NCBI GenBank assembly: GCA_937927195.1
Contig: CALBCY010000170.1
Span: 1 to 64,000 of the forward strand
Source of the DNA: an uncultured Chitinophagales bacterium
Lineage (GTDB): Bacteria > Bacteroidota > Bacteroidia > Chitinophagales > UBA2359
Direction of reading: 5' to 3'
DNA: 64,000 nt
The translations under genes and the position numbers were made by a program. A model generated the notes under the pieces. The model did no database searches. It saw nothing but the letters and a program-made list of their open reading frames with translations, and had not been told where the DNA came from. How positions within the stretch are numbered: position 1 is the stretch's first letter; each line of letters begins with the position of its first letter. Positions 1-64,000 of the stretch are shown in pieces.

Positions 1-16
1 TATTACAATTAATATT

Positions 17-541
17 GTGAAAGCACTTTCAGTCTGTAGGAAAAGTTTTAAAACAGTAGTTGGGGAAAGCCCTTGGATTGTTAAGTGCTTACTTTTTGTT
101 TTTACCATCACTTACTTAACGAAGACATTCATTTTTGTCACAACGAATAGCTTGTACAATCCAGACATAACTCAGTTGTTAAAGCCTGTCAGGTTTTTAG
201 TCTTGGGATGTATCGGTATTTCATGCTTAATTACCTTCCTTTATTTTTTTAGAAAAGCTCTTTTGACTAATTATTTTATTGTAATTTTTGCTATGATTTT
301 ATTGGTCAATATAAGCTTGGGAACTTTGATTTTCGAACCTTGTTTTTTTGAACACAGCAATTCATTTCAAGATCACATTCATCCACATACAAATGCATAC
401 ATTCTGAAGCAATCTTTTCTTTGCCCTTCCTATTCAAATAGATCAATTTTGCACCTACTATTTTGGGGATCGACTTCGTTTTTAATATTGGCAGCTTTGG
501 TTGTCTGTACAATCAAAAAGCAAAAAAGTTTTGATGCATGA
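17..541 (+). CDS. Hypothetical multi-pass membrane protein
   Basis: I do not recognise this 174-residue protein. It has about four hydrophobic stretches (near residues 22-42, 55-77, 84-106 and 146-166), so it is probably an inner-membrane protein. A Cys-containing loop lies between the third and fourth helices (residues about 108-142). The start used is GTG at 17. The frame stays open to the window edge, so the true start could lie outside the window. It is followed after 22 bases by two small genes on the same strand, which suggests one transcript. No catalytic motif is visible. Confidence 0.5.
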   Translation: MKALSVCRKSFKTVVGESPWIVKCLLFVFTITYLTKTFIFVTTNSLYNPDITQLLKPVRFLVLGCIGISCLITFLYFFRKALLTNYFIVIFAMILLVNISLGTLIFEPCFFEHSNSFQDHIHPHTNAYILKQSFLCPSYSNRSILHLLFWGSTSFLILAALVVCTIKKQKSFDA

Positions 542-563
542 AATGCTTAAATTGCAATAAAGT

Positions 564-872
564 ATGACGCTAACTGAATTTGAAAAACGAGCAAAAAATC
601 AAGGTGGATGCGATAGAGCATTTGATGATTGGAAAATTATTGACATTCATGAAATTCCATTAGAATTTAAAGAATACCATGAAATTGATTTTTATTGTTC
701 CAATGGAAAGCAAGTATATCTTTTGAGGCTTAGAAATAGACAGACTGAATTCTACGATTTTAAGGAAGGCGCAGAAGGATTGGGCTTTCCGGTTTATTTA
801 ATAGCTGAATTTCCCATACAAGAAATAGACGATAAAATATTAGCGGCAATCATAAACAAATTTAATCTATAA
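564..872 (+). CDS. Small hypothetical protein, coupled to next gene
   Basis: A soluble 102-residue protein with no signal peptide, membrane segment or motif I can assign. It is mixed alpha/beta in look and slightly acidic. Its stop codon overlaps the start of the next gene by one base (TAATG), so the two are probably translationally coupled. The arrangement of two small unrelated soluble proteins resembles toxin/immunity debris common in Bacteroidota, but nothing in the sequence proves that. Confidence 0.55.
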   Translation: MTLTEFEKRAKNQGGCDRAFDDWKIIDIHEIPLEFKEYHEIDFYCSNGKQVYLLRLRNRQTEFYDFKEGAEGLGFPVYLIAEFPIQEIDDKILAAIINKFNL

Positions 873-1129
873 TGGACTTGGAAGCAATCAAAAAAGAAGC
901 ACTGGAATATGAATTTCTAGACTTAGAAACTCTTGCCCAAAAAGTCCAGGAGCTTAAAAATAGTGGGATTTCATTCCTTGCATGCATTGCTTTTGTTCAA
1001 TTCAATCAGCGTATTTCACTAGCCGAGGCACGCAAGCTAACTTTGGAATTAGCAGTCTATTCTGATATAGAAAAAAAGAAAATAGATGACATGAATAGAT
1101 TAATGTACAGTGAGTTTGAAGAAGAGTAA
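872..1129 (+). CDS. Small hypothetical acidic helical protein
   Basis: 85 residues, mostly helical. The central stretch (CIAFVQFNQRISLAEARKL) recalls small proteins often found beside polymorphic toxins or as immunity-like orphans, but I cannot place it in a named family. It starts on the ATG that overlaps the preceding stop. There is no secretion signal. A 163-base gap without features separates it from the next gene. Confidence 0.5.
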   Translation: MDLEAIKKEALEYEFLDLETLAQKVQELKNSGISFLACIAFVQFNQRISLAEARKLTLELAVYSDIEKKKIDDMNRLMYSEFEEE

Positions 1130-1292
1130 ACGAACAGTGCAGCTAAGACCTCTATTTTTTTACGGCTATTCACGATTGTCTAAAATAGGATAGCAGCAGT
1201 TGAAATAGTGGAAATGAAAATTCCGAATATTTCAACAATAAAACCCAAAGAATGGTTATATTAATTACAATATAAATTAAATCTATTAAACT

Positions 1293-1643
1293 ATGATTGT
1301 AACGAAAATAATAACAGCGATCTGTAGTGTCCTTTTCTTATCGGTAGGAGCAGATAAGTTCCTCTTCTTTTTGGAACCACCCTGTTCCATGATGACTAGC
1401 ATTCATCCATTGGTTTGGAAGGGGATAGGCGTCCTACAAATTGCGGCTGGATTCCTAATCTGGTCGACAAAGTTCAGAAAGTATGTTGCTGGTTTCTTTG
1501 CTGTTTTTATGATTGTATTTTCGATTATACACTTGATAAACAATACCTATGATATTGGAGGGTCTGCTTTCATGGCGGTTTTGTTGGGTTTCTTAGCTTG
1601 GGATCCAGGTTTTTTAAAAGGGAAAAAAAATGAAATAAAATAG
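1293..1643 (+). CDS. DoxX-like small membrane protein
   Basis: A 116-residue protein with four predicted membrane helices (residues about 5-25, 40-58, 64-84 and 90-106). Length and pattern fit the DoxX/DoxD-like superfamily: a helix with a Gly-Ala-Asp-Lys turn near residues 19-22, then a second helix with a KGIG-Q-A-G pattern. Members of this superfamily are integral membrane proteins of mostly unknown role. The family call is by pattern only. It stands alone, with a decayed reading frame directly downstream. Confidence 0.5.
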   Translation: MIVTKIITAICSVLFLSVGADKFLFFLEPPCSMMTSIHPLVWKGIGVLQIAAGFLIWSTKFRKYVAGFFAVFMIVFSIIHLINNTYDIGGSAFMAVLLGFLAWDPGFLKGKKNEIK

Positions 1644-1644
1644 C

Positions 1645-1964
1645 TTTTCATTTCCAGAGCTCAAAAAACTTGCAAAACACAAAAGCAAAGGGAAATCTGG
1701 ACTTTGGGAGCAGGCGCACATTGTGTATTCAAAAAAGGACTCGAGAAAAAAGATGTGAAAAAAGTATTTAGGGTTTTAATCAGAATGGCCAATTCCAAAG
1801 ACTAAGAAATAGGACAAGGACTTGGCTGGACAGCCAAAACCACTGCCAGATTTCATTCTGACCTTTTAGAATATTTCATAGAAGCCATACAAAATAAAGC
1901 AACAGTAGACAATTGGTTTAGAAAGAGAATTGAAATTGGTCTTGAGAGACATCGAATAAGCTAA
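1645..1964 (+). pseudogene. Decayed reading frame, unidentified
   Basis: Coding-like sequence continues after the DoxX-like gene but is broken. Frame 1645-1755 reads as a Lys-rich protein piece (for example SKGKSGLWEQAHIVYSKK) and stops at a TGA (1756-1758). A second frame from about 1761 continues (KKVFRVLIRMANSKD), is interrupted by a TAA, and runs on to 1962-1964 (for example DNWFRKRIEIGLERHRIS). There is no usable start in either frame. This looks like one small gene disrupted by a frameshift and at least one stop. I do not recognise the original family. Confidence 0.4.
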
Positions 1965-2202
1965 ACAGGCTTCTGTTTAATGATTTATCAATTGTAAGAG
2001 CTAAGCTTAAACTGCCATTTCATTCATTCCACCAAGTTAAAATCACTTTGTTATTTAGCAGACATTACAGGATGAATGTGCTGAATTGTTTCAAAAAAAA
2101 ATACGCCCTTTTTTGATAGAAAGCATTTATTCAACTAATTTCCTTTTTGTAAAATGCCTTTATACGCAGCCGGTTGATTTTTGTGATCTAAAACCTTATT
2201 CA

Positions 2203-5200
2203 ATGAAAGTTTACTCACACAAAATCCTTCACAATTTTCCATGTTTTTTGTCAAGTTGTATCAAGATTAAATCTTTTTCACTTATTATATTTTTCTTGCT
2301 AAATACTTGGTTTATATCAGCTCAAACTTCTTTTGGGCCCATGCAAGTGATTAGCTCTGATGCAGTAAATGCCAGTTCTGTTTTTGCAATTGATTTAAAC
2401 GGCGATGGTTTGCCTGATGTTCTTTCTGCCTCTGAAGGTGATAACAAACTTGCTTGGTATGAGAATTTAGGCTTTGGAAACTTTGGTCCACAATTAATTA
2501 TTAGTCTAGAGGTTGGTTTTAATTGCATCGTGTTTGCCATAGATTTTGATGCGGATGGAGACGCAGATGTTCTTTCTGGTGCAGATGGAAAAATTGCTTG
2601 GTATGAAAATGATGGTCTAGGAAACTTTAGCCCTGAGCAAATTATCAACACTTTAGTTTTTGGAAACATCGATATTTATGCTGTTGATTTGGATCAGGAT
2701 GGCGATCCCGATGTCCTTTCTTCTTCTTCAAGCTCTGGCGTCATTGCTTGGTATGAAAATGATGGTCTTGGGAATTTTGGGCCTTTTCAAATAGTCGTTA
2801 ATAACCTGGAAGAACCTTTTTCAGTTTTTGCTGAAGACTTGGATGGAGATGCGGATATGGATGTGATATCCGGCTCTGGAATTTATTCAGATTTAAATTT
2901 TGTTGGCTGGTATGAAAATGACGGAGACGGGAATTTTGGAACATCTCAAATTATCAATTCTGATGTCAACGCTCCAAGCAGTGTACATGCCATCGACTTG
3001 GATGGCGACCAAGATAATGATGTTGTTTGGACCAGTGGAGCTAGTTTAAATAAAATTGGTTACAATATAAATAATGGAGACGGTACTTTTGGTCCACAAG
3101 TAATAATATCTCAAAGTTTTGTTAATTCACGATCGCTGGTCGCAAAGGATCTTGATAAAGACGGAGATCCAGACCTTTTACTGACTTCTTTTAGTGATGA
3201 TAATATTTTTTGGTTTGAAAACGATGGAGCTGCCAATTTTGGTCCACCACAGATCATCGATGATGCTATCAATGGAGCCATATCAGTTTTTGCGATAGAT
3301 CTAGATGCCGATGGAGATGAAGATGTCCTTGGCTGTTCCTTGATAAATAATGAAGTCTTCTGGTATGAAAATTTGGGTTTTCTGGTTGATGCCTTTCCCA
3401 ATAATCCCTCCTGTATAGGATTGGACAATGCATCGATCCAAGTCATCGTCAATTCTTTTACCATCCCCCAATATTCCTATGAATGGACGCTTGATGGAGG
3501 AGTGGCAAGTGGAAGTGGAACCAGCAACGAAGATCAATTTGTGATCGAAGACTTGGCGGCTGGGACTTATGATTTGATAGTCGTCAATGCCTTGCAAGAT
3601 ACAGCAATTATTAATGGAATAGATTTGGGAGCCCTTCCAGGTACTTTCTTCGAAATACTTGAAATCAATACAGTTAATGCCTCCAATGGTGAGCCTAATG
3701 GCAGCATAAGCATCTTGACAAATTTGGGCCAAGCAGATTTTGCCATAACATGGACAGGAACTTCTTCTGGTTCACAAACCATAAGCGACGACTTATTTGA
3801 ATTGAACAATATTTTTGCTGGAAATTATTTCTTTGAAATAACAGATGCCAATGGCAATGTCATTGAGCAGGAAATTACTATTTTAGATGAGACAGTCCCT
3901 CAAGAAACTTGTAATACTCCACTTGATATTGTGATCCTGAATGATGTTTCTTTGTCTGTTGACAATGTAGAATACATTGAATCAAAATTCTTTTTTATTG
4001 ATTTGATCAATGCCTTGAATATAGGATTTGGTGATGATGAAAGTTGGGCAGCCATCGTTGAATGGGCCGGTTACAATGAACAAGAAGTCATGGTTCCTTT
4101 GACAGGCAACCTTCCCCAATTGCAGAATTATATAAATGTGTCTTCAGGTCTTTCTGGAGGAACCAATCCCAATGATGCTTTAACTTTTGGCTATGATTAT
4201 CTCGAAGAATTTGGAAGACCTTTTGCGACAAAGATTTTGATCCTTTCAACAGATGGCAATGAAGATCAGATTAGTCCTTCTTTGATCGCTCTCGCAGAAA
4301 TTTACAAAGCCCAAGGATATGTAATCTCAACCATTGCCTTTGATGGAGCCTTTGGTAATCCCAGTTCACTCGAGATTTTACAACAAACTGCTTCTTATGA
4401 TTTTTTGGTTCCGGGTGCTCCAGCCTATTCACAATTGACCCAAGATTTGGCCAATCAAATTGTCAATCTATACATTTGCACTTCCGATCCTGGAAGCAGT
4501 AATACGGTCTTTTTCAATCTTGATGGCAGCATCGAAATTTTAGATTATACACTGGATGGCAATTGTCCTTTTCCGGACTTTGTTGAAATTACGGTCAATG
4601 TGACTGCGGAGCAACAATTGTCGGTTCCTGCAGGAACACCCATAACTTTTTATTACAACAATCCTGAACTTTTTGGTGCCACTCCAATTCTGACTACTTT
4701 TATTCCTTGTGCGATTCAGGCAGGATCATCCGAACAATATACCTTTACTTTGCCCATTTCTGGACCAGCAAATGTTTGGGCTGTCTTAAATGACGATGGA
4801 TCAGGCTCGCCACCGATTAGCTTTCCAATTACAGAAATCGAAGAATCAATTTATATCAATAACATAGATCAAATAGAAGTCTGTACAGATTTACTCGCCA
4901 CTCTTTCAGTATTGAAATCTACCAGCACGCCGATTCCAGTTTGTGACAACTTGGTTTACTACACAGTTGACATTTGCAATATCAGCAGCGTCGATGCATT
5001 TGATGTATTGGTCAGTGATGAAGCAGCTCTTGGTTTTGATTTGCTGAATATCAACACCAATGACAACGGTTGTGCTACAATATCAGGACCAGAAGGGCCT
5101 TTTGATATTCCCGTTGCTTGCTGTGTTACCTTAACTTATGAATACGATGCATCCAATGCAGCTTCAGATGAATACTTTGATCAGGATGTCATTTTATCCG

Positions 5201-8200
5201 GACCCTCCAATCAGGAATACATCAACTTTGAAGGGGCTAGTGGAAATTCGGAAGATGTAACAATAGGCGAGGGGATAGACTGTCCGTCTGACATTGTTCT
5301 ATTCGAAAAGTCCGTCACCAATAATGTAATTTGTGAGGATGCTTTTTTAACTTTTACTTTCAATATAATCAACGAAAGCAATCTGAATATACAGGGTGTA
5401 CAGTTCATAGATGTTCTGCCATTACCCGCAATCTGGGCTGCTGAACCTTACCTTGTTGAGGGCCTCAGTATTGGGTCAAGCAACATAACAGGTTCTAATA
5501 TTGCTGATTTCATCATTGATGAAATTCCCGCTGGTGCAAATGCAATTTTTTACATGGATGCTTACATACCTTCTTGGGAAGGGAATGTTGATCTAATCAA
5601 CACTGCTACTCTGAGTAACTTGCCGAGTTTTACCAATGGAACAGGCGCCGATATATCGAGTACAAGTGATCCGGTTGATATTGTTTCCTTGCCAGAAATT
5701 GATACGCAAACGGAAATAAGCATTTGTGTAGGGGCTACAGAAGTGATGCTCTCTGCCACAATTGTTGATGGTGATATCGACCAATGGATAAGTGTTGGTG
5801 ATGGACAATTCTCTGATCCCAATTCGTTGAATACTATTTATACTTTGGGAGCAGAAGATCTTGAAGCGGATAGTATTTACCTTTCTATTGTGGCAAATTC
5901 GTCGGCAGGCTGTGGTGAAACTTCTTCAAATATTGTTTTGATTAAAAATGAAAATTTTAGCAATTATGAATCAACGGAGGAATTAATTTCCTGTAATGGA
6001 GCAGCAGTCGTCTTTGATGGGCAAAGCCTTGCTTCAGGCTCCTCAACTGAAATTTTCTATACCAGTGTTTATGGTTGTGATTCAATCATTACTGTCAATG
6101 TTCTGGCTGGCACGGTGTCATTGGACACCATTGTTATAAATGCATGCTCTGGAGAGTCGGCCATGTTTGACGGACAGAGTTTGATAGCAGGAAGCAATCA
6201 AGAATTTGTCTATCAATCGAGTCTGGGAAGTCAGGGCTGTGATAGTATTGTTTTTGTAATCGTGGAAGAGCTGTTCCCATCTTTGGATTCCATTGAACTT
6301 TCAACTTGCGACGGCTTTCCAATAGAATATAATGGTGCAACTTTGTTTGGAGGAATGAGCATGGACTTTGCTTATACAAAGGCAAATGGTTGTGACAGTA
6401 TCATAAATGTAAGCGTTGTTTCTATAGATGGTTTTACGGACACGCTTTTATTGGAAACTTGTTCTGGTACCACGATCTCATTTGATGGGCAGAACTTGGA
6501 ACCCAATACCAGTACAGATTTTTCTTATGTTTCAAGCAATGGCTGTGACAGTATTGTAAATGTCAGCGTTGTTTCTATAGATGGCTTTATGGACACGCTT
6601 TTGTTTGAAACCTGTTCGGGCACTACGATCCCATTTGATGGACAAAATCTGGAAGCGAATACCAGCACAGATTTTTCTTATGTTTCAGCAAATGGCTGCG
6701 ACAGTACAATTACAGTGCTTGTTTCTGAAATAGTTGCTGTTGTTAATGAAATAAATCTTTCAGCCTGTGAAAATGCCTCAATTTTTTATGAAGGTCAGGA
6801 ATTGTTTCCTGGGCAAGAGGTCGACATCATGCTTGTCTCTTCTTTAGGCTGCGATAGCATTCTTCAAGTGGAAGTGGAGGAGATATTGATTAGTGAAGAG
6901 GATCAAAGTTTTGTAGTTTGTGGGAATGAAATGATCAATTTTGAGGGGAATTTATTTGGAGCGGGAACAGATACAACATTTATTTATACTGCTCAAACTG
7001 GTTGTGATTCGCTTGTAAATGTACTTGTCAATGGTAGCACTGAATATTTGGACAGCATAGTTCTAAATGCTTGTGTTGGAGAATCTGTTTTGTTTGATGG
7101 TGAAAGTTTGATGGCTGGAAGCAGTCAGGAATTTGTGTATCAGTCGAGTTTGGGGAGTCAGGGCTGTGATAGTGTTGTCTTTGTAATGGTGGAAGAACAA
7201 GTTTCATTTTACGAAAACATAGAAATCTCAACTTGTGCGGGCGTTCCCGTTGAGTTTGATGGAATCAGTTTGTCTGATGGGATGAGCATGGAATTTTCAT
7301 ATTTGTCAGAATTTGGATGCGATAGCATCGTAAATGTAAATGTTATTGAAGCAGACAGTATAGAAGTTACGGTTTCCTTTCAAACTTGCGCAGGTACTTC
7401 AATTCTTTTTGAAGGGGTAGATCTTGCTCCAAATACGAGCACAGAGTTTTCTTTCAATTCGACAACAGGTTGCGATAGTATTGTGACTGTTGTGGTTTCT
7501 GAAATATTGGCCACGATCAATAACATCAATCTATCTGCTTGTGAAAATACCAGCATATTTTTTCAGGGGCAAGAATTGTTTCCCGGCGATGAAGTCGAGA
7601 TTACCTTAACTTCCTCTTTGGGCTGTGATAGCCTGCTACAGATATTTGTGGAAGAAGTGGTTCAATTTGAAGAAGATCAAAATTATGTGGTTTGCGATGG
7701 TGAAATGATTGCTATTGAAGGCAATTTGTATGGGGCTGGAACCAATGCGACTTTATCCTACGTTTCCAGTTTGGGCTGCGACAGCCTGATCAATATAATT
7801 GTTGAAGGCTCAGAAAGCTATTATGAGGATCTTGAAATAAGTGCATGTGATGGAGCGCCAGCAATTTACCAAGGGCAATCCATTGCAGCGGGGACTTCTG
7901 AAAGTTTTGTCTATCAAACATCAACAGGTTGTGATAGTACAATTGTGGTATCCGTTGTTGACAATTTGGGGACGATCGAAGAACTCTTTTTCCAGGCCTG
8001 TGAAGGCAGTGCTATTGAATTCAATCAACAAAGTTTGTTGCCCAATACGACTACAATTTTTGAATACCAAAATGCTTTGGGTTGCGATAGTACAATTGTT
8101 GTAAATGTTGAAGAAACCCTCGTTCTCAATGAGGAGCTGATTTTAAATGTTTGCGATGGAACTTCTGTCGAATACGATGGCCAATTTCTTTTAGGGAATA

Positions 8201-9021
8201 GTACTACCGACTTCACTTATACTTCCAGTGGAGGTTGCGACAGCATCATGACGGTGATTGTAGAAGAGGCCATTGCTTATGAAGAAGCAATTGTTCTTGA
8301 TGCTTGTCAAGGCAGTTTTGCCACATACGATGGAACTGAAATAATGGCTGGTACTGAAATGATTTTCGAATTTCAAACTGTGGAGGGTTGTGACAGTTTG
8401 ATTTATGTAAGTGTTAGTGAATTGCCGATTTACTTCGATACTTTAAGTATTGAAATTTGTGACAATGAAACTCAAGAAATAAATGGAATTACTTTCGAAT
8501 CAGGAATGCAAGAAACTGTTTTGCTAAGCAATGTTTATGGCTGCGACAGCTCTGTGATGGTCGAAGTCATTGATTTGCCTTCCTATGAAATTGATCAAAT
8601 AATTGATCCTTGTGAAGCATCGGATGTATTGATGGAAGGATCAAGCCTACAGATAGGATCGCAGTTGACCTTGACAATGGTTTCCAGCCTGGGTTGCGAT
8701 AGTTTGATTAACTATAAAGTAGAAAATAAAGAGGAGAATCTATTCATGCTGCCGAATGCCTTTTCTCCAAATGGAGATGGCATCAATGATCAAATTTGTC
8801 TATTGCTTGATCCAGCTGTGAATCAGGTAGAGCTTTCAATTTATAATCGCTGGGGTGAACAAGTGTTTTATACACGAGATTTGAATGCTTGCTGGGATGG
8901 GACTTATAAGGGTGTTGAGCAAGATGTCCAAACATTTGTTTGGTCTGCAAGCCTTGAGGCAACAGTTTGCGATCAGGCTGTCATGAAATTTCACAAAGGC
9001 TCCTTTACTTTGGTTCGCTAA
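2203..9021 (+). CDS. Giant T9SS-exported protein: FG-GAP propeller, vWA, 18 Cys repeats
   Basis: A 2272-residue secreted protein. I chose the ATG at 2203 because it is followed by a signal peptide (hydrophobic run ending ...WFISA/Q); the frame is open upstream to a TTG at 2086. Order of domains: seven FG-GAP/VCBS-type repeats (about residues 45-410, with D-x-D-G-D-x-D calcium-type motifs and WYEN turns); a SprB-like Ig module; a vWA domain (about 570-760, MIDAS NDVSLS and STDG); DUF11-like modules (about 890-1160); 18 units of about 51 residues (about 1258-2176), each with a Cys near its start and a GCDS motif near its end; and a type B T9SS (gliding-motility-associated, CHU_C) C-terminal domain with NAFSPNGDGIND and IYNRWGE. 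It is probably a cell-surface or released adhesin. Ligand unknown. Confidence 0.85.
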   Translation: MKVYSHKILHNFPCFLSSCIKIKSFSLIIFFLLNTWFISAQTSFGPMQVISSDAVNASSVFAIDLNGDGLPDVLSASEGDNKLAWYENLGFGNFGPQLIISLEVGFNCIVFAIDFDADGDADVLSGADGKIAWYENDGLGNFSPEQIINTLVFGNIDIYAVDLDQDGDPDVLSSSSSSGVIAWYENDGLGNFGPFQIVVNNLEEPFSVFAEDLDGDADMDVISGSGIYSDLNFVGWYENDGDGNFGTSQIINSDVNAPSSVHAIDLDGDQDNDVVWTSGASLNKIGYNINNGDGTFGPQVIISQSFVNSRSLVAKDLDKDGDPDLLLTSFSDDNIFWFENDGAANFGPPQIIDDAINGAISVFAIDLDADGDEDVLGCSLINNEVFWYENLGFLVDAFPNNPSCIGLDNASIQVIVNSFTIPQYSYEWTLDGGVASGSGTSNEDQFVIEDLAAGTYDLIVVNALQDTAIINGIDLGALPGTFFEILEINTVNASNGEPNGSISILTNLGQADFAITWTGTSSGSQTISDDLFELNNIFAGNYFFEITDANGNVIEQEITILDETVPQETCNTPLDIVILNDVSLSVDNVEYIESKFFFIDLINALNIGFGDDESWAAIVEWAGYNEQEVMVPLTGNLPQLQNYINVSSGLSGGTNPNDALTFGYDYLEEFGRPFATKILILSTDGNEDQISPSLIALAEIYKAQGYVISTIAFDGAFGNPSSLEILQQTASYDFLVPGAPAYSQLTQDLANQIVNLYICTSDPGSSNTVFFNLDGSIEILDYTLDGNCPFPDFVEITVNVTAEQQLSVPAGTPITFYYNNPELFGATPILTTFIPCAIQAGSSEQYTFTLPISGPANVWAVLNDDGSGSPPISFPITEIEESIYINNIDQIEVCTDLLATLSVLKSTSTPIPVCDNLVYYTVDICNISSVDAFDVLVSDEAALGFDLLNINTNDNGCATISGPEGPFDIPVACCVTLTYEYDASNAASDEYFDQDVILSGPSNQEYINFEGASGNSEDVTIGEGIDCPSDIVLFEKSVTNNVICEDAFLTFTFNIINESNLNIQGVQFIDVLPLPAIWAAEPYLVEGLSIGSSNITGSNIADFIIDEIPAGANAIFYMDAYIPSWEGNVDLINTATLSNLPSFTNGTGADISSTSDPVDIVSLPEIDTQTEISICVGATEVMLSATIVDGDIDQWISVGDGQFSDPNSLNTIYTLGAEDLEADSIYLSIVANSSAGCGETSSNIVLIKNENFSNYESTEELISCNGAAVVFDGQSLASGSSTEIFYTSVYGCDSIITVNVLAGTVSLDTIVINACSGESAMFDGQSLIAGSNQEFVYQSSLGSQGCDSIVFVIVEELFPSLDSIELSTCDGFPIEYNGATLFGGMSMDFAYTKANGCDSIINVSVVSIDGFTDTLLLETCSGTTISFDGQNLEPNTSTDFSYVSSNGCDSIVNVSVVSIDGFMDTLLFETCSGTTIPFDGQNLEANTSTDFSYVSANGCDSTITVLVSEIVAVVNEINLSACENASIFYEGQELFPGQEVDIMLVSSLGCDSILQVEVEEILISEEDQSFVVCGNEMINFEGNLFGAGTDTTFIYTAQTGCDSLVNVLVNGSTEYLDSIVLNACVGESVLFDGESLMAGSSQEFVYQSSLGSQGCDSVVFVMVEEQVSFYENIEISTCAGVPVEFDGISLSDGMSMEFSYLSEFGCDSIVNVNVIEADSIEVTVSFQTCAGTSILFEGVDLAPNTSTEFSFNSTTGCDSIVTVVVSEILATINNINLSACENTSIFFQGQELFPGDEVEITLTSSLGCDSLLQIFVEEVVQFEEDQNYVVCDGEMIAIEGNLYGAGTNATLSYVSSLGCDSLINIIVEGSESYYEDLEISACDGAPAIYQGQSIAAGTSESFVYQTSTGCDSTIVVSVVDNLGTIEELFFQACEGSAIEFNQQSLLPNTTTIFEYQNALGCDSTIVVNVEETLVLNEELILNVCDGTSVEYDGQFLLGNSTTDFTYTSSGGCDSIMTVIVEEAIAYEEAIVLDACQGSFATYDGTEIMAGTEMIFEFQTVEGCDSLIYVSVSELPIYFDTLSIEICDNETQEINGITFESGMQETVLLSNVYGCDSSVMVEVIDLPSYEIDQIIDPCEASDVLMEGSSLQIGSQLTLTMVSSLGCDSLINYKVENKEENLFMLPNAFSPNGDGINDQICLLLDPAVNQVELSIYNRWGEQVFYTRDLNACWDGTYKGVEQDVQTFVWSASLEATVCDQAVMKFHKGSFTLVR

Positions 9022-9102
9022 ACAACTTGTGCTTTTGGTTTCCGCACAGCAACTGTTCTTTCGACCGCTAGGTAGAAAACTTGTTTGAATCTGAGAATCT
9101 GA

Positions 9103-9198
9103 ATGATTTGCAAACATTGTGAGGAGGAACAAATGCAGTTTTGTAAACAGTGGAGAGATACAAAAAACTTATCGAGACCATGTTTTGCTGAACAATAA
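9103..9198 (+). CDS. Possible 31-residue Cys-rich small protein
   Basis: An ATG-initiated frame encodes a 31-residue peptide beginning MICKHCEEEQMQFCKQW, with a CxxC pair and two further Cys, which would suit a small metal-binding fold. It sits 81 bases after the giant gene and ends 26 bases before a hairpin terminator. A stop codon is immediately upstream of its ATG. Such a short frame can occur by chance, and I see no ribosome-binding site. Confidence 0.22.
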   Translation: MICKHCEEEQMQFCKQWRDTKNLSRPCFAEQ

Positions 9199-9224
9199 AT
9201 TTTTAACCTGACGGCAATGATGAT

Positions 9225-9261
9225 AAGACCAAAAGAAAGCTATCTGCTTTTGGTCTTTTTT
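9225..9261 (+). terminator. Hairpin terminator, GACCAAAAG type
   Basis: An 11-bp perfect stem (AAGACCAAAAG paired with CTTTTGGTCTT), an 11-base loop, then a run of T. This is a good intrinsic terminator for the giant gene or the small frame after it. The stem word is the same GACCAAAAG that forms the arrays at 12790 and 17862. Confidence 0.65.
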
Positions 9262-9448
9262 GTGCTTTGTAGAATGCTCAAATTGTAATTGATAAATCCA
9301 GGGTAAAGCCAACAGAATTTCGTTAAAACACTAATCTGTAATTTTATTTAAGCATAACAAAAAAACGGCGAATAATCTGTTCTAAATCAATGGTTTGGCT
9401 TCCGTGAAATGCATTGCACCATCACAATTTATAACTATTTAATGAAAC

Positions 9449-9475
9449 AAGCTAAGTCCTTAGCTTATACATTTG
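9449..9475 (+). promoter_or_regulatory. Candidate promoter and operator of the GntR-type gene
   Basis: A palindrome with 7-bp arms (AAGCTAA-gtcc-TTAGCTT, 9449-9466) lies directly against TACATTTG (9468-9475), which fits the Bacteroidota -7 consensus TAnnTTTG. It is about 95 bases before the start of the FadR/GntR-type regulator, so autoregulation is plausible. This is inference from pattern only. Confidence 0.35.
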
Positions 9476-9570
9476 TAGATTAACGCAGAGTAGACTTTGT
9501 TGTCTATTCTTAAATTTTAGCTGATTCGATCAATCGAGCTATTCAAGAGTGTAAATTCGCGACAAATTGT

Positions 9571-10272
9571 ATGATAGATAAATTTAGTGAAATAAAAATC
9601 GAATCTTCTGTAGATAAGATTATCCGTCAATTGAAGTCTCTTATCGTGAGTGGGGATTTAAATCCAGGTGATACTTTGCCTCCGGAAAGACTGCTGGCAG
9701 AAAAGCTTGGTGTAGGAAGATCTGCAATTCGTGATGCGATTAAAAAGTTAGAATTTTATGGAATAGTAAAAACTCTACCGCAATCAGGAACGGTGATAAA
9801 AGGCACGGGCTTAGTAGCATTGGAAGGCTTAATTATTGACATCCTCAATTTTGAAGAAACAGACTTTGCTTCATTGGTCGATACTAGAAATCTGCTTGAA
9901 ATAGAATCGGCTGGTAGGGCAGCTAACAGAAGGACCGAACAAGATATCTCAATGATTAAAGAGGCTTTAGAGGCCTTTGAATATAAAATAGCTGAAGGGG
10001 ATTCTGCGGAAGAAGAGGATTTTCTTTTACACCTTCAAATAGCCGAAGTCAGTGGTAATTCAGTATTGAAGACACTCATGCGCATCATTACCCCAGATAT
10101 ATTGAAAAACTTTAAAAAGAGGCATTTCAGCAAAGAAGAACGCAACAATGCTATATTGACTGAGCACCGAGAGATTGTCGATCAGATCATAGCCCAAAAT
10201 GCAAAGGGGGCAAGCGATGCCATGAGAAACCATCTCAAAGGTATTTCGGACTTATGTAACATGAGATTTTGA
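9571..10272 (+). CDS. GntR-family regulator, FadR subfamily (FCD domain)
   Basis: A 233-residue transcription factor. Residues about 10-75 form the GntR winged helix (LIVSGDLNPGDTLPPERLLA, then GVGRSAIRDAIKKLE). Residues about 85-225 form an all-helical FCD ligand-binding domain with the expected Asp and three His of the metal site (DFLLHLQIAEVSGN, EHREI and NHLKG). FCD regulators usually sense a small organic acid and control its catabolism or transport. No obvious target operon is adjacent: the next genes are divergent or unrelated. A candidate operator lies upstream at 9449-9475. Confidence 0.88.
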   Translation: MIDKFSEIKIESSVDKIIRQLKSLIVSGDLNPGDTLPPERLLAEKLGVGRSAIRDAIKKLEFYGIVKTLPQSGTVIKGTGLVALEGLIIDILNFEETDFASLVDTRNLLEIESAGRAANRRTEQDISMIKEALEAFEYKIAEGDSAEEEDFLLHLQIAEVSGNSVLKTLMRIITPDILKNFKKRHFSKEERNNAILTEHREIVDQIIAQNAKGASDAMRNHLKGISDLCNMRF

Positions 10273-10407
10273 GAGGACTTTGGATGGCGTGATGGGATAT
10301 TGGTCGGAGCGGGGAGGAAGGATTTAGTTTTTTTTTACAGCGCATAAGTTGATTCAGCTGAATCAAGAATCCATCTTATAGTTTGAGCAATTGGAACTCT
10401 TGTCTTC

Positions 10408-10782
10408 TTATTTAAATCTATACAAAGCATATCCAATTAATAAAATAAATATCCCTATTACATCAATCTTCATTACTTTATTCAGTTCTGAATTTATTTC
10501 ACCATTGCTGAGTATTAAAAGTATTACAAAGGAGACCATACTGATGAGACCAATACATACGGCCATTGAGTAATTTTTTTTGCTAATCGAGGAGTATATT
10601 ATTAATCCTCCGATAATCCCAAACAAGACTGCTCTGTGTCTCAGAAGGAGTTCGTAGTTTTGGTTTGGTATTTCAATTCCATAAGATTCTGAAATCTTGT
10701 TTGGAAGAAATGCCAATACGGATGGAGCAATGTTAATTAGGCCGACAATGAACAAACAAACTCTAAATATTTTTTCCTTCAT
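10408..10782 (-). CDS. Hypothetical four-helix membrane protein
   Basis: A 124-residue protein with four membrane helices (about residues 5-25, 46-65, 72-92 and 104-122). A conserved-looking soluble loop lies after the first helix (YGIEIPNQNYELLLRHRA), and its Leu-Leu-Arg-His-Arg motif starts helix two. It looks like a real family of small membrane proteins, but I cannot assign a function. It sits alone on the minus strand, 66 bases downstream of the META-domain lipoprotein. Confidence 0.55.
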   Translation of the reverse strand: MKEKIFRVCLFIVGLINIAPSVLAFLPNKISESYGIEIPNQNYELLLRHRAVLFGIIGGLIIYSSISKKNYSMAVCIGLISMVSFVILLILSNGEINSELNKVMKIDVIGIFILLIGYALYRFK

Positions 10783-10847
10783 CGAATTGTATTTTTGATC
10801 CTACTAAAAAGTACCAATATGTTTGAGAATTATAGCATCAAAAATGT

Positions 10848-11612
10848 TTAGAAGTAAATGGCTTCGAAGCTGGCTAAGCTTTTTTCTTTTCCCTCAAGAA
10901 GTTGGAGTCTGTCACCATCAATTTTATAATTGTCAGTTGAATAAAAGACATTCAAAAAAGCATCTTCCTTTACTTTTAGGTCAGCGCAAGCATTTAATGT
11001 TGTTATCCTGGTTTCATTGAACTCGATGCGATTGCCATTCGTCAATTTAAATGTTCCAATGAAATGATTACAGCCTCCAAATCCTGCAAGGCTTCCATCA
11101 CTTCTTAGTATGAAATTTTGTTCTCTTTCTTGATCGACGCTCATTTCAACCTCTTCACCGTTCAATGTTTTTAGTTTCCAGTACTTGTTTACTATTTCCT
11201 CGGTTGTCATTTCACGAAAAATCGCCAAGGCTGATTTGCTACCAATATTGAGCATCAATTTTCCATCGTCTATCGTGAAACCATCACTTGAGTTTAATAT
11301 TTCTAAAACGCGTCTTTCCAATTTCATATCCCGACAAGCCATCCGGGTTGTAGACAATTGATTGAACTTTATTTGGTTGCCATTTTCAATAGTATAAGAT
11401 CCCATGAGTCGATTGCAACCTGCAAAACCATTGACTTTATTGTCATTGTTTAGCTCAATATAGACTGGTTGTTTTGCTCTTATCTCATTGCCATCTAAAA
11501 CGCTGAGCTCCCATTTTTTCTGGATGTCGTTTTTGTCCATTTCCTTCACTTTGTTCGTGGTTCCACAACTTACTAAAAGGCTTGCGAGTATTAAGTTGAT
11601 AAAAAATTTCAT
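10848..11612 (-). CDS. Lipoprotein with two META (HslJ-like) domains
   Basis: 254 residues beginning with a lipoprotein signal (LASLLVSC, Cys at residue 16). Two tandem META domains follow (about residues 30-130 and 140-245). Each starts with a W-x-L-x-x-x-x-G-x-x pattern and carries a G-F-G/A-G-C-N turn (GFAGCNRLMGSY and GFGGCNHFIGTF), then a Cys (ACRD and ACAD). META/HslJ proteins are envelope proteins of poorly known function. Its ATG overlaps the stop of the upstream phosphodiesterase by four bases (ATGA), so the two are translationally coupled. Confidence 0.85.
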   Translation of the reverse strand: MKFFINLILASLLVSCGTTNKVKEMDKNDIQKKWELSVLDGNEIRAKQPVYIELNNDNKVNGFAGCNRLMGSYTIENGNQIKFNQLSTTRMACRDMKLERRVLEILNSSDGFTIDDGKLMLNIGSKSALAIFREMTTEEIVNKYWKLKTLNGEEVEMSVDQEREQNFILRSDGSLAGFGGCNHFIGTFKLTNGNRIEFNETRITTLNACADLKVKEDAFLNVFYSTDNYKIDGDRLQLLEGKEKSLASFEAIYF

Positions 11613-12481
11613 TTCGATATTTTAAAGATTACCTCAATGGGCATGTGATCAGACAAATCGTTTCTATCCTTTTTCCATTCATATTTAAGATTGGGAACTC
11701 CAGTTTCAAAATCCGAGACTTGGTCATTGGGACAGTACAACATTCCAAGATCTAAAACGTGTGATCCATCTGTTTTTCGGAAAGTTTCACTTGGCCAAGT
11801 AATGGTAGTTGGCATTGTTTTAGGATGCGTGATTTTAAGCAAGTCCGTCAAAGAAAAATTGTCAAAAGCTGAACCAGCTTCCATGTTCCAATCTCCAGCA
11901 AACAAAACAGTCTTTTTTTGATCGATAAACGGTTCGACTAGTTCTTCTTGGATTTGTAAACTTTGCCCCTTACGAACGGCAGTTTCTCCTATGCCATCAG
12001 CTGACTGAAAGTGGGTATTAATAAAATGCAAATTCTTTATCCCATCCATTTCAAAAAGAATGGCACCCTTAGATACATATTTCTCCAAACCTATCTTGTC
12101 TTTAAACTTTATTTCCTTTATTTTATTGATCGGTCGTTTGCTTAGTATCCAAAGTCCTTTCGTTGATTCAGCTGATTTTTCTTTATCGCCCTCACCAATT
12201 TGAAATGGATATTGCTCTTTTAATCCTTTCAATATAATTTTACGAAAGCCCTTATGATATGCTTCTTGAAAACAGATTACATCGTACTTTCCATTTTTCA
12301 AAACTTCTACCATTCCTTTGGCTCGTTTTTTTTGATGCGTAAAAATTGGAAAAGCTGGAAGCATATAAGCATTCCATGAAAGCAATTTTATTTCGCTGGT
12401 ATCTAAATCTTGAGAAGCGGCATTGTTGCTTGTAAAAAGAATGATTATAGAAATGAAAGTATAAATGAATAGGATTCGCAT
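11609..12481 (-). CDS. Exported endonuclease/exonuclease/phosphatase-family protein, sphingomyelinase-like
   Basis: A 290-residue protein with an N-terminal signal peptide (about residues 1-23, ending AASQ). It has the full set of EEP superfamily motifs: LLSWNAYMLP with the metal-site Asn, CFQEA with the metal-binding Glu, INTHFQ, AGDWNM, and the C-terminal SDHMPIEV with the catalytic Asp-His. The opening motif and length match neutral sphingomyelinase/phospholipase C-like members better than DNA repair nucleases, so it may hydrolyse a phosphodiester in lipids outside the cytoplasm. It overlaps the META lipoprotein gene by four bases. Confidence 0.85.
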   Translation of the reverse strand: MRILFIYTFISIIILFTSNNAASQDLDTSEIKLLSWNAYMLPAFPIFTHQKKRAKGMVEVLKNGKYDVICFQEAYHKGFRKIILKGLKEQYPFQIGEGDKEKSAESTKGLWILSKRPINKIKEIKFKDKIGLEKYVSKGAILFEMDGIKNLHFINTHFQSADGIGETAVRKGQSLQIQEELVEPFIDQKKTVLFAGDWNMEAGSAFDNFSLTDLLKITHPKTMPTTITWPSETFRKTDGSHVLDLGMLYCPNDQVSDFETGVPNLKYEWKKDRNDLSDHMPIEVIFKISK

Positions 12482-12879
12482 GTTTGATTTTTATAAAATG
12501 TCTATCTAGAGTTTGAAACAAAGATAAGATTACATTTTATGAAAATGCTAAATTTAATTCTACAGTCCTTGGAATTGGCTTTTATCAATTTGAAAGCCCT
12601 TTAATTTTAGTATGACTGTGTCTGATAAAATACTGAAAATGTGAAGTTTGCAATGTTTGTTTACAACCAGACTTTAGATAATATATTTTAGAATCGACTG
12701 TCCAAGAATTACAGATAGAATGGCTTGTTTAGAATGGCATGTTTTTTTTAAATCTAAGGTCATGGTTTTCCTGTGCTGTTATCTCAGGTCATAAGACCAA
12801 AAGAAAGCAAATACCCAAAAGAAAGCATCCAAAACCAAAAGAAATCAAATAAGACCGAAAGAGCCTTGTTTTTGTTTTG
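12482..12879. other. Gap with degenerate GACCAAAAG repeats
   Basis: About 300 bases without any gene signal, followed at 12790-12863 by about four degenerate units of a repeat based on CATAAGACCAAAAGAAAG, on the plus strand. The repeats end 17 bases before the stop of the TonB receptor gene and are listed separately. Confidence 0.5.
12790..12863 (+). repeat. Degenerate array of CATAAGACCAAAAGAAAG
   Basis: About four imperfect units of 18-20 bp: CATAAGACCAAAAGAAAG, CAAATACCCAAAAGAAAG, CATCCAAAACCAAAAGAAAT, CAAATAAGACCGAAAGAG. The same word occurs in inverted orientation in the cleaner array at 17862-17965 and as the terminator stem at 9225-9257. Confidence 0.6.
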
Positions 12880-15243
12880 TTAAAATGAAATTTTGTAGCT
12901 CAAATTTGGGATGACAATCACTTCACTTGTTTCATCAATTTTCTTAGTTTGAAGGTTGTATTTAAATCCTTGGAAATCTCCGTAGCCAGTTGCATTCAAT
13001 ATTTTCAAAGCAAATTCATGTGTGGTTTTTTCTTTGTTGATCTTATAATTGCTGGAAAAATGAAGAATAAAGTTTGGGTCGAATTGTGATGAAAAGGCAT
13101 TGTCGTAATCAAGGCTGACACTTTGATTGCTGATTGATTCTTCTAAACTATATGGGACATATCGATCTCCACCTTGAGAAGTCATTCTAATATTTACTCC
13201 AAATACATTCTGATTGTTTTTTCCTATATACCATTCCTTGCCAGCTAGGAAGTTCACGATGTATTTTTTATTGTATCGTGTATTCCGCCAAACATTGTCA
13301 CCTCCTAAATATTTGGAATCAAACAAGGAGGCGGTTGTTATGAAATAGAAGCCTTTGGATAAGAATTTTTCAAGCGTGAAATCTATACCATAATTTCTCC
13401 CTTTGCCTGTGTTTTGAAACTTGTCATTGATGAACCAGTCATCATCGCTTTTTTGATTGATGAAAGAGTAATAAGTATTTTCAATGACGGGTACATCAAA
13501 CAGACTTTGGTAATAGGGTTCTACTTTCAACAATAAATGGTCTGATAATTTTACAGAATAACTCAGAACAAAATGATGTGATTTCGTGAAATCCATTTCT
13601 TTGTTGTTATACGTTCCGGTAATTTCATCCTTAGTGAAAAAATAATTCAACATTTCTAAACGACTGTGTAAGCCATAAGCAAAACCCAATTCTTGAGAAG
13701 AGTTTAAATCCCATTTCATGGCCAACCTCGGTTCAATTGTATAGTTGTTGTTTAGCGTAAACAATTGAGCATTGATTCCAAGGTTGATGGTAAAAGCATC
13801 ACTCAATCTGAAATTAGAACTACTGAATGCCGCAAGTAAGAAACTGTTGCCATTTTCATCGACCAATGTTTCTATATCTGAATTGGAATCCACATTAGAA
13901 TCTGAGCGAATTTGAAGAAGCGTTTTGTAGTCCAAGCTGGTAGCCAAAAGACCTGTTCGGTTTTTGTGTTTTTTATTGAATTTAGTATTTAAAGTTGATT
14001 TTACCAGGTAAGTAGAATTAGTGGTCAATACATTGCTCTTGGCTTGCAAAAGCGAAGAATTGTCTAATTGCTTAACGGTCCAATCAGTATGGTTCGTAGT
14101 AAATCCTAAAGTAGTCTGCAAGTTGGTTCGCTTGTTTAAAATTAGCTTATTGTTGATTCCTCCTGCAAACATATACTGGTCGGCAACATATCTTTCTCCA
14201 TCTGTTTTGTACGCCCATTTTGTCGTGTCTGGTTCTTCTGAAACTATTATTTCATCCAATAGACCAATTCCCCAAACTGAAAATACTCCTGCCTTTTTAG
14301 TTGGAAAGTTAAACTTAAAAGAGGCATCTTGATATTTTATCCCTTCTTCTGCTCCCGTTATTTGACCAACCAAACCAAAGGTTGAATACCGATAATTAAA
14401 AAGATAGGAGGCGTCTTTTCCTTTTTTGAATGGCCCCTCAGAACCCAAGTCAATCCCCAATGCTCCCAATTGTAAAGTATGCTCCCGCTCCTTGTTGTTC
14501 CCCTTCCGCATTTTAATATCAAAGACAGCAGATAAAGCATTGTTGTACTGAGAAGGAAATGCCCCTGTTAGAAAATCTGAATTTGACAACAACTGACTGC
14601 TTAGGGCAGTCAAAGCGCCTCCTCCAAAGCTTGCCAAATTTGCGAAGTGGTTCGGATTGGGAATCTCTATTCCTTCCATTTTCCATTGCAATGATTTAGG
14701 AGCATTGCCTCTTACAACAATTCCATTGTTATTGACACCACTTGATACACCAGCAAAAGAACTTGCCAATCGAGCAGGATCATCAAAGCCTCCTGCATAA
14801 CGATTCGCTTCTTCCACGCTTAGCATTCGAGCGCTTATTAATGCCATAGAATTTTGTGCATGTTCTTTGTCAATATTGGGTTTGACCACAACTTCGTCTA
14901 AGGTGTTTACGGATTCTTGAAGCGTAATTTCTAAATAAGTCGTCTTTGACGAACTTACTTCAATGTCTTTTTTTATAGAACTTTCATAACCAATAAAAGA
15001 GGCTTGAATGTCATAGCGACCGAGGGGAATATCTTCGATTGTGAACTTTCCATTTTCATCTGAGGTCGTTCCTAAGACAGGATTGGTGTTCAATAAATAT
15101 ACATTTGAGAAAGGAACTGGCAGGCTGGAATCTTGATCCAATACAATTCCATTGATGCTTTGCGATGCTGCAATGCTAGAAAAAACTACTAGGCAAAGTA
15201 GGATGGTCAACAATTTTCTTAAAGTCATTTTTTTGTTTTTCAT
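12880..15243 (-). CDS. TonB-dependent receptor with carboxypeptidase-like N-domain
   Basis: A 787-residue outer-membrane receptor when started at the ATG at 15243, which gives a standard signal peptide (FSSIAASQS). The frame is open upstream to 15333, but those extra residues do not look like a secreted N-terminus. Order: signal peptide, CarboxypepD_reg-like domain (INGIVLDQDSSLPVPFSNVY, then GTTSDENGKFTIEDIPLG), TonB plug domain (DEVVVKP at its start and GIVVRGNAPKSLQWKMEGIE), and a beta-barrel ending in Phe (NLSYKISF). No SusD partner is adjacent, so it is not a standard glycan-importing Sus pair. Substrate unknown. An AraC-type regulator lies just upstream on the same strand. Confidence 0.88.
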   Translation of the reverse strand: MKNKKMTLRKLLTILLCLVVFSSIAASQSINGIVLDQDSSLPVPFSNVYLLNTNPVLGTTSDENGKFTIEDIPLGRYDIQASFIGYESSIKKDIEVSSSKTTYLEITLQESVNTLDEVVVKPNIDKEHAQNSMALISARMLSVEEANRYAGGFDDPARLASSFAGVSSGVNNNGIVVRGNAPKSLQWKMEGIEIPNPNHFANLASFGGGALTALSSQLLSNSDFLTGAFPSQYNNALSAVFDIKMRKGNNKEREHTLQLGALGIDLGSEGPFKKGKDASYLFNYRYSTFGLVGQITGAEEGIKYQDASFKFNFPTKKAGVFSVWGIGLLDEIIVSEEPDTTKWAYKTDGERYVADQYMFAGGINNKLILNKRTNLQTTLGFTTNHTDWTVKQLDNSSLLQAKSNVLTTNSTYLVKSTLNTKFNKKHKNRTGLLATSLDYKTLLQIRSDSNVDSNSDIETLVDENGNSFLLAAFSSSNFRLSDAFTINLGINAQLFTLNNNYTIEPRLAMKWDLNSSQELGFAYGLHSRLEMLNYFFTKDEITGTYNNKEMDFTKSHHFVLSYSVKLSDHLLLKVEPYYQSLFDVPVIENTYYSFINQKSDDDWFINDKFQNTGKGRNYGIDFTLEKFLSKGFYFITTASLFDSKYLGGDNVWRNTRYNKKYIVNFLAGKEWYIGKNNQNVFGVNIRMTSQGGDRYVPYSLEESISNQSVSLDYDNAFSSQFDPNFILHFSSNYKINKEKTTHEFALKILNATGYGDFQGFKYNLQTKKIDETSEVIVIPNLSYKISF

Positions 15244-15367
15244 GCTGATTAATGAACCAAAGTTCAGCGATAAAAAACACAATGACTTAGCAAATCTTGC
15301 TATCCTTGGTTTATGTTGAGAAATTAAGGACATTTCATTCCAAATGATCCTTGCTTGGCAATCCTTA

Positions 15368-16207
15368 TTATGCTCGTTTTATTTTCATCAGGATTTCTCT
15401 TTTGGTCTTCCTGTAATCAAAGGGGATTTTCTTGTTTGCATTGATTTTTTCATATCCAATTAAAGAATCAATGACGTATCCCTTATTGATGATTTGATTA
15501 TTCTTTGCAACTAATTTTTCTTTTAAATGATCGAAATTTCCTTGAATAATCATGGTGGTATAATAGCCAGCGGGAATGGTTAAAACGGTATTGTCTTTTT
15601 CAGAAAGTGAAGTTTCTAAGCCGATAAAATACCTGCATTTTTCAAGAGGAACATGAAATGGAACATCCATAAATACTCCAAATAGAATTTGGTTTGAGGA
15701 TGTGGAATTTATGATTTTTTGATATCCTTGATTCAGTCTTTTTTCTATGAGTGATACTTTTTTAACGACTATGTTTTTCTTTGTAAGGTACTGAATCTGG
15801 ATCGGCTTTGTTTTTTCTAACTTTATGTTTTCAGGCTCTAAATCAGAATTAAGTTTGTGCTGGGAAGGTGTAATTCCATAATATTTTTTAAAAGCTCTGC
15901 TAAAAATTCCAGGGGAAGAATATCCACTCTCGAAAGCAACATCAATCAATGACCAATTTGGAAATATTTTTATTAGGTGTGAAGCATGTTGCATTCTTAT
16001 GTTCTCCAAATAGTTTTGTGGCGTACAGTTATTTTCTTCGACAAATTTTCTATGGAAATGAAATGGGGAAACACCTGCCACCTTTGCAATTTCTTCCAAA
16101 GTGATTTTCTTTCTAAAATGTTTAGAAAGGTACAGGATTGCTTTTTCTGAGTATTGGTTCATTCTATCATGTTGGTTGGCCTCTGCTTTCCCATGCAAAC
16201 ATTTCAA
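15368..16207 (-). CDS. AraC-family regulator with C-terminal GyrI-like effector domain
   Basis: 279 residues. The AraC DNA-binding domain is at the N-terminus (about residues 20-115, two helix-turn-helix units: ITLEEIAKVAGVSPFHFHRK and SLIDVAFESGYSSPGIFSRAFKKYYG). It is followed by a GyrI/Rob-like effector-binding domain (about 130-278). This order is typical of Rob/SoxS-like sensors of small hydrophobic or cationic molecules. An alternative start at 16162 (MNQYSEK) would fit the family's usual N-terminus better. Its position between the receptor and a serine hydrolase suggests local control, which is inference. Confidence 0.82.
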   Translation of the reverse strand: MKCLHGKAEANQHDRMNQYSEKAILYLSKHFRKKITLEEIAKVAGVSPFHFHRKFVEENNCTPQNYLENIRMQHASHLIKIFPNWSLIDVAFESGYSSPGIFSRAFKKYYGITPSQHKLNSDLEPENIKLEKTKPIQIQYLTKKNIVVKKVSLIEKRLNQGYQKIINSTSSNQILFGVFMDVPFHVPLEKCRYFIGLETSLSEKDNTVLTIPAGYYTTMIIQGNFDHLKEKLVAKNNQIINKGYVIDSLIGYEKINANKKIPFDYRKTKREILMKIKRA

Positions 16208-16303
16208 GCCAAAGAATGTAGAAGTGAATCAAGGCTATGAGTCCGATTAATATATTTGCTGCTGTTAACATCTTTCTATTTTGTTTTACTTGAAATAGAA
16301 CAG

Positions 16304-17797
16304 CTATTTCTTCGGTGCATGCATCATGAGTTTTATGGCTTCCAAGGCGTTCTTGGCTGAAATGTTGTTGGGATTGATCTTCAATGATTTTTTATACAAT
16401 TCTTCTGATTCCAAAAACTTTCCTTGTTTAAAACGCAATTCTCCCATGCTGTCATAAACATTCCACGATTCAGGATAAAGAGCTATGTTCAATTTGAAAA
16501 TTTCATCCGCTTCCAAAAACCTTTCAGCTTCCATTAACCGGTAAGCAACAGCATTGATGTCAAATTCTTCAAAGGTGAATTGTTGTTCGAAAACTTCAAT
16601 GTTGTTTGAGATAGAATCGCTTAGTTCTAATATAGTGTTTTCTCCACAAGCCTCAAAAAGAAGCTTTGACAATTTGGGTTTAATTTCTTTCACTTGTTCT
16701 TCAATCAATGCCGACCAAATTCTGTTTTTTATGGTTTGCAACTCTTGGCTGTAAGAATTGTCAAGTAGGATCACCACTTGTTTGGACGGAATTCTTCTGA
16801 GAATGAAAGCGTGATATCCTTTTATCATTCCACCGTGAAAATGGCGTTCATATATTTCACCCTCATCATCGAATCCTTTCTTTACATACCAACCGCAGGC
16901 ATAATCGTTTTTGACTGGAGTGAAAAGAATGGACTTCGAAGCATTCGATAACAATTGATTTGTGTACAATGCCTGGTTCCATTTGAATAAATTTTCCGCT
17001 GTAGAATAAATACCACCAGAAGAAAATAGGCTGCTTAACGAATAAGTCGGCATGGGGCTCAAACCGTCAATCGTGTTTAAAAATCCCTTCGCTACTTTAC
17101 TGTCAGCAGCATCGGAAGCATTAGAACTGTCAGGACCATATAGCCAAGCTTTTTCATAAGCGGTGTTGTGCATTTTTAGTGGATCAAATATCATTTCAGC
17201 CAAGAGCTCGCTATAAGTTTTATTGCATGTTTTTTGGGCTATTAGGCCCAAAATATAGTAAGCAGTATTGCTGTAACTCCAACTGCTTCCAGGTTCAAAC
17301 AACAATGGTCTTTTAATAAAGGCCAAGAATTCTGATTCTGAATAATCTTTGGAACGATCGAAATCGGGAAAGGAAGTATAATTGGCAAGTCCGGAAGTAT
17401 GAGTCAGCAATTGATGAATGGTAATGCGGTTGTATTCAGGATGATCAAACTCTGAAAGGTGTTTTGAAATGGCGTCGCTTATATTAATAAGTCCCTGTTC
17501 TTGAAGCAACAGTATTAATGCACTGGTAAACTGTTTAGTCAGGGAACCAATGTAAAATCGATCAGACCGCTCTAGCGGAGTTTGGCTTTTAAAATCAGCA
17601 ATTCCATAACTTTTGTGTAAAATTACAGCTCCCTCATCTGCGACCAGAGCAACTCCATTAAAAATTCCCTGATCGTAACATTGACTCAATAAACTGTCTA
17701 TTACAATTGCTTTTGGATTCTTGACCATCTGATTATTCTGACAATCTGAATGACTCCAAACACTTAAAAGAAATAATATTGTTAGACTTGTTCTCAT
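16304..17797 (-). CDS. Beta-lactamase-fold serine hydrolase with C-terminal TPR
   Basis: A 497-residue exported protein (signal peptide about residues 1-19). The class C beta-lactamase/DD-peptidase fold is shown by the S-x-x-K motif (GSLTKQFTS), the Y-x-N motif (YSNTAYYILG) and an H-x-G motif (HGGMIKGYHAF). A C-terminal extension of about 130 residues holds tetratricopeptide repeats (DSMGELRFKQGKFLESEELY, then NPNN). Members act on D-amino acid peptides, beta-lactams or esters; the substrate cannot be told from sequence. An array of GACCAAAAG repeats lies directly upstream of the start. Confidence 0.85.
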   Translation of the reverse strand: MRTSLTILFLLSVWSHSDCQNNQMVKNPKAIVIDSLLSQCYDQGIFNGVALVADEGAVILHKSYGIADFKSQTPLERSDRFYIGSLTKQFTSALILLLQEQGLINISDAISKHLSEFDHPEYNRITIHQLLTHTSGLANYTSFPDFDRSKDYSESEFLAFIKRPLLFEPGSSWSYSNTAYYILGLIAQKTCNKTYSELLAEMIFDPLKMHNTAYEKAWLYGPDSSNASDAADSKVAKGFLNTIDGLSPMPTYSLSSLFSSGGIYSTAENLFKWNQALYTNQLLSNASKSILFTPVKNDYACGWYVKKGFDDEGEIYERHFHGGMIKGYHAFILRRIPSKQVVILLDNSYSQELQTIKNRIWSALIEEQVKEIKPKLSKLLFEACGENTILELSDSISNNIEVFEQQFTFEEFDINAVAYRLMEAERFLEADEIFKLNIALYPESWNVYDSMGELRFKQGKFLESEELYKKSLKINPNNISAKNALEAIKLMMHAPKK

Positions 17798-17861
17798 TTC
17801 AAATTTTCCACAATTACATTGTTCTTTTGAGTACTGGACATTTTCTCAAATCAAAAAATAG

Positions 17862-17965
17862 CTTTTGGTCTTATGACGCTTACTTTTGGTCTTATGTGCA
17901 TTCTTTTGGTCTTATGTGCATTCTTTTGGTCTTATGACGCTTACTTTTGGTCTTATGACCAAAAG
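17862..17965 (-). repeat. Five-unit array of CTTTTGGTCTTATG, ending in a hairpin
   Basis: Five direct copies of CTTTTGGTCTTATG begin at 17862, 17883, 17903, 17923 and 17944 (periods 21, 20, 20, 21). The linkers alternate symmetrically: ACGCTTA, TGCATT, TGCATT, ACGCTTA. The last copy folds on itself as CTTTTGGTC-TTAT-GACCAAAAG (17944-17965), followed by a run of G. The array lies 65 bases upstream of the serine hydrolase start. A related hairpin follows at 18032. Confidence 0.8.
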
Positions 17966-18031
17966 GGGGGGGCTTTGTTTATGCCCCATAAATTAAGCAT
18001 TTTTGCTTCTTTTCATAAAAGTTCACCAGGT

Positions 18032-18053
18032 CCTTTGGTGATAACACCAAAGG
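18032..18053. repeat. Perfect 9-bp hairpin related to the array
   Basis: CCTTTGGTG-ATAA-CACCAAAGG is a perfect 9-bp stem with a 4-base loop. It has the same design as the hairpin at 17944-17965 (9-bp stem, 4-base A/T loop, CTTTGG core), with the inner and outer bases changed together so that pairing is kept. No T run follows, so it is not a classical terminator. Confidence 0.6.
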
Positions 18054-18138
18054 AAAGCAATGATTTGTATAGTACTCAAATTGTCCTTACTGATTTCCCA
18101 ATCACCAAGAAATTTTTCTGTTCACCTTTTTAATGCAT

Positions 18139-19302
18139 TCAATAAGGTTCAATTGAAATGGCTAATTTTTCAATCTTTTTTAGTTTTGACAGAATCCCGT
18201 TTTCAGTATTTGCTAAAATAGCAAGTTTTACATTGTTATGCGGAATATACATTAAAACTGAGTTGAAACCTGCAATGTCTCCTCCGTGTGAAACAACCTT
18301 CTGTCCAAAGTTTTCAATAATCTGAAAGCCTAAACCATAGCCGAATTTTTTAAGGTTACTGGGAAAGCTCATCGCTTCTCCATTATGAGCATAAAGAGAT
18401 TCATGCACCGGAGCCCCATTTTTGAGTGTAGAATAGGAAGTCATTTTTGCAAACATATTTTTACTGATTAGCTTTCCACTTTCTAATGCATTTAAAAATA
18501 ACAATAGATCTTCTGTTGTAGAGCGTAAACCTCCAGCGGAGAAGGGCATGTGATATCCGTCTGGTTTTGAAAACACTTCTTTTGTATCGTCTTTCTTACT
18601 GTTTCCTTTGACGTACCCTTTGACCCAATTTTCTTTAGGGCTTTCAATATACTCCATTTCTGTATTTGTCATACCAGCGGGTAAGAAAATATTCTGCTCA
18701 AGATAGACTTCATATTTTATTTTTGAGATGATCTCAATTATTTCACCAAGCAGAACATAACCAGTGTTTGAATAACTAAAGAAGGTCCCAGGCTCGAATA
18801 ACTCAGTCTTTTTCATTTGCTGTAGGTACTGGTGAGGCTTGGGACACATTGGGAAATTCTCAGGTTCAATTTTTGGCATTTCACCATTCCACCAATTGGG
18901 AATTCCAGAAGTGTGAGAAAGCAAATGATAAATGGTGATGTGATCCCCATTCGGAAAATCTGGAAAAAACATTGTCAATTTATCATCAAATGCAAGTTGA
19001 TTCGATTCAATTAGTTGTAAAATGGCAGTAGCAGTAAATGGCTTAGTAATAGAAGCAATTCTGAATTTTGAATTCGGGTTTAAGGATTCTTTGCTTTCGT
19101 AATTTGCAAATCCAAAAACTTTATTTAGTGGAGTTATACTATCAACCTCGATGCCAAATGCGATACCCACAGAAGATTGGTCTTCAACTAAAGCTCGATT
19201 TAAGGCCGCTATCTTTTTTGTGTTCTTTACAGGGTCTTTACCCGTACAAGAGTGCAAGGCAAAGACGATAATTAGTACTCCAAGTAAGTTGCTTAATTTC
19301 AT
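18139..19302 (-). CDS. Lipoprotein serine hydrolase, beta-lactamase/PBP-like
   Basis: 387 residues from the ATG at 19302, which gives a lipoprotein signal (IIVFALHSC, Cys near residue 19). The frame is open to 19335. Motifs of the class C beta-lactamase family are present: S-x-x-K (IASITKPFTATA), Y-x-N (YSNTGYVLLGEI) and H-x-G (VSHGGDIAGFNSVLMY). It is a second, divergent member of the same family as the gene at 16304, without the TPR extension. It is probably tethered to a membrane facing the periplasm. An XRE-type membrane regulator lies 101 bases upstream on the same strand. Confidence 0.85.
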   Translation of the reverse strand: MKLSNLLGVLIIVFALHSCTGKDPVKNTKKIAALNRALVEDQSSVGIAFGIEVDSITPLNKVFGFANYESKESLNPNSKFRIASITKPFTATAILQLIESNQLAFDDKLTMFFPDFPNGDHITIYHLLSHTSGIPNWWNGEMPKIEPENFPMCPKPHQYLQQMKKTELFEPGTFFSYSNTGYVLLGEIIEIISKIKYEVYLEQNIFLPAGMTNTEMEYIESPKENWVKGYVKGNSKKDDTKEVFSKPDGYHMPFSAGGLRSTTEDLLLFLNALESGKLISKNMFAKMTSYSTLKNGAPVHESLYAHNGEAMSFPSNLKKFGYGLGFQIIENFGQKVVSHGGDIAGFNSVLMYIPHNNVKLAILANTENGILSKLKKIEKLAISIEPY

Positions 19303-19403
19303 GATATATTGTTTTTTGTAAAGAACAATATTCACTAAAACTCAATTGATTTTAGGCATTCTTCCTAGGACAATTAGGAGACATTCGCTGGACAGTATTT
19401 GAT

Positions 19404-19988
19404 TTACAGCAAGTTAGGTAATTGCAACTCTGTCTCTCTCCTGTTGGCAAACATATAGGATATCCAAAGAATCAATGTTATGTTAAACAATACTGTAAGG
19501 TAATAGATTGGAATAAACAGTGGGATTCCTCCTGAATGAGTATAACCCAAAGACAGAAGCATTAAGGGCAAAAAAATCATCAATACCAGGGAGGCGAGGG
19601 TCCAAAGGATTTGAATGGAAATTACCTTTTTGCCATAGAAATTAACAAAAGAGTCATCACTGTTTTTTCTTAGTATTATGGAGGGAAGAAGAATATTGGA
19701 CAATGGAATCAAGACAATAAACAAGGTGCTTAGGTTCAATAATTTTAAAGTGCTTAAGCCATTTTGGGTTTCTAAATTGCTTTCGACATGATTGCTATTG
19801 ATTTCTGATAACTCAATTGGATCAACAGCTAAAGCTTCTGCCAGCTGTTTTATAGAATAAGAACTTCCGACCGATTTATTCGATTCAATTCTTTGAATGG
19901 TTTTGGCAGAAACACCTGACATTTCAGCCAACTCCACTTGTGATAAAAAGTTGGCTGTCCGTATGCTTTTTAATCTTGATTCTTTCAT
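19404..19988 (-). CDS. XRE-type DNA-binding protein with C-terminal membrane helices
   Basis: 194 residues. A Cro/C1-type helix-turn-helix occupies residues about 4-62 (LSQVELAEMSGVSAKTIQRI, then QLAEALAVDPIEL). A polar linker follows, then three hydrophobic helices (about 82-104, 122-146 and 152-178). This makes it a membrane-anchored regulator, a layout common in Bacteroidota, where the helices may sense membrane state. Operon-like position before the lipoprotein hydrolase suggests a link, not proven. Confidence 0.78.
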   Translation of the reverse strand: MKESRLKSIRTANFLSQVELAEMSGVSAKTIQRIESNKSVGSSYSIKQLAEALAVDPIELSEINSNHVESNLETQNGLSTLKLLNLSTLFIVLIPLSNILLPSIILRKNSDDSFVNFYGKKVISIQILWTLASLVLMIFLPLMLLSLGYTHSGGIPLFIPIYYLTVLFNITLILWISYMFANRRETELQLPNLL

Positions 19989-20439
19989 GTTGCTTTTTCT
20001 TTGTGTGAATGATTTTGTATCAGCTGGCTCTTTTTGTCAAGCACCTTTACCGAATGCTGAATTGGGCTTGGGCTTGCTAAAATAGCAAGATTTGGCTTAT
20101 TACAGGAATTTAGTGTTGGCTCATGAGAAAAAGCAGAACTTCTAGAGATTGAACAAGGATAAAATTAGAAAGCATCAAGGCTAAAGGATCTTGCTAGAAT
20201 CAAGTAATATAGAATGTTGATGTAAAAGGCGAGTGCTTTTCCCCATATGCGAAGAAACAAAAACGAAAGGTGGCAAGGCCATCTGTGTTTCACAAAGAAA
20301 AATCTTCCCTTATGATACAAGGGTTTGACTTGTAAATGAGGACAAAAAAAGAGAAGAGTAGTGGTTTAAAAGTAGTTGGTTTGTGTTTAAATCAGCCTAG
20401 AAACAGAAGTTTATGATTGAGTCTATTTATCAATAAACG

Positions 20440-20477
20440 AAAAAAGGTCCTGACGGAGCTGAAATCCGCCAGAACCT
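20440..20477 (-). terminator. Intrinsic terminator of the 3297-residue protein gene
   Basis: On the minus strand a 13-position stem with two mismatches (20445-20457 with 20465-20477) and a 7-base loop is followed by six T. It lies about 160 bases after the stop of the giant gene, in the correct orientation. Confidence 0.65.
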
Positions 20478-20516
20478 ATAGAAATACTTATACAAGGTAT
20501 TTATCTCTTTACTTAT

Positions 20517-20580
20517 TGGCCCCATTGGCCCCATTGGCCACATTGGCTGTTTGCCTTTAGCCTTTAGCTGTTTGCTGTTA
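20517..20580. repeat. CCATTGGCC tandem run and GCCTTTAGC words
   Basis: Near-perfect copies of CCATTGGCC, with the third copy altered to ACATTGGCT, are followed by GTTTGCCTTTAGCCTTTAGC. The vocabulary (GGCC, GCCTTTAGC) is shared with the intergenic repeats at 35190-35417 and 36710-37016. Confidence 0.5.
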
Positions 20581-20637
20581 AATGTATTAGCTTCACTAAC
20601 AACATCTAATCTAACAGCTAAATGTCTAGAATGTATT

Positions 20638-23600
20638 TTATCTTAAAACTTCAATGAAACCGGCTCTCATTGCATCCGGGTCATTCTGTGGATCAAGCAA
20701 AAGTATGTAGTAATATGTACCGTCTGGAACATCTCTTCCGCTGCTTCCGTTTCCACTTTGCCATTCACCATTCCAAGAGGCAGGGCCATCAAATCCGGTA
20801 TAACCAACCATTCTGAAGACCACATTACCCCATCTGTTGTAAATAATCATTTCAGGGAAATTGTCACCGTAGCATTCGTTCAATCCAGGAATTGCAAAGT
20901 AATCATTCATGCCATCCATGTTAGGAGACAATGCATCTGGAATGACCAAATCACAACCGAGAACATTAAAGAATATAATGGCTGTATCACAGATGCCTTC
21001 GAAACAAAGTTCGTAAACAGCAAAATCTGAATCATTCATAAATCCTTCATCCGGACAGTATTCCATTAAACCAAGACCATTGTCAGTCAATGTTCCGTTT
21101 ATCGGTTGAGCGATTATTGAAATTTCCAATTCAGTAACATCAGTCGTTGGGAAGCTATCGTTTAGTAAAACTTGAACCTGAACACAAGCTCCAGTCAAAA
21201 CATCTACTGAGTCATTTACAGCAACTACGATTGTATCCGTTGGATTCACAATGTCGATGGTATCAGTTACTATCAATTTGATATAAGAAGTATCACATAA
21301 ACTTGGTAGACCATCATCACAAACTATGTAAGTGAAATAATCAGTTCCATCAAAACCATCGAAAGGTGCATAAGCTGCTGTTCCACTTAGAGGATCAATG
21401 GCCACATCACCAAATACAGATGGAGTTGCCAATTGATAAATCAAATTGTCTCCATCAGGATCGCTGGTCAATAATTGTAGATCAATCACGACTGATGTGT
21501 TGTTAACTATGACACAACTGTCATTGGCAACAGGAGGATGATTTGGTGCGTCAACACCTCCGACCTTAATGACAACTTGTCCACTGTCACAAAGCGCAGT
21601 TCCACCTGGCTCAAAGAAGCCGTCGCAAACATTGTAATTGAATACCTCTACTCCCACAAATCCTGCAGGTGGTGTATATTCCAATGAACCATCAAATGAC
21701 AATACACTTATTAGTCCGCCTGCTCCTGGAGCATCGTGGCCTTGGAATATCAATGCAGAGTTTTCTGGATCAACATCATTGGCCAATACGTTAATCGTGA
21801 TTGGTGTGTCAGTATCTGTTTCAAAACAATCATTCGTTGTCGCTGGCGGTCTGTTGTCTCCATCAAATACTTCTATAGCAACCAAAGTTGAATCGCATTG
21901 AGCAAATTCATCACAGATCGTGTACCAGAAATAGTCAATACCAGTGAAATCAAGATCTGGAACATAAGTGATAACGCCACCATCAATGACGATGATGCTT
22001 CCATTTTCCGGATCCTCAATATCTGTTATTGTAATATTCGTTCCAATGTCGTTTACAAGAATATCTAATGAAATGGTATCATTGATGTAAACTTGTCCAA
22101 CATCAGGATTTGCTACAATTGGAGGAAGGTTTGAAATTGTTATTGTATCAATTGTAATAAATACAGTGGCCGTATCACAAAGTGACGGGAAGCCATCATC
22201 ACATATTACATAGACGAACTGATCTTCACCCATATAACCAGGATTAGGCGTGTAATTTCCTAAACCAAATTCATTGACGATCACTTCTCCAAACAATGGA
22301 TTGGTGTTAAAGGTCAATGAGAAATTGTCTCCATTAGGATCTGAATCGTTGTTCAATAATAAAATTGAAATTGTTGAATCCTGTGCGCCTACATAATAAT
22401 CATCCACAGCAAGTGGAGGATCATTGCTAAGATCAACGCCTACTGCAATAACCACAGTTGCGGTATCACAAAGTGGAGGAATGGCTGTGTCACAAACTAT
22501 GTAATCAAAGCTGTCTTCACCGATGAATCCATCATCTGGTGTATAACTGATTGTACCATCTGCATTGATGATTACTGAACCATTGCTTGGTCCATTGATC
22601 ACGTTTGTTACAACCAAAGGAAGGTTTTCAGGATCACTGTCATTTGCCAATACATTGATGACAACTGTTTCTCCTGGTGACGTTGTTTCTTGATCGTTAT
22701 CAGCATTTGGTGGAAGGTTGGGTTCATTGAAAACTAAGATGGCTACTGTCGCACTATCACAGGCTCCAGAATCATCGGTAATCCAATACATGAAGTAATC
22801 TTCCCCAGTATAATTCAATGCAGGAACATAAACCAACGAATTGGTCAATTCATCCAATACAACCAAACCATTGATTGGATCAGAAAAAGATTTTATTGTA
22901 ATGTTTCCGTCCCAAGTATCATTGTCCAAAACAAATATTGGAATAGAAGTGTTGATCGGAGTTTGAACAATGTCCACTTGAGCATCTAAAGAGCTGGTTG
23001 GGTTGATTCCATCACCTTCAACAGTAATCGTTACAAGGGCAGTGTCCTGTAAGGCAGGATTCCCATTGTCACACAATATATAAAGGAAATAATCTGTTCC
23101 TTCAAAGTTTTCATCTGGCGTATATAAAGCCAAACCGTTTTCATCTAATTGAAGTGTTCCATTTGCAGGAGCAGTTCCCAATTTTACAGTCATGGTTTCG
23201 CCATCCCCAACACTATCGTTGTCTGTTACATTGAATATAATGAAATCATTTTCAGCAACAGTATAAGCATCATCAACAGCCAAAGGAGGATCGTTGCTCA
23301 AAGGTACATTTACAGAAATAACAACTGTGGCAGTATCACAAAGAGGAGGATCAGCTTCATCGCAAACAACGTATTGGAATTCATCTTCTCCTTCAAAACC
23401 AGTATCTGGAGTATAAGTCAAAGTTCCATCATCGTTGATTACAACTGTACCGTTGTCCGGTCCGTTTATAATTTCAGTAATAACTAAATTACCATTTTCA
23501 GGATCACTATCATTGGCAGTAACATTGATTGTAATTGGTGTGTCAAGATCTGTCATGGCAACATCATTGGCCGCCGTAGGTGCTTGATTTGGACCATCAA

Positions 23601-26600
23601 ATATCGTGATTCCTACAACGGTAATATCGCAATTGCCGTCGGGGTCGCAAATGGTGTAAGTGAAAAAGTCAGTCCCGACAAATCCATCGAATGGTGTGTA
23701 ATAGATCAAGTCGCCTATGATGACTAAAGCACCATTTTCTGGCTCAGTAGCATTGCTAATGAAAATGCCTTCTCCAACATCATTGACCATCACATCAATC
23801 TCAACTTCAGTGTTGATTGGTGTTGTTACAACGTCTGGGTTGGCAATAACCAAACCGTTATTTGAAACGTCAATATAAACCCATGCCGTATCACACAGTG
23901 GTGGATTTCCATCATCACAAATTACATAGAATAGCGAATCGACTCCCGTAAATCCAGGCACTGGAATATAGGTTATGGTTCCGTCATCGTTTAAGGTGGC
24001 GTCACCAAATGGAGGATCACTAATTTCAGTTACCGTCAAATTGTTTCCTTCCAAATCAGTATCGTTCAATAAAACATTGATTGTTACTGTGTCTCCTGGG
24101 TTTACATTGGCAAAGTCATCCACAGCCATAGGTGGTGTATTAGACAAGTCAATCCCTACCGCAATAACAACCGTTGCTGTATCACACAAAGCAGTCGCAG
24201 TTGTGTCATCACAAATTACATATTGGAACGTGTATTCTCCTGGCCCAGCTGTTGTATCAGCGATGTAAGTCAAAGTACCATCATCATTGATGATAACAGT
24301 TCCAGCATCTGGACCAATAATTTCAGTAATGTAAAGAGTATCGCCATTTGGATCAAAGTCATTGATCAATACATCCAAAGTAACCGAATCACCCTCAGCA
24401 ATCACGTACTGGTCATTTCCAGCAATTGGTGCCTCGTTTTGAGTGCCAACTTGAATGACAACGGTAGCAGTTGTACATTCTCCGAATATATCGCAAATGG
24501 TATAAATGATGGTCTCTGTTCCTTCAAATCCTTCATCAGGCGTATAAACCAACATTCCGTCTATCACTTCAACAGTTCCGTTTTCAGGCTGCGTTACAGC
24601 TGTAATTTCAATCTGAGTACCTGTATCATTTGCTAAAACGTCAATGGTTACAGTTGAATTAATCGGAGTTAAAACAGTGTCATTGTTGGCAACCAAATCT
24701 TCGGCTTCCAAAACATCCACAACAACATTGGCCGATACGCAATTTCCACATTCATTACAAACAATGTAGTTGAAAGTAGCGGTACCTGTAAATCCATCTG
24801 CTGGCGTGAAGTCCACTGCAGAACTATCTGCGTTTATTACGATGCTTCCTTCTCCTGTTATCAATGATCCAATAGAATCAACATAAATGAATTGGTCGCA
24901 AATTTCTTCGTCATTTAATAAAACATCTAAAGAACTGGTTGTGTTCCATGCAGCGAAGAATTGATCATTCATTGCGATTGGATCTTGACAACCAATAATT
25001 ACATTGTAAAATACTGTGTCACAAATGCCTTCTGAATTGCAAGCAACTGCTTCCAAAATATCATTTTCCAATCCTGGTAATGGAAGGAATGTGAAACATA
25101 CACTGTCTGGCTGAATTTCAACTGAACAGTTAAATATTGATGTCACATATTGCAAGGTGAAATCGTCATCTTCTAAATTGCAGAATGTTGGACAAACAAG
25201 TGTTGGAGTTGTACTTTCAAAGATTGAAGGAGTACAAATATCATAGTTGTTTACACAAACTTCAGCAATTACAAAATCATAAGTTAATGGATTAATGTCC
25301 GCACAAACTAAGCCGTCATCAATCAAGTCTTGAATATCAGAAATGGTTGTTACTCCTAATCCAGATAGATCGTCAACATTTCCAAGGATCGAGATTCCAT
25401 AAATAGAATAAGCTCCTGGTAATAAATTTAATTCTTCCAAATTGAAAGCACCTGTTTGGCTAACAATCACAATGTTGTCTGTACTTAAATCTGTTGTATC
25501 AGCATCGGTCGTAAGCACAAAAGAGTAATTGAACCCAGGCTCTGTTGATTGCCCATTAACTACAGGAGCTAAAGTGGTTTCATCTGCATTGTATTCTGTG
25601 TCATTCGGAATGGTCAATATCCCAGCATTTGCAAAACAGGTGATTTCCTCACCAATAAATAGTGTAACAGATTGGTCAGTAACATGTGCACATAAACCAT
25701 CTTCAATTGCTGCATTAATTCCTTCAATTGATCCTAAATCCAGATCCATTAATTCTTCAATGCTCAATGTTGTTGAAATTCCAAATACATTGTAGGTTCC
25801 ATCTTCCAAGCCTAAAAGTGGCAAGTTAAAAGAACCAGTATCACTTACCAAAATAAGGTCGTATACAATTGCATCTCCCTCTTCTGCATCTGCAGTAAGG
25901 ATATAATAAAAGTTGAAATCTCCCACTTGGTTTTCTCCAGCTACTTCAATAGCAACTGTCACTTGAGGTTCAGGGTAAAATGTTACACTTGGAGTGATCA
26001 ATGTTCCTGCCTCAGCAAAACAAACTGCATTTCCCGTATAATCGTAAACAATTGTATTGCTACTTAAATCTGCACAAACAGATTCATCAGCAATAGCTGC
26101 TTCTAATTCTTCTATAGTTCCATAAGCTAAAACTTCTTCTGCAGTCAATGCAGTTGAAATTCCGATCACAGAAAAGTCTCCACTCGAAACTCCAAACAAA
26201 GTCAAATCAAATGAACTGCTGTCTTCAACTTGAATAATATTTAATGCTGTTTCACCATCAAAAGCCAAAACAAAGTAGTAGCTCAAGTCTTCTATAGAAT
26301 CTTGATCGAAAACATCGATGACTGGAGTAACAACACTGCCATCAATAACTAGATCATCAGGAGCTACCAAGGTTCCAGCGTCTGCGAAACACAGGCCGTC
26401 CGGTTCTCCGATAATGAAATCAAAACTTCCGATTACAACATCTACACAAATATCAGCATTGCCTTCTAATGCTAGTAAGTCCTCACCAGTAGCAATTCCG
26501 TTGGCCATCAATTCATCTAGTGACAAATCAGTAGAAACTCCTATCACATTGAAAATTACATTCGGAACACCGATCATGTTCAAATCGAAAGAACCAGATG

Positions 26601-29600
26601 TTGAGGTTAATATAATATTGTAGGCTATTTCATCGTCTCCATTCACATCTGTCGTTAGGAAATAATAGTAGTTAAATCCTGCGTTGGTCGCATTGTTTTC
26701 AACTTCTAAAGTATCAGTGATTTCAAATCCTTCATAGTTTAATGTTTCAGGCTCTACAAAATTTCCAGCCTGTGCAAAACAAAGGTTAACATTGAAATTA
26801 ATTGGGTCTGCTGTTATTTCAGCACAATATCCTTGGTTAATTGCTTCTTGTAATGCTTCTAAATTCTCAAACATTTCAGGAACCAAATCCAATTCCATAT
26901 CAATTGAAATTCCATAAACACTTACGTCTTCCATTGGGATTCCCAATTGAGATAAGTCAAATTCTCCAAGCGTATCGATTGCTATGATATTGGTCGTAAT
27001 TCCATCATCTTCAATTGCATCAACAACCAATACATAATAGAATGGTAAATCGTCTTCTGCATCTTCTGAAATTACATTTTCAATTACCCCATTGGCATTT
27101 AAATTAGTTGGTCCATCATAAGATAATGTTCCTGCGCTTGCATCGCATGTATCGTTTTCAAGGCCAACAAAAAGAGTAATAGGATTGGACAAGTCCGCAC
27201 ACCAGCCATTCGCTTGATTGTTTTCAATCATTGTGATGGTCGCAAATCCTGCATCACCAAACTCTGCTTGGTCAATTTCAAAATTCAAAGCAAATATTTG
27301 ATAATCTGCATCAGGCAACTCTAAATCACCAAAGTCAAAAGAACCCAAGTCATTGAAGCTCAGAACCATTTGAGTCGTTGTATCAGCCATTGTTGAATCT
27401 GTTACCAATAAAAAGATGGTTGCATATTCTTCCGAATCATTATCGCCAATCAAATTGGGTGCTTCAACAATCCCACCTGAAGGAATAATGATCATACTAG
27501 GTGAAAATAAGATACCCGCATCCGCCAAACAAGAATCGTTTGGTTCAACGACATCTTCGAAGTAAGAAACTTGGAAAGCTGCAATCACAAAGTCAGCACA
27601 TAAACCATCTTCAATGGCTATGGCTAGTTCTTCACCTGTGGTAATATCCAAGGCAAGAATGTCTTCAGCAGTTCCTTCAAAGTTGACAACATGAACATCA
27701 AAAGGTCCGGCCAAAGCCGTGTCTACTTGTCCAAGGTCAAATTCCCCTGTACTGCTCAATTGAACAATATCGTAAGAAATGTCATCCTCAGAATCCAAAT
27801 CAGTTGTCAGTACATATAATTGAGTAAAAGTAGAGTCTGTGTTTTGACCATCCACCAATGGAGCATCGGTTGTGTCGCCACTCATATAAATTAATGTTTC
27901 AGGAATGCTGATTGTTCCAGCATTTGCCAAACAAGAATCGTTTGGTTCAACGACATCTTCAAAGTAAGAAACTTGGAAAGCCGCAATTACAAAATCAGCA
28001 CATAAACCATCTTCAATGGCTGTGGCTAATTCTTCACCTGTTGTTATATCCAAAGCAAGGAGGTCTTCAGTAGTTCCTTCAAAGTTCACAACATGAACAT
28101 CGAAAGGTCCTGCCAAAGCAGTATCAACTTGTCCTAGATCAAATGCTCCAGTACTGCTCAATTGAACAATATCGTAAGAAATGTCATCCTCAGAATCTAA
28201 ATCAGTTGTCAATACATATAATTGAGTAAAAGTAGAATCCGTATTTTGACCATCTACTACAGGAGCATTGGTTGTATCTCCTTCTAGGTAAATTAATGTT
28301 TCTGGAATCGCAATGTTTCCAGCATTTGCCAAGCAAGAATCTACTGGCTCAACTACCCCGTATGAAATGGAATATGCTGCAGTTATCACATCAGCACAGA
28401 GACCATCTTCGATGGCAGTGGTTAATGCTTCAATGCTGTTATAATCCCATGCTACGATGTCTTCTGTAGTCCCTTCAAAGTTGACCACATGAACATCAAA
28501 TGGTCCTTCCAATGCTGGATCAAGACTTCCAAGATTAAATTGACCAGTACTGCTGAATTGAACAAAGTTGTATGAAATTTCATCAGCGGTATCCAAATCA
28601 GTTGTCAATATTAAAAAATGAACAAAATCAAAACTGTTAGTGAATTCGTCCATTAATGGTACATTGGTTGTATCTCCTTCCATGTAAACTAAAACTTCCG
28701 GTGGGCTTACAATCCCAGCAGTTGCCAAACAAGAATCACCAGGCTCGACAACATCTTCAAAATAAGAGATTTGATACGCTTCAATAATAAAGTCTGCACA
28801 CAAACCATCCGCAATTGCATCAAGCAATTCTTCACCTGTTGTCAATTCCAATGCTTGAATGTCTGCAACTGTTCCTTCAAGGTTAAAAGCATGAACATAA
28901 AATGGTCCAGCGAAACTTGTGTCCAATTGACCCAAATCGAATTGTCCATTATCGCTCAATTGAACAATATTGTATAAAACATCATCTTCTGGATCTAGGT
29001 CAGCTGTAAGTACATAAAACTGAAGGAAAGTAGAGTCGGTATTTTGACCTTCAACAATTGGAGCTGCCGAAGTATCACCCATCATGTATATTAATGTTTC
29101 AGGAGCTGTTAAAGTCCCAACATTTGCCAAACAAGAATCAACTGGTTCAACAACGTCTTCTAAAATTGAAATTTGATAAACTGCAACTTCAAAATCTGCG
29201 CAAAATCCATCTGCTAATGCAGCAAGAACATCTTCGCCGCTTGATAGATCCATTTGAACAAAGTCAAGAGCTGTTCCTTCTAGGTTCAAAACATGAACAT
29301 CAAATGGCCCAGCCAAACTCGTATCTATTACGTTTAAATCAAACTCGCCATTGAAACTGGCTTGTATCAAATTGTATAAAGTCTCATCTGTCTCATCCAA
29401 ATCTGTCGTTAATAAGAATACCGTTGTGTATGTTGAATCGGTATTGTTTCCATCTAGAGTTGGAGCGTCAGTCAAAGCACCTGAAGCATAGATCAAAGTT
29501 TCAGGTGCAGTTATATTTCCAACTTCAGCCAAACAACTGTCTACTGGCTCTACAACATCCATTGTATTAAAACCAAAATCAAGATTGTCAACATCCTCTC

Positions 29601-30531
29601 CTGATCCTAAATCAAAAGAATAGGAAAGAGAATCTGAGCTAACCACTAAACTAGGAGGAATAACTGGTATGATTTTATATATACCAGGAATCAACCCTGT
29701 CAATGAAAATAGTCCAAGACTATCTGTAACCAATATTGAGGTGTCTCCGGATTGATCAACCAATTCGAATTCTATGTTTTCTAAATTTGCTTCTGTTGAG
29801 TCCACGATTCCATCAGAATTCATATCCCACCAAGCGAAACCTGAAATTGAAGCCAATGCAAAAAATCCAGCGTCAATACTCAAATCAGCAGATTCAGCGC
29901 CAACAAGTATTGTATCAGAAAATCCAGTTATTGGATCAAAATTGCTGTCCGCTTTATCATCTGTTCCTTGGTATTGTGGTGAGAAATAAATAGTATCAGA
30001 GCCTGCAGGGAAAATTTGCATAACATATAATCCAGAATCAACTGCTGGAAAATGATAAGTTCCAAAAGAACTGAAACCAGAAATTGTATCATTGCTTTCT
30101 ACATTGATCAACAATATTTCTGCTCCATCTATTCCATCTTCTTCTTCAAGGTCTTGAATCCCATTGGCATTTATATCATGCCAAATTCTGTCCCCCACAG
30201 TTGCCGTTAAGCTGGCAAAGTTTGCAAGTGCAGTTTTCTCTGGAGGACAATTCTCAGGACCATCCTCAAGACCATCCTCAAGACAATCCAAAAATGAATT
30301 TGTTTTTGCGGGGGAAGATTCGACGATTGAATCGTCTGGTTCCCAATTTGTACAATTTTCTTCATTTTCGGCAGATAGATTTAATCCCATGCCTGTAAAT
30401 AAAACGAGGAAAATTATGCCGTACAAATGACCGTAGATTCGAGCATATTCAGCTTTTGCTTCGAATGAGTCTGTAGGGGATTTCCCCTTTTGGTTAAACA
30501 GCATATTATTCAGTTTGTATAGGTATTTCAT
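20638..30531 (-). CDS. Giant T9SS adhesin-like protein: SdrD-like, 11 novel repeats, 14 Big_9 domains
   Basis: 3297 residues, strongly acidic. The N-terminus has a long polar leader before the hydrophobic signal segment (about residues 36-54). Order: two SdrD-B-like domains (about 75-325; VGDRIWHDINANGIQDLEEE and ISGFAWWDMNSDGIVD), which in other proteins bind calcium; 11 repeats of about 130 residues (about 330-1760), each opening with D-S-C-L-A-x-A-G or a variant, which I cannot name; a Cys-rich link; 14 cadherin-like/Big_9 (tandem-95) domains (about 1850-3190, motifs NDPPLAVDD, VLANDSDPE and YTPDxGFxGxDxF); and a type B T9SS tail (DALSPNMDGMNDYF, IYNRWGN). It is probably a surface adhesin. 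The PorP/SprF gene lies 120 bases upstream on the same strand. Confidence 0.88.
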   Translation of the reverse strand: MKYLYKLNNMLFNQKGKSPTDSFEAKAEYARIYGHLYGIIFLVLFTGMGLNLSAENEENCTNWEPDDSIVESSPAKTNSFLDCLEDGLEDGPENCPPEKTALANFASLTATVGDRIWHDINANGIQDLEEEDGIDGAEILLINVESNDTISGFSSFGTYHFPAVDSGLYVMQIFPAGSDTIYFSPQYQGTDDKADSNFDPITGFSDTILVGAESADLSIDAGFFALASISGFAWWDMNSDGIVDSTEANLENIEFELVDQSGDTSILVTDSLGLFSLTGLIPGIYKIIPVIPPSLVVSSDSLSYSFDLGSGEDVDNLDFGFNTMDVVEPVDSCLAEVGNITAPETLIYASGALTDAPTLDGNNTDSTYTTVFLLTTDLDETDETLYNLIQASFNGEFDLNVIDTSLAGPFDVHVLNLEGTALDFVQMDLSSGEDVLAALADGFCADFEVAVYQISILEDVVEPVDSCLANVGTLTAPETLIYMMGDTSAAPIVEGQNTDSTFLQFYVLTADLDPEDDVLYNIVQLSDNGQFDLGQLDTSFAGPFYVHAFNLEGTVADIQALELTTGEELLDAIADGLCADFIIEAYQISYFEDVVEPGDSCLATAGIVSPPEVLVYMEGDTTNVPLMDEFTNSFDFVHFLILTTDLDTADEISYNFVQFSSTGQFNLGSLDPALEGPFDVHVVNFEGTTEDIVAWDYNSIEALTTAIEDGLCADVITAAYSISYGVVEPVDSCLANAGNIAIPETLIYLEGDTTNAPVVDGQNTDSTFTQLYVLTTDLDSEDDISYDIVQLSSTGAFDLGQVDTALAGPFDVHVVNFEGTTEDLLALDITTGEELATAIEDGLCADFVIAAFQVSYFEDVVEPNDSCLANAGTISIPETLIYMSGDTTDAPLVDGQNTDSTFTQLYVLTTDLDSEDDISYDIVQLSSTGEFDLGQVDTALAGPFDVHVVNFEGTAEDILALDITTGEELAIAIEDGLCADFVIAAFQVSYFEDVVEPNDSCLADAGILFSPSMIIIPSGGIVEAPNLIGDNDSEEYATIFLLVTDSTMADTTTQMVLSFNDLGSFDFGDLELPDADYQIFALNFEIDQAEFGDAGFATITMIENNQANGWCADLSNPITLFVGLENDTCDASAGTLSYDGPTNLNANGVIENVISEDAEDDLPFYYVLVVDAIEDDGITTNIIAIDTLGEFDLSQLGIPMEDVSVYGISIDMELDLVPEMFENLEALQEAINQGYCAEITADPINFNVNLCFAQAGNFVEPETLNYEGFEITDTLEVENNATNAGFNYYYFLTTDVNGDDEIAYNIILTSTSGSFDLNMIGVPNVIFNVIGVSTDLSLDELMANGIATGEDLLALEGNADICVDVVIGSFDFIIGEPDGLCFADAGTLVAPDDLVIDGSVVTPVIDVFDQDSIEDLSYYFVLAFDGETALNIIQVEDSSSFDLTLFGVSSGDFSVIGISTALTAEEVLAYGTIEELEAAIADESVCADLSSNTIVYDYTGNAVCFAEAGTLITPSVTFYPEPQVTVAIEVAGENQVGDFNFYYILTADAEEGDAIVYDLILVSDTGSFNLPLLGLEDGTYNVFGISTTLSIEELMDLDLGSIEGINAAIEDGLCAHVTDQSVTLFIGEEITCFANAGILTIPNDTEYNADETTLAPVVNGQSTEPGFNYSFVLTTDADTTDLSTDNIVIVSQTGAFNLEELNLLPGAYSIYGISILGNVDDLSGLGVTTISDIQDLIDDGLVCADINPLTYDFVIAEVCVNNYDICTPSIFESTTPTLVCPTFCNLEDDDFTLQYVTSIFNCSVEIQPDSVCFTFLPLPGLENDILEAVACNSEGICDTVFYNVIIGCQDPIAMNDQFFAAWNTTSSLDVLLNDEEICDQFIYVDSIGSLITGEGSIVINADSSAVDFTPADGFTGTATFNYIVCNECGNCVSANVVVDVLEAEDLVANNDTVLTPINSTVTIDVLANDTGTQIEITAVTQPENGTVEVIDGMLVYTPDEGFEGTETIIYTICDIFGECTTATVVIQVGTQNEAPIAGNDQYVIAEGDSVTLDVLINDFDPNGDTLYITEIIGPDAGTVIINDDGTLTYIADTTAGPGEYTFQYVICDDTTATALCDTATVVIAVGIDLSNTPPMAVDDFANVNPGDTVTINVLLNDTDLEGNNLTVTEISDPPFGDATLNDDGTITYIPVPGFTGVDSLFYVICDDGNPPLCDTAWVYIDVSNNGLVIANPDVVTTPINTEVEIDVMVNDVGEGIFISNATEPENGALVIIGDLIYYTPFDGFVGTDFFTYTICDPDGNCDITVVGITIFDGPNQAPTAANDVAMTDLDTPITINVTANDSDPENGNLVITEIINGPDNGTVVINDDGTLTYTPDTGFEGEDEFQYVVCDEADPPLCDTATVVISVNVPLSNDPPLAVDDAYTVAENDFIIFNVTDNDSVGDGETMTVKLGTAPANGTLQLDENGLALYTPDENFEGTDYFLYILCDNGNPALQDTALVTITVEGDGINPTSSLDAQVDIVQTPINTSIPIFVLDNDTWDGNITIKSFSDPINGLVVLDELTNSLVYVPALNYTGEDYFMYWITDDSGACDSATVAILVFNEPNLPPNADNDQETTSPGETVVINVLANDSDPENLPLVVTNVINGPSNGSVIINADGTISYTPDDGFIGEDSFDYIVCDTAIPPLCDTATVVIAVGVDLSNDPPLAVDDYYVGAQDSTISILLLNNDSDPNGDNFSLTFNTNPLFGEVIVNEFGLGNYTPNPGYMGEDQFVYVICDDGFPSLCDTATVFITIDTITISNLPPIVANPDVGQVYINDTISLDILVNDIGTNITITDIEDPENGSIIVIDGGVITYVPDLDFTGIDYFWYTICDEFAQCDSTLVAIEVFDGDNRPPATTNDCFETDTDTPITINVLANDVDPENSALIFQGHDAPGAGGLISVLSFDGSLEYTPPAGFVGVEVFNYNVCDGFFEPGGTALCDSGQVVIKVGGVDAPNHPPVANDSCVIVNNTSVVIDLQLLTSDPDGDNLIYQLATPSVFGDVAIDPLSGTAAYAPFDGFDGTDYFTYIVCDDGLPSLCDTSYIKLIVTDTIDIVNPTDTIVVAVNDSVDVLTGACVQVQVLLNDSFPTTDVTELEISIIAQPINGTLTDNGLGLMEYCPDEGFMNDSDFAVYELCFEGICDTAIIFFNVLGCDLVIPDALSPNMDGMNDYFAIPGLNECYGDNFPEMIIYNRWGNVVFRMVGYTGFDGPASWNGEWQSGNGSSGRDVPDGTYYYILLLDPQNDPDAMRAGFIEVLR

Positions 30532-30651
30532 ATTTTCAACTTAATCTGTACTCATACTTCCCTTGTAAGAAGTCTATAAAAAATAATGCGAAGTAGATTA
30601 GTTTCTTTATAATAAGATAGAAACAAGCTCGAAAGAGGATTCGACCTATGT

Positions 30652-31602
30652 TTAAAAATATCTCGGTGAAATAATTCTTTGATTTTTTAAATTGATATCA
30701 TATCCTAGCATCACTTCGTGGGTATGCAAAGTGGTCGCAGTGGATATTTTTGTAGTTATAAGATCGAAGGCGTAACCAACCTTCAATGATTTTGTGATAT
30801 TTACACCAACCAACATATCGAAGGAATCTTGGGTCCTGTACGCGACTCCTGCCCAAAATACATCGTTGAAATAACCAACAAGGCTTAAATCAACTTCAAC
30901 GGGAGCAAATGATCCAACAGTTTTAACTAAAACTGCAGGCTTCAATTTCACCATATTTCCAAGTCCCAATACATATCCAGCAGTCAAGTAATAATGTCTA
31001 TATTGCCTTGCATTGTTTGACAATGCACTCAATTTATTGTTTACTATTTGTGGAATGGAAAATCCGATGTAGTGTTTATTGGAGTAATGGAAAACACCAA
31101 ATCCGAAGTTTGGAAGGAATTTGTTATTGTTTTGAGCAAACAATGCATCTCCTGCACCGCTATCAAGTTCGGTGAAGTTTGATTGCAAATACATTAAACT
31201 GGTGTTCAAACCAATGGAAATCTTGGTTTTGGGACTCACATAAAATTTATAAGAGTAATCTCCTCTTAATAAATTCCAATTGTGAACGCCCCACTGATCA
31301 TTCTGAAGGGTAAGTCCTATTCCAATTTTTTCACGAATAGGTCCATGAGCTGAGATATTGATGTTTTTGGGTGCCCCATCAAAATCAACCCACTGGTTCC
31401 TGTAAATAGCTTGAAGGCTCACAGCATCCTTGGTTCCTGCATAGGCAGGATTGTACATCAAAGTATTGTACATATACTGAGTGTACATAGCATCTTGTTG
31501 AGCATCCAGGCCTAAGGACCCACATAACAGTATCAAGGCAAGAAGCCATCTTAGTCTTTTGACTAGTAAAAGTTTGCACATAATAAACTTGAGTTTATGC
31601 AA
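30652..31602 (-). CDS. PorP/SprF-family type IX secretion membrane protein
   Basis: 316 residues with an N-terminal signal (hydrophobic run, then LDAQQD). The mature start, YTQYMYNTLMYNPAYAG, is the hallmark of the PorP/SprF family, followed by a membrane beta-barrel of Gly/aromatic strands to a C-terminal ISPRYF. In Flavobacterium johnsoniae SprF is needed for the secretion of the neighbouring adhesin SprB. Here the gene lies just upstream of a giant type B T9SS protein on the same strand, the same pairing. A start at 31581 is also possible. The core T9SS genes are not in the window. Confidence 0.9.
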   Translation of the reverse strand: MHKLKFIMCKLLLVKRLRWLLALILLCGSLGLDAQQDAMYTQYMYNTLMYNPAYAGTKDAVSLQAIYRNQWVDFDGAPKNINISAHGPIREKIGIGLTLQNDQWGVHNWNLLRGDYSYKFYVSPKTKISIGLNTSLMYLQSNFTELDSGAGDALFAQNNNKFLPNFGFGVFHYSNKHYIGFSIPQIVNNKLSALSNNARQYRHYYLTAGYVLGLGNMVKLKPAVLVKTVGSFAPVEVDLSLVGYFNDVFWAGVAYRTQDSFDMLVGVNITKSLKVGYAFDLITTKISTATTLHTHEVMLGYDINLKNQRIISPRYF

Positions 31603-31800
31603 TGATCTTATAAATTTAATTTGGCGGTGTTGGCTTTTCTAAGCCCAAAAACAATATTTCTAACAAAAAAAATGGCTTTTAGGATTAACTAAGGGATTTT
31701 CCCTTTTCTTTAGCTTTTTATCCGAACTATTAACATACACCGCAAATGAAATGCCAAAATCATTTTTAATTATTCTTTACTTATATCTTTACAGCCTAAT

Positions 31801-33387
31801 ATGCAATACAATATTCAAATAAGGATAAATACAGAGGACATTAACAATCAAGAATTGATTTGTAAGTCGGCTGCTAAACAATTGAATATCAATCCATCCG
31901 AAATAACCGGATTTCTAGTACAAAAGAGATCCCTCGATGCTCGAAGAAACCCAATAAAATTTCAATTAGACCTAATTATTTACGTTTCAGAAACCCCCAA
32001 AAATTACGTCCAAAAGAATAAAAAGTTTCACAAAGTGCATCGTAATCAAGGAGTTCTGATAATTGGGGCAGGCCCTGCCGGGTATTTTGCAGCCTTAAAA
32101 TGCCTTGAAACAGGACTTAAACCCATTATTTTTGAAAGGGGTAAAATGGTAAGAGACAGGAGAAGGGATCTAGCTGCAATCAGTAAAAATCAACTAGTTA
32201 ACCCTGATTCTAACTATTGTTTCGGGGAAGGAGGTGCTGGAACCTATTCCGATGGAAAACTCTATACTCGTTCAAAAAAAAGGGGATCGGTGGCCGAAGT
32301 ACTTGAATTATTTATTCAACATGGGGCAGAAAATGATATCAATATAGACGCGCATCCCCATATTGGGACAAATAAGCTACCTGGGATCATTGAAAAAATG
32401 CGAGAGCAAATCTTGGAAGCAGGCGGAGAGATTCATTTCAACAGTAAAGTAGTCGATTTTTTGATTGACAATAATAAAATAAAAGGCCTGTTGCTTGAAA
32501 ATGGGAAAGAATTTTTTGGCGAAGCGGTGATTTTAGCAACCGGACATTCCGCAAGGGATATTTATAGCTTATTTTATGAAAAAAAATGGGCCATTGAATA
32601 CAAAACCTTTGCAGTTGGTCTGCGAGTTGAGCATCCACAGAGGATTATTGATAAAATACAATACCGAAAAGAAGATCGAGGGGAGTATTTACCTCCTGCA
32701 GCTTATAAATTGGTTAAGCAGATTGGAGGCTATGGAAAGAGAAAAACACGTGGCGTTTATTCGTTTTGTATGTGCCCTGGAGGAATCATTGCGCCTTGTG
32801 CTACCCAACCTGGCGAAATCGTAACGAATGGCTGGTCTCCATCTAAAAGAAACAATCCATTTGCCAACTCAGGGATCGTCGTTGGAATCGAAGAATCCGA
32901 TTGCAAGCATTATGCAGCGTTTGGGCCTTTGGCTGGGATGAAATTTCAAGAAGAACTAGAAAAAAAGGCTTGGGAAGCGGGAGGGAAAACGCAAGTAGCT
33001 CCAGCTCAAAGATTGTTGGATTTTATAAATCAAAAAACCTCTATTGATTTACCGAAGTGTTCTTATATGGCTGGAGTGAAATCCTATGATCTGAATAAAA
33101 TTTTTCCAAAATGGCTCAGTCATTACCTCAGAAATTCTTTTGTTGAATTTGGTAAAAACATGAAATCATTCCTCACCAATGAAGCGATTGTTGTGGGCGT
33201 TGAATCGAGAAGCTCTGCGCCAGTTAGAATTCCACGGGATAAAGAAAGTTTGGAACATACAGAAATCGAAAACTTGTATCCTTGTGGTGAAGGAGCTGGT
33301 TATGCGGGTGGGATTGTGTCTGCTGCGATAGATGGGATGAGGTGTGTTGAGAAGATCGCTGAAAAAATAGCAGAGAAAACTTTATAA
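31801..33387 (+). CDS. FAD-dependent dehydrogenase-like protein (COG2509 type)
   Basis: 528 residues, cytoplasmic. A small N-terminal alpha/beta domain (about 1-85) precedes a Rossmann FAD-binding motif (GVLIIGAGPAGYFAALKC, about residues 83-100). The NYCFGEGGAGTYSDGKLYTR stretch and the C-terminal CGEGAGYAGGIVSAAIDGMR are typical of this conserved family of uncharacterised FAD oxidoreductases. A Cys cluster (CMCPGG) lies mid-protein. The substrate is unknown in the family. It stands alone, followed by ftcD after 110 bases on the same strand. Confidence 0.82.
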   Translation: MQYNIQIRINTEDINNQELICKSAAKQLNINPSEITGFLVQKRSLDARRNPIKFQLDLIIYVSETPKNYVQKNKKFHKVHRNQGVLIIGAGPAGYFAALKCLETGLKPIIFERGKMVRDRRRDLAAISKNQLVNPDSNYCFGEGGAGTYSDGKLYTRSKKRGSVAEVLELFIQHGAENDINIDAHPHIGTNKLPGIIEKMREQILEAGGEIHFNSKVVDFLIDNNKIKGLLLENGKEFFGEAVILATGHSARDIYSLFYEKKWAIEYKTFAVGLRVEHPQRIIDKIQYRKEDRGEYLPPAAYKLVKQIGGYGKRKTRGVYSFCMCPGGIIAPCATQPGEIVTNGWSPSKRNNPFANSGIVVGIEESDCKHYAAFGPLAGMKFQEELEKKAWEAGGKTQVAPAQRLLDFINQKTSIDLPKCSYMAGVKSYDLNKIFPKWLSHYLRNSFVEFGKNMKSFLTNEAIVVGVESRSSAPVRIPRDKESLEHTEIENLYPCGEGAGYAGGIVSAAIDGMRCVEKIAEKIAEKTL

Positions 33388-33497
33388 ATGATCAATGTTG
33401 AACAAAAAGGACAATATATTTGTGGGGAAGAAACCTGTTTTTTCAATTCGTTTTAGTCTAATCCTATTACTGAAATCTAATAAATAAAAATCCAGCA

Positions 33498-35183
33498 ATG
33501 CAAAAACTAATAGAATGCGTACCTAATTTTTCTGAAGGCCGAGACATGGGTGTAATTAAACAAATCACAGATGCAATAGAAGCGGTTGATGGAGTGAAAT
33601 TATTGGATGTTGATCCTGGAAAAGCCACCAATAGAACGGTCGTTACTTTTGTTGGCGACCAAGATGCTGTGGTCGAAGGCGCATTTCAAGCCATAAAGAA
33701 AGCTTACGAAGTGATTGATATGTCAAAACACAGTGGAGAGCATCCCCGTTTCGGCGCAACGGATGTTTGTCCCTTCATTCCCATTTCGGGAGCAAGTATG
33801 CAAGATTGCATCGACTGCGCTCACAGATTAGGTAAAAGAGTAGGGGAGGAATTGGGATTGTCAGGTTATTTCTATGAAAATGCTGCCACCAAAAAAGATA
33901 GAAAAAATCTAGCAACTGTTCGTTCTGGGGAATATGAGGGCATTGCGAAAAAGATTCAAAATAAAAACTGGACGGTGGATTATGGTCCTAATGAATTCAA
34001 TCCAAAATACGGCTTAACTGCGATTGGAGCTAGAGATTTTTTGGTGGCTTATAATGTCAACTTAAACACCACCTCAACTCGTAGAGCCAATGCCATCGCT
34101 TTTGATGTGCGAGAAAATGGAAGAATCAAAAGAAAAGGAAATAAGGTCGGAGGTGAAATTTTAAGAGACAAAAAAGGCGATGCGATTCGAATTCCTGGAA
34201 TGCTTAAAGCAGTAAAAGCGATTGGTTGGTATATTGAAGAATATGGCGTTGCCCAGATTTCTATGAACTTGACCAATATCAGCATTACTTCTGTACACGA
34301 GGCCTTTGATGCCGTTTGTGAATCTGCCCAAAAAAGAGGAATGCGGGTTTCCGGTTCAGAATTGGTTGGGCTGATTCCATTGAATGCTATGTTGGACGCA
34401 GGCCGCCACTATCTTAAAAAACAAAAGCGTTCCTTGGGTGTAAGCGAAAGTGAATTGATTAAGATTGCTATAAAATCAATGGGATTGGATGAGCTAGGGC
34501 CATTTGATCCAGCGCAAAAAATCATTGAATACAAGCTCAAAGGTGCCGATGCTAAACTGTTGGTTGACAATGATCTCGTTGCCTTTGCTGATGAAACAGC
34601 TTCAGAATCTCCCGCTCCTGGTGGAGGATCAATTTCTGCTTATTTGGGCGTATTGGGTGCCAGTCTTGGAACAATGGTCGCCAATCTATCTTCTCATAAA
34701 AGAGGTTGGGATAAAAAGTGGGAGTTTTATTCTAAATGGGCACAGGTTGGACAAAAAAGTAAAGAAGAATTGTTGTTTTTAGTAGATGAAGATACTCGAG
34801 CTTTCACAAAAATCATGGATGCTTTCCGTCTTCCAAAAGGCTCTGCTGAAGAGAAAAAAGCACGAAGTGAAGCCATTCAGTCTGCTACAAAATATGCGAT
34901 TGAAATTCCATTTCAGGTTATGAAAAAATCTTTTGAATCTATGGAAATGATGAAAGCCATGGCCGAAGAAGGATTGGCGGCCAGTGTTTCCGATGCGGGT
35001 GTAGGCGCTTTATGTGCCAGGTCTGCCGTTATGGGGGCATTTTTGAACGTCAAGATCAATGCCGGAGATTTGAAAGATAAAAAGTATGTCGCAAAAGTCT
35101 TAAAGGAAGGCAAGAAGATTGAGCGAGAGGCGATTAAAATGGAAAAGGAAATCTTGAAAATTGTGGAAGCGAAGATTGGATAG
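33498..35183 (+). CDS. ftcD: Bifunctional glutamate formimidoyltransferase / formiminotetrahydrofolate cyclodeaminase
   Basis: 561 residues, close to the roughly 541 of mammalian FTCD. Residues about 1-325 are the formiminotransferase (CVPNFSEGRD at the start; the catalytic His lies in HSGEHPRFGATDVCPF). Residues about 350-560 are the cyclodeaminase (FADETASESPAPGGGSISAY). It moves the formimino group of N-formimino-glutamate to tetrahydrofolate and then releases ammonia, giving 5,10-methenyl-THF, in histidine breakdown. No other hut gene is near. A TATATTTG box at 33415-33422 could be its -7 element. Confidence 0.93.
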   Translation: MQKLIECVPNFSEGRDMGVIKQITDAIEAVDGVKLLDVDPGKATNRTVVTFVGDQDAVVEGAFQAIKKAYEVIDMSKHSGEHPRFGATDVCPFIPISGASMQDCIDCAHRLGKRVGEELGLSGYFYENAATKKDRKNLATVRSGEYEGIAKKIQNKNWTVDYGPNEFNPKYGLTAIGARDFLVAYNVNLNTTSTRRANAIAFDVRENGRIKRKGNKVGGEILRDKKGDAIRIPGMLKAVKAIGWYIEEYGVAQISMNLTNISITSVHEAFDAVCESAQKRGMRVSGSELVGLIPLNAMLDAGRHYLKKQKRSLGVSESELIKIAIKSMGLDELGPFDPAQKIIEYKLKGADAKLLVDNDLVAFADETASESPAPGGGSISAYLGVLGASLGTMVANLSSHKRGWDKKWEFYSKWAQVGQKSKEELLFLVDEDTRAFTKIMDAFRLPKGSAEEKKARSEAIQSATKYAIEIPFQVMKKSFESMEMMKAMAEEGLAASVSDAGVGALCARSAVMGAFLNVKINAGDLKDKKYVAKVLKEGKKIEREAIKMEKEILKIVEAKIG

Positions 35184-35189
35184 CGGTTG

Positions 35190-35417
35190 GGGGCTTTTGG
35201 CCTTTAGCTTTTGGCCTTTGGCTTTTCACTGAAAGTACTTACATGTTTATTGTCTACAAAAAAATAGCCAAAGGCTAACGGCCAAAAGCTAAAGGCTTAA
35301 AGTTAAACAGCCAAAGGCTGACGGCCAACAGCTAAAGGCTGAAAGTTAAAAAGCCAAAGGCAAAAGGCCAACAGCTAAAGGCTAAAAGTTAAAAAGCCAA
35401 CAGCCAACAGCTTAAAA
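35190..35417 (+). repeat. 43-bp tandem repeat (3.5 units) with an inverted upstream arm
   Basis: Three units of exactly 43 bp begin at 35266, 35309 and 35352, with a partial fourth from 35395. Each starts AGCCAAAGGC and ends with AAAGTTAAAC/A. Upstream, 35192-35226 carries the complementary words (GGCTTTTGGCCTTTAGC), so the arms could pair as a long imperfect hairpin between ftcD and the next gene. No protein is encoded. Confidence 0.75.
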
Positions 35418-35428
35418 AAAAAATAACC

Positions 35429-36370
35429 ATGAAAAAAGCCATAATAATTATTTCATTGCTAAGCGCATTTATTTCAAATGGGTATGCTGGTGAAAGTTTA
35501 AAAGACCATGTGAAATTTGCTACTGTTGAATTGGCAAATGAGCTCTTGCTTCAAGAGGATGAATTTACCAATAGCTGGAGTCAGTTTGATATTGACTCGA
35601 GAATGCAAAAGCCAAATAGCAGTAAGAAAGAACTCTTTGATTACATTATAACTCAAACTTTAGAGTGGAGCCAAGAAGAGAAAAAAAAGATCAATACCAT
35701 ATTCGATAGAATCGACGATCAAATTAAAAATTTAAAAATTAAAATTGATTTTCCGAAGGAGATTGTTTTTATAAAAACTACCGCTTTGGAAGAAGGAGGA
35801 GCAAACGGTTATACCCGAGCAAACTATGTGGTTTTGAAAAACGAGCTGGTATCAAAACCCATTGAAGAGTTGGAGCACACCGTAGTGCATGAACTTTTTC
35901 ATATTTTATCGAGATCCAATCAAGATTTCAGGGAAGCAATTTATAAAACAATAGGCTTTCATATGATGGAGCCTCTTGAGTACCCTGACCATTTAAAAGA
36001 TTTCCGGATAACAAATCCCGATGCTCCACAGACAGACAGCTATATAGAATTGGAAGTTGATGGAATTAGCAAGCCTTGCATGATGATTTTGTTCGCTGAT
36101 AAAAAATATGAGGATGGTAGTTTTTTTGATTACCTGAAAGTGGGTTTTCTGCCTGTCCATTGCGATCAAAAAAATTCAAAAGTGGATGCAATTGAAATAT
36201 ACGAAATGAGCAATGTTAAGGGGTTTTTTGAACAAGTTGGATCAAATACCAATTATATAATTCATCCAGAAGAAATTTTGGCTGAGAATTTTACCCATCT
36301 AATTTTAGGAACCTCAGAATTGCCTAATCCAGAGATTCTTGATAAAATTAAGGAAGTCCTTGTTAAATAA
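35429..36370 (+). CDS. Exported putative zinc metallopeptidase (HELFH)
   Basis: 313 residues with a signal peptide (about 1-20, ending NGYAG). The only clear catalytic motif is HELFH at residues 154-158 (VVHELFHILSRSN), a zincin-type H-E-x-x-H in a helix. The likely third ligand is not obvious. A short N-terminal coiled helical region and a C-terminal alpha/beta part are of unknown type. I cannot assign a peptidase family. It follows a tandem-repeat region and precedes an HNH protein after 24 bases. Confidence 0.6.
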   Translation: MKKAIIIISLLSAFISNGYAGESLKDHVKFATVELANELLLQEDEFTNSWSQFDIDSRMQKPNSSKKELFDYIITQTLEWSQEEKKKINTIFDRIDDQIKNLKIKIDFPKEIVFIKTTALEEGGANGYTRANYVVLKNELVSKPIEELEHTVVHELFHILSRSNQDFREAIYKTIGFHMMEPLEYPDHLKDFRITNPDAPQTDSYIELEVDGISKPCMMILFADKKYEDGSFFDYLKVGFLPVHCDQKNSKVDAIEIYEMSNVKGFFEQVGSNTNYIIHPEEILAENFTHLILGTSELPNPEILDKIKEVLVK

Positions 36371-36394
36371 GTACTTGAAATGTCAATTAAATAA

Positions 36395-36688
36395 ATGCCA
36401 AACGTGGAAAATTGTGTAATCTGTGGAAGACCATTTGGTCGTCCGGAGCTGCTTTCCAAACATCATTTAATTCCCAAATCTAAAGGCGGGAAAAATACGG
36501 AGACCATATTGATCCATAATATTTGTCATCAGAAAATTCATTCTGTGTTTACGGAAAAGGAATTGCGAGATGAATTTCACACAGTGAAAAAATTGGTTGA
36601 GCAGGAGGAGATTGTGAAATTCGTGAAGTGGATTTCCAAGAAAGATCCCGACTTTTATGAGCGGAATAAAAGAATGAAAAGGAAATGA
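36395..36688 (+). CDS. Small HNH-endonuclease-like protein
   Basis: 97 residues. The HNH fold is shown by a Cys pair (C7 and C10, CVICGRPFG), the His pair H23-H24 in KHHLIPKSKGG, Asn42, C44 and His49 (HNICHQKIH). The remaining 45 residues are a charged helix. Small stand-alone HNH proteins are nucleases of defence, mobile elements or unknown housekeeping. There is no partner beside it, so the role is open. Zinc is expected to be bound by the two CxxC-like pairs. Confidence 0.75.
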   Translation: MPNVENCVICGRPFGRPELLSKHHLIPKSKGGKNTETILIHNICHQKIHSVFTEKELRDEFHTVKKLVEQEEIVKFVKWISKKDPDFYERNKRMKRK

Positions 36689-36699
36689 AGGAGGGATTG

Positions 36700-37016
36700 A
36701 AAGGCTGCTGGCTATTGGCCTTTGGCATTCTGCTATATGCAAATGGAAATTCATGGGCTATTGATGTTTTTGCCTTTTGTAATGGGCAATTCAAAGCTAA
36801 AGGCCAATAGCCAATGGCTAAAAGCTTTTCAGTAAAACTTCGTGCATGAGAGATCAATATACCAATCATATTCTGTTTGAGAAAAGTTCAAAAGCTAAAG
36901 GCCAATAGCCAATGGCTAAAAGCTTTTCAGTGCACGAGAGATCAATATACCAATCATATTCTGTTTGAGAAAAGTTCAAAAGCTAAAGGCCAATAGCCAA
37001 TGGCAAAAAGCTTTTC
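36700..37016 (+). repeat. Three copies of a GCTAAAGGCC...GCTTTTC element
   Basis: GCTAAAGGCCAATAGCC begins at 36796, 36894 and 36982. Between the copies, a block containing GAGATCAATATACCAATC is duplicated, with a 10-base difference (periods 98 and 88). A more diverged inverted relative (GGCTATTGGCCTTTGGC) lies at about 36710-36726. The rest of the 465-base gap to 37153 shows no gene signal. Confidence 0.7.
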
Positions 37017-37153
37017 CAGCTATCTAAAACACTCATCATCGCGACAATTAAAGAATTTAATTTGAAAAAGGAATTACAGATATTTTAATAATCGTATTTT
37101 CGCGGCCAAAATTTAATTGTTCATCTTTTATTGTCATTACCATAAGCGAAAAA

Positions 37154-39103
37154 ATGAAAAGCAGAACACCGGCCAAGCTTATTCTTGTTTCCCTATTTTT
37201 ATTGTTGAAATTTAATAGCTACGCGCAATTTAGCCTTGATACCATTGAAATAAGTACGGGGCAAATTCCAGTTAAATCATCCAATACAGGACGAAACATT
37301 ACCGTCTTAAAAGCAGCTCAAATAGATAAAATGATTTTCAGTTCAATGGATGACTTGTTACAGCGTCTTCCTGGAATTGAAGTGCAAATGAGAAATGCCT
37401 TTGGGGCGCAAGGCGATATATCGATGCGTGGGAGTACCTTTTCACAAGTCTTGATTTTAATAAATGGCATGAAGTTAAACGATCCTTTAACAGGCCACTT
37501 TAATGCTTATATACCAGTTAGTTCCGGTGAAATTGAACGGATTGAAGTCCTTCGAGGGGCGGCTTCTTCCATATATGGGGCGGATGCAGTTGGAGGGGTT
37601 ATCAACATCATTACCAAAGGCTTTGGCCAAAGTGAAAAAAAGAAGGTCAAGGTCGGCGGAGAACTGGGTTTCGGAAGCAATAAATTGATCAATGCCCAAA
37701 ACCACTTTCAGCTACAAGAAAATAAATTGTTTGTTTCAGGAGGTTTCAGCATCATTAAAAGTGATGGAGAGTTTGTGGAGGCCAAGGAAATAGGAGAGAC
37801 TGTTCTTGATCCATTTTACAATTATTTTGACAACAGAAATTATGCCTTGGCGATCGGTTATAAATTGAGTCAATCATGGAGTTTGAAAGCAAGAGCTTCG
37901 TTTGATGACAGGGATTTCAGTGCCAGGTATTTTTATACCAATAGCACCTTCGATAAGTCGCTTGAAAAGGTAAAGAATTGGTTCAATCAAATTCAAGTCA
38001 AGCACATTGGAAGCAAAAGTTCTACCAATATCAATTTGGCTTATAGAAGAGGAACCGATGAATTTGTTTTCAGTCCAGATTTTTCTTCAACTAATTTTCA
38101 TACCAGTCAATTTTGGAATTTCAATGCCAATCATATGATGGTGTTTAATCCTAAAATGTCCGTAAATATTGGATTGCAAATGGACCATAGATCCATAGAA
38201 AGTACAGACCGTGGCAACCACAGCGATTGGCATTCTGGTTTGGTAGGGGTGATTGTTTACAAACCGCTAGACAGATTAAATTTGGTAGGATCTGGTAGAG
38301 TGGATTATGATGAGAATTATGGTGTTGAATTTACACCTCAATTGAACCTTTCCTATGCGATGGAAAAACTGAGTTTTAGAGCCTCAGCTGGAAAGAGTAT
38401 TCGAGCGGCTGATTATACGGAAAGATTTGTCTCCTACAATCTTGAGAACTTGACACCAGGCAGGAGCTTGGGGAATCCTAATCTAGAAGCTGAGAGATCA
38501 TGGTCCGAAGAAATTGGTTTGGACTATAAAATCTCTAAAAACTGGACAATGAAATCTACTGTTTTTTCAAGGCAGTCTGATAATTTGATTGACTATGTAC
38601 AAACCAATCAAAGTGAGATCGAAAGAAGCGAAAATCTGCAGGAGGGTGCAGACTACTTTTATGCGAAGAACATTAGTGATGTTGTAACCAATGGTTTTGA
38701 AATTGAATCTTGGTTTAAAGCGCAGTTATCAGAGCAAATGAATATTAATTTCAATTTAGCTTATACTTTCCTGAAAACGGGGAATGATGAAGACGAAGTT
38801 TCTGTATACATTTCCAGTCACGCCAGACATTTGTTCTCTAGCAATATAAATTTTGAATGGGCTAAATTCGGTCTTTCTGTAAGTGGTCTTCTGAAAGAGC
38901 GTGAAGCAAGATTTGCAGACGCGTTGGGGGAGGGGATAGATGGATTGTCCAACACTTGGGATTTGAAATTGAATTATCAGGCCTTTGACAATTTGCAGTT
39001 TCTTTTTAAGTGTTACAATGTTTTTGATGCGGACAATCAGGACATTCTAGGTGCTAAACTTCCTGGGAGATGGTTGAATGGAGCGGTGAAATTTGATTTT
39101 TAA
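37154..39103 (+). CDS. TonB-dependent receptor, BtuB/siderophore-receptor-like
   Basis: 649 residues with a signal peptide (about 1-24, ending NSYAQ). There is no carboxypeptidase-like domain. The plug begins soon after the signal (LDTIEISTGQIPV), with MDDLLQRLPGIEVQMRNA, MRGSTFSQVLILINGMKLN and IEVLRGAASSIYGADAVGGV as standard plug motifs. The 22-strand barrel ends in Phe (GAVKFDF). The size and early plug fit vitamin B12 or metal-chelate receptors rather than Sus-type ones. The substrate cannot be told, and no ABC transporter is adjacent. A terminator follows at 39134-39170. Confidence 0.88.
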   Translation: MKSRTPAKLILVSLFLLLKFNSYAQFSLDTIEISTGQIPVKSSNTGRNITVLKAAQIDKMIFSSMDDLLQRLPGIEVQMRNAFGAQGDISMRGSTFSQVLILINGMKLNDPLTGHFNAYIPVSSGEIERIEVLRGAASSIYGADAVGGVINIITKGFGQSEKKKVKVGGELGFGSNKLINAQNHFQLQENKLFVSGGFSIIKSDGEFVEAKEIGETVLDPFYNYFDNRNYALAIGYKLSQSWSLKARASFDDRDFSARYFYTNSTFDKSLEKVKNWFNQIQVKHIGSKSSTNINLAYRRGTDEFVFSPDFSSTNFHTSQFWNFNANHMMVFNPKMSVNIGLQMDHRSIESTDRGNHSDWHSGLVGVIVYKPLDRLNLVGSGRVDYDENYGVEFTPQLNLSYAMEKLSFRASAGKSIRAADYTERFVSYNLENLTPGRSLGNPNLEAERSWSEEIGLDYKISKNWTMKSTVFSRQSDNLIDYVQTNQSEIERSENLQEGADYFYAKNISDVVTNGFEIESWFKAQLSEQMNINFNLAYTFLKTGNDEDEVSVYISSHARHLFSSNINFEWAKFGLSVSGLLKEREARFADALGEGIDGLSNTWDLKLNYQAFDNLQFLFKCYNVFDADNQDILGAKLPGRWLNGAVKFDF

Positions 39104-39133
39104 TATTTATTAATATTAAGCCTTTTGTGATAA

Positions 39134-39170
39134 AAAAATGTAGCTTGAAATTTTCAAGCTGCATTTTTTT
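39134..39170 (+). terminator. Intrinsic terminator after the TonB receptor gene
   Basis: A 13-bp stem (ATGTAGCTTGAAA paired with TTTCAAGCTGCAT, one G-T pair) with a one-base loop is followed by seven T. It begins about 30 bases after the stop. Confidence 0.85.
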
Positions 39171-39179
39171 ATTTTATTT

Positions 39180-39221
39180 GGCTAACGGCTAACGGCTAAC
39201 GGCTAACGGCTAACGGCTAAC
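39180..39221 (+). repeat. Six perfect GGCTAAC heptamers
   Basis: GGCTAAC is repeated six times without error between the terminator and the 3' end of the convergent peptidase gene (stop at 39227). The word also appears in the repeats at 35266 and is likely to vary in copy number by slippage. Confidence 0.85.
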
Positions 39222-39226
39222 ACGGA

Positions 39227-40198
39227 CTATCTCCCTCCTTTCTTAATCGGCTTAACCGAGTTCTTCTTTTTCTTCGTGTCAGGGTTAGTATTGGTATCCG
39301 TTTTCGTCGGCTTAACTCCTCCTGTTTTTGGAGGCTTTACTCCGCCAGTTTTAGGGCTAGTTCCAGAATTACCTTTTGAAGCGGAACCTCTGGATGCATT
39401 GCCATTGTAATACACCATTGCAGTAGGCATATTTTCTTGCAAATCTGAAATTCTGGTATCGTGGCTAGGGTGTGTGCTAATAAATTCTGGTGGTTGTCCT
39501 CCTCCGCTGTTGCTAGCCATTCTTTGCCAGAAATCTACCGCTTCATTGGGATCATAACCGGCCATGGCCATAAACATCAATCCCATTTTGTCTGCTTCAG
39601 ATTCGTGCTTTCTTGAAAATTTTAAAATTCCCAAATTTCCAACCACTCCATAAGCCTGATTGAAAATATCTTGGGTTTGTTGAGCTTTTGTGCCCAATGC
39701 AGTCGAGAGACCAATTCCTCCCAATTGAAGGGCTAAGCCTTGGCTGGTTCTTTCGTTTCCATGCCTAGCAATTGCGTGGGCAATTTCATGCCCCATAACA
39801 ACGGCTGTTCCAGCTTCGGTGGCAGTTATAGGCATTATTCCAGTGTAAAATGCAACTTTACCACCAGGCATGCACCAGGCATTGGCGGTGGTGTCATTTT
39901 TTATTAGATTGAACTCCCATTTAAAGTCTTTTATCCTTTTTGCTTGTTTGCCGTTGTTTCTCAAATAGCTTTCTACAGCTGCAGATATTCTTGAGCCGGT
40001 GTTTTTTACCATTTCATACTGCGCTCCAGAATTGATGACATTGCTTGTCCCTAAAACTTCATTGTAAGCGTCAAGACTCATCGCCATCATTTGGCTTTCA
40101 GGTAATAAATTGACTTGTTTCCTATTGGTAATTGGTACCTTAGAACAAGATGCCATTAGTATCCCTATTGTAATTATTGATGCAATTAATCCTCTCAT
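39227..40198 (-). CDS. M48-family metallopeptidase lipoprotein
   Basis: 323 residues. A lipoprotein signal (GILMASC, Cys near residue 18) is followed by an M48 peptidase domain: HEIAH at residues 137-141 with the downstream ESEAD supplying the third zinc ligand, and NAWCMPGGKVAFYTGI before it, as in Oma1/BepA-like envelope proteases. The C-terminal 50 residues are a low-complexity Lys/Pro/Gly tail with two KTGGVKP units. It probably degrades misfolded envelope or outer-membrane proteins. The next gene lies about 400 bases away on the other strand. Confidence 0.9.
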   Translation of the reverse strand: MRGLIASIITIGILMASCSKVPITNRKQVNLLPESQMMAMSLDAYNEVLGTSNVINSGAQYEMVKNTGSRISAAVESYLRNNGKQAKRIKDFKWEFNLIKNDTTANAWCMPGGKVAFYTGIMPITATEAGTAVVMGHEIAHAIARHGNERTSQGLALQLGGIGLSTALGTKAQQTQDIFNQAYGVVGNLGILKFSRKHESEADKMGLMFMAMAGYDPNEAVDFWQRMASNSGGGQPPEFISTHPSHDTRISDLQENMPTAMVYYNGNASRGSASKGNSGTSPKTGGVKPPKTGGVKPTKTDTNTNPDTKKKKNSVKPIKKGGR

Positions 40199-40599
40199 AG
40201 TCAGTAGTTTGATTTGTTGTTTTAAATGTTATTTTTCTTTAATGGTTTAATGTACTTAAGCCTTTTTAACCCATTTGTTGACTGATATTTTCATCCGAAG
40301 GAACAACAAATAGCTAATTTTTTTCAAATATTTCTTTTCTGTTATGGAATGATAGTTGTAATACCATGAAGTATATGGAAATATTATTTTTTTTTCATAT
40401 TAAAATTAATGATACAATATTTTTCATTTCATGTTAAAAATCACTACTTTGTATAACTGACAGCCAGGTTTGTGGAGTATTCCCCCGTATTCTCGATATT
40501 GATTTTGTGAAATTTATTTCATGAAATTAATACAAATTTAGAGTTTATGATACACTCAACAAAGTGAGATTTGGATAAACATATCTAATACTGCTTTAA
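40199..40599. other. Gap before the coiled-coil protein gene
   Basis: About 400 bases, very AT-rich in 40320-40440. I see no reading frame, hairpin terminator or repeat that stands out. The in-frame stop at 40597-40599 sits directly before the next gene's assumed TTG start. Confidence 0.4.
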
Positions 40600-41319
40600 T
40601 TGATCGAAGATAAACTATATCGACAAGAATCAGATATTCAGCGCATCTCTGCACTTTTGTGTCTAGCAAGGGATTTAAGTGAATATGACCCTGTCAAAAC
40701 CCGCCGAATTTGTATGACTGCCATCCAACTGGCCAAAAGTTGCGATCGCGATTTCGAATTAGCCGAATCCTTGTTTTTAATTGGAAAGACCTATGAATCA
40801 GATAATCCAACTAAGGCTTTAGATTGCTATAAATCAGTTCATCTGATTTGTGGAAGAATGTTGAAATCCAAAATTATTGGTTTGGATTGGGATGATATTT
40901 TGGCTGCTTATGTAAAAATGGAGAGGAAGATCAAGCGTCTAAAAAAAGTCCTCAAAAAAGAGAAAAAGGCCAATGAAGCACGAATCAAATCTAAACTCAT
41001 TGAAACCAATAAAAAGGCTCAGGCCAAACTTTTAAACAATGAAGCCTCCGCTTTTGATAGCATCATTTTTCAAATCAATGAAATCTCAGGTGGTCTCGAA
41101 AAACTGTCCAAAGACAATACACAAACCAAAATGGAAGTACTAGGAAAAGGCCAATCTTTTCAGTCCTCCATTCGCAAGATCGAAAATTGCATAAAAATTG
41201 TCAAAGCAAGACACAAAGATTCTCTTAAAAAAGAGGTCAAAGGTTACCTCGATAGTATCCTCGTAGAAGTCGATCAACTCAAAAAAAATCTAGATAATTT
41301 GTTGACAGATTTGATCTAG
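40600..41319 (+). CDS. TPR-like / coiled-coil protein, unknown
   Basis: 239 residues, soluble. The first 100 residues look like two or three tetratricopeptide-type helix pairs (AIQLAKSCDRDFELAESLFL, then TYESDNPTKALDCY). The rest is a Lys/Glu-rich coiled coil (about 105-235). There is no enzyme domain. The start is uncertain: TTG at 40600 directly follows a TAA, and the first ATG is only at codon 38 or so. It could be the N-terminal part of a truncated TPR-containing sensor, or a complete adaptor protein. Function unknown. Confidence 0.5.
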   Translation: MIEDKLYRQESDIQRISALLCLARDLSEYDPVKTRRICMTAIQLAKSCDRDFELAESLFLIGKTYESDNPTKALDCYKSVHLICGRMLKSKIIGLDWDDILAAYVKMERKIKRLKKVLKKEKKANEARIKSKLIETNKKAQAKLLNNEASAFDSIIFQINEISGGLEKLSKDNTQTKMEVLGKGQSFQSSIRKIENCIKIVKARHKDSLKKEVKGYLDSILVEVDQLKKNLDNLLTDLI

Positions 41320-41435
41320 TATGAGTCATTGTCGATAGCCATAAATACTGGTGCACAATGAATTTGGTGAAGGCGAGGGTGGTGAAATGATCTAGGATAA
41401 AATGAGAACTGCTTGTCTGCCTCCAAATAAAAAAA

Positions 41436-41548
41436 CTATGTGAACTATGTGAACTATGTGGTTTAAAATCACAAACCAAGCACAAACCACGCTCACAAAC
41501 CAAGCACAAACCACACGCTCACAAACCACACGCTCACAAACCACAGCG
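41436..41548 (+). repeat. CTATGTGAA and CACAAACCA simple repeats
   Basis: CTATGTGAA occurs twice, then as CTATGTGGT, from 41436 to 41462. It is followed at 41470-41548 by at least six CACAAACCA words with linkers AGCACAAACCA and CACGCT. It fills most of the space between the coiled-coil protein gene and the convergent inositol-phosphatase gene. No coding potential. Confidence 0.7.
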
Positions 41549-41562
41549 CCCCCCATAAGATT

Positions 41563-42369
41563 TCACGAATAAAAACTGCCCTTTACGACCTCTAAAACAG
41601 CTTGATGGATGGCAGGGTTGCCTGCGATAACCTGTCCTGAAAAAACGTGGTTGTCGCCACCTTCATAATCTGTCGCTATACCACCAGCTTCCTGAACAAT
41701 AAAAGCACCTGCAGAAATATCATAGGGTTGTAGACTGTATTCATAATAGGCTTCGTATCGCCCACAAGCAACATAAACAAGATCAATTGCTGCGGCTCCG
41801 TGTCTGCGAAGTCCTCTGGTATTTAGCATGAAATATTCAAGCGTTTCCAAATAAGGCTTTAATCCCGAAAAGTCATAGTAGGGGAAACCAGTTGCCAACA
41901 AACTTTCCTTCAGATCATTGGTATCAGAAACCTTAATAGACTTTCCATCCAACCAGGCGCCACCATCTTTCCAAGCATAGAAACATTCGTTCAGATTAAC
42001 TTCATGAACAACGCCCATGATTGGCGAACCTTTGTAATTCAGGCCAACACTAACTGCGTATGGTGGAATGCTGTGGAGAAAATTAGTCGTTCCGTCCAAG
42101 GGATCAACCAACCATTCATAATCAGATGAACTGCGCTCAACCGTTCCTTCTTCGACCAAAAAGCTACTGTCGGGTAGGAGCTTGGAAAGTCCTGCCACCA
42201 AAATTTCTTCAGCGCCTTTGTCAACAAAGCTGACCAAACTGTTTAAGCTCTTAAATTCTATTTTTTCTTTGCCAACTTTATTGCTGTGGCCTTTGATGAA
42301 ATCTGCTGCTTCTTTTACTACTTTTTGGGTCTGAAAGCAAAGCTCTTCTAAGTTGATAGGTGGATTCAT
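41563..42369 (-). CDS. Inositol monophosphatase-family protein
   Basis: 268 residues. The metal- and phosphate-binding motifs of the FIG superfamily are present: VEEGT, WLVDPLDGTTNF, and PYDISAGAFIVQEAGG near the C-terminus. In this superfamily it would hydrolyse a phosphate monoester such as inositol-1-phosphate, or act on adenosine bisphosphate (CysQ-like); the sequence alone does not separate these. Length fits SuhB-type enzymes. It stands alone between a repeat region and the RNA helicase gene, which is on the same strand with a 105-base gap. Confidence 0.88.
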   Translation of the reverse strand: MNPPINLEELCFQTQKVVKEAADFIKGHSNKVGKEKIEFKSLNSLVSFVDKGAEEILVAGLSKLLPDSSFLVEEGTVERSSSDYEWLVDPLDGTTNFLHSIPPYAVSVGLNYKGSPIMGVVHEVNLNECFYAWKDGGAWLDGKSIKVSDTNDLKESLLATGFPYYDFSGLKPYLETLEYFMLNTRGLRRHGAAAIDLVYVACGRYEAYYEYSLQPYDISAGAFIVQEAGGIATDYEGGDNHVFSGQVIAGNPAIHQAVLEVVKGSFYS

Positions 42370-42474
42370 TGTACGGTATTCGGTATTCGTGATTCGATTT
42401 GCTATTGGGATTTCAAACTAATTAGCAATGAGTTTTAACGCATCAATTCAAAAAAGAAAGTCTATATAGAATAC

Positions 42475-44037
42475 CTAGATTTTAGTGTTCTTCGAATTGT
42501 TCGAATTGTTCGAGTTTGAATTGTTTCTGTTAGCGTTATTTCTATTGCGATTCGAATTAGACGTTTTGTTTTGGTTCCCACCAGAACCGCCTGAATTATT
42601 GTCATTCTTCGGTCCAGAAGTCCGGTTATTGGATGATTGACCACCTCCGTTGCCACTTCCATCAGACTTTTTCTTACCAGACCAAGATTTCTTCTTGCCC
42701 CATTTTTTGTTTCCTCCAGAGCGATTGTTTCCTCCGCCACCTGAGTGACCTCTTCCACCACCACCTCTAGAAGGTTTTCCATCTTTGTATTCAGGACCCT
42801 CACCAAGTTCCTTTGGTAAAGCAGGCTTCTCAACCGTCCTTTTCATCAACTTTTCGATATTCTTGAATTTGTAAGCATCTCTATCTGTAATGAAAGTAAC
42901 GGCTTCTCCTTCTGATTTGGCTCTTGCTGTACGGCCAATTCTGTGGATGTAATCTTCTGCATCGTGTGGTACATCATAATTGATAACCATGCCAATGTTA
43001 TTGATATCAATTCCACGGGACATCACATCGGTTGCAACCAAAATTCTGATTCTGTTTGCACGGAATTTTTGAATGGCAATTTCACGATCTTCTTGTGCCA
43101 ATTCGGAATGCATTTCAGCAACAGAGAATTTTTCTTTTTTCAACTGTCTCGCGATCAGTTTCGTGCTCTTTTTTGAAGAGCAGAAAATAACGATGTTTAT
43201 GTCTTTTTTGTCTTTGAGAATGGTTCTAAGAAGTGGCAGTTTTTGAGGCTCATAAGCCATGTAAGCCGTTTGGGTGATTCCTTCTGCAGGTTGAGAAAGC
43301 GCGATTGTTATTTCACCCGGATCCGTTAATATCTCCTTGGCCAGCGTCCTGATTTTAGGTGGCATGGTTGCAGAAAACATCAGTGTTTGTTTACGATTGG
43401 GAAGTCTTTTTATTATTTTAACAAGATCTTCAGAAAAGCCCATGTCGAGCATTCGGTCAGCCTCGTCAAGTACCAAATGTTCAACCGCATCAAGATTGGC
43501 ATATTTGAAATCTAAATGGGCAAGCAGTCTTCCAGGAGTTCCAATAATTAATTGTGTTCCTTGCTTCAAGGCTCTTTGTTGATTCCCCCAAGCCCCAGGA
43601 TTCTTTCCTCCGTAAATGGCGATGGAAGTAACATTCATTGTATAAGCAAATCCTTCCATTTGCCTGTCAATTTGTTGGGCCAATTCTCTGGTTGGAACAA
43701 CAATTAAGGTATTGGAATTTTGAATGTTTTCTTTTTGAATTTTGTTGATAATTGGCAGTAAAAAGGCTGCGGTTTTACCAGTTCCTGTTTGAGCACAAGC
43801 GATTAAATCTCTGCCTTCTTGAATGAGTGGAATGGCTTGTTGTTGAATTGGGGTGGGATTGATAAAGCGCATCATTTGCAAGCTGTCGAGCAATTCTTCC
43901 TCAAAGCCAAAGTCTGCAAAGACCATTTCAGGTTTCTCAGTGCTTTCGGTATTTTCTTTTTTCGATCCTTCTTCAGGTTGAGCGGCTTTCTCTAAAGCTT
44001 CTCTTTCTATTCTTTCTAACTTAGTTTCTTCGCTCAT
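42475..44037 (-). CDS. DEAD-box RNA helicase, RhlE-like
   Basis: 520 residues. All core motifs are visible: Q motif (TPIQQQAIP), motif I (AQTGTGKTAA), Ia (PTRELA), Ib (TPGRL), II (DEAD), III (SAT), and motif VI (HRIGRTAR). A low-complexity tail (about 400-520) rich in Gly, Ser, Asn and Lys follows, as in RhlE/CshA-like proteins that act in ribosome assembly and RNA decay at low temperature. The vWA-membrane gene lies 46 bases upstream on the same strand, so the two may share a transcript. Confidence 0.92.
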   Translation of the reverse strand: MSEETKLERIEREALEKAAQPEEGSKKENTESTEKPEMVFADFGFEEELLDSLQMMRFINPTPIQQQAIPLIQEGRDLIACAQTGTGKTAAFLLPIINKIQKENIQNSNTLIVVPTRELAQQIDRQMEGFAYTMNVTSIAIYGGKNPGAWGNQQRALKQGTQLIIGTPGRLLAHLDFKYANLDAVEHLVLDEADRMLDMGFSEDLVKIIKRLPNRKQTLMFSATMPPKIRTLAKEILTDPGEITIALSQPAEGITQTAYMAYEPQKLPLLRTILKDKKDINIVIFCSSKKSTKLIARQLKKEKFSVAEMHSELAQEDREIAIQKFRANRIRILVATDVMSRGIDINNIGMVINYDVPHDAEDYIHRIGRTARAKSEGEAVTFITDRDAYKFKNIEKLMKRTVEKPALPKELGEGPEYKDGKPSRGGGGRGHSGGGGNNRSGGNKKWGKKKSWSGKKKSDGSGNGGGQSSNNRTSGPKNDNNSGGSGGNQNKTSNSNRNRNNANRNNSNSNNSNNSKNTKI

Positions 44038-44083
44038 AATCTTGTATCATCTTTTTTCGTGAAATTCTATATTGATCTTCATT

Positions 44084-45520
44084 TTAAAATCCAATGTAGA
44101 ATCCGCCATTTTGTTTGGCCATATTTTTCATAAATGTCACTTTGGGATCTTTACTTCCCTGGTTTCTGTAGCCTTCACCAACCCCGATTGTGTTGATGAC
44201 TTTCTTACCAGTGTTTAATTTTTTTATATAACTCAATACATCTTTTGGTGGATCGTCGGGACAATCCGTGCTACCAGCAACTGATTTTGTTGGCAATCCG
44301 TCAGAAAGAAAGGTAATGGTACCTGCATCTTTATAGGCGGGGCTGGTCAAAACATGTTCTAAAACAGCCCTGGTTGGGGTGCAATTTCGTGCAAATATAG
44401 GAGATAAATGACGGTAAATGGCATATTTCTGTTTATCTGTTACTGGAGCGAGTCTGTTATACAAGGCATCCCAGTCCTCTTTTGGGCTTTTTGGGAAGAT
44501 AACTATGTCTATTTTATAGCTTTCATCCATCGATGCAACCAACATTTTAAGGCCAGCTTTTACCTGATCCAGCTTTTCTGGTTCTGGCTCATCGTCCATA
44601 CTACCCGAGACATCCACTACAAAAACCATGCTTTTACCAGAGAATTTCAATCCAGTTTTAGATTCCTTGGTTCCTCCAGTATCTTTTTCATCTTTCTTGG
44701 CCAACTCATTTTGCGCATTTTCGAGTTGCTTTTGTAAAACTGCATTGGATTTTTTCAGTTTAGCATTCTGACTTTCCAATGTTTCTATCTTTTTAACCAT
44801 TTTCTCAACCGCAGTCTCTACATATTCGCGATCATCACTGGTTTTGGATAATTCTTTAGACAATTCTTTATTTTGCGAGACCAATTCTTCAATTTTAGCA
44901 CGCATTTCAGCCAAAGCATCTGTCAATGCCTTCTTGTCTTCCAAACATTTCATTAAATCCGCCTTTTGATTGACAAGTTGAGTGTTCAATTTACTGGTAG
45001 CAGAAGAGGCATCTGTTTGTGCCAATTGCAGTGCTTCCAGCATTTTTTGGGATTCAGATTGGTTCTTTTTGAGGTTTTCCAGCTCCGATTTAAGTTTTTT
45101 GTTTTCCACAGCCAATTTATTGCCATCTTTCATTTGACTTTTCAGGGTTTTCACCTGTTCTGTCAATTTAACGCTTCTTTCCTCCGCAGTTGTTTTGGCT
45201 TCATCGAGCTTGGCCATTTGCGTTTGCAATTGTTTAACCTGGTTCTTTAAATCCCCCAAGTTGCTTTCCAAACTGTTCAAATCTCCTTTCAAGCTGCTCA
45301 ATTGCTCTTTTGGGACCGATCCCTCTAACTTAGAAAGTTTGTTTTGAATTTCGGTAACGTCCATTGAGAGTTCCTTGAAAGTCTCTAGTTCCTGCAACTG
45401 TTGCCTTATTTTACTGTCTAGTTTTGGAACAATCACAAAAAGGATAAGAACCGCTCCTAAAGCTCCTGAAAGTAAGTCCAGAAAAGAAACATTAAATACG
45501 TTGATTTCTTTTTTTGCCAT
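44084..45520 (-). CDS. MotB/ExbD-like membrane helix, coiled coil and vWA domain protein
   Basis: 478 residues. One membrane helix at residues 7-30 (NVSFLDLLSGALGAVLILF) carries an Asp at the place where MotB, ExbD and TolR have their proton-carrying Asp. A long coiled coil follows (about 32-285). The C-terminal vWA domain (about 295-478) has a complete metal site: DVSGSM, Thr in CTPTRAV, and SDG. The N-terminus faces the cytoplasm if the topology is like MotB. This is not a standard MotB (no OmpA-type peptidoglycan domain). No MotA/ExbB partner is in the window. The function is unknown and unusual; see findings. Confidence 0.75.
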   Translation of the reverse strand: MAKKEINVFNVSFLDLLSGALGAVLILFVIVPKLDSKIRQQLQELETFKELSMDVTEIQNKLSKLEGSVPKEQLSSLKGDLNSLESNLGDLKNQVKQLQTQMAKLDEAKTTAEERSVKLTEQVKTLKSQMKDGNKLAVENKKLKSELENLKKNQSESQKMLEALQLAQTDASSATSKLNTQLVNQKADLMKCLEDKKALTDALAEMRAKIEELVSQNKELSKELSKTSDDREYVETAVEKMVKKIETLESQNAKLKKSNAVLQKQLENAQNELAKKDEKDTGGTKESKTGLKFSGKSMVFVVDVSGSMDDEPEPEKLDQVKAGLKMLVASMDESYKIDIVIFPKSPKEDWDALYNRLAPVTDKQKYAIYRHLSPIFARNCTPTRAVLEHVLTSPAYKDAGTITFLSDGLPTKSVAGSTDCPDDPPKDVLSYIKKLNTGKKVINTIGVGEGYRNQGSKDPKVTFMKNMAKQNGGFYIGF

Positions 45521-46048
45521 GTAGCCTCGCTGTCTAAATTTTTATTGGGACTATTTTTCGTGAAATGTAGTCCTTTTAATAGGGTAAAGATAAGGATTTA
45601 ATCTATGGATTTTTGTTGTTGTCTAAGAAAGTAGTTTTATGGTAAAATGGTATATTTTTCTAGCTTTCTTTTATCTTAAACTTGAAATTATGCCCAATCA
45701 TTGTTCATCATTAATACTTCTCATCGTATTTACTTAGGATTTACTTAATATTTACTCATTATTTTGAAATCATCGTGTCCGATTTTCTGCTTTTCTACAA
45801 CACTTCATTTCCTGCGGCGCCTCCTTGCTGACTTGATCGGGCTGCGCTTTCATTCCTGATCCCGCACAAGCATCACTGTATTAAAAAATGCTTGATTTGT
45901 GCGCTGTTTTAGTTGTATTTTATAATTTTGAGAAATTACTGAGCTATCCAAAAAAATGACTATTTTCGAAGCAAATAAGTAATGCTTTAAATGTTAACAA
46001 TCCAAAAACTAAAGTCCAAAATCTAGCATCAAAAAATTCTAGAGTGAA
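45521..46048. other. Divergent promoter region with a GC-rich patch
   Basis: This 528-base gap separates the divergent vWA and PP2C genes. A GC-rich patch at 45807-45875 (TGCGGCGCCTCCTTGCTGAC; ATCGGGCTGCGC) stands out from its AT-rich surroundings. TATTTTCG at 45961-45968 is a one-mismatch Bacteroidota -7 box for the PP2C gene. I see no small gene. Confidence 0.4.
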
Positions 46049-47575
46049 ATGAAGTTCAAAATAGACCAGCCAATGTTCTTAAATGAACAAGGTAAAAGGC
46101 AAAACAATGAGGACAGTATCTTCCCTGCTCCTGAAAACGCTACATCAGCCGATAGACTATTCTTGGTCTGCGACGGAGTAGGTGGTTCAGAAAAAGGAGA
46201 GATCGCTTCAAAAATGGTTTGTGAAACCTTTAGCCAATCTCTGCTTAGCCGAACGGAATCAAATCCACAAAAAGACTTCTTTGAAAAAGCGGTTCTTGAT
46301 GCCGAGGCTGCAATGTCTGCTCACATTAAAAAGTTGCCTTCTTGCAATGGAATGAAAACTACTTTGACCTATTTATGGCTGAGAGCTGAAGGTGCTTACA
46401 TCGGATGGGTAGGGGACAGCAGGATTTATCATTTTAGGAATGGTAAAATTATATACAGAAGTGAAGATCATTCTTTGGTGAATGAAATGGTGAAAAGAGG
46501 AGAAATTACTGAAGAAGAAGCACAATGGCATCCACATTCAAATTTGATCCTTCGAGCAGTTGCTGGACAACATGAACCAACTGAATTGGATTTGCTTCAA
46601 ATCAGTGACATTCAGCCGGGAGATATTTTTATGCTTTGCACTGACGGTGTTACAGAAAATTTAACAGAAACGAACCTGGCCGAATTGTCCAGTTTGGGTG
46701 ATTTGGAAATGATGAAAGAGCAAATCCAAATATTTTGTGAAGATTTCTCTAAAGACAATTACTCTCTTTATTTGATTAAAATTGACGAAGTCGAACAGTC
46801 AAAACCAGAGGCAGTTGGAACGAACAATAAATTGGGAAGCGATTCAGCAGGTTCAGAATCCGATACGCAAAGCAACTTGCGTGAAGAAAATCAAACTGAA
46901 TTAAAAGAGGATAAAAAAGAAACCGTAAAAAGTGGGAACAATCTGGTTAAATACATGGTTGCCGGACTTGGATTGATTGGGCTTTTCATTGGCAGTTTTA
47001 TATTTTACAACAAACAAAAAGAAAACGCCGCTTTTGAAAGGGTCAATGGTTTCGTCTCAAAATCTGTATTCCATGAGCAACAAGGAAATCTGGATTCAGC
47101 GATGCATTATTTAGAATTGGCCGATGCTGAAAAAGTAGCAGGCAATGACATCAAGGCCAAGATTTTTGATTTGGACAATAAAGAAAATGAACTGGCAAGA
47201 CAAGATTCATTGAAGGTGGTTAATGCTTACAGAGATTCCATTAGTCGAAGTTTTAATGAACAAATTTCTACAATAGGTTCAGACATCAATTTCATCAAAG
47301 CCGATGACCTAATTTCTTCCAAAGACAAAGAACGAAAAATTGTCGCTTTGGAATATCAGCGTGAAATTATTGAAGCAAAAAAACAATTGCAACTCGGTGA
47401 ATTAGAACTGTCTTTTGACCTATTGCATAAAATTAGAAAGGACAGTTTTGCCATTCAATTCCTCGATAAAGAAGCATGGTTGATTTTAGGTAAACTGGTT
47501 CCAAGCTTTGTTAAGAATGATTCGATTCGTAAAGTGGAAGTAGCGTTTTGTCGTGAAATGGCGAACAATTTGTAG
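46049..47575 (+). CDS. PP2C-type protein phosphatase with membrane helix and helical C-domain
   Basis: 508 residues. The PP2C domain (about 1-250) has the metal-binding motifs NNEDS, CDGVGG, GDSRIY and CTDGV. A polar linker leads to one membrane helix (about 300-322, MVAGLGLIGLFIGSFIFY) and a helical, partly TPR-like domain (about 330-508). The phosphatase is therefore cytosolic and the C-domain outside the inner membrane or the reverse, depending on topology. PP2C enzymes remove Ser/Thr phosphates set by Hanks-type kinases. No kinase is in the window. It is transcribed divergently from the vWA-MotB-like gene. Confidence 0.87.
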   Translation: MKFKIDQPMFLNEQGKRQNNEDSIFPAPENATSADRLFLVCDGVGGSEKGEIASKMVCETFSQSLLSRTESNPQKDFFEKAVLDAEAAMSAHIKKLPSCNGMKTTLTYLWLRAEGAYIGWVGDSRIYHFRNGKIIYRSEDHSLVNEMVKRGEITEEEAQWHPHSNLILRAVAGQHEPTELDLLQISDIQPGDIFMLCTDGVTENLTETNLAELSSLGDLEMMKEQIQIFCEDFSKDNYSLYLIKIDEVEQSKPEAVGTNNKLGSDSAGSESDTQSNLREENQTELKEDKKETVKSGNNLVKYMVAGLGLIGLFIGSFIFYNKQKENAAFERVNGFVSKSVFHEQQGNLDSAMHYLELADAEKVAGNDIKAKIFDLDNKENELARQDSLKVVNAYRDSISRSFNEQISTIGSDINFIKADDLISSKDKERKIVALEYQREIIEAKKQLQLGELELSFDLLHKIRKDSFAIQFLDKEAWLILGKLVPSFVKNDSIRKVEVAFCREMANNL

Positions 47576-47642
47576 CCTTTTAATAGACAGTTTTTAAAAG
47601 CTTTTTTCTATATAAAAGTTAATAATCGCTAGTAAACTAGAA

Positions 47643-47897
47643 ATGAAATTGAATAAAGAGGAAATTGAATACCTTTTCAAGCATTATTTTCATCTTTTGC
47701 CATTGGATTTAAAGCATACGATAAAATATCCATACTTGAATGAGGTAGATTTAGAAGAAGAGAAGGTAAAGCTCTCGGCTATACTGATTGAAAAATATGG
47801 CGATAAAGTGTTTTGGAATCTTTGTCCTGAATGCAATAAATTAGCCAGAACTCCGAAGGCCAAACAGTGTAGATTTTGTGGGCACAATTGGCATTAA
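47643..47897 (+). CDS. Small zinc-ribbon protein
   Basis: 84 residues, soluble. The C-terminal 27 residues form a treble or ribbon with two Cys pairs (LCPECNKLA and CRFCGHNWH), so one zinc is expected. The N-terminal 55 residues are helical with no known family. It follows the PP2C gene by 67 bases on the same strand. The role is unknown. Confidence 0.65.
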   Translation: MKLNKEEIEYLFKHYFHLLPLDLKHTIKYPYLNEVDLEEEKVKLSAILIEKYGDKVFWNLCPECNKLARTPKAKQCRFCGHNWH

Positions 47898-48126
47898 TAC
47901 ATTTAACTGAAAATAAGTTCAAACTTCAACAAATGATTGAGCGTTTTCCAAACCTATGACAGATCAATTATTGAAAGTGAATGTTTGATGCATTAAATAC
48001 ATATAATTGTATTACAATCCCCATTTCACCATCATAGAAATAACCAGTTTCATTTTTCTTGCCCTTTTTTTGTATTTTAGATACCTCAATACCTCAATAT
48101 AAATTTCACGAAAAAACGTCCTCCAG

Positions 48127-50184
48127 ATGCTAAAGAATCTATTCTTCCTTATACTCTGCTTAAATACATTGCTTGCATATGCAAATGACTCCACTTACTT
48201 GGAGCGACAATTGGAATATGTGGATGCTGCCCTACAAAGCAGCACCGGAAATAAATTGACTTTGCAAGCCTTTCGCGATGAACCGATCGACCCGGCAGTT
48301 TTGGAAGACATCCTTTCTGATTTGCCCAATAAATATGATCCGGATTTTCAAATTGTTGAGTTGGTTCGAGTGTTGTTTTATTCCGATGGACTCTACGATG
48401 AGGAAATTTTACCAGTCCTCGATGAGATTCCTTTTTGGTTGAACAACGGAGATACACTTAGAAATTATTGGACTGAAAATCATATGTGCATGTGGATGAG
48501 CAGCGAATGGCTTTTACATGAGCGTTATGATTGGCCTATTGATAGCATGCTTTACCCACGGCTCATTCATTACCTTGAGTTAAAATTGGATTATGGATTT
48601 TACGAGTTTTTCTCTTCTGTGTATTTTCCATATACCTTAAGTGGCTTATTAAATCTTTACGAATTTGCAGAAGATCCTGTTTTGAAAGATTTGGCAAAGC
48701 AAGTAGCACAACGCTTGTTAATGGACCTGTTGAAACCTGCTACTGACTTGGGCGTTTACTTTCCTGCAGCAGGTCGAAACTACCCTGAAAAATACGAAAA
48801 TGCTTATGGGCAGAATCACAGCAGCTTGATTTATTTATTGACTGGATTTGGAGAAGTGCCAACCAGAGCTAGCCATGCTGGAGCATTCTTAGCGACTTCA
48901 AGTTTGCCTGTTGACGAGGTGATAAATTCTTGGACTCCATATCTGGATACTCTGGTAAGTGTTGGTCATTCTTTAGAAAGTAGTTTTGAAATACACAGCG
49001 AATTGAGCCCTGCAGATCAGGTTGTTTTTCAGTGGAGTACTGGTGGCTATGCCCATCCCGAACTGGTACAGGAATCTTTTCAATTATTGGCAGATTCAGG
49101 AATTTGGGATCATAAGGATTGGGATGCATTGCAAGTGCTTTCTGCCGTTCCGCCCGAGAGCGCCCCAGGTTTAGCAGAAGAGCTGAATGTGCTTTCCTAC
49201 AGTTCAGGATTATCTGGACATGATGTTCGAATTTACAAAAACAACTCTGTTGCTCTAATGTCAGTTCCTGAACTTTGGAAAGGAAAAATTGGATTTCAGC
49301 AGTGGCCATTTGCAGCAACGGTTGGTACAACAGCCGTTTATACTGAATCGGGAGAAGTGAAATTGAACTGGGGAGATCGCGATCGAAACATTGAAAATAC
49401 ACACCTGCCACATATAGAACAAAACGCTAACCTCGCCTTGGTCATGTATCGCCCTCAGCCCCTTCCTGCCATCCTCGAGGTTTTTGCTGGTGAAATGTTT
49501 GCAGACAAAGAAGTCGCTTTGTTCTGGCAAGAGGATGCCTATGATGAAATAGTAGAAGATGGAAATTGGTTGATGGGTAGACAGAACGAAAATTATGTGG
49601 CCGTAAGAAGGAGTTGCAATGAAATGATCAATACATGGTGGGCATGTGAAAACAATGCAGGACAAACTTGGGTGATTCTGGTTGGGGATTCTTCGATGTA
49701 TGAAAGCTTTGAAAATTTTCAGAATGTCATTGCCTTATCTGTATTCAATGAGTATTGGTACGATGATCCTGAAACGGCAGAAGAGGTTTACCATGCACAG
49801 ATAACCATTGACAATCGCTCTTTGCAATATGCCTGGGACTCAGACAGTCTGCTCACCGTAGACAGCACACTTATAAATATAGATACAATGGTTGTAGATA
49901 CCATGATGGTAGACATGCAATTACCTGAACTGAGGGAGCCTCCTTTTAATATTTATCCTAATCCAGTTAATGATTATGTATCTCTGAATCTCAATTCATT
50001 TGTCAATAAGCCAGTAAAAATCAAAGTAATCAATACGCTTGGTAAAGAGATATATTTTGAAAATATAGCTTCCCAAGCCTCTTCCTTAAACACCATAAAA
50101 ACAGCCAATTGGCAAGCTGGGATGTACACGGTAATCATCGAAAGTGAAGGAAAAAAATACTACCAGAAAATGATTAAATTTTGA
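48127..50184 (+). CDS. T9SS-exported protein of unknown family, candidate uronic-acid polysaccharide lyase
   Basis: 685 residues with a signal peptide (about 1-20, TLLAYAN) and a type A T9SS sorting domain (about 608-685, NIYPNPVNDYVSL to YYQKMIKF). Between them, residues about 30-360 look helical like an alpha/alpha toroid (motifs ENHMCMWMSSEW and YGQNHSSLIYLL), and 380-590 look beta-rich. That two-part design is found in several polysaccharide lyases. I recognise no named catalytic domain. The gene is translationally coupled to a GH105-like hydrolase, which acts on the unsaturated uronic acid ends that lyases make. The lyase role is inference. Confidence 0.6.
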   Translation: MLKNLFFLILCLNTLLAYANDSTYLERQLEYVDAALQSSTGNKLTLQAFRDEPIDPAVLEDILSDLPNKYDPDFQIVELVRVLFYSDGLYDEEILPVLDEIPFWLNNGDTLRNYWTENHMCMWMSSEWLLHERYDWPIDSMLYPRLIHYLELKLDYGFYEFFSSVYFPYTLSGLLNLYEFAEDPVLKDLAKQVAQRLLMDLLKPATDLGVYFPAAGRNYPEKYENAYGQNHSSLIYLLTGFGEVPTRASHAGAFLATSSLPVDEVINSWTPYLDTLVSVGHSLESSFEIHSELSPADQVVFQWSTGGYAHPELVQESFQLLADSGIWDHKDWDALQVLSAVPPESAPGLAEELNVLSYSSGLSGHDVRIYKNNSVALMSVPELWKGKIGFQQWPFAATVGTTAVYTESGEVKLNWGDRDRNIENTHLPHIEQNANLALVMYRPQPLPAILEVFAGEMFADKEVALFWQEDAYDEIVEDGNWLMGRQNENYVAVRRSCNEMINTWWACENNAGQTWVILVGDSSMYESFENFQNVIALSVFNEYWYDDPETAEEVYHAQITIDNRSLQYAWDSDSLLTVDSTLINIDTMVVDTMMVDMQLPELREPPFNIYPNPVNDYVSLNLNSFVNKPVKIKVINTLGKEIYFENIASQASSLNTIKTANWQAGMYTVIIESEGKKYYQKMIKF

Positions 50185-51335
50185 TTCAAATAGATTCAAG
50201 TATAAAATACATTTTTGTCCTGTTTTTGTTTGCAACATCCCATATCCTTTCTGCACAGGAAAATACATGGGTTGATTCATTGGACCACTACAGCAGAAGT
50301 GAATTTCTTCCAGCCAATAAATATCATTGGACCTGGCAAAATGCTGCTTTGTTGAATACAATAAAAGTCCAGTATGAAATTTCAAATGCTGAAGAAAAAG
50401 AGGAGTATCTAACATACATTCGCAAGGCCATGGATCGAAAACTCAATAGGGCTAATGGCAAAACACCCAATTCGGTTGCTTCTGGTCTTGGAATGGCTTT
50501 CCTTGCAAGAGTTACAGGGGAAGAAAAGTACAGAATCGCTGCCAATAAAATTTATAAGGATTACAATAAAATTCCGAAGACAGAAGATAGCGGAGTTTCA
50601 CATTTGAAAAACTTCACGGAACTCTGGGACGATACCATTTTTATGGTAGGTTGTTATTTACGTGAAATGTATTTGCTTTCTGGGGATGAAAAATACCTCA
50701 ATGAATTGCTTCATCAAATAGAAGTACATCGAGCAAAACTCAAAGACGATGATTGGGGATTGTGGTATCATGGCTGGGATGGTGATGATAAAAACAGAGC
50801 CAACTTTATATGCGGACAAAAAGGGTGGAGTGATAATGAAAAAAAGCGCAGTGAAGAAATGTGGGGCCGTGGCAATGGATGGGTGATCGTTACCCTTGCG
50901 GAAACAGTCAATGCCTTGCCAGAATCGCTCCCTCAAAGAACGAAATTGGCTGCTTATCTGAAAGAGATGCTTTTGCATTTACCTTCCTTGCAGGATACCC
51001 AAACTGGACATTGGTACCAGCTTCCTGTTAGGAAAAATGAGGCTGGAAATTACATAGAAAGCTCTTGTACTGCCATGTTTGGATATGGAATCCTGATTGG
51101 CTTGAAAGAGGGGATTGTTGAGGGGGAAGCCTATGAAAAAAGTGTTGAACGTGCATTCAATGGATTACGAGCTCACAGTGTCCGAAAAGTGAAAGGTCAA
51201 CTGCGTACAATGAATGTTTGCTGTGGTACTTGTATCGGTGATAAGGAATACTATTTCAATCGGAGGGCGCAAAGTGAAAAGAGCTTTGGGCTCGCGATGT
51301 TTATCTTATTTGGAAGGACTTATCTTCAAGAGTGA
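50181..51335 (+). CDS. GH105/GH88-like unsaturated glucuronyl or rhamnogalacturonyl hydrolase
   Basis: 384 residues with a signal peptide (FATSHILSAQ). The start TTG at 50181 overlaps the stop of the previous gene by four bases. The alpha/alpha barrel of GH88/GH105 is shown by FTELWDDTIFMVGCYLREMY (with the catalytic Asp pair region) and EEMWGRGNGWVIVTLAETVN. Such enzymes remove a 4,5-unsaturated uronic acid from the end of oligosaccharides released by polysaccharide lyases, in pectin, ulvan or glycosaminoglycan breakdown. The polymer here is unknown. It probably acts in the periplasm. No SusC/D pair is adjacent. Confidence 0.85.
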   Translation: MIQIDSSIKYIFVLFLFATSHILSAQENTWVDSLDHYSRSEFLPANKYHWTWQNAALLNTIKVQYEISNAEEKEEYLTYIRKAMDRKLNRANGKTPNSVASGLGMAFLARVTGEEKYRIAANKIYKDYNKIPKTEDSGVSHLKNFTELWDDTIFMVGCYLREMYLLSGDEKYLNELLHQIEVHRAKLKDDDWGLWYHGWDGDDKNRANFICGQKGWSDNEKKRSEEMWGRGNGWVIVTLAETVNALPESLPQRTKLAAYLKEMLLHLPSLQDTQTGHWYQLPVRKNEAGNYIESSCTAMFGYGILIGLKEGIVEGEAYEKSVERAFNGLRAHSVRKVKGQLRTMNVCCGTCIGDKEYYFNRRAQSEKSFGLAMFILFGRTYLQE

Positions 51336-51495
51336 AATAAAATTCTTAGTGAAATCTGAGCTTATTCCTCAATCAAAAACAAATAAAGCAAGATTTGCGA
51401 AGTTAGCTTGTTTGTAATTGCTGAACTTTGTGCATATAAATATTAGTTATCCAAACTGAAAAAACTCTTCTAAATTGAACGGTAAAATTTGAAAT

Positions 51496-52455
51496 ATGTC
51501 AGAAACTCGGTTCATAGGCAAACTAAAGCAAATTTATCGCTATCCCCTAAAATCTGCGGTTGGTGAAAAAACGGACGCTACAACTATTGGCAAGAATGGA
51601 GTTTGGGCAGATAGAATTTGGGCCTTGTATGATTTAAAAAAGGAAGAAATAACTGGTGGGAGAAAAATACCAAAGATTCTAACACTAAGGTCAAAATTGA
51701 TGGCTTCTTCTAAAGATTCTAATCAACTGGATATAGAAATTAAATTTCCGGATGGTTCAATAAAACTTTCAAGCGATCCAGATGTTTCGGAATGCTTATC
51801 AAGCTATCTAGATAAATCTGTCAAATTATTTCCGATACTGGACAAGTCAAACAAAAAGCACTATTCAATAGCTAAAAAAAACAACAGTGCTCAATTGAGA
51901 AGTCTGCTTGGATTAAACCCGAATGATGAATTGCCTGACTTTGGGGAATGGCCCCTTAAAATGCTGTTGGATAAATCGAAATATACGACCATACCAGGAA
52001 CTTATTTTGATTGTGATAGTCTACATATAGTAAGTACATCCAGTATTGATACAATGAAGAAATACGATCCCCAAAATGAGTTTGAGATAGAACGTTTTAG
52101 ACCTAATTTATACATTGAAACCATTCCAGAGTTGGAGGGATTTGTAGAACAAGGATGGATAGGCCATGACCTGAAAATCGGTGAAACAACAATTAATTGT
52201 TCATCACCAACTCCGCGCTGTTCCATTCCAGGTGCTTCACAATATGGATTGGAGAGCAATAGAAAAGTTAGCAGGTCTGTTTATCGCTTTGCTCAACAAA
52301 AAATCGGGATTTATGCTAAATGTCCCATTGATGGTGAAATTAACATCGGCGATGAAGTTTATTTGATAAAGAGAAATAAGAATTTGCTTGAAAGGCAATT
52401 TTCCAATTTCATGAAAAACGTAAAGTCTTATGTTGTGAAGAAAACGATGGGTTAA
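51496..52455 (+). CDS. MOSC-domain protein
   Basis: 319 residues, cytoplasmic. An N-terminal MOSC beta-barrel domain (about 1-125, GKLKQIYRYPLKSAVGE) is followed by a MOSC domain (about 140-290) with a Cys near INCSSPTPRCSIPGA. MOSC proteins bind sulfur or a molybdenum cofactor, as in molybdenum cofactor sulfurase C-terminal domains and mARC/YiiM/YcbX-like reductases. The ferredoxin domain of YcbX is absent here. The substrate is unknown. Confidence 0.85.
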   Translation: MSETRFIGKLKQIYRYPLKSAVGEKTDATTIGKNGVWADRIWALYDLKKEEITGGRKIPKILTLRSKLMASSKDSNQLDIEIKFPDGSIKLSSDPDVSECLSSYLDKSVKLFPILDKSNKKHYSIAKKNNSAQLRSLLGLNPNDELPDFGEWPLKMLLDKSKYTTIPGTYFDCDSLHIVSTSSIDTMKKYDPQNEFEIERFRPNLYIETIPELEGFVEQGWIGHDLKIGETTINCSSPTPRCSIPGASQYGLESNRKVSRSVYRFAQQKIGIYAKCPIDGEINIGDEVYLIKRNKNLLERQFSNFMKNVKSYVVKKTMG

Positions 52456-53081
52456 ACCTGAAGGCTACTTAAATCTTTTTTGACAAATCAAATGTTTTCA
52501 AAATAAAACTGAAAAGACAAATTGTTTCAGGACAGATTTTAATCCATTATGGATGGGAATGTCCGAAGCCCAAGAACTAGAAATTCTCAAAAGGGCTTTC
52601 GCCTTTTGAGAATTTCAGTCTAATAACCTGAGTTCGATTATTAATCATTTGATATTCAATATGTTTATAAGAAAAAGAAATCTAAATTGGAGAAATATTG
52701 GACATTTGTCATTTTAGTGAATGAATTTGCTTAAATCCGTTAAGAAAAAAATGCTGTTTGAGCCTCCCTTAAGTTAATCTTTCGAACTTTCGAATGGCCA
52801 ATTGAATCCAAAAAAAATGTTTGATTAGCGAGTTTATTTTTTTTAGGGTTTAGGGAGATTTATTCACGTAAAAAACCGGGCAGCCGGCGCTGTGACATAA
52901 GTCCTTGATTTTTAGACCTTTTTATCAAGAAAAAGGTCAAGCAAAAGGCGACAACTCTTGCTGAATTTGACAAACTATATTAACAAAAACTAGCTTCAAT
53001 ATATTCTTGTGACTTTTCATTTTCTAAGATTATTAAAGTGTTTTTTATAATCAAACTCAGTCTAATAATAGTCCAATTTAA
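52456..53081. other. Long gap with two hairpins, no gene
   Basis: A 626-base gap between two convergent genes. It contains a perfect 14-bp hairpin (52581-52615), a 9-bp hairpin (52915-52938, GACCTTTTT-atcaag-AAAAAGGTC) and a GC-rich patch at 52876-52896. I see no reading frame or RNA gene. Confidence 0.5.
52581..52615. repeat. Perfect 14-bp hairpin
   Basis: AAATTCTCAAAAGG and CCTTTTGAGAATTT are perfect complements around a 7-base loop (GCTTTCG). There is no T run on either side, so it is not a classical intrinsic terminator, but it could end transcripts of the MOSC gene (stop at 52455). Confidence 0.6.
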
Positions 53082-55454
53082 TTACCGTATACTTCCTCTT
53101 GCTCGTCTAACCCTAACATCCGCTCCTATGTCCCAAGCCGCAGTCAAGCCAAAACGCTGACCTTGCCATACACGATCGTAGCTGTTTGTAAAAGTAGGAA
53201 GGGTTGCCCCGCCACTATACACAGCTAGTTCAAATAAGTTTCTTACGTTAAGAGAAATTTGTAATCGATCACTTAAAAATTTGCGACTTAAGCCAGCATT
53301 TATTCCATAATAGGGATCGCGATAGGATTGCAAATAGCGTTGCGCTCCATAATAAAAGAAGGTCGCTTGCATGCGAATTTCTAATGGTAGTTTTCCGCGA
53401 ATTCCTACTTCGCCACTGTAAGTTTGAAATGAGTTTCCAAAATCAACTCCTTTATAGAATCCTTTTTGTTTGAATTCAGAGGCGTTGACTTCTCCTGTTA
53501 ACTGCCAGCCTTTAAATGGCTCGTAAGTAAGAATTAATCCTGCATTTAGAATGCGTTCTTGATCCAAATTGATGGGAAAATAGGTTACCAATCCACTGCT
53601 GTCTTGCAATACTTGTGTATCATAGAAACCATCAATGTAATGTGCAGCAAAGTGGGGTGATATCGTCAATTTATCACTATTGAAGAGCACTTTCAATTCC
53701 ACAAGATCTCTGAAGCTCGGATCTAAATCTGGATTCCCAAAATGCAATTCATTGGGATTGTCGATGCCGCCAAATGGATTTAACTGCCAAAATCCTGGTC
53801 GTTGAATACGTTTGCTATAGCCCAAACTGGCATTGATTTTTTCAGAAAATTTATAGCTGACTGTAGCAGATGGAAATACCCAATTGTATGATTTCTTAAT
53901 GTCTTCGGTTTCAACTTTCGTATCTTCGACTTTAACATTGGTGTATTCACTTCGCAATCCCAACTGAAGCCCCCATTTATCTTTTTCCAAGGAGTATTGA
54001 ACGTAAGCAGCAGCGATGCGTTCATAGTAATCTACCAAATTTTCAAGGTCTCGATAGACCATAAAGTCCTCTGTCAATTTTTCTTCTGCTAGGTAATCAC
54101 TGGAAATGATTCGCATCTCTCCGCGTAAGCCAATTTCTATTTTACCATGCTCGCCTAATTTTTGTTCATAATCTCCTTGCAATAGGTAATCATTGCTGGA
54201 TTCAATGTCTCTTGTACGCAATTGAAAGGCCTCCGACATTGCAGGGAATCGCTCGTTTACAATTGTTAATCCTTGCTCATCATTGTCCCAAAAATCGTTT
54301 TGAAATAAAATAAAAAATTTGCTGCCCTCTTTAGAAAGATCTTGCGCCCAAGAGGCTTCAATCTGGTGATAGTTCTGTGGCTCTAAATAGTCATAAGTTT
54401 GGAACCAATCACGTTGTAAATTTTGATTGCCATCGCTATAAGCATAATCCACTAAAGATTGGTCATCATCTGTTTGATGATAATAGGAATAGGAGGCACT
54501 GAGGGTTGTCTTTTCAGTCGGACGAAAATCCAAACCAAAGAATGCATTCCCTGCTTTGTCATTTCGCTCTTGCGTTAAATCTTCGATTAATATTTGGGTT
54601 CCACTCGGCAATTGACTATTTCGCTTGGCATCGCCCGTGCTAAAATAATCGGAATACCGCAATCCGGCATTGCCGAAATAGGTCCACTTGTTTTCGGTTC
54701 TTGAAAAACTTCCATTGATTCGGTAATCAGCCGGTGCGCCAACAGAAACACTTACTTGACCACCCCCATTTTTGGCATTTTGATCTTTGAGAATGATGTT
54801 TATGATTCCTGCATTACCTGCCGCTTCATAACGAGCTGAAGGGTTGGTCATAATTTCAACTTTAGCTATGTTAGAAGCAGGAATTCCTTGCAGGGCATTG
54901 TTGTCGGCCAAGGCAGATGGCTTGCCATTGATCAATACTTTTACAGAAGAATTGCCTCGTAAACTGACAATGCCTTCTTGAGAAACATTGACCATAGGAA
55001 CATTGTCAAGTACTTCGTTGGCCGTTCCTCCTTGCGAGACAATATCTGCTCCGACGTCAAATATTTGTTTGTCCAATTTCAAGGTAAGCCTGCTGCGTTC
55101 TGCAGTGACAGTGGCTCCTTCTAGTTCAAAGGCAGAACTGGACATTTTAATGTCACCAAGATCATAATTAGCACTAAGCTCAAGAGTTGTGTCTAGTGAG
55201 GAATAACCTATAAATTCAAATTTGAGTTTATAGAGCCCTTTAGGCAAACGGATTGAAAATTTTCCAGTACTGTCTGTAATGGCTCCTGTAACCAGCAGTT
55301 CCTCATTGTCAAATGCGGAGACGGTTGCAAATTCCAAAGGTTCATTAAAATCTGCATCGACGATGCGTCCTGAAAGGTCAACTTTGGCAGGCAAAGCAGA
55401 GGCTGAAAGGCTACTAGAAATTACCAGCGCCATTAGTATGAAATAGAATCTCAT
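53082..55454 (-). CDS. Outer-membrane beta-barrel receptor (TonB-type) with carboxypeptidase-like domain
   Basis: 790 residues with a signal peptide (about 1-20, SASALPAKVD). It begins with a CarboxypepD_reg domain (DLSGRIVDADFNEPLEFATV, then GAITDSTGKFSIRLPKG). A plug-like domain follows (QIFDVGADIVSQGGTANEVL, SLRGNSSVKVLINGKPSAL, IMTNPSARYEAAGNAGIINI). The barrel (about 220-790) is of the outer membrane beta-barrel family (OMP_b-brl_3 type). Its C-terminus ends RARGSIR, not in the usual Phe. The plug lacks a clear TonB box, so TonB dependence is uncertain. Ligand unknown. Convergent with the MOSC gene. Confidence 0.85.
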   Translation of the reverse strand: MRFYFILMALVISSSLSASALPAKVDLSGRIVDADFNEPLEFATVSAFDNEELLVTGAITDSTGKFSIRLPKGLYKLKFEFIGYSSLDTTLELSANYDLGDIKMSSSAFELEGATVTAERSRLTLKLDKQIFDVGADIVSQGGTANEVLDNVPMVNVSQEGIVSLRGNSSVKVLINGKPSALADNNALQGIPASNIAKVEIMTNPSARYEAAGNAGIINIILKDQNAKNGGGQVSVSVGAPADYRINGSFSRTENKWTYFGNAGLRYSDYFSTGDAKRNSQLPSGTQILIEDLTQERNDKAGNAFFGLDFRPTEKTTLSASYSYYHQTDDDQSLVDYAYSDGNQNLQRDWFQTYDYLEPQNYHQIEASWAQDLSKEGSKFFILFQNDFWDNDEQGLTIVNERFPAMSEAFQLRTRDIESSNDYLLQGDYEQKLGEHGKIEIGLRGEMRIISSDYLAEEKLTEDFMVYRDLENLVDYYERIAAAYVQYSLEKDKWGLQLGLRSEYTNVKVEDTKVETEDIKKSYNWVFPSATVSYKFSEKINASLGYSKRIQRPGFWQLNPFGGIDNPNELHFGNPDLDPSFRDLVELKVLFNSDKLTISPHFAAHYIDGFYDTQVLQDSSGLVTYFPINLDQERILNAGLILTYEPFKGWQLTGEVNASEFKQKGFYKGVDFGNSFQTYSGEVGIRGKLPLEIRMQATFFYYGAQRYLQSYRDPYYGINAGLSRKFLSDRLQISLNVRNLFELAVYSGGATLPTFTNSYDRVWQGQRFGLTAAWDIGADVRVRRARGSIR

Positions 55455-55597
55455 AAGGGTTAATTTGTTTTTATGAAAATGCTAGATAAGTAACATTTTT
55501 GTATTAATATGATCTGAAATTTATGACCCTGGAAGGGTGAAAGTTTTACAATGATGGGTTTTAAATCATTGATTATAAAAGCGCGATTTATGGAAAA

Positions 55598-58500
55598 TTA
55601 TTTTTGAAAATATTTCAGGATTGCTGCTTCGTTTAAAAGTAAAGCATGTTTATAAGGTGTCCATTTATCATCGCTGGATTGAATCTTTGAATTATCGAGA
55701 AAATCTTTATCCATTCCTGTTACTTCACTTCGGTCCAGGTAGCTGACTCGATCTTTGTTCAATATATATTCGTTCCTTGTTAAGTTGTAGTTTGTATTTG
55801 CTCCCGCATCAATTAGAACAGCCAAGACTTCAATGTTTTGAGATTCAACTGCTATCAGCAAAGGTGTTGCTCCGATGTATTCCCATACCAAAGGTTGATT
55901 CCCATGATTCCCATCGGTACTAGAATAATGCATTTTTGCATCAATTTTTGCATTGTTGTCCAATAGTAACTGAGCCATTTGATCGTGGTTTTCAAGTGCT
56001 GCATAATGCAAAGCTGTCAATCCTGAAACTGAGCTCTTATTGATATCGGCATCTTGTTGGATCAGGAATTTAGCGATGTCGATGCGGTTTGTCATTGCTG
56101 CAACCATTATTGCGGTTTGGCCAGTTTCATCCTTTGAATTAACCGAGTGGCCATTGTTCAATAATCTTTGACAATCTTCCACAGAACCATTTCGTGCTGC
56201 TTCCAATAAGTCCGGCATATCTTCTGTAAGATTATACTGTTTCAGGTGAAAACCATCGGCTGTATTGTGGAGCGTTTCTCTTTTCGCCTCGTCTTTGAGA
56301 ATGACCTTTTGGGTGGCTTTATCTATGTATTTTTGCACTCCGTTCTGGACAATGTCTTCCACAATATTTTGAATCTTTTTTTCTAGGCCAGTTTCTTGAC
56401 TATTGTCGTAATGTGATTTACCATTTTCATTATGGTCCATCCACAATTGATTTTCTGTAACCAAACCAATAAATTTTGTAAGATCTGAATTTCCTCTAGA
56501 AAGGCTCAGCTCATAAGCCCTGTTGCCGTCTACATCTTTGATTTGAACATTTGCTCCTTGTGAAACCAAGAAAGCAATTGCATCCTTTTTAGCATCTAAA
56601 GCAGCATACATTAGTGGCGTTCGGCCTTGATTGTCTTGAGCATTGATATCGGCTCCCAATTCGACCAATACGCTCATATCGATGTTGTGATTTTCTGCAG
56701 ATGAAATATGAAGAGGCGTTCGGCCATAATTGTCTCTGGAATTTACATCCGTCCCATTTTCAACCATTCGTTGCGCTTTTTCGATAAGCCCATCTAATGT
56801 GGCTTGGTGTATGGCAGGCAAGTGAGACGACCTATCCTCAAATGTGTCGGAATGTGTTCCACGATTTTCAGAATTTGTTCTTAGAGCCTCTAGTAAATCT
56901 CTTATTTCGTACTCCTCCTCCCATTCTGCATAATCTTTTGCTGTTGCTCCAAATAGGTCAATTATTGAAATGTCTGCGCCTGCTTCAATTAATTTCACAA
57001 CTGAATTCATATTCCCTTCTGAAGCAGCATGCATCAGAGCAGTGTGACCATTAACATCTTTTTTATTGATGTTTACTTTTTGTGAAATTAAGTAATCGAT
57101 TATAGATCCTTTGTTCTCTGCAGCAGCATTATGAAGTGGTGGCAAACTTTTGCCAATTCCATTAATATTGGCTCCATTGGCTAAAAGCAATTGAAGGCAA
57201 TTGAGTTTTCCTTCTGAAGCAGCCATACTAATGGCAGTCGGACTATCCTGTATCGAATAATAATCGATTTTAGCACCAGCCTTCAACAATAGTTTCATAC
57301 TTGCCAATGAACCTTCATCAGCTGCTTCAATCAAAGCAGTCCAACCATTGTATACCAGATCCACATCTGCTCCTTGTTCAATTAAATACTCAACAATCTC
57401 AACCTCGTCCTCATTCACGGCGGCCATCAAGGCAGTGAAACATCCAGAACCAATGCCGTTGACATCTATTCCAGATTTTACCAATGTCTTTACAAAGTCG
57501 AGATCTCCTTCCTCGCAGGCCATTACTAGCGCATCAATTCTTGTCGCTGCTGTATTGATAGGATCAACAGGATCAACTGGATCAATTGGTTCTTCTGGAT
57601 TCTCTGGGTCTTCTGGTTCGGCCACTGGTAATTGGCTTAAATCTTTTTCACTGGTTGTCGAATTTTGATCATTTTCATCAGCATCAGTATCATCAGTTAT
57701 TTTTATTGTAACTGTTGTCTCCCTTCTTGATTCATTTAAGGACGACTCTGTGCTTGCCTTAGTTTCAGTTTCAGTTTCAGTTTCAATTTCAATGCCATTC
57801 GGCATCTCCTCATTGGAATTGGGATTTGAATTATCATTGGAAACAACTTTTGTTTTGTCAATTGCAGTTTGGCTTTGTGAATCTGTTGCCTGTGCGGTCC
57901 TTCCCGTTACAACTAGACCGAGCACCAAGGCAGTGATTAAAATGCAGGCAGTTGCAAATCCTTCTCTAAAGGTTCCTGCACCATTGCTTCCCATAAACAA
58001 TCTGCGGATCCTACCGGAAAATCCACCTCTTTCTCTTTTTTTATTTTTCCCTGAAAAGGCCATTGCCATAGCAGGGTTTTGCTGCATCCTCAATTGCAGC
58101 TCAGATACATTGATCAAAGTCTTTGCATAAGAAGTAGCAGGACCTGTAGCGGCCACTGCTAGATCATCGCAACAATGCTCCCTTTCGTCATCTATTCTAT
58201 TGCTCATCCACCAGACACCAGGGTGAAAGAAAAAGACATTGCATAGAAAAGTCTGCATTAGATTGACCATGAAATCTTCTCGACGAATGTGCGCCAATTC
58301 GTGGGCCAAAACTGCATAAATTTCTGTTTCTGATAAGCTGTTAAAAAGCTGTTGTGGGAGCAGAACAACTGGTTTGAGCCAACCGATAACCATAGGAGAT
58401 TCCACACGAATACTAGTGAGGTAGGCTACCTTTTTTTGAATTCTTAACTTGTTTTCAAGTTCCTCAATTCTATCAGTCCAAGCTGCGGGAAACAACTGAG

Positions 58501-59008
58501 TACCGTAATGTTTCAGTCGCTGAACATAGGCCAATTGGCCTAAAAAACGCAACTGTAAAAACAAGACTCCCATAAACCAAAGGGTAACCAAAAGAGGCAA
58601 ATGACGATCATAATAATCTCTAAATGCAACAATCCAACTAGATTGAGTTTGAGCGGATATCTCGTTTTCGAGTGGGGGAGTACTTTGAGTTTTGTTATTT
58701 GACTGAAATACTATTGCTGTATTATTGTTAAATGTAGAGGCAATCTCTCCTGAATTCAATTGGACTGCAGACATTTCATTTCGACTATTTGCATCTTCCC
58801 AATGTTGCCAAAAAGTTACAGACACAGTAAGGAAGAATGCACAGAGTATACCTACCGAAACGATGTACCTCGATTGGGCGGTATAGCTTCGCAGAGCGAT
58901 CAATATCAATACCAAAACAATTGCAAAAACTGCTCCTTGCCAAATGCTGTGAAGCAAGGTCCATCCCAATGCTTCTACGGATTGTGGGTTTAAGATGTAT
59001 TCGATCAT
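55598..59008 (-). CDS. M56/BlaR1-like membrane peptidase fused to ankyrin repeats
   Basis: 1136 residues. Residues about 1-390 are a BlaR1/MecR1-type M56 module: membrane helices near 15-38, 45-65, 130-152 and 365-388, and the zinc motif HELAH at 236-240 (VLAHELAHIRRED), with REHCCDDLAV downstream. An acidic, low-complexity linker (about 395-500) follows, including an ET-repeat and PVDPVDPIN. Residues about 500-1130 carry about 15 ankyrin repeats in three groups. The usual penicillin-sensor domain is missing. The ATG overlaps the BlaI-type gene stop by four bases. By analogy with BlaR1 it would cleave the repressor after a signal; here the ankyrins may be the sensor. The cut has not been shown. 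Confidence 0.85.
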   Translation of the reverse strand: MIEYILNPQSVEALGWTLLHSIWQGAVFAIVLVLILIALRSYTAQSRYIVSVGILCAFFLTVSVTFWQHWEDANSRNEMSAVQLNSGEIASTFNNNTAIVFQSNNKTQSTPPLENEISAQTQSSWIVAFRDYYDRHLPLLVTLWFMGVLFLQLRFLGQLAYVQRLKHYGTQLFPAAWTDRIEELENKLRIQKKVAYLTSIRVESPMVIGWLKPVVLLPQQLFNSLSETEIYAVLAHELAHIRREDFMVNLMQTFLCNVFFFHPGVWWMSNRIDDEREHCCDDLAVAATGPATSYAKTLINVSELQLRMQQNPAMAMAFSGKNKKRERGGFSGRIRRLFMGSNGAGTFREGFATACILITALVLGLVVTGRTAQATDSQSQTAIDKTKVVSNDNSNPNSNEEMPNGIEIETETETETKASTESSLNESRRETTVTIKITDDTDADENDQNSTTSEKDLSQLPVAEPEDPENPEEPIDPVDPVDPINTAATRIDALVMACEEGDLDFVKTLVKSGIDVNGIGSGCFTALMAAVNEDEVEIVEYLIEQGADVDLVYNGWTALIEAADEGSLASMKLLLKAGAKIDYYSIQDSPTAISMAASEGKLNCLQLLLANGANINGIGKSLPPLHNAAAENKGSIIDYLISQKVNINKKDVNGHTALMHAASEGNMNSVVKLIEAGADISIIDLFGATAKDYAEWEEEYEIRDLLEALRTNSENRGTHSDTFEDRSSHLPAIHQATLDGLIEKAQRMVENGTDVNSRDNYGRTPLHISSAENHNIDMSVLVELGADINAQDNQGRTPLMYAALDAKKDAIAFLVSQGANVQIKDVDGNRAYELSLSRGNSDLTKFIGLVTENQLWMDHNENGKSHYDNSQETGLEKKIQNIVEDIVQNGVQKYIDKATQKVILKDEAKRETLHNTADGFHLKQYNLTEDMPDLLEAARNGSVEDCQRLLNNGHSVNSKDETGQTAIMVAAMTNRIDIAKFLIQQDADINKSSVSGLTALHYAALENHDQMAQLLLDNNAKIDAKMHYSSTDGNHGNQPLVWEYIGATPLLIAVESQNIEVLAVLIDAGANTNYNLTRNEYILNKDRVSYLDRSEVTGMDKDFLDNSKIQSSDDKWTPYKHALLLNEAAILKYFQK

Positions 59009-59397
59009 TTTGATTTGTTTTCCAGTGAATCAATATAAGCTTTCAACTCTTCGAGTTCTTCTGCATCAGGTGTATGCTGGCCGAGTGCACGCATCACCAG
59101 TTTCTTTGCAGAGCCACCAAATGCTTTATCTAGAAAGGAACCCAAGAGCTTGTCCTGTGTCGCCGTCTGAGCGATCACTGCTCTATAAATGTGTTTGCGA
59201 CCTTCGGAAGTTCGATCCAACATTCCTCGTTCCATCATGACTTGCATCGTTTTCAATACAGTGGTATAAACAACTGGCTTGTTTTTTTCCAGTGCTAGGT
59301 GAACATCCTTGACCGATAGTGGTCCATTGGTCCAAAGCAATTGGAGAATTGACAGTTCTGATGCTGTCGGAGCGGTATGTGATTCTTTATTTTTCAT
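59005..59397 (-). CDS. BlaI/MecI/CopY-family transcriptional repressor
   Basis: 130 residues from the ATG at 59397. The frame is open to a TTG at 59421, but that codon lies inside the operator, so I reject it. The winged helix (about 8-75, ASELSILQLLWTNGPLSVKD and YTTVLKTMQVMMERGML) and a C-terminal dimerisation part (about 80-125) match BlaI/MecI/CopY, which are cleaved by an M56 peptidase to lift repression. The M56-ankyrin gene follows with a four-base overlap. A 19-bp-arm inverted repeat ends three bases before the start codon. Confidence 0.92.
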   Translation of the reverse strand: MKNKESHTAPTASELSILQLLWTNGPLSVKDVHLALEKNKPVVYTTVLKTMQVMMERGMLDRTSEGRKHIYRAVIAQTATQDKLLGSFLDKAFGGSAKKLVMRALGQHTPDAEELEELKAYIDSLENKSK

Positions 59398-59399
59398 GG

Positions 59400-59450
59400 T
59401 ACTACGATTTCTCTCGTACAAATATACGAGAAAAATCGTAGTAAAGCAAA
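59400..59450 (-). promoter_or_regulatory. BlaI-type operator overlapping the promoter
   Basis: TACTACGATTTCTCTCGTA (59400-59418) and TACGAGAAAAATCGTAGTA (59425-59443) form an inverted repeat with 19-bp arms and one mismatch around a 6-base centre. On the minus strand the centre holds TATATTTG (59419-59426), a perfect Bacteroidota -7 element. TTTG (59447-59450) lies 20 bases upstream as the -33 element. The outer ACTACG/CGTAGT halves recall the ACTACA/TGTAGT core of BlaI/CopY operators. This strongly suggests autorepression. Confidence 0.75.
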
Positions 59451-59889
59451 TATTAAATATTTTTCAATGTGAAATACCAGATATTCTCCTCATTCTGGCT
59501 TGTCAATTAGGTGTCGGTTCAGGTCATGCTGTATTGGCTATTCGCCTGTAGTTCTTGTGTTTGTTTAGCTATGTTCAGGGCTATTTATACAGCTTGAAAA
59601 AAATCCCATGAAACAGAAAATATTTGTTGCAAAGCTTTGGTCTTGCTAGGGTGGAGGCTTGAATTGTAAACCAATGAAATTGTAAATTCTTTTTTGATAA
59701 TAGTCTTGGCAACAACAGTTATTCAAAAACGATTAGGCTATATTAAATTTTAATTTAACTTGTCATTTCAAATTGATTGCTAAATGGTTAAAAGCAATTA
59801 ATCAACTTTGTTTTTGGTCGAAAGAATAAATGCAGTAGTTTGTTGAATTTATTTGAGTATAACAATACATTTCAAAAAAACTCTTTATA
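59444..59889. other. Gap between the divergent regulator and the PKS operon
   Basis: About 446 bases. Apart from the -33 box at 59447-59450 I see no gene or terminator. TACATTTC at 59865-59872 might be a weak -7 box (one mismatch) for the following operon. Confidence 0.4.
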
Positions 59890-61017
59890 GTGTTTTACGA
59901 TGTTATCATAGTAGGTGGAGGTCTAGCTGGATTGACAAGTGCAGTGCACTTGTCAAAAAAAGGCTTATCGGTCCTTTTAATAGAAAAAAACGAATATCCC
60001 AAACATAAGGTTTGTGGAGAATACATTTCTAATGAAGTACTGCCATATTTGAAAGCTTTAGATTTTAATCCATTTGACTATGGAGCAAAAAACATTGTTG
60101 AATTTACTTTAAGTACTCCAGGCAGCAGGTCTGTAAGTACAAAATTGCCAACAGGGGGATTTAGTATTAGTCGATACTGCATAGATTGGGAGTTGTCTAA
60201 AAAAGCAAAACAATATGGAGCTAAAATATTGCATGTCAATGTTACAGACATTCAATTCAACAATGATCAATTTGAAGTTTGGACCAACCAAAACAAGAAA
60301 TACACGGCTGAATTAGTGATCGGGTCTTTTGGAAAGCGATCTAATTTGGATGTTAAAATGAAAAGAGGTTTTATACAAAAACCTTCTCCTTTTCTAGGGG
60401 TCAAAGCGCATTACAAGGGAGATTTTCCTGAAGATGCTGTTGGTTTGCACAATTTTGAAGGAGGTTATTGTGGGATATCCAAAGTGGAAAACGACCACAT
60501 CAATGTTTGTTATATTGCAGATTTCAAGTCTTTTAAGGAACATAAGAACATAGACGATTTTCAAAAGAAAGTACTCAGTCAAAACAAATATTTAAAAGAT
60601 GTGTTTGATAACTATGAATTGGTTTTCGAAAAACCTTTGTCGATAAGCCAAGTTTCATTTTCAAAAAAACAAGCAGTTGAGAACCATATATTAATGTGTG
60701 GTGACAGTGCTGGAATGATTCATCCTTTGGCAGGAAATGGAATGAGTATGGCCATTAGAGCCGCTCAAATGGCTTCACAACAAATTTTAAAATTTAAAAC
60801 GGGTAAAATACAATCTAGAACAGAATTAGAAAAACAATACACTAAAATTTGGAACAATGAGTTTGCGACTAGATTACAGTCTGGACACATCATTGCCAGG
60901 TTATTTAGACTGGGATGGTTTTCTGAGTTGATTATGGTATTTTTGAAGATCTTTCCATTTATTTTACCAAAAATTATAAAAAACACACACGGCAAAATTA
61001 TGAAGGCCGAGTTGTAA
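59890..61017 (+). CDS. FAD-dependent oxidoreductase, geranylgeranyl-reductase-like
   Basis: 375 residues with a GTG start at 59890. The Rossmann motif is at the N-terminus (DVIIVGGGLAGLTSAVHLSK), followed by KHKVCGEYIS, and the second FAD motif is CGDSAGMIHPLAGNGMSMAI (about 275-294). This fits the geranylgeranyl-reductase/aromatic-hydroxylase-like flavoproteins. In this operon, with a methyltransferase and a type III PKS, it could hydroxylate or reduce a phenolic lipid product, as SrsC does in Streptomyces griseus. The exact reaction is inference. The next gene starts after 12 bases. Confidence 0.82.
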   Translation: MFYDVIIVGGGLAGLTSAVHLSKKGLSVLLIEKNEYPKHKVCGEYISNEVLPYLKALDFNPFDYGAKNIVEFTLSTPGSRSVSTKLPTGGFSISRYCIDWELSKKAKQYGAKILHVNVTDIQFNNDQFEVWTNQNKKYTAELVIGSFGKRSNLDVKMKRGFIQKPSPFLGVKAHYKGDFPEDAVGLHNFEGGYCGISKVENDHINVCYIADFKSFKEHKNIDDFQKKVLSQNKYLKDVFDNYELVFEKPLSISQVSFSKKQAVENHILMCGDSAGMIHPLAGNGMSMAIRAAQMASQQILKFKTGKIQSRTELEKQYTKIWNNEFATRLQSGHIIARLFRLGWFSELIMVFLKIFPFILPKIIKNTHGKIMKAEL

Positions 61018-61029
61018 TATTGTCAAAGG

Positions 61030-61737
61030 ATGTTTATCGATACAAGCCATAGAAGTAAGGAAATTGAGATCATGGATGATCTGGATATGAGTGGTGCGCT
61101 ATTGATAAAAACACTGGATCAAATTGCTGGTATAAACAAATGGTTGGGCGGAAACGGTTTGACGATTGATGGCTTAAAAAAAATACTGAAAAATCAAGCC
61201 AAAGATCGGACCATTAGGATAGTCGACTTAGGCTGTGGAAATGGTGATATGCTGCGGGAAGTTGCCGCATTTGGTAAAAAAAATGCCTATAAATTCCAGT
61301 TGTTGGGTTTAGATGCAAATCAAGCCACCATTGAACATGCGAAACAATTATCGACAGATTTTCCAGAAATAAGTTACAAAAAAGAAGACGTTCTATCTGA
61401 AGAATTTAAAGCGCATACTTATGATGTTGCGCTGTGCACCTTGTTTCTCCATCATTTTGAAGACGATGTTGCACTTAATTTTATTAGAACCCTAATTAAG
61501 CAAGCTAAAATAGGAATTGTAATTAATGATTTGCATCGTCACTGGTTGGCTTATTATCTATTCAAACTGTTGACATTGCTTATTGATAATCCGATGGTTA
61601 AAACAGATGGATTAATTTCTATTTTAAGAGGATTTAAGCGCAAAGATTTGCAGCACTTTTCCGAACAATTAAATTGTAAAAGTACTATTGCTTGGCGGTG
61701 GGCATTTCGTTACCAATGGATTATAAACAAAAAATGA
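61030..61737 (+). CDS. SAM-dependent methyltransferase
   Basis: 235 residues. A class I methyltransferase fold with motif I RIVDLGCGNGDMLREV (about 58-73), LGLDANQATIEHA as the acidic loop, and CTLFLHHFEDD before the substrate domain. A hydrophobic segment (HWLAYYLFKLLTLLI) in the C-terminal half may contact the membrane or a lipid substrate. Its stop overlaps the ATG of the type III PKS gene by four bases, so it is translated with it. It is likely to methylate the polyketide or quinone product, as SrsB does. Confidence 0.85.
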   Translation: MFIDTSHRSKEIEIMDDLDMSGALLIKTLDQIAGINKWLGGNGLTIDGLKKILKNQAKDRTIRIVDLGCGNGDMLREVAAFGKKNAYKFQLLGLDANQATIEHAKQLSTDFPEISYKKEDVLSEEFKAHTYDVALCTLFLHHFEDDVALNFIRTLIKQAKIGIVINDLHRHWLAYYLFKLLTLLIDNPMVKTDGLISILRGFKRKDLQHFSEQLNCKSTIAWRWAFRYQWIINKK

Positions 61738-62786
61738 GCGTAAAAATAACATCAGTAGCAAGCCAGCTGCCACCTTATACAAGATCTACAAAGGAAATAA
61801 TCCCCTACCTTAAAGTTTGGCTTAGTGGGCAAGAAGAAAGGTATCAGCGAAAAGTAATTAAACTATTCGAAAATGCTGGAGTAGAAAGAAGGTATTCTAT
61901 CATGGATGCAGAAGAAGTTTTTCTTCATACTTCCTTTGAGGAAAAAAATGAGGTGTATAAACGTGAAACCATAAAATTGGCAAAAGGAGCCTTGGTTAAA
62001 GCTTTGAATAAAGCCAGTCTAAAAGCTACTGACATTGATTTTATTATTACTGTCAGTTGCACAGGAATCATGATACCATCTGTCGATGCTTATCTGATAA
62101 ATGAGTTGAAGATGAAACAGGACATTGTGCGACTTCCCGTTACTGAAATGGGTTGTGTAGCTGGAATTTCTGGGATGATATATGCCAACAATTTCCTTAA
62201 AGCCAATCCAAATAAACGTGCGGTTGTCATTGCGGTTGAATCGCCTACTTCCACTTTTCAAATAGAGGATTTCTCAATGGTCAACATTGTAAGCGCTGCT
62301 ATTTTTGGTGATGGATGTGCTTGTACTGTCCTTTCTTCTTATGAAAAAGAACAAGGTCCCGAAATAATAGATGACGCGATGTATCACTTTTACAATGCAG
62401 AGCATATGATGGGATTTGAACTTAAAAACTCTGGACTTCAGATGGTTTTAGACAAAGAGGTTCCTGAAAAAATTGCCGAACATTTTCCTAAATTTATCCA
62501 CCCTTTTTTAGAACGAAATGGCATAAGCATAAAAGACGTAGATCATTTAATATTTCACCCTGGAGGTAAAAAAATTGTACAAACGATAGAAGACCTTTTT
62601 GGCTCTTTAGGAAAGAATATAGACATCACAAAAGCGGTTTTGAAGGAATATGGAAACATGTCAAGTGCCACTGTAATTTACGTGCTTGAAAGATTTATAA
62701 ATCAAGGTGTTAAACAGGGAGATATAGGATTAATGCTTAGCTTTGGACCGGGATTTACAGCACAAAGATTGTTATTGAAATGGTAA
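61734..62786 (+). CDS. Type III polyketide synthase (chalcone/alkylresorcinol synthase family)
   Basis: 350 residues from the ATG at 61734, which overlaps the methyltransferase stop. The catalytic triad is visible: Cys141 (VTEMGCVAGISG), His275 (IFHPGGKK) and Asn308 (EYGNMSSAT). The 33-residue gap between His and Asn equals that in plant chalcone synthase (303 and 336). The starter is probably a fatty acyl group from the downstream fatty-acid-type enzymes, extended with malonyl units to a pyrone, resorcinol or phloroglucinol. Product unknown. Its stop overlaps the SDR gene start. Confidence 0.93.
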   Translation: MSVKITSVASQLPPYTRSTKEIIPYLKVWLSGQEERYQRKVIKLFENAGVERRYSIMDAEEVFLHTSFEEKNEVYKRETIKLAKGALVKALNKASLKATDIDFIITVSCTGIMIPSVDAYLINELKMKQDIVRLPVTEMGCVAGISGMIYANNFLKANPNKRAVVIAVESPTSTFQIEDFSMVNIVSAAIFGDGCACTVLSSYEKEQGPEIIDDAMYHFYNAEHMMGFELKNSGLQMVLDKEVPEKIAEHFPKFIHPFLERNGISIKDVDHLIFHPGGKKIVQTIEDLFGSLGKNIDITKAVLKEYGNMSSATVIYVLERFINQGVKQGDIGLMLSFGPGFTAQRLLLKW

Positions 62787-63580
62787 AAGAATTTGAAGAT
62801 AAAAACGAGTGGGCCATTATCCTTGGTGGCTCTAGCGGCTTGGGCTTAGCTACTGCCAAGAAACTGGCAAAAGAGGGCTTAAACCTATGTCTGGTTTATC
62901 GGAATCGAAAAAGTGATCTTCCAAGAATTGAATCAGCATTTGAAACCATTGTTGCAAGCAGTAAAGTGAAGCTGATTCATTTTAATAAGGATGTGGTAAA
63001 AGCAGAAAATAGAGAAATCATCCTTTGTGAGCTAGAAAAAGTTTTGCTAGAAACTGGGAAAGTGAAATGTCTGATTCACAGCATAGCCAAGGGTAACTTG
63101 AAGCCCATGAAACATGATGAAAAGAGAGCATTGCAAAACGATGATTTCCACATAACGATGGAGAACATGGCTTTTAGTTTATATGATTGGACAAAACATG
63201 TTTTTAACAAAAAACTATTCTCAAAAGACGCGCGCATCATCAGCTTTACCAGTGAGGGAAATAAGAGAGCTTGGAAAAATTATGCAGCTGTTTCTGCAGC
63301 AAAAGTTGCGCTGGAAGCCATAAGCAGAAATATAGCCTTAGAATTTGCTAGCGAAGGAATTAAGTCGAATTGTATAGAAGCTGGAGTAACGGATACTGCC
63401 TCATTCAGAATGATTCCGGGTAATGAACAATTAAAAGAGTATGCAATAAAGCGCAATCCAAACAATAGATTGACCAGTCCAGAAGACATAGCCAATGTGG
63501 TTTATTTATTAACAAAGGAAGAATCAAAATGGATTACAGGGGTTACGATTCCTGTGAACGGTGGAGAACATTTAAGTTAG
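62780..63580 (+). CDS. SDR-family reductase, enoyl-ACP reductase (FabI/FabL)-like
   Basis: 266 residues. The NAD(P) motif is GGSSGLG (about 16-22). The active-site spacing is Tyr168-x6-Lys175 (NYAAVSAAKVALEAISRNIA), which is the FabI/FabL spacing rather than the usual SDR Tyr-x3-Lys. The C-terminus (PEDIANVVYLLTKEESKWIT) is typical. It would reduce enoyl-ACP in making the acyl starter or tailoring the polyketide. It begins seven bases before the PKS stop, and a FabZ-like gene follows. Confidence 0.85.
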   Translation: MVKEFEDKNEWAIILGGSSGLGLATAKKLAKEGLNLCLVYRNRKSDLPRIESAFETIVASSKVKLIHFNKDVVKAENREIILCELEKVLLETGKVKCLIHSIAKGNLKPMKHDEKRALQNDDFHITMENMAFSLYDWTKHVFNKKLFSKDARIISFTSEGNKRAWKNYAAVSAAKVALEAISRNIALEFASEGIKSNCIEAGVTDTASFRMIPGNEQLKEYAIKRNPNNRLTSPEDIANVVYLLTKEESKWITGVTIPVNGGEHLS

Positions 63581-63595
63581 CATTTATTTATTATC

Positions 63596-64000
63596 ATGGC
63601 ATTCGAAAAAATATTATCAGAACTCCCATATCAAGATCCATTTCTTTTTGTAGATGAAATACTAGAGCTTAATGAAAACGGTATAATTGGATCTTACACT
63701 TTTAATAAAGAACATGATTTTTATAAAGGCCATTTTAAAAACAATCCAATTACACCTGGAGTGATTTTGATTGAAACCATGGCACAGATTGGATTGGTGG
63801 CCTACGGGATTTATCTTTTGACCCAATCAGAAAATTCTTCTGGTGCAAGAGAGAAAGAAAAGAGCCATGAGAAGCGCAATGAAAAGAGGAATGAAAAGAG
63901 GAATGAAATAAAAAGTAAAGCTGTTAATGAAATGAAAATTGCTTTGACCTCTTCAGAAGTAGATTTTTTCAAAGCTGTATTGCCAGGAGAAAAGGTGATT
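63596..64000 (+). CDS. FabZ-like 3-hydroxyacyl-ACP dehydratase, partial at window end
   Basis: The first 135 codons of a hotdog-fold dehydratase that runs off the window. His46 in YKGHFKNNPITPGV and Glu60 in LIETMAQ have the 14-residue spacing of E. coli FabZ His54/Glu68. It opens with LPYQDPFLFVDEI. Between residues about 83 and 109 it has a charged low-complexity insert with EKRN repeats that the family lacks. It dehydrates 3-hydroxyacyl-ACP, and with the FabI-like reductase it would build the acyl chain for the type III PKS. The ACP and ketosynthase may be downstream, outside the window. Confidence 0.85.
   Translation, partial: MAFEKILSELPYQDPFLFVDEILELNENGIIGSYTFNKEHDFYKGHFKNNPITPGVILIETMAQIGLVAYGIYLLTQSENSSGAREKEKSHEKRNEKRNEKRNEIKSKAVNEMKIALTSSEVDFFKAVLPGEKVI

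Follow-up and report, generated by a model that had tools for sequence, protein, structure and literature searches.

The arm gene, which lies in a window (the whole stretch of DNA analysed) of 64,000 nt from an uncultured Chitinophagales bacterium, encoded a protein with an N-terminal helix, a coiled coil and a vWA domain. This protein is probably the inner B subunit of an ion-driven motor of the 5:2 type, in which the vWA domain forms part of an arm and which is tied to Ser/Thr phosphorylation. The assignment draws on the computed family membership of a channel protein encoded on another contig of the same genome, on the conservation of an Asp in the arm protein and of Thr residues in the channel, on the co-occurrence of the two genes, and on how the genes cluster and which domains they encode. 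A vWA protein carrying a trans-pore helix (TPH-vWA) has already been proposed in print as a general idea, and the tie to Ser/Thr phosphorylation is the most interesting feature here.

Organization of the arm gene and its product

The features identified in the arm gene and its surroundings are listed in Table 1. In the translated ORF, residues 13–28 read FLDLLSGALGAVLILF, the same letters as in the initial annotation, and hydropathy analysis indicated a single transmembrane (TM) region with the best window at residues 13–31, preceded by a short, basic N-tail. A coiled coil was assigned to about residues 36–280 from weak matches to coiled-coil families and from the AlphaFold2 model, which was of low confidence (pLDDT 47) and in which a near-continuous helix extended over residues 55–277. 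Residues 298–346 matched Pfam VWA_2 with an E value of 9.8e-6 and 26.6 bits, the curated cut-off being 27. The vWA region aligned over its full length in all 16 of the other family proteins, and all 17 family proteins, that of the window included, had the metal-site motifs DxSxS, CTPT/S, and SDGxPT; the first of these motifs was LDVSGS in L084. Two records, L083 and L084, had the lengths and gene layout of L016 and L017, and they were treated as the same records and counted once.

The ORF, the hydropathy, the VWA_2 match, and the motifs in 17/17 proteins bear out the architecture read by the initial annotation, namely an N-terminal acidic helix, then a coiled coil, then a vWA domain whose metal site is intact. 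Its statement that the peptidoglycan-binding domain is replaced also held, as a vWA domain was present instead and no OmpA-like peptidoglycan-binding domain was among the 25 of 55 Pfam matches listed for the arm protein. A plasmid search with the window protein gave no match. A gene for a DEAD-box helicase (recognized by eye), at nt 42475–44037 (-), follows the arm gene on the same strand after 46 bp; it was present in L016 and absent in L017, and is probably unrelated.

Table 1 Features of the arm gene and the adjacent region of the window
Feature	Position (nt)	Strand	Basis
Helix (TPH)–coiled-coil–vWA protein, 478 aa, putative motor B subunit	44084..45520	-	ATG-started ORF, relatives, conservation
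N-terminal trans-pore helix, residues 12-33	45422..45487	-	Hydropathy, 84% mean pairwise identity, Asp conservation
Asp15 codon, in N-terminal helix	45476-45478	-	
Coiled-coil stalk, about residues 37-285	44666..45412	-	Coiled-coil family matches, low-confidence model, conservation
vWA domain with metal-site motifs, residues 295-478	44084..44638	-	VWA_2, full-length family matches, motifs
Intergenic region, 528 bp, between the divergent arm and PP2C genes	45521..46048	.	Coordinates
Divergent PP2C phosphatase, 508 aa, one TM at residues 302-320, C-terminal part beyond the membrane	46049..47575	+	PF13672, TM prediction

Conservation of the N-terminal helix

Varied degrees of identity were shared by the 17 family proteins along their length, the mean pairwise values being 84% for the TM segment (residues 12–33), 59% for the vWA domain, and 31% for the coil (residues 61–285); the helix is under strong constraint. 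A larger set of 24 helix sequences comprised members of the window's family and of three further Bacteroidota families, a Bacteroidales MAG, and a Rhizobium plasmid. The Asp singled out by the initial annotation, which had regarded its loss in homologues as evidence against the proposed role, was conserved at position 15 in 23 of these 24 aligned sequences, f39-type and Rhizobium relatives included. In the lone exception, L098:8522-9814 (genome G396, 98% complete), the residue was Ile and the flanking motif was changed, with no sign of a frameshift; the vWA domain and coil were intact, and the channel gene of G396 was present without its usual FHA neighbour. This genome could carry a decayed or altered system, or one in transition. 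Because G396 has Ile at this position yet retains the gene, the case for an absolute need for the Asp is weakened.

The likeness of the helix to MotB and ExbD, which had been proposed from alignment by eye, was not recovered by profile methods. No match to PF02472 (ExbD/TolR) was among the 25 of 55 Pfam matches listed for the window protein, and the window gene was not among the matches of a genome-wide PF02472 search. Comparison of the 24 helices with 20 family ExbD N-termini by hhalign gave a probability of 0.5% (E = 0.12, not significant), a score within the range of 50 column shuffles and below that of the control, an unrelated PP2C TM (17.9%). A PDB profile search with the helix returned no ExbD or MotB and nothing relevant. 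In the ZorB comparison, also suggested at the outset, the Rhizobium arm protein weakly matched ZorB1 of the PADLOC models in the helix register (E = 0.009), and this was the sole profile hint. Since the ExbD profile tests failed, the motor link rests on the partner gene and the conservation of the Asp, not on direct helix homology. A search of the window's own genome with the codon pattern of the helix core (DLLSGA) gave 7 matches; besides the window gene, six were taken for chance, and at one of these, L012, no such protein was seen.

Identification of a channel partner on a separate contig

A profile search revealed three PF01618 genes in the genome, none of them on the window's contig. This agrees with the initial annotation, which had noted the lack of a MotA partner in the window and had expected a distant gene; the candidate is a 249-aa protein of the MotA/TolQ/ExbB family encoded on contig C16 (G000:C16:21403-22149). 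The C16 channel matched PF01618 over the cut-off (E = 5.6e-12), as did the channel of the Bacteroidales contig L018 (E = 4.5e-16), which was 45% identical and encoded immediately after a protein carrying the N-terminal helix of the arm protein. Hydropathy analysis of the C16 channel showed four hydrophobic regions with a loop of about 95 residues between the middle two, which is the layout of MotA, and the C-terminus lay about 26 residues past the last TM. The AlphaFold2 model of the L018 channel (pLDDT 44) was too poor to use.

In a PDB profile search with the channel, only TolQ was found, at an E value of 0.067. Two residues, Thr172 and Thr206 (L004 numbering), were invariant in 18 of 18 channels, and HMMER paired them with the GTV and AT motifs of TolQ in that match of E = 0.067. 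A feature of 5:2 ion-driven motors, conserved polar (Thr) residues in the two final TM helices of the pentamer protein, is shared by these channels. MotA-like proteins also matched ZorA2 models weakly (E = 1.8e-7 and 5.9e-7). ExbD genes (PF02472) were located on the contigs of the other two PF01618 genes, one on C272 and four on C78; on the channel's contig, some of these contigs being short, no PF02472 gene was found in any of the 15 family genomes carrying the channel.

Co-occurrence of the channel and arm genes

Among 395 sampled genomes of the phylum, the channel and the helix protein were both found in exactly the same six (G000, G215, G223, G266, G270, and G392), which span four families. 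The first channel profile, built from two sequences, found six of the 395 genomes, and the first helix search found five of these six together with three marginal matches (E = 0.003–0.009). A wider helix profile, built without G215, recovered G215, gave a single arm match for every one of the six genomes, and produced three new marginal matches near E = 0.007. The three marginal matches of the first search disappeared with the wider profile and were dropped as chance; those in genus g60 (L137-L139, E about 0.007) were likewise judged to be chance, as no arm-like ORF was present there. With a wider channel profile, the same six genomes scored at least 302 bits and the next best match 51.7 bits; 61 other genomes matched at E = 1e-6 or better with low scores and were taken to carry ordinary ExbB-type proteins. 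The match of 51.7 bits (G048:C30:1855-2148, L145), from genus g60, falls between the six clear channels and the ordinary ExbB-type proteins, and perhaps represents a further branch.

In the window's family (20 genomes), the helix protein was found in 17 genomes, the channel in 15, and both in 13. The seven genomes that did not carry both genes were all 90% complete or less, and both genes were carried by all of the high-quality genomes (8/8). A missing channel in related genomes had also been named by the initial annotation as evidence against its reading; the two genes were instead found together, both in the phylum sample and in the family.

Kinase, FHA and PP2C genes

The gene divergent from the arm gene encoded a PP2C phosphatase matching PF13672 (E = 8.6e-15), in which all but one of the catalytic patterns tried were found exactly, GWVGDSR occurring at the remaining position. 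The intergenic region between the two genes presumably houses both promoters. This divergent arrangement was observed in 15 of 17 family loci; as to the two exceptions, the sequence of L092 stops 289 bp upstream, and in L094 the place is taken by other genes. On C16, an operon-like run consisted of genes for a kinase (466 aa), a zinc-ribbon/FHA protein (the zinc ribbon being recognized by eye), and the channel. An FHA gene immediately preceded the channel gene in 14 of 15 family loci; in 11 of 15, the stretch with the channel encoded a kinase. The kinase of the window's genome (L004:11351-12751) had no TM and no vWA match, and five of five catalytic patterns tried were intact; no TM was predicted for the FHA protein of this genome. 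The arm and channel genes were unlinked in the window's family. The association with kinase, FHA, and PP2C genes had escaped the initial annotation.

Outside the family, the channel, arm, and PP2C genes were in one cluster in all seven loci read. The channel and arm genes were directly adjacent in L018, L027, L028, and L101, and the PP2C gene was located between them in L029, L030, and L082. A kinase gene was part of the cluster in six of the seven, L082 (a 5.9-kb contig) being without one. The order in L027 and L028 was channel – arm – FHA-TM-trypsin – PP2C – zinc-ribbon/FHA – kinase/FHA. In L101, from a Rhizobium leguminosarum plasmid, the channel matched PF01618 (E = 5.9e-10) and the kinase was assigned by Pfam, with PP2C and FHA recognized by eye.

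The L101 cluster (L101:2561-15814) contained genes for PP2C, FHA, a 1180-aa kinase with PDZ domains, a second PP2C, the channel, and the arm protein, as well as for a small protein that looks secreted and a low-complexity protein of 1610 aa. Genes for FHA–TM–trypsin-like proteases were observed in three clusters (L018:4222-5730, L027:7643-9145, and L028:7479-9047); a search of the window's genome for the L028 protein found none.

End domains of related arm proteins

The f39-type arms end in a vWA domain, as identified by Pfam in L030 and L082 and by eye in L029. The arm ends of L018, L027, L028, and L101 gave no globular Pfam match (for L027, among the best 25 of 57); their end domain, we presume, resembles the YfaP/DUF2135 type. 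The end domains of L028 and L101 were related (BLASTP E = 2e-9), and those of L028 and L018 weakly so (E = 0.016). Judged from these sequences, the arm is modular, with vWA in two lineages and a different domain in others. The swapping of arm domains suggests that the motor core may be a general adaptor for different periplasmic tasks.

Proposed motor and its regulation

Kinase and phospho-binding genes adjoin the channel gene, and this suggests that the motor is switched through phosphorylation of proteins. The assembly, stoichiometry, topology, ion use, direction of signalling, and vWA ligand that we infer for such a motor would be as follows. The arm protein would be a dimeric inner subunit in the position of MotB/ExbD, two copies being held inside five MotA-like C16 subunits, with the basic N-tail in the cytoplasm and the Asp15 helix within the pentamer. 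The coiled coil and the metal-site vWA domain would constitute a periplasmic arm gripping a partner that may be located at the outer membrane or cell wall. Passage of ions past Asp15 and the threonine ring of the pentamer would cause relative movement, by which the arm would be turned or pulled, and the coiled coil would convey this pentamer-driven movement to the vWA grip. The on/off or assembly state would be set by the soluble Ser/Thr kinase, the FHA protein, and the membrane PP2C; the TM-less kinase and FHA protein would be in a position to act upon the channel's cytoplasmic loop, and the part of PP2C beyond its single TM could touch the arm.

With middling confidence, we extend the proposal to a class of ion-driven rotary motors that have a modular arm and on which reversible Ser/Thr phosphorylation acts directly as the gate; they would occur in several Bacteroidota families and on a Rhizobium plasmid. 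The arm being modular, the machine would therefore be a phosphorylation-switched gripper or an envelope stress sensor. To our knowledge, few regulators are known for the 5:2 motors described so far (MotAB, ExbBD, TolQR, GldLM, and ZorAB). A motor firmly wired to kinase, phosphatase, and FHA proteins of eukaryotic type would offer a clear way to study the switching of 5:2 motors, and would join two questions, the roles of orphan MotA/TolQ-family genes and the targets of Bacteroidota Ser/Thr kinases. The gene sets are compact and testable.

Comparison with known systems

MotAB consists of a four-TM channel and a B subunit with one N-terminal Asp helix and an arm outside the membrane; ExbB has three hydrophobic regions; and in the AglRQS–Glt gliding machine, CglB is a vWA surface adhesin. 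The proposed system resembles MotAB in the four hydrophobic regions of the channel, the single N-terminal Asp helix, and the external arm, but has a vWA domain in place of the OmpA-like peptidoglycan-binding domain and has signalling genes attached. With ExbBD/TolQR it shares a PF01618 channel, a one-helix Asp partner, and possibly the transfer of energy across the envelope; it differs in that the arm has neither a PF02472 match nor the small periplasmic domain of ExbD, and in that the channel has four hydrophobic regions rather than three. In common with ZorAB are the proposed role as a 5:2-type converter of signals from the envelope to the inside and the weak ZorA matches, whereas the long ZorA tail and the peptidoglycan-binding domain are lacking here; no Zorya effector was seen in the clusters read.

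A close published system, in the part of the paper available (PMC12204202, Mol Biol Evol 2025), comprises vWA proteins with an Asp-bearing trans-pore helix encoded beside tolQ-like genes without exbD. According to the same part, AF3 modelling placed TPH-vWA inside a TolQ-like pentamer, and these proteins occur mostly in Proteobacteria and Verrucomicrobia, predominantly as heterologous pairs; a kinase or forkhead is unmentioned in the main text as available. By that description, the N-terminal Asp helix, the external vWA, the pentamer gene of the TolQ/MotA family, and the absence of a separate exbD are shared, and the f39 loci L029, L030, and L082, with channel and vWA arm in one cluster, correspond to the synteny given there. 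The present system differs from that description in the single copy, the long coiled coil, the kinase/FHA/PP2C partners and, in the window's family, the arm gene unlinked to the channel. The initial annotation had proposed a stator-like protein with a binding domain of a new type; the stator-like reading is supported, but the general idea of the domain is found in the available part of PMC12204202.

A kinase, a PP2C, an FHA protein, and an extracytoplasmic vWA in one set are also known, from the available part of PMC3224232, for the threonine-phosphorylation pathway PpkA–PppA–Fha1 of T6SS; there the vWA is on the kinase, whereas here it is on the motor subunit and the kinase is TM-less. The AglRQS–Glt machine likewise combines a MotA/TolQ-type motor (AglR) with envelope-spanning partners, but has separate ExbD-type AglQ/AglS, and the available part of PMC3169522 notes no kinase/PP2C cluster and describes the machinery as not conserved in Bacteroidetes. 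In the open-licence PMC literature, no paper was found on a linked ExbB/TolQ/MotA and FHA/PP2C/kinase/vWA system, nor was an earlier description found of the phospho-signalling wiring, the swappable arm, or the split locus.

Alternative interpretations

It is possible, though doubtful, that the complex is a ZorAB-like sensor and not an engine, in which the vWA arm would sense the state of the envelope and an ion-driven or conformational change of the pentamer would inform the kinase, FHA, and PP2C proteins, the output being phosphorylation instead of force exerted on the outer membrane. Such a Zorya-like sensor is nearly as compatible with the data as the engine: signalling genes outnumber envelope genes in the clusters, MotA-like proteins match ZorA2 weakly and the Rhizobium arm matches ZorB1 (E = 0.009), and ZorAB is a phage-responsive 5:2 complex according to the available part of PMC11890865. 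ZorA, however, is described in that part with a long cytoplasmic tail, and the channel studied here stops about 26 residues after its last TM; moreover, the clusters read contain no effector nuclease or other clear output. The lack of a significant ExbD/MotB profile match, the loss of the Asp in one family member, and the position of PP2C rather than the channel as immediate neighbour of the arm gene would also fit a helix that is an ordinary membrane anchor, with the vWA domain as a periplasmic scaffold for the adjoining PP2C and ions uninvolved. This is improbable, as an ordinary anchor would not have to be better conserved than the rest of the protein, nor to keep a membrane Asp in 23 of 24 sequences, and as the arm co-occurs exactly with the channel over 395 genomes and the two genes are adjacent in other lineages.

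Pairing of the arm protein with an ordinary ExbB of C272 or C78 instead of the C16 channel is very unlikely indeed. Both of these channels exist in the genome and the arm gene has no linkage with C16, but the two contigs already carry ExbD genes, and many of the sampled genomes that lack the arm protein give ordinary ExbB-like matches. There is also little probability that the genes constitute a phage-defence module. Kinase–phosphatase modules can be defensive (PMC11341870, in the part available), and on plasmids of Anabaena and Microcystis, distant MotA-like relatives are accompanied by two ExbD-like genes, the Anabaena locus adjoining CRISPR III-B and viperin; nevertheless, the arm gene is nearly universal in the family (17/20 genomes) and its context is conserved, which differs from the patchy occurrence of a defence island, and no PADLOC model fits beyond coiled-coil and weak ZorA/ZorB matches.

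The plasmid loci of Anabaena (L099:8836-11415) and Microcystis (L100:8542-11142) each encoded a MotA-like protein of 466–470 aa and two different ExbD-like proteins. The neighbours of the former were type III-B CRISPR and viperin genes, and those of the latter N-6 methylase, helicase, and SLATT genes; the two loci possibly encode a defence motor with two B subunits.

Follow-up and report, generated by a model that had tools for sequence, protein, structure and literature searches.

The closest described relatives of the locus analysed here are the BlaR1/MecR1-BlaI/MecI systems of Firmicutes, in which an M56 gluzincin protease and an adjacent winged-helix repressor gene form a self-regulated operon with dyad operators; BlaR1 has an N-out, C-out topology, with its sensor outside and its protease in the cytoplasm (PMC9834060). 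BlaI-M56 gene pairs also recur across the Bacteroidota sample examined, many of them with dyads and with a variable C-terminal periplasmic arm that is coiled, disordered or TonB_C-like, and no described input was found in the literature searched for such pairs when they carry no penicillin sensor. A further comparison is offered by FecA-FecR-FecI and similar systems, which link a TonB-type receptor of the outer membrane to a regulator in the inner membrane and in which the receptor is autoregulated.

The window, that is, the whole 64,000-nucleotide stretch of DNA that was analysed, contains an operon in which a BlaI-type repressor gene is followed by a gene for an M56 protease fused to ankyrin repeats (M56-ANK) and then by a gene for an outer-membrane barrel (Table 1). 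The locus resembles the Firmicutes systems in its gluzincin protease with the same catalytic residues, in a probable N-out, C-out topology, in the adjacent repressor gene and in the dyad operators of what would be a self-regulated operon. Unlike them, it has an ankyrin solenoid instead of a penicillin-binding sensor, an operator of a different sequence (TACGA-N6-TCGTA), different residues at the BlaI cleavage site and an outer-membrane barrel as its putative output. Other Bacteroidota pairs, such as those at the three other M56 loci of the same genome, share the gene pair and the variable arm but are without ankyrins and mostly without a linked barrel of this subfamily. As in FecA-FecR-FecI, an outer-membrane receptor would be coupled to an inner-membrane regulator, whereas neither an STN domain nor a sigma/anti-sigma pair is present and repressor proteolysis is predicted instead. 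No report joining ankyrins with BlaR1 or M56 was found in the literature searched, which was thin in subscription journals; BlaI/M56 also matched in a BAM-complex paper, apparently through unrelated prefix matches to catalogue numbers, and in incidental table entries of a P. gingivalis methylome paper.

Table 1. Features of the BlaI, M56-ANK and barrel operon in the window
Feature	Position	Strand	Basis
-33 element of the Bacteroidota promoter (likely), TTG	59447..59449	minus	20 nt from the -7 element
Tandem operator (predicted), dyads TACGATTTTTCTCGTA (59425-59440) and TACGAGAGAAATCGTA (59403-59418)	59403..59440	minus	sequence, conservation
Promoter -7 element, TATATTTG	59419-59426	minus	between both dyads, overlapping
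BlaI/MecI/CopY-type repressor, 130 aa from ATG at 59397	59005..59397	minus	Pfam PF03965, alignments to 1sd4 and 1okr
M56-ANK gene, 1136 aa	55598..59008	minus	intact open reading frame
M56 membrane protease module, residues 1-372, four TM helices	57893..59008	minus	Pfam PF05569, alignment to BlaR1 chain 8exp
HELAH zinc motif, residues 236-240	58289..58303	minus	aligned with BlaR1 H201/E202/H205
Acidic, Pro-rich, presumably flexible linker, residues 373-482	57563..57892	minus	low pLDDT, 37% mean conservation, strongly negative net charge
Ankyrin block 1, residues 483-714, about 7 repeats	56867..57562	minus	Pfam, AlphaFold2, conservation
Ankyrin block 2, residues 732-850, 4 repeats	56459..56815	minus	Pfam, AlphaFold2, conservation
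Ankyrin block 3 and C-terminal cap, residues 933-1131, 4-5 repeats	55616..56212	minus	Pfam, AlphaFold2, conservation
Outer-membrane beta-barrel, TonB-dependent-receptor-like	53082..55454	minus	OMP_b-brl_3 291 bits, Plug 30 bits (Pfam)

Architecture and topology of the M56-ankyrin protein

The sequence-only reading of this stretch had described an M56 peptidase fused to about 15 ankyrin repeats and had proposed profile searches for both parts, and these detect both. Peptidase_M56 (PF05569) matches residues 21-322 with 115 bits (cut-off 31) and the Ank families reach up to 240 bits (Ank_2), so that the protein, with its HExxH and ExxxD motifs and surrounding TM helices, belongs to peptidase family M56 and, by the tandem 33-residue helix-turn-helix units seen in Pfam, AlphaFold2 and PDB fold matches, is an ankyrin repeat protein. 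An AlphaFold2 model built from an eight-sequence alignment contains 15-16 ankyrin helix pairs (mostly pLDDT 80-95) in three blocks divided by two low-confidence spacers, and ankyrin solenoids are among the Foldseek matches listed for the arm; pLDDT in the TM part is mostly below 60 and the model is not usable there. Mean majority identity among close orthologues is 73-78% in the ankyrin blocks vs 29-43% in the linker and spacers. The same reading was also right to place HELAH at residues 236-240 and an acidic linker, which begins past the fourth TM helix, ahead of three ankyrin groups, and its view that ankyrins stand where a beta-lactam-binding domain would be agrees with the Pfam scan, in which no penicillin-binding/transpeptidase domain was matched. 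An assembly or frameshift artefact, or a chance fusion, was ruled out by the full-length protein in many independent genomes (31).

The catalytic centre was compared by alignment with the S. aureus BlaR1 cryo-EM chain 8exp, using residue roles from PMC9834060. Residues H236, E237, H240, D245, E277, D281 and Y294 of M56-ANK correspond to H201, E202, H205, D210, E242, D246 and Y261 of BlaR1, with E277 as the third zinc ligand among the catalytic residues downstream of HELAH, and F318 aligns with F284, the P1' residue of BlaR1 autocleavage. These seven positions are invariant in 34/34 M56-ANK proteins, and all but two of the 34 (32) have F, L or V at position 318. The NCBIfam BlaR1 model scores 102 against a cut-off of 400, with the BlaR1/MecR1 models as a whole far below cut-off, and the C-terminal sensor domain that defines BlaR1/MecR1 is replaced by ankyrins; the adjacent BlaI/MecI-type repressor and the operator at a shared promoter are both present. 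The best reading of this combination is a protein that works like BlaR1 with BlaI and stands outside the beta-lactam sensors.

The gluzincin domain lies between TM3 and TM4 and is predicted to be cytoplasmic. Across the 34 proteins, median net charges are -2 for the N-terminus, +3 for loop 1, -4.5 for loop 2 and +5 for the TM3-TM4 segment, followed by -12 for the first 100 residues after TM4. Because both this charge pattern and the BlaR1 topology fit, we infer that the ankyrin arm is in the periplasm, a placement further supported by the signal peptides of homologous stand-alone ankyrin proteins.

Repressor gene, promoter and predicted operator

The repressor gene lies directly upstream of M56-ANK, and the two reading frames share 4 bp, at the stop of the repressor and the start of M56-ANK. 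Its product belongs to the BlaI/MecI/CopY family (PF03965, 87.5 bits against a cut-off of 22.6, residues 19-131), has the winged helix and dimerisation domain of that family according to Pfam and aligns with BlaI 1sd4 and MecI 1okr. The listed reading frame starts at TTG 59421, inside the operator, and translation most probably begins at ATG 59397 instead. The consensus of Bacteroidota promoters is TTG-N19-21-TAnnTTTG, and the promoter of the operon reads TTG-N20-TATATTTG.

One to three dyads, usually two or three, are found at the promoter of every M56-ANK locus with readable upstream DNA. The tandem pattern occurs in 25/25 tested genomes, with zero matches to a reversed-pattern control, and in the window's genome it is found only at the BlaI-M56-ANK-barrel operon; most other tandem matches of the 25 genomes have TACGAA...TTCGTA cores. 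A dyad pair of this type, 14 bp apart and thus outside the limits of the tandem pattern, stands at another BlaI-M56 locus of the window's genome. A wider dyad regulon in that genome was considered and rejected, single TACGA-N6-TCGTA matches numbering 7 vs 10 in the reversed control.

The alignment places R-A in the window's repressor at the scissile N101-F102 of BlaI, so that these residues are not conserved. BlaI proteins of the ankyrin clade have R or K at the P1-equivalent position, where other BlaI mostly have Q, and this sequence difference suggests that the cleavage specificity of BlaI has diverged.

Elsewhere in the window, genes for an FAD oxidoreductase and for methyltransferase-like, type III polyketide synthase and enoyl-reductase-like proteins run divergently from the operon (59890-63580, plus strand), and two large proteins are encoded, a surface protein of 3297 aa that has a type IX secretion signal and numerous domains of the bacterial Ig/cadherin-like kind (20638-30531, minus strand) and a 2311-aa VWA/FG-GAP type IX substrate (2086-9021).

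Distribution of the fusion, its linked barrel and a second M56 lineage

GTDB genomes and sampled genomes of the order, phylum and family were surveyed, with the best few candidates per genome scored, so that prevalence is a lower bound. The end-to-end fusion was found in 31 genomes from 14 genus codes and two family codes, the hosts being certain aquatic bacteria; 395 genomes of the phylum yielded no further case at the threshold applied, and no relatives were found in viral contigs. The cassette is present in Neolewinella antarctica DSM 105096. The M56-domain tree, which also included 35 unfused proteins, groups 33 fused ones in a single clade (support 100/100); the arm is fused to M56 throughout the clade, which splits into two branches. 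Only one of the 20 genomes of family f1 (G000) carries the fusion with an M56 domain that nests among family f18 proteins, possibly through lateral transfer or a mis-binned contig.

The barrel gene is the last of the operon and starts 143 bp downstream of M56-ANK, with no dyad or TAnnTTTG element seen in the gap. Pfam places a CarboxypepD_reg domain and a plug at the N-terminus of its product, and its top Foldseek matches are TonB-dependent transporters, which makes it a TonB-dependent-receptor-like barrel with plug; the STN signalling domain of FecA-type receptors was not found by Pfam, CarboxypepD_reg being there instead. An orthologous barrel comes next in 22/24 readable loci of the window's branch, with the order BlaI-M56ANK-barrel, the 4-bp overlap and mostly short gaps; it is missing from the other two, and two further loci are cut off by the end of their contig. 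The second branch has the orthologous barrel next in 0/8 loci, and a barrel follows unfused M56 genes in 1/37, where it is of another subfamily. Barrel orthologues without BlaI/M56 occur in two genomes (G066, G173) and apparently in a third (G105). An invariable pairing of arm and barrel is thus ruled out by the barrel-less subclade of 8 and by the solo barrels, and the link is strong in one branch and not obligatory. Among close orthologues, barrels are 74-80% identical vs 57-66% for M56-ANK.

Several neighbouring arrangements were also recorded. Sister barrels (L182, L183, L184, L211, L212) stand divergently beside LytTR response regulator and histidine kinase genes, with 7TMR-DISM matches at two of the scanned loci. 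A second M56-ANK copy in G170 (L050) precedes a PF00144 serine hydrolase with TPR in place of a barrel. The neighbours of other BlaI-M56 pairs vary widely and include a DUF5916/CBM9 protein (L091, L092, L093, L062), a PDZ/Por_Secre_tail protein (L063) and an M28 peptidase (L068); unfused M56 proteins have coiled or charged arms, or other repeats.

Ankyrins also occur on a second M56 lineage. In G773 (L181, 2428-7968), a different BlaI and an M56 of this lineage with ankyrins (Pfam 47 bits, zinc motif HEKIH) precede an orthologous barrel (841 bits), with an operator-like sequence of the TACTAA..TTAGTA type that is unlike the window's; the M56-ANK of the first type in that genome is without a linked barrel. 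Four more Pfam-confirmed members of the lineage carry ankyrins (L230, L231, L232, L236) and other members do not. The arm of the member in G712 (L207, 416-3658) consists of another helical repeat, IHGV....YI..L...GF, and is followed by a secreted protein with the IHGV repeat and then by the orthologous barrel, whose gene is in two frames. For a further candidate (L234, G704), considered as a third independent fusion, the M56 was statistically inseparable from the main clade (AU p = 0.22); it was set aside, and the claim is limited to two M56 chassis.

Stand-alone ankyrin proteins from six genomes (L237-L242, 354-381 aa) share 42-49% identity with the C-terminal ankyrins of the G773 protein; their N-termini are Sec-type signal-peptide-like as judged by eye, and one of the six was checked by Pfam. 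Their genes stand beside LytS/LytTR-type two-component (histidine kinase) genes, apparently as part of a conserved cluster for envelope signalling that is so far uncharacterised. They resemble the present case in placing a secreted ankyrin module, homologous to the second-lineage arm, beside envelope signalling genes, and differ from it in being encoded separately and in belonging to a histidine-kinase pathway. Since both a second M56 lineage and secreted stand-alone proteins carry ankyrins, these behave as an exchangeable periplasmic module.

A proposed envelope-sensing switch and its alternatives

We regard as reasonably probable a self-regulated, three-gene envelope-signalling operon of BlaI, M56-ANK and outer-membrane receptor, with a periplasmic protein or peptide as input and BlaI proteolysis as the response. 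BlaI dimers on the two dyads seen to bracket the promoter would keep BlaI, M56-ANK and the barrel low. M56-ANK would span the inner membrane, its two termini on the outer side and its protease in the cytoplasm, as homology and charge suggest, and the flexible linker would carry the ankyrin solenoid in the periplasm, where a protein or peptide may bind to the arm or leave it. Passing along the TM helices, the signal would then reach the zinc protease, as in BlaR1, and cleavage of BlaI by M56-ANK would induce the operon and, with it, the outer-membrane receptor. The ligand, the weakest step of this scheme, would most likely come from the cell envelope, as a protein or peptide that has some connection with the receptor of the downstream gene; M56-ANK probably senses such a molecule and not an antibiotic. 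This three-gene switch is favoured because gene order, catalytic residues, operator, topology, the secreted homologues of the second-lineage arm, the close conservation of the barrel and the second ankyrin M56 with its barrel agree, and it is weakened by the replacement of N101-F102, the solo barrels, the barrel-less subclade, the non-ankyrin arm before a barrel in G712 and the poor model of the TM part.

The sequence-only reading is partly supported by these results. The repressor gene and the conserved predicted operator directly upstream supply the BlaI-type partner that its switch would need, and the periplasmic side of a fused arm agrees with it. It had tied the sensor idea to retention of the zinc site in homologues, which holds in 34/34, and to the ankyrin part not being a separate, unlinked gene in relatives; the separate homologues are secreted envelope proteins (signal peptides by eye), and the fusion stays conserved. 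The three blocks may, as it suggested, offer more than one binding face. What it missed are the repressor gene with its operator and the outer-membrane receptor gene, the probable output.

A more specific reading, which we hold only tentatively, is that the arm binds the periplasmic side of its cognate receptor, whether the plug, CarboxypepD_reg or an unassembled precursor, and signals occupancy or assembly to BlaI in a FecA-FecR-like feedback that would use ankyrins and proteolysis. The tight operon linkage in the window's subclade, the recurrence of an ankyrin M56 with an orthologous barrel on the second chassis and the restriction of the tandem operator to this operon in the window's genome are in line with it, as is an estimate from lengths by which the linker and the roughly 15 repeats may be long enough to extend to the outer membrane. 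The arm and the barrel also show correlated evolutionary distances (rho 0.83, partial 0.66 given M56), although the data are not independent. This reading is countered by the other subclade, whose arm has no linked barrel, by barrels that occur without the arm and by the lack of an STN domain in the barrel.

It is unlikely that the arm is instead a scaffold or anchor, for instance to peptidoglycan or envelope proteins, with the TM part and periplasmic loop sensing membrane or wall stress and the arms serving as interchangeable spacers. Related M56 proteins of the phylum bear coiled, charged or repetitive arms, so that any arm may suffice, but the ankyrin blocks are conserved residue by residue across genera, unlike the linker and spacers. 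A cytoplasmic ankyrin part that brings BlaI, or other proteins of the cytosol, to the protease would suit the cytosolic location of most characterised ankyrins; it is improbable in view of the N-out, C-out topology of BlaR1, the charge pattern of the 34 proteins and the signal peptides on homologues of related arms. A true BlaR1 beta-lactam sensor-transducer controlling a resistance gene is highly improbable despite the M56 and BlaI relationship, given the absence of a penicillin-binding/transpeptidase domain in the Pfam scan, the low NCBIfam BlaR1 score and a downstream gene that, where read, encodes a barrel and not a beta-lactamase, with the PF00144 hydrolase after the G170 paralogue as the exception.

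The preferred reading of a periplasmic protein or peptide switch makes M56-ANK a compact and conserved case, confined to one operon, whose protein-binding sensor and output can both be recognised and in which input and proteolysis alike are testable. If it is true, the BlaR1 mechanism would widen from antibiotic to periplasmic protein sensing, and a BlaI-type switch with an engineerable ankyrin input would become available. A broader and rather doubtful extension is a family of trans-envelope switches in which periplasmic arms of ankyrins or another solenoid, exchangeable between BlaR1-like protease chassis, detect the state of a cognate outer-membrane receptor, or its cargo, and respond through BlaI proteolysis; if true, signals would travel from the outer membrane to the cytoplasm with no need for sigma factors, STN domains or kinases.
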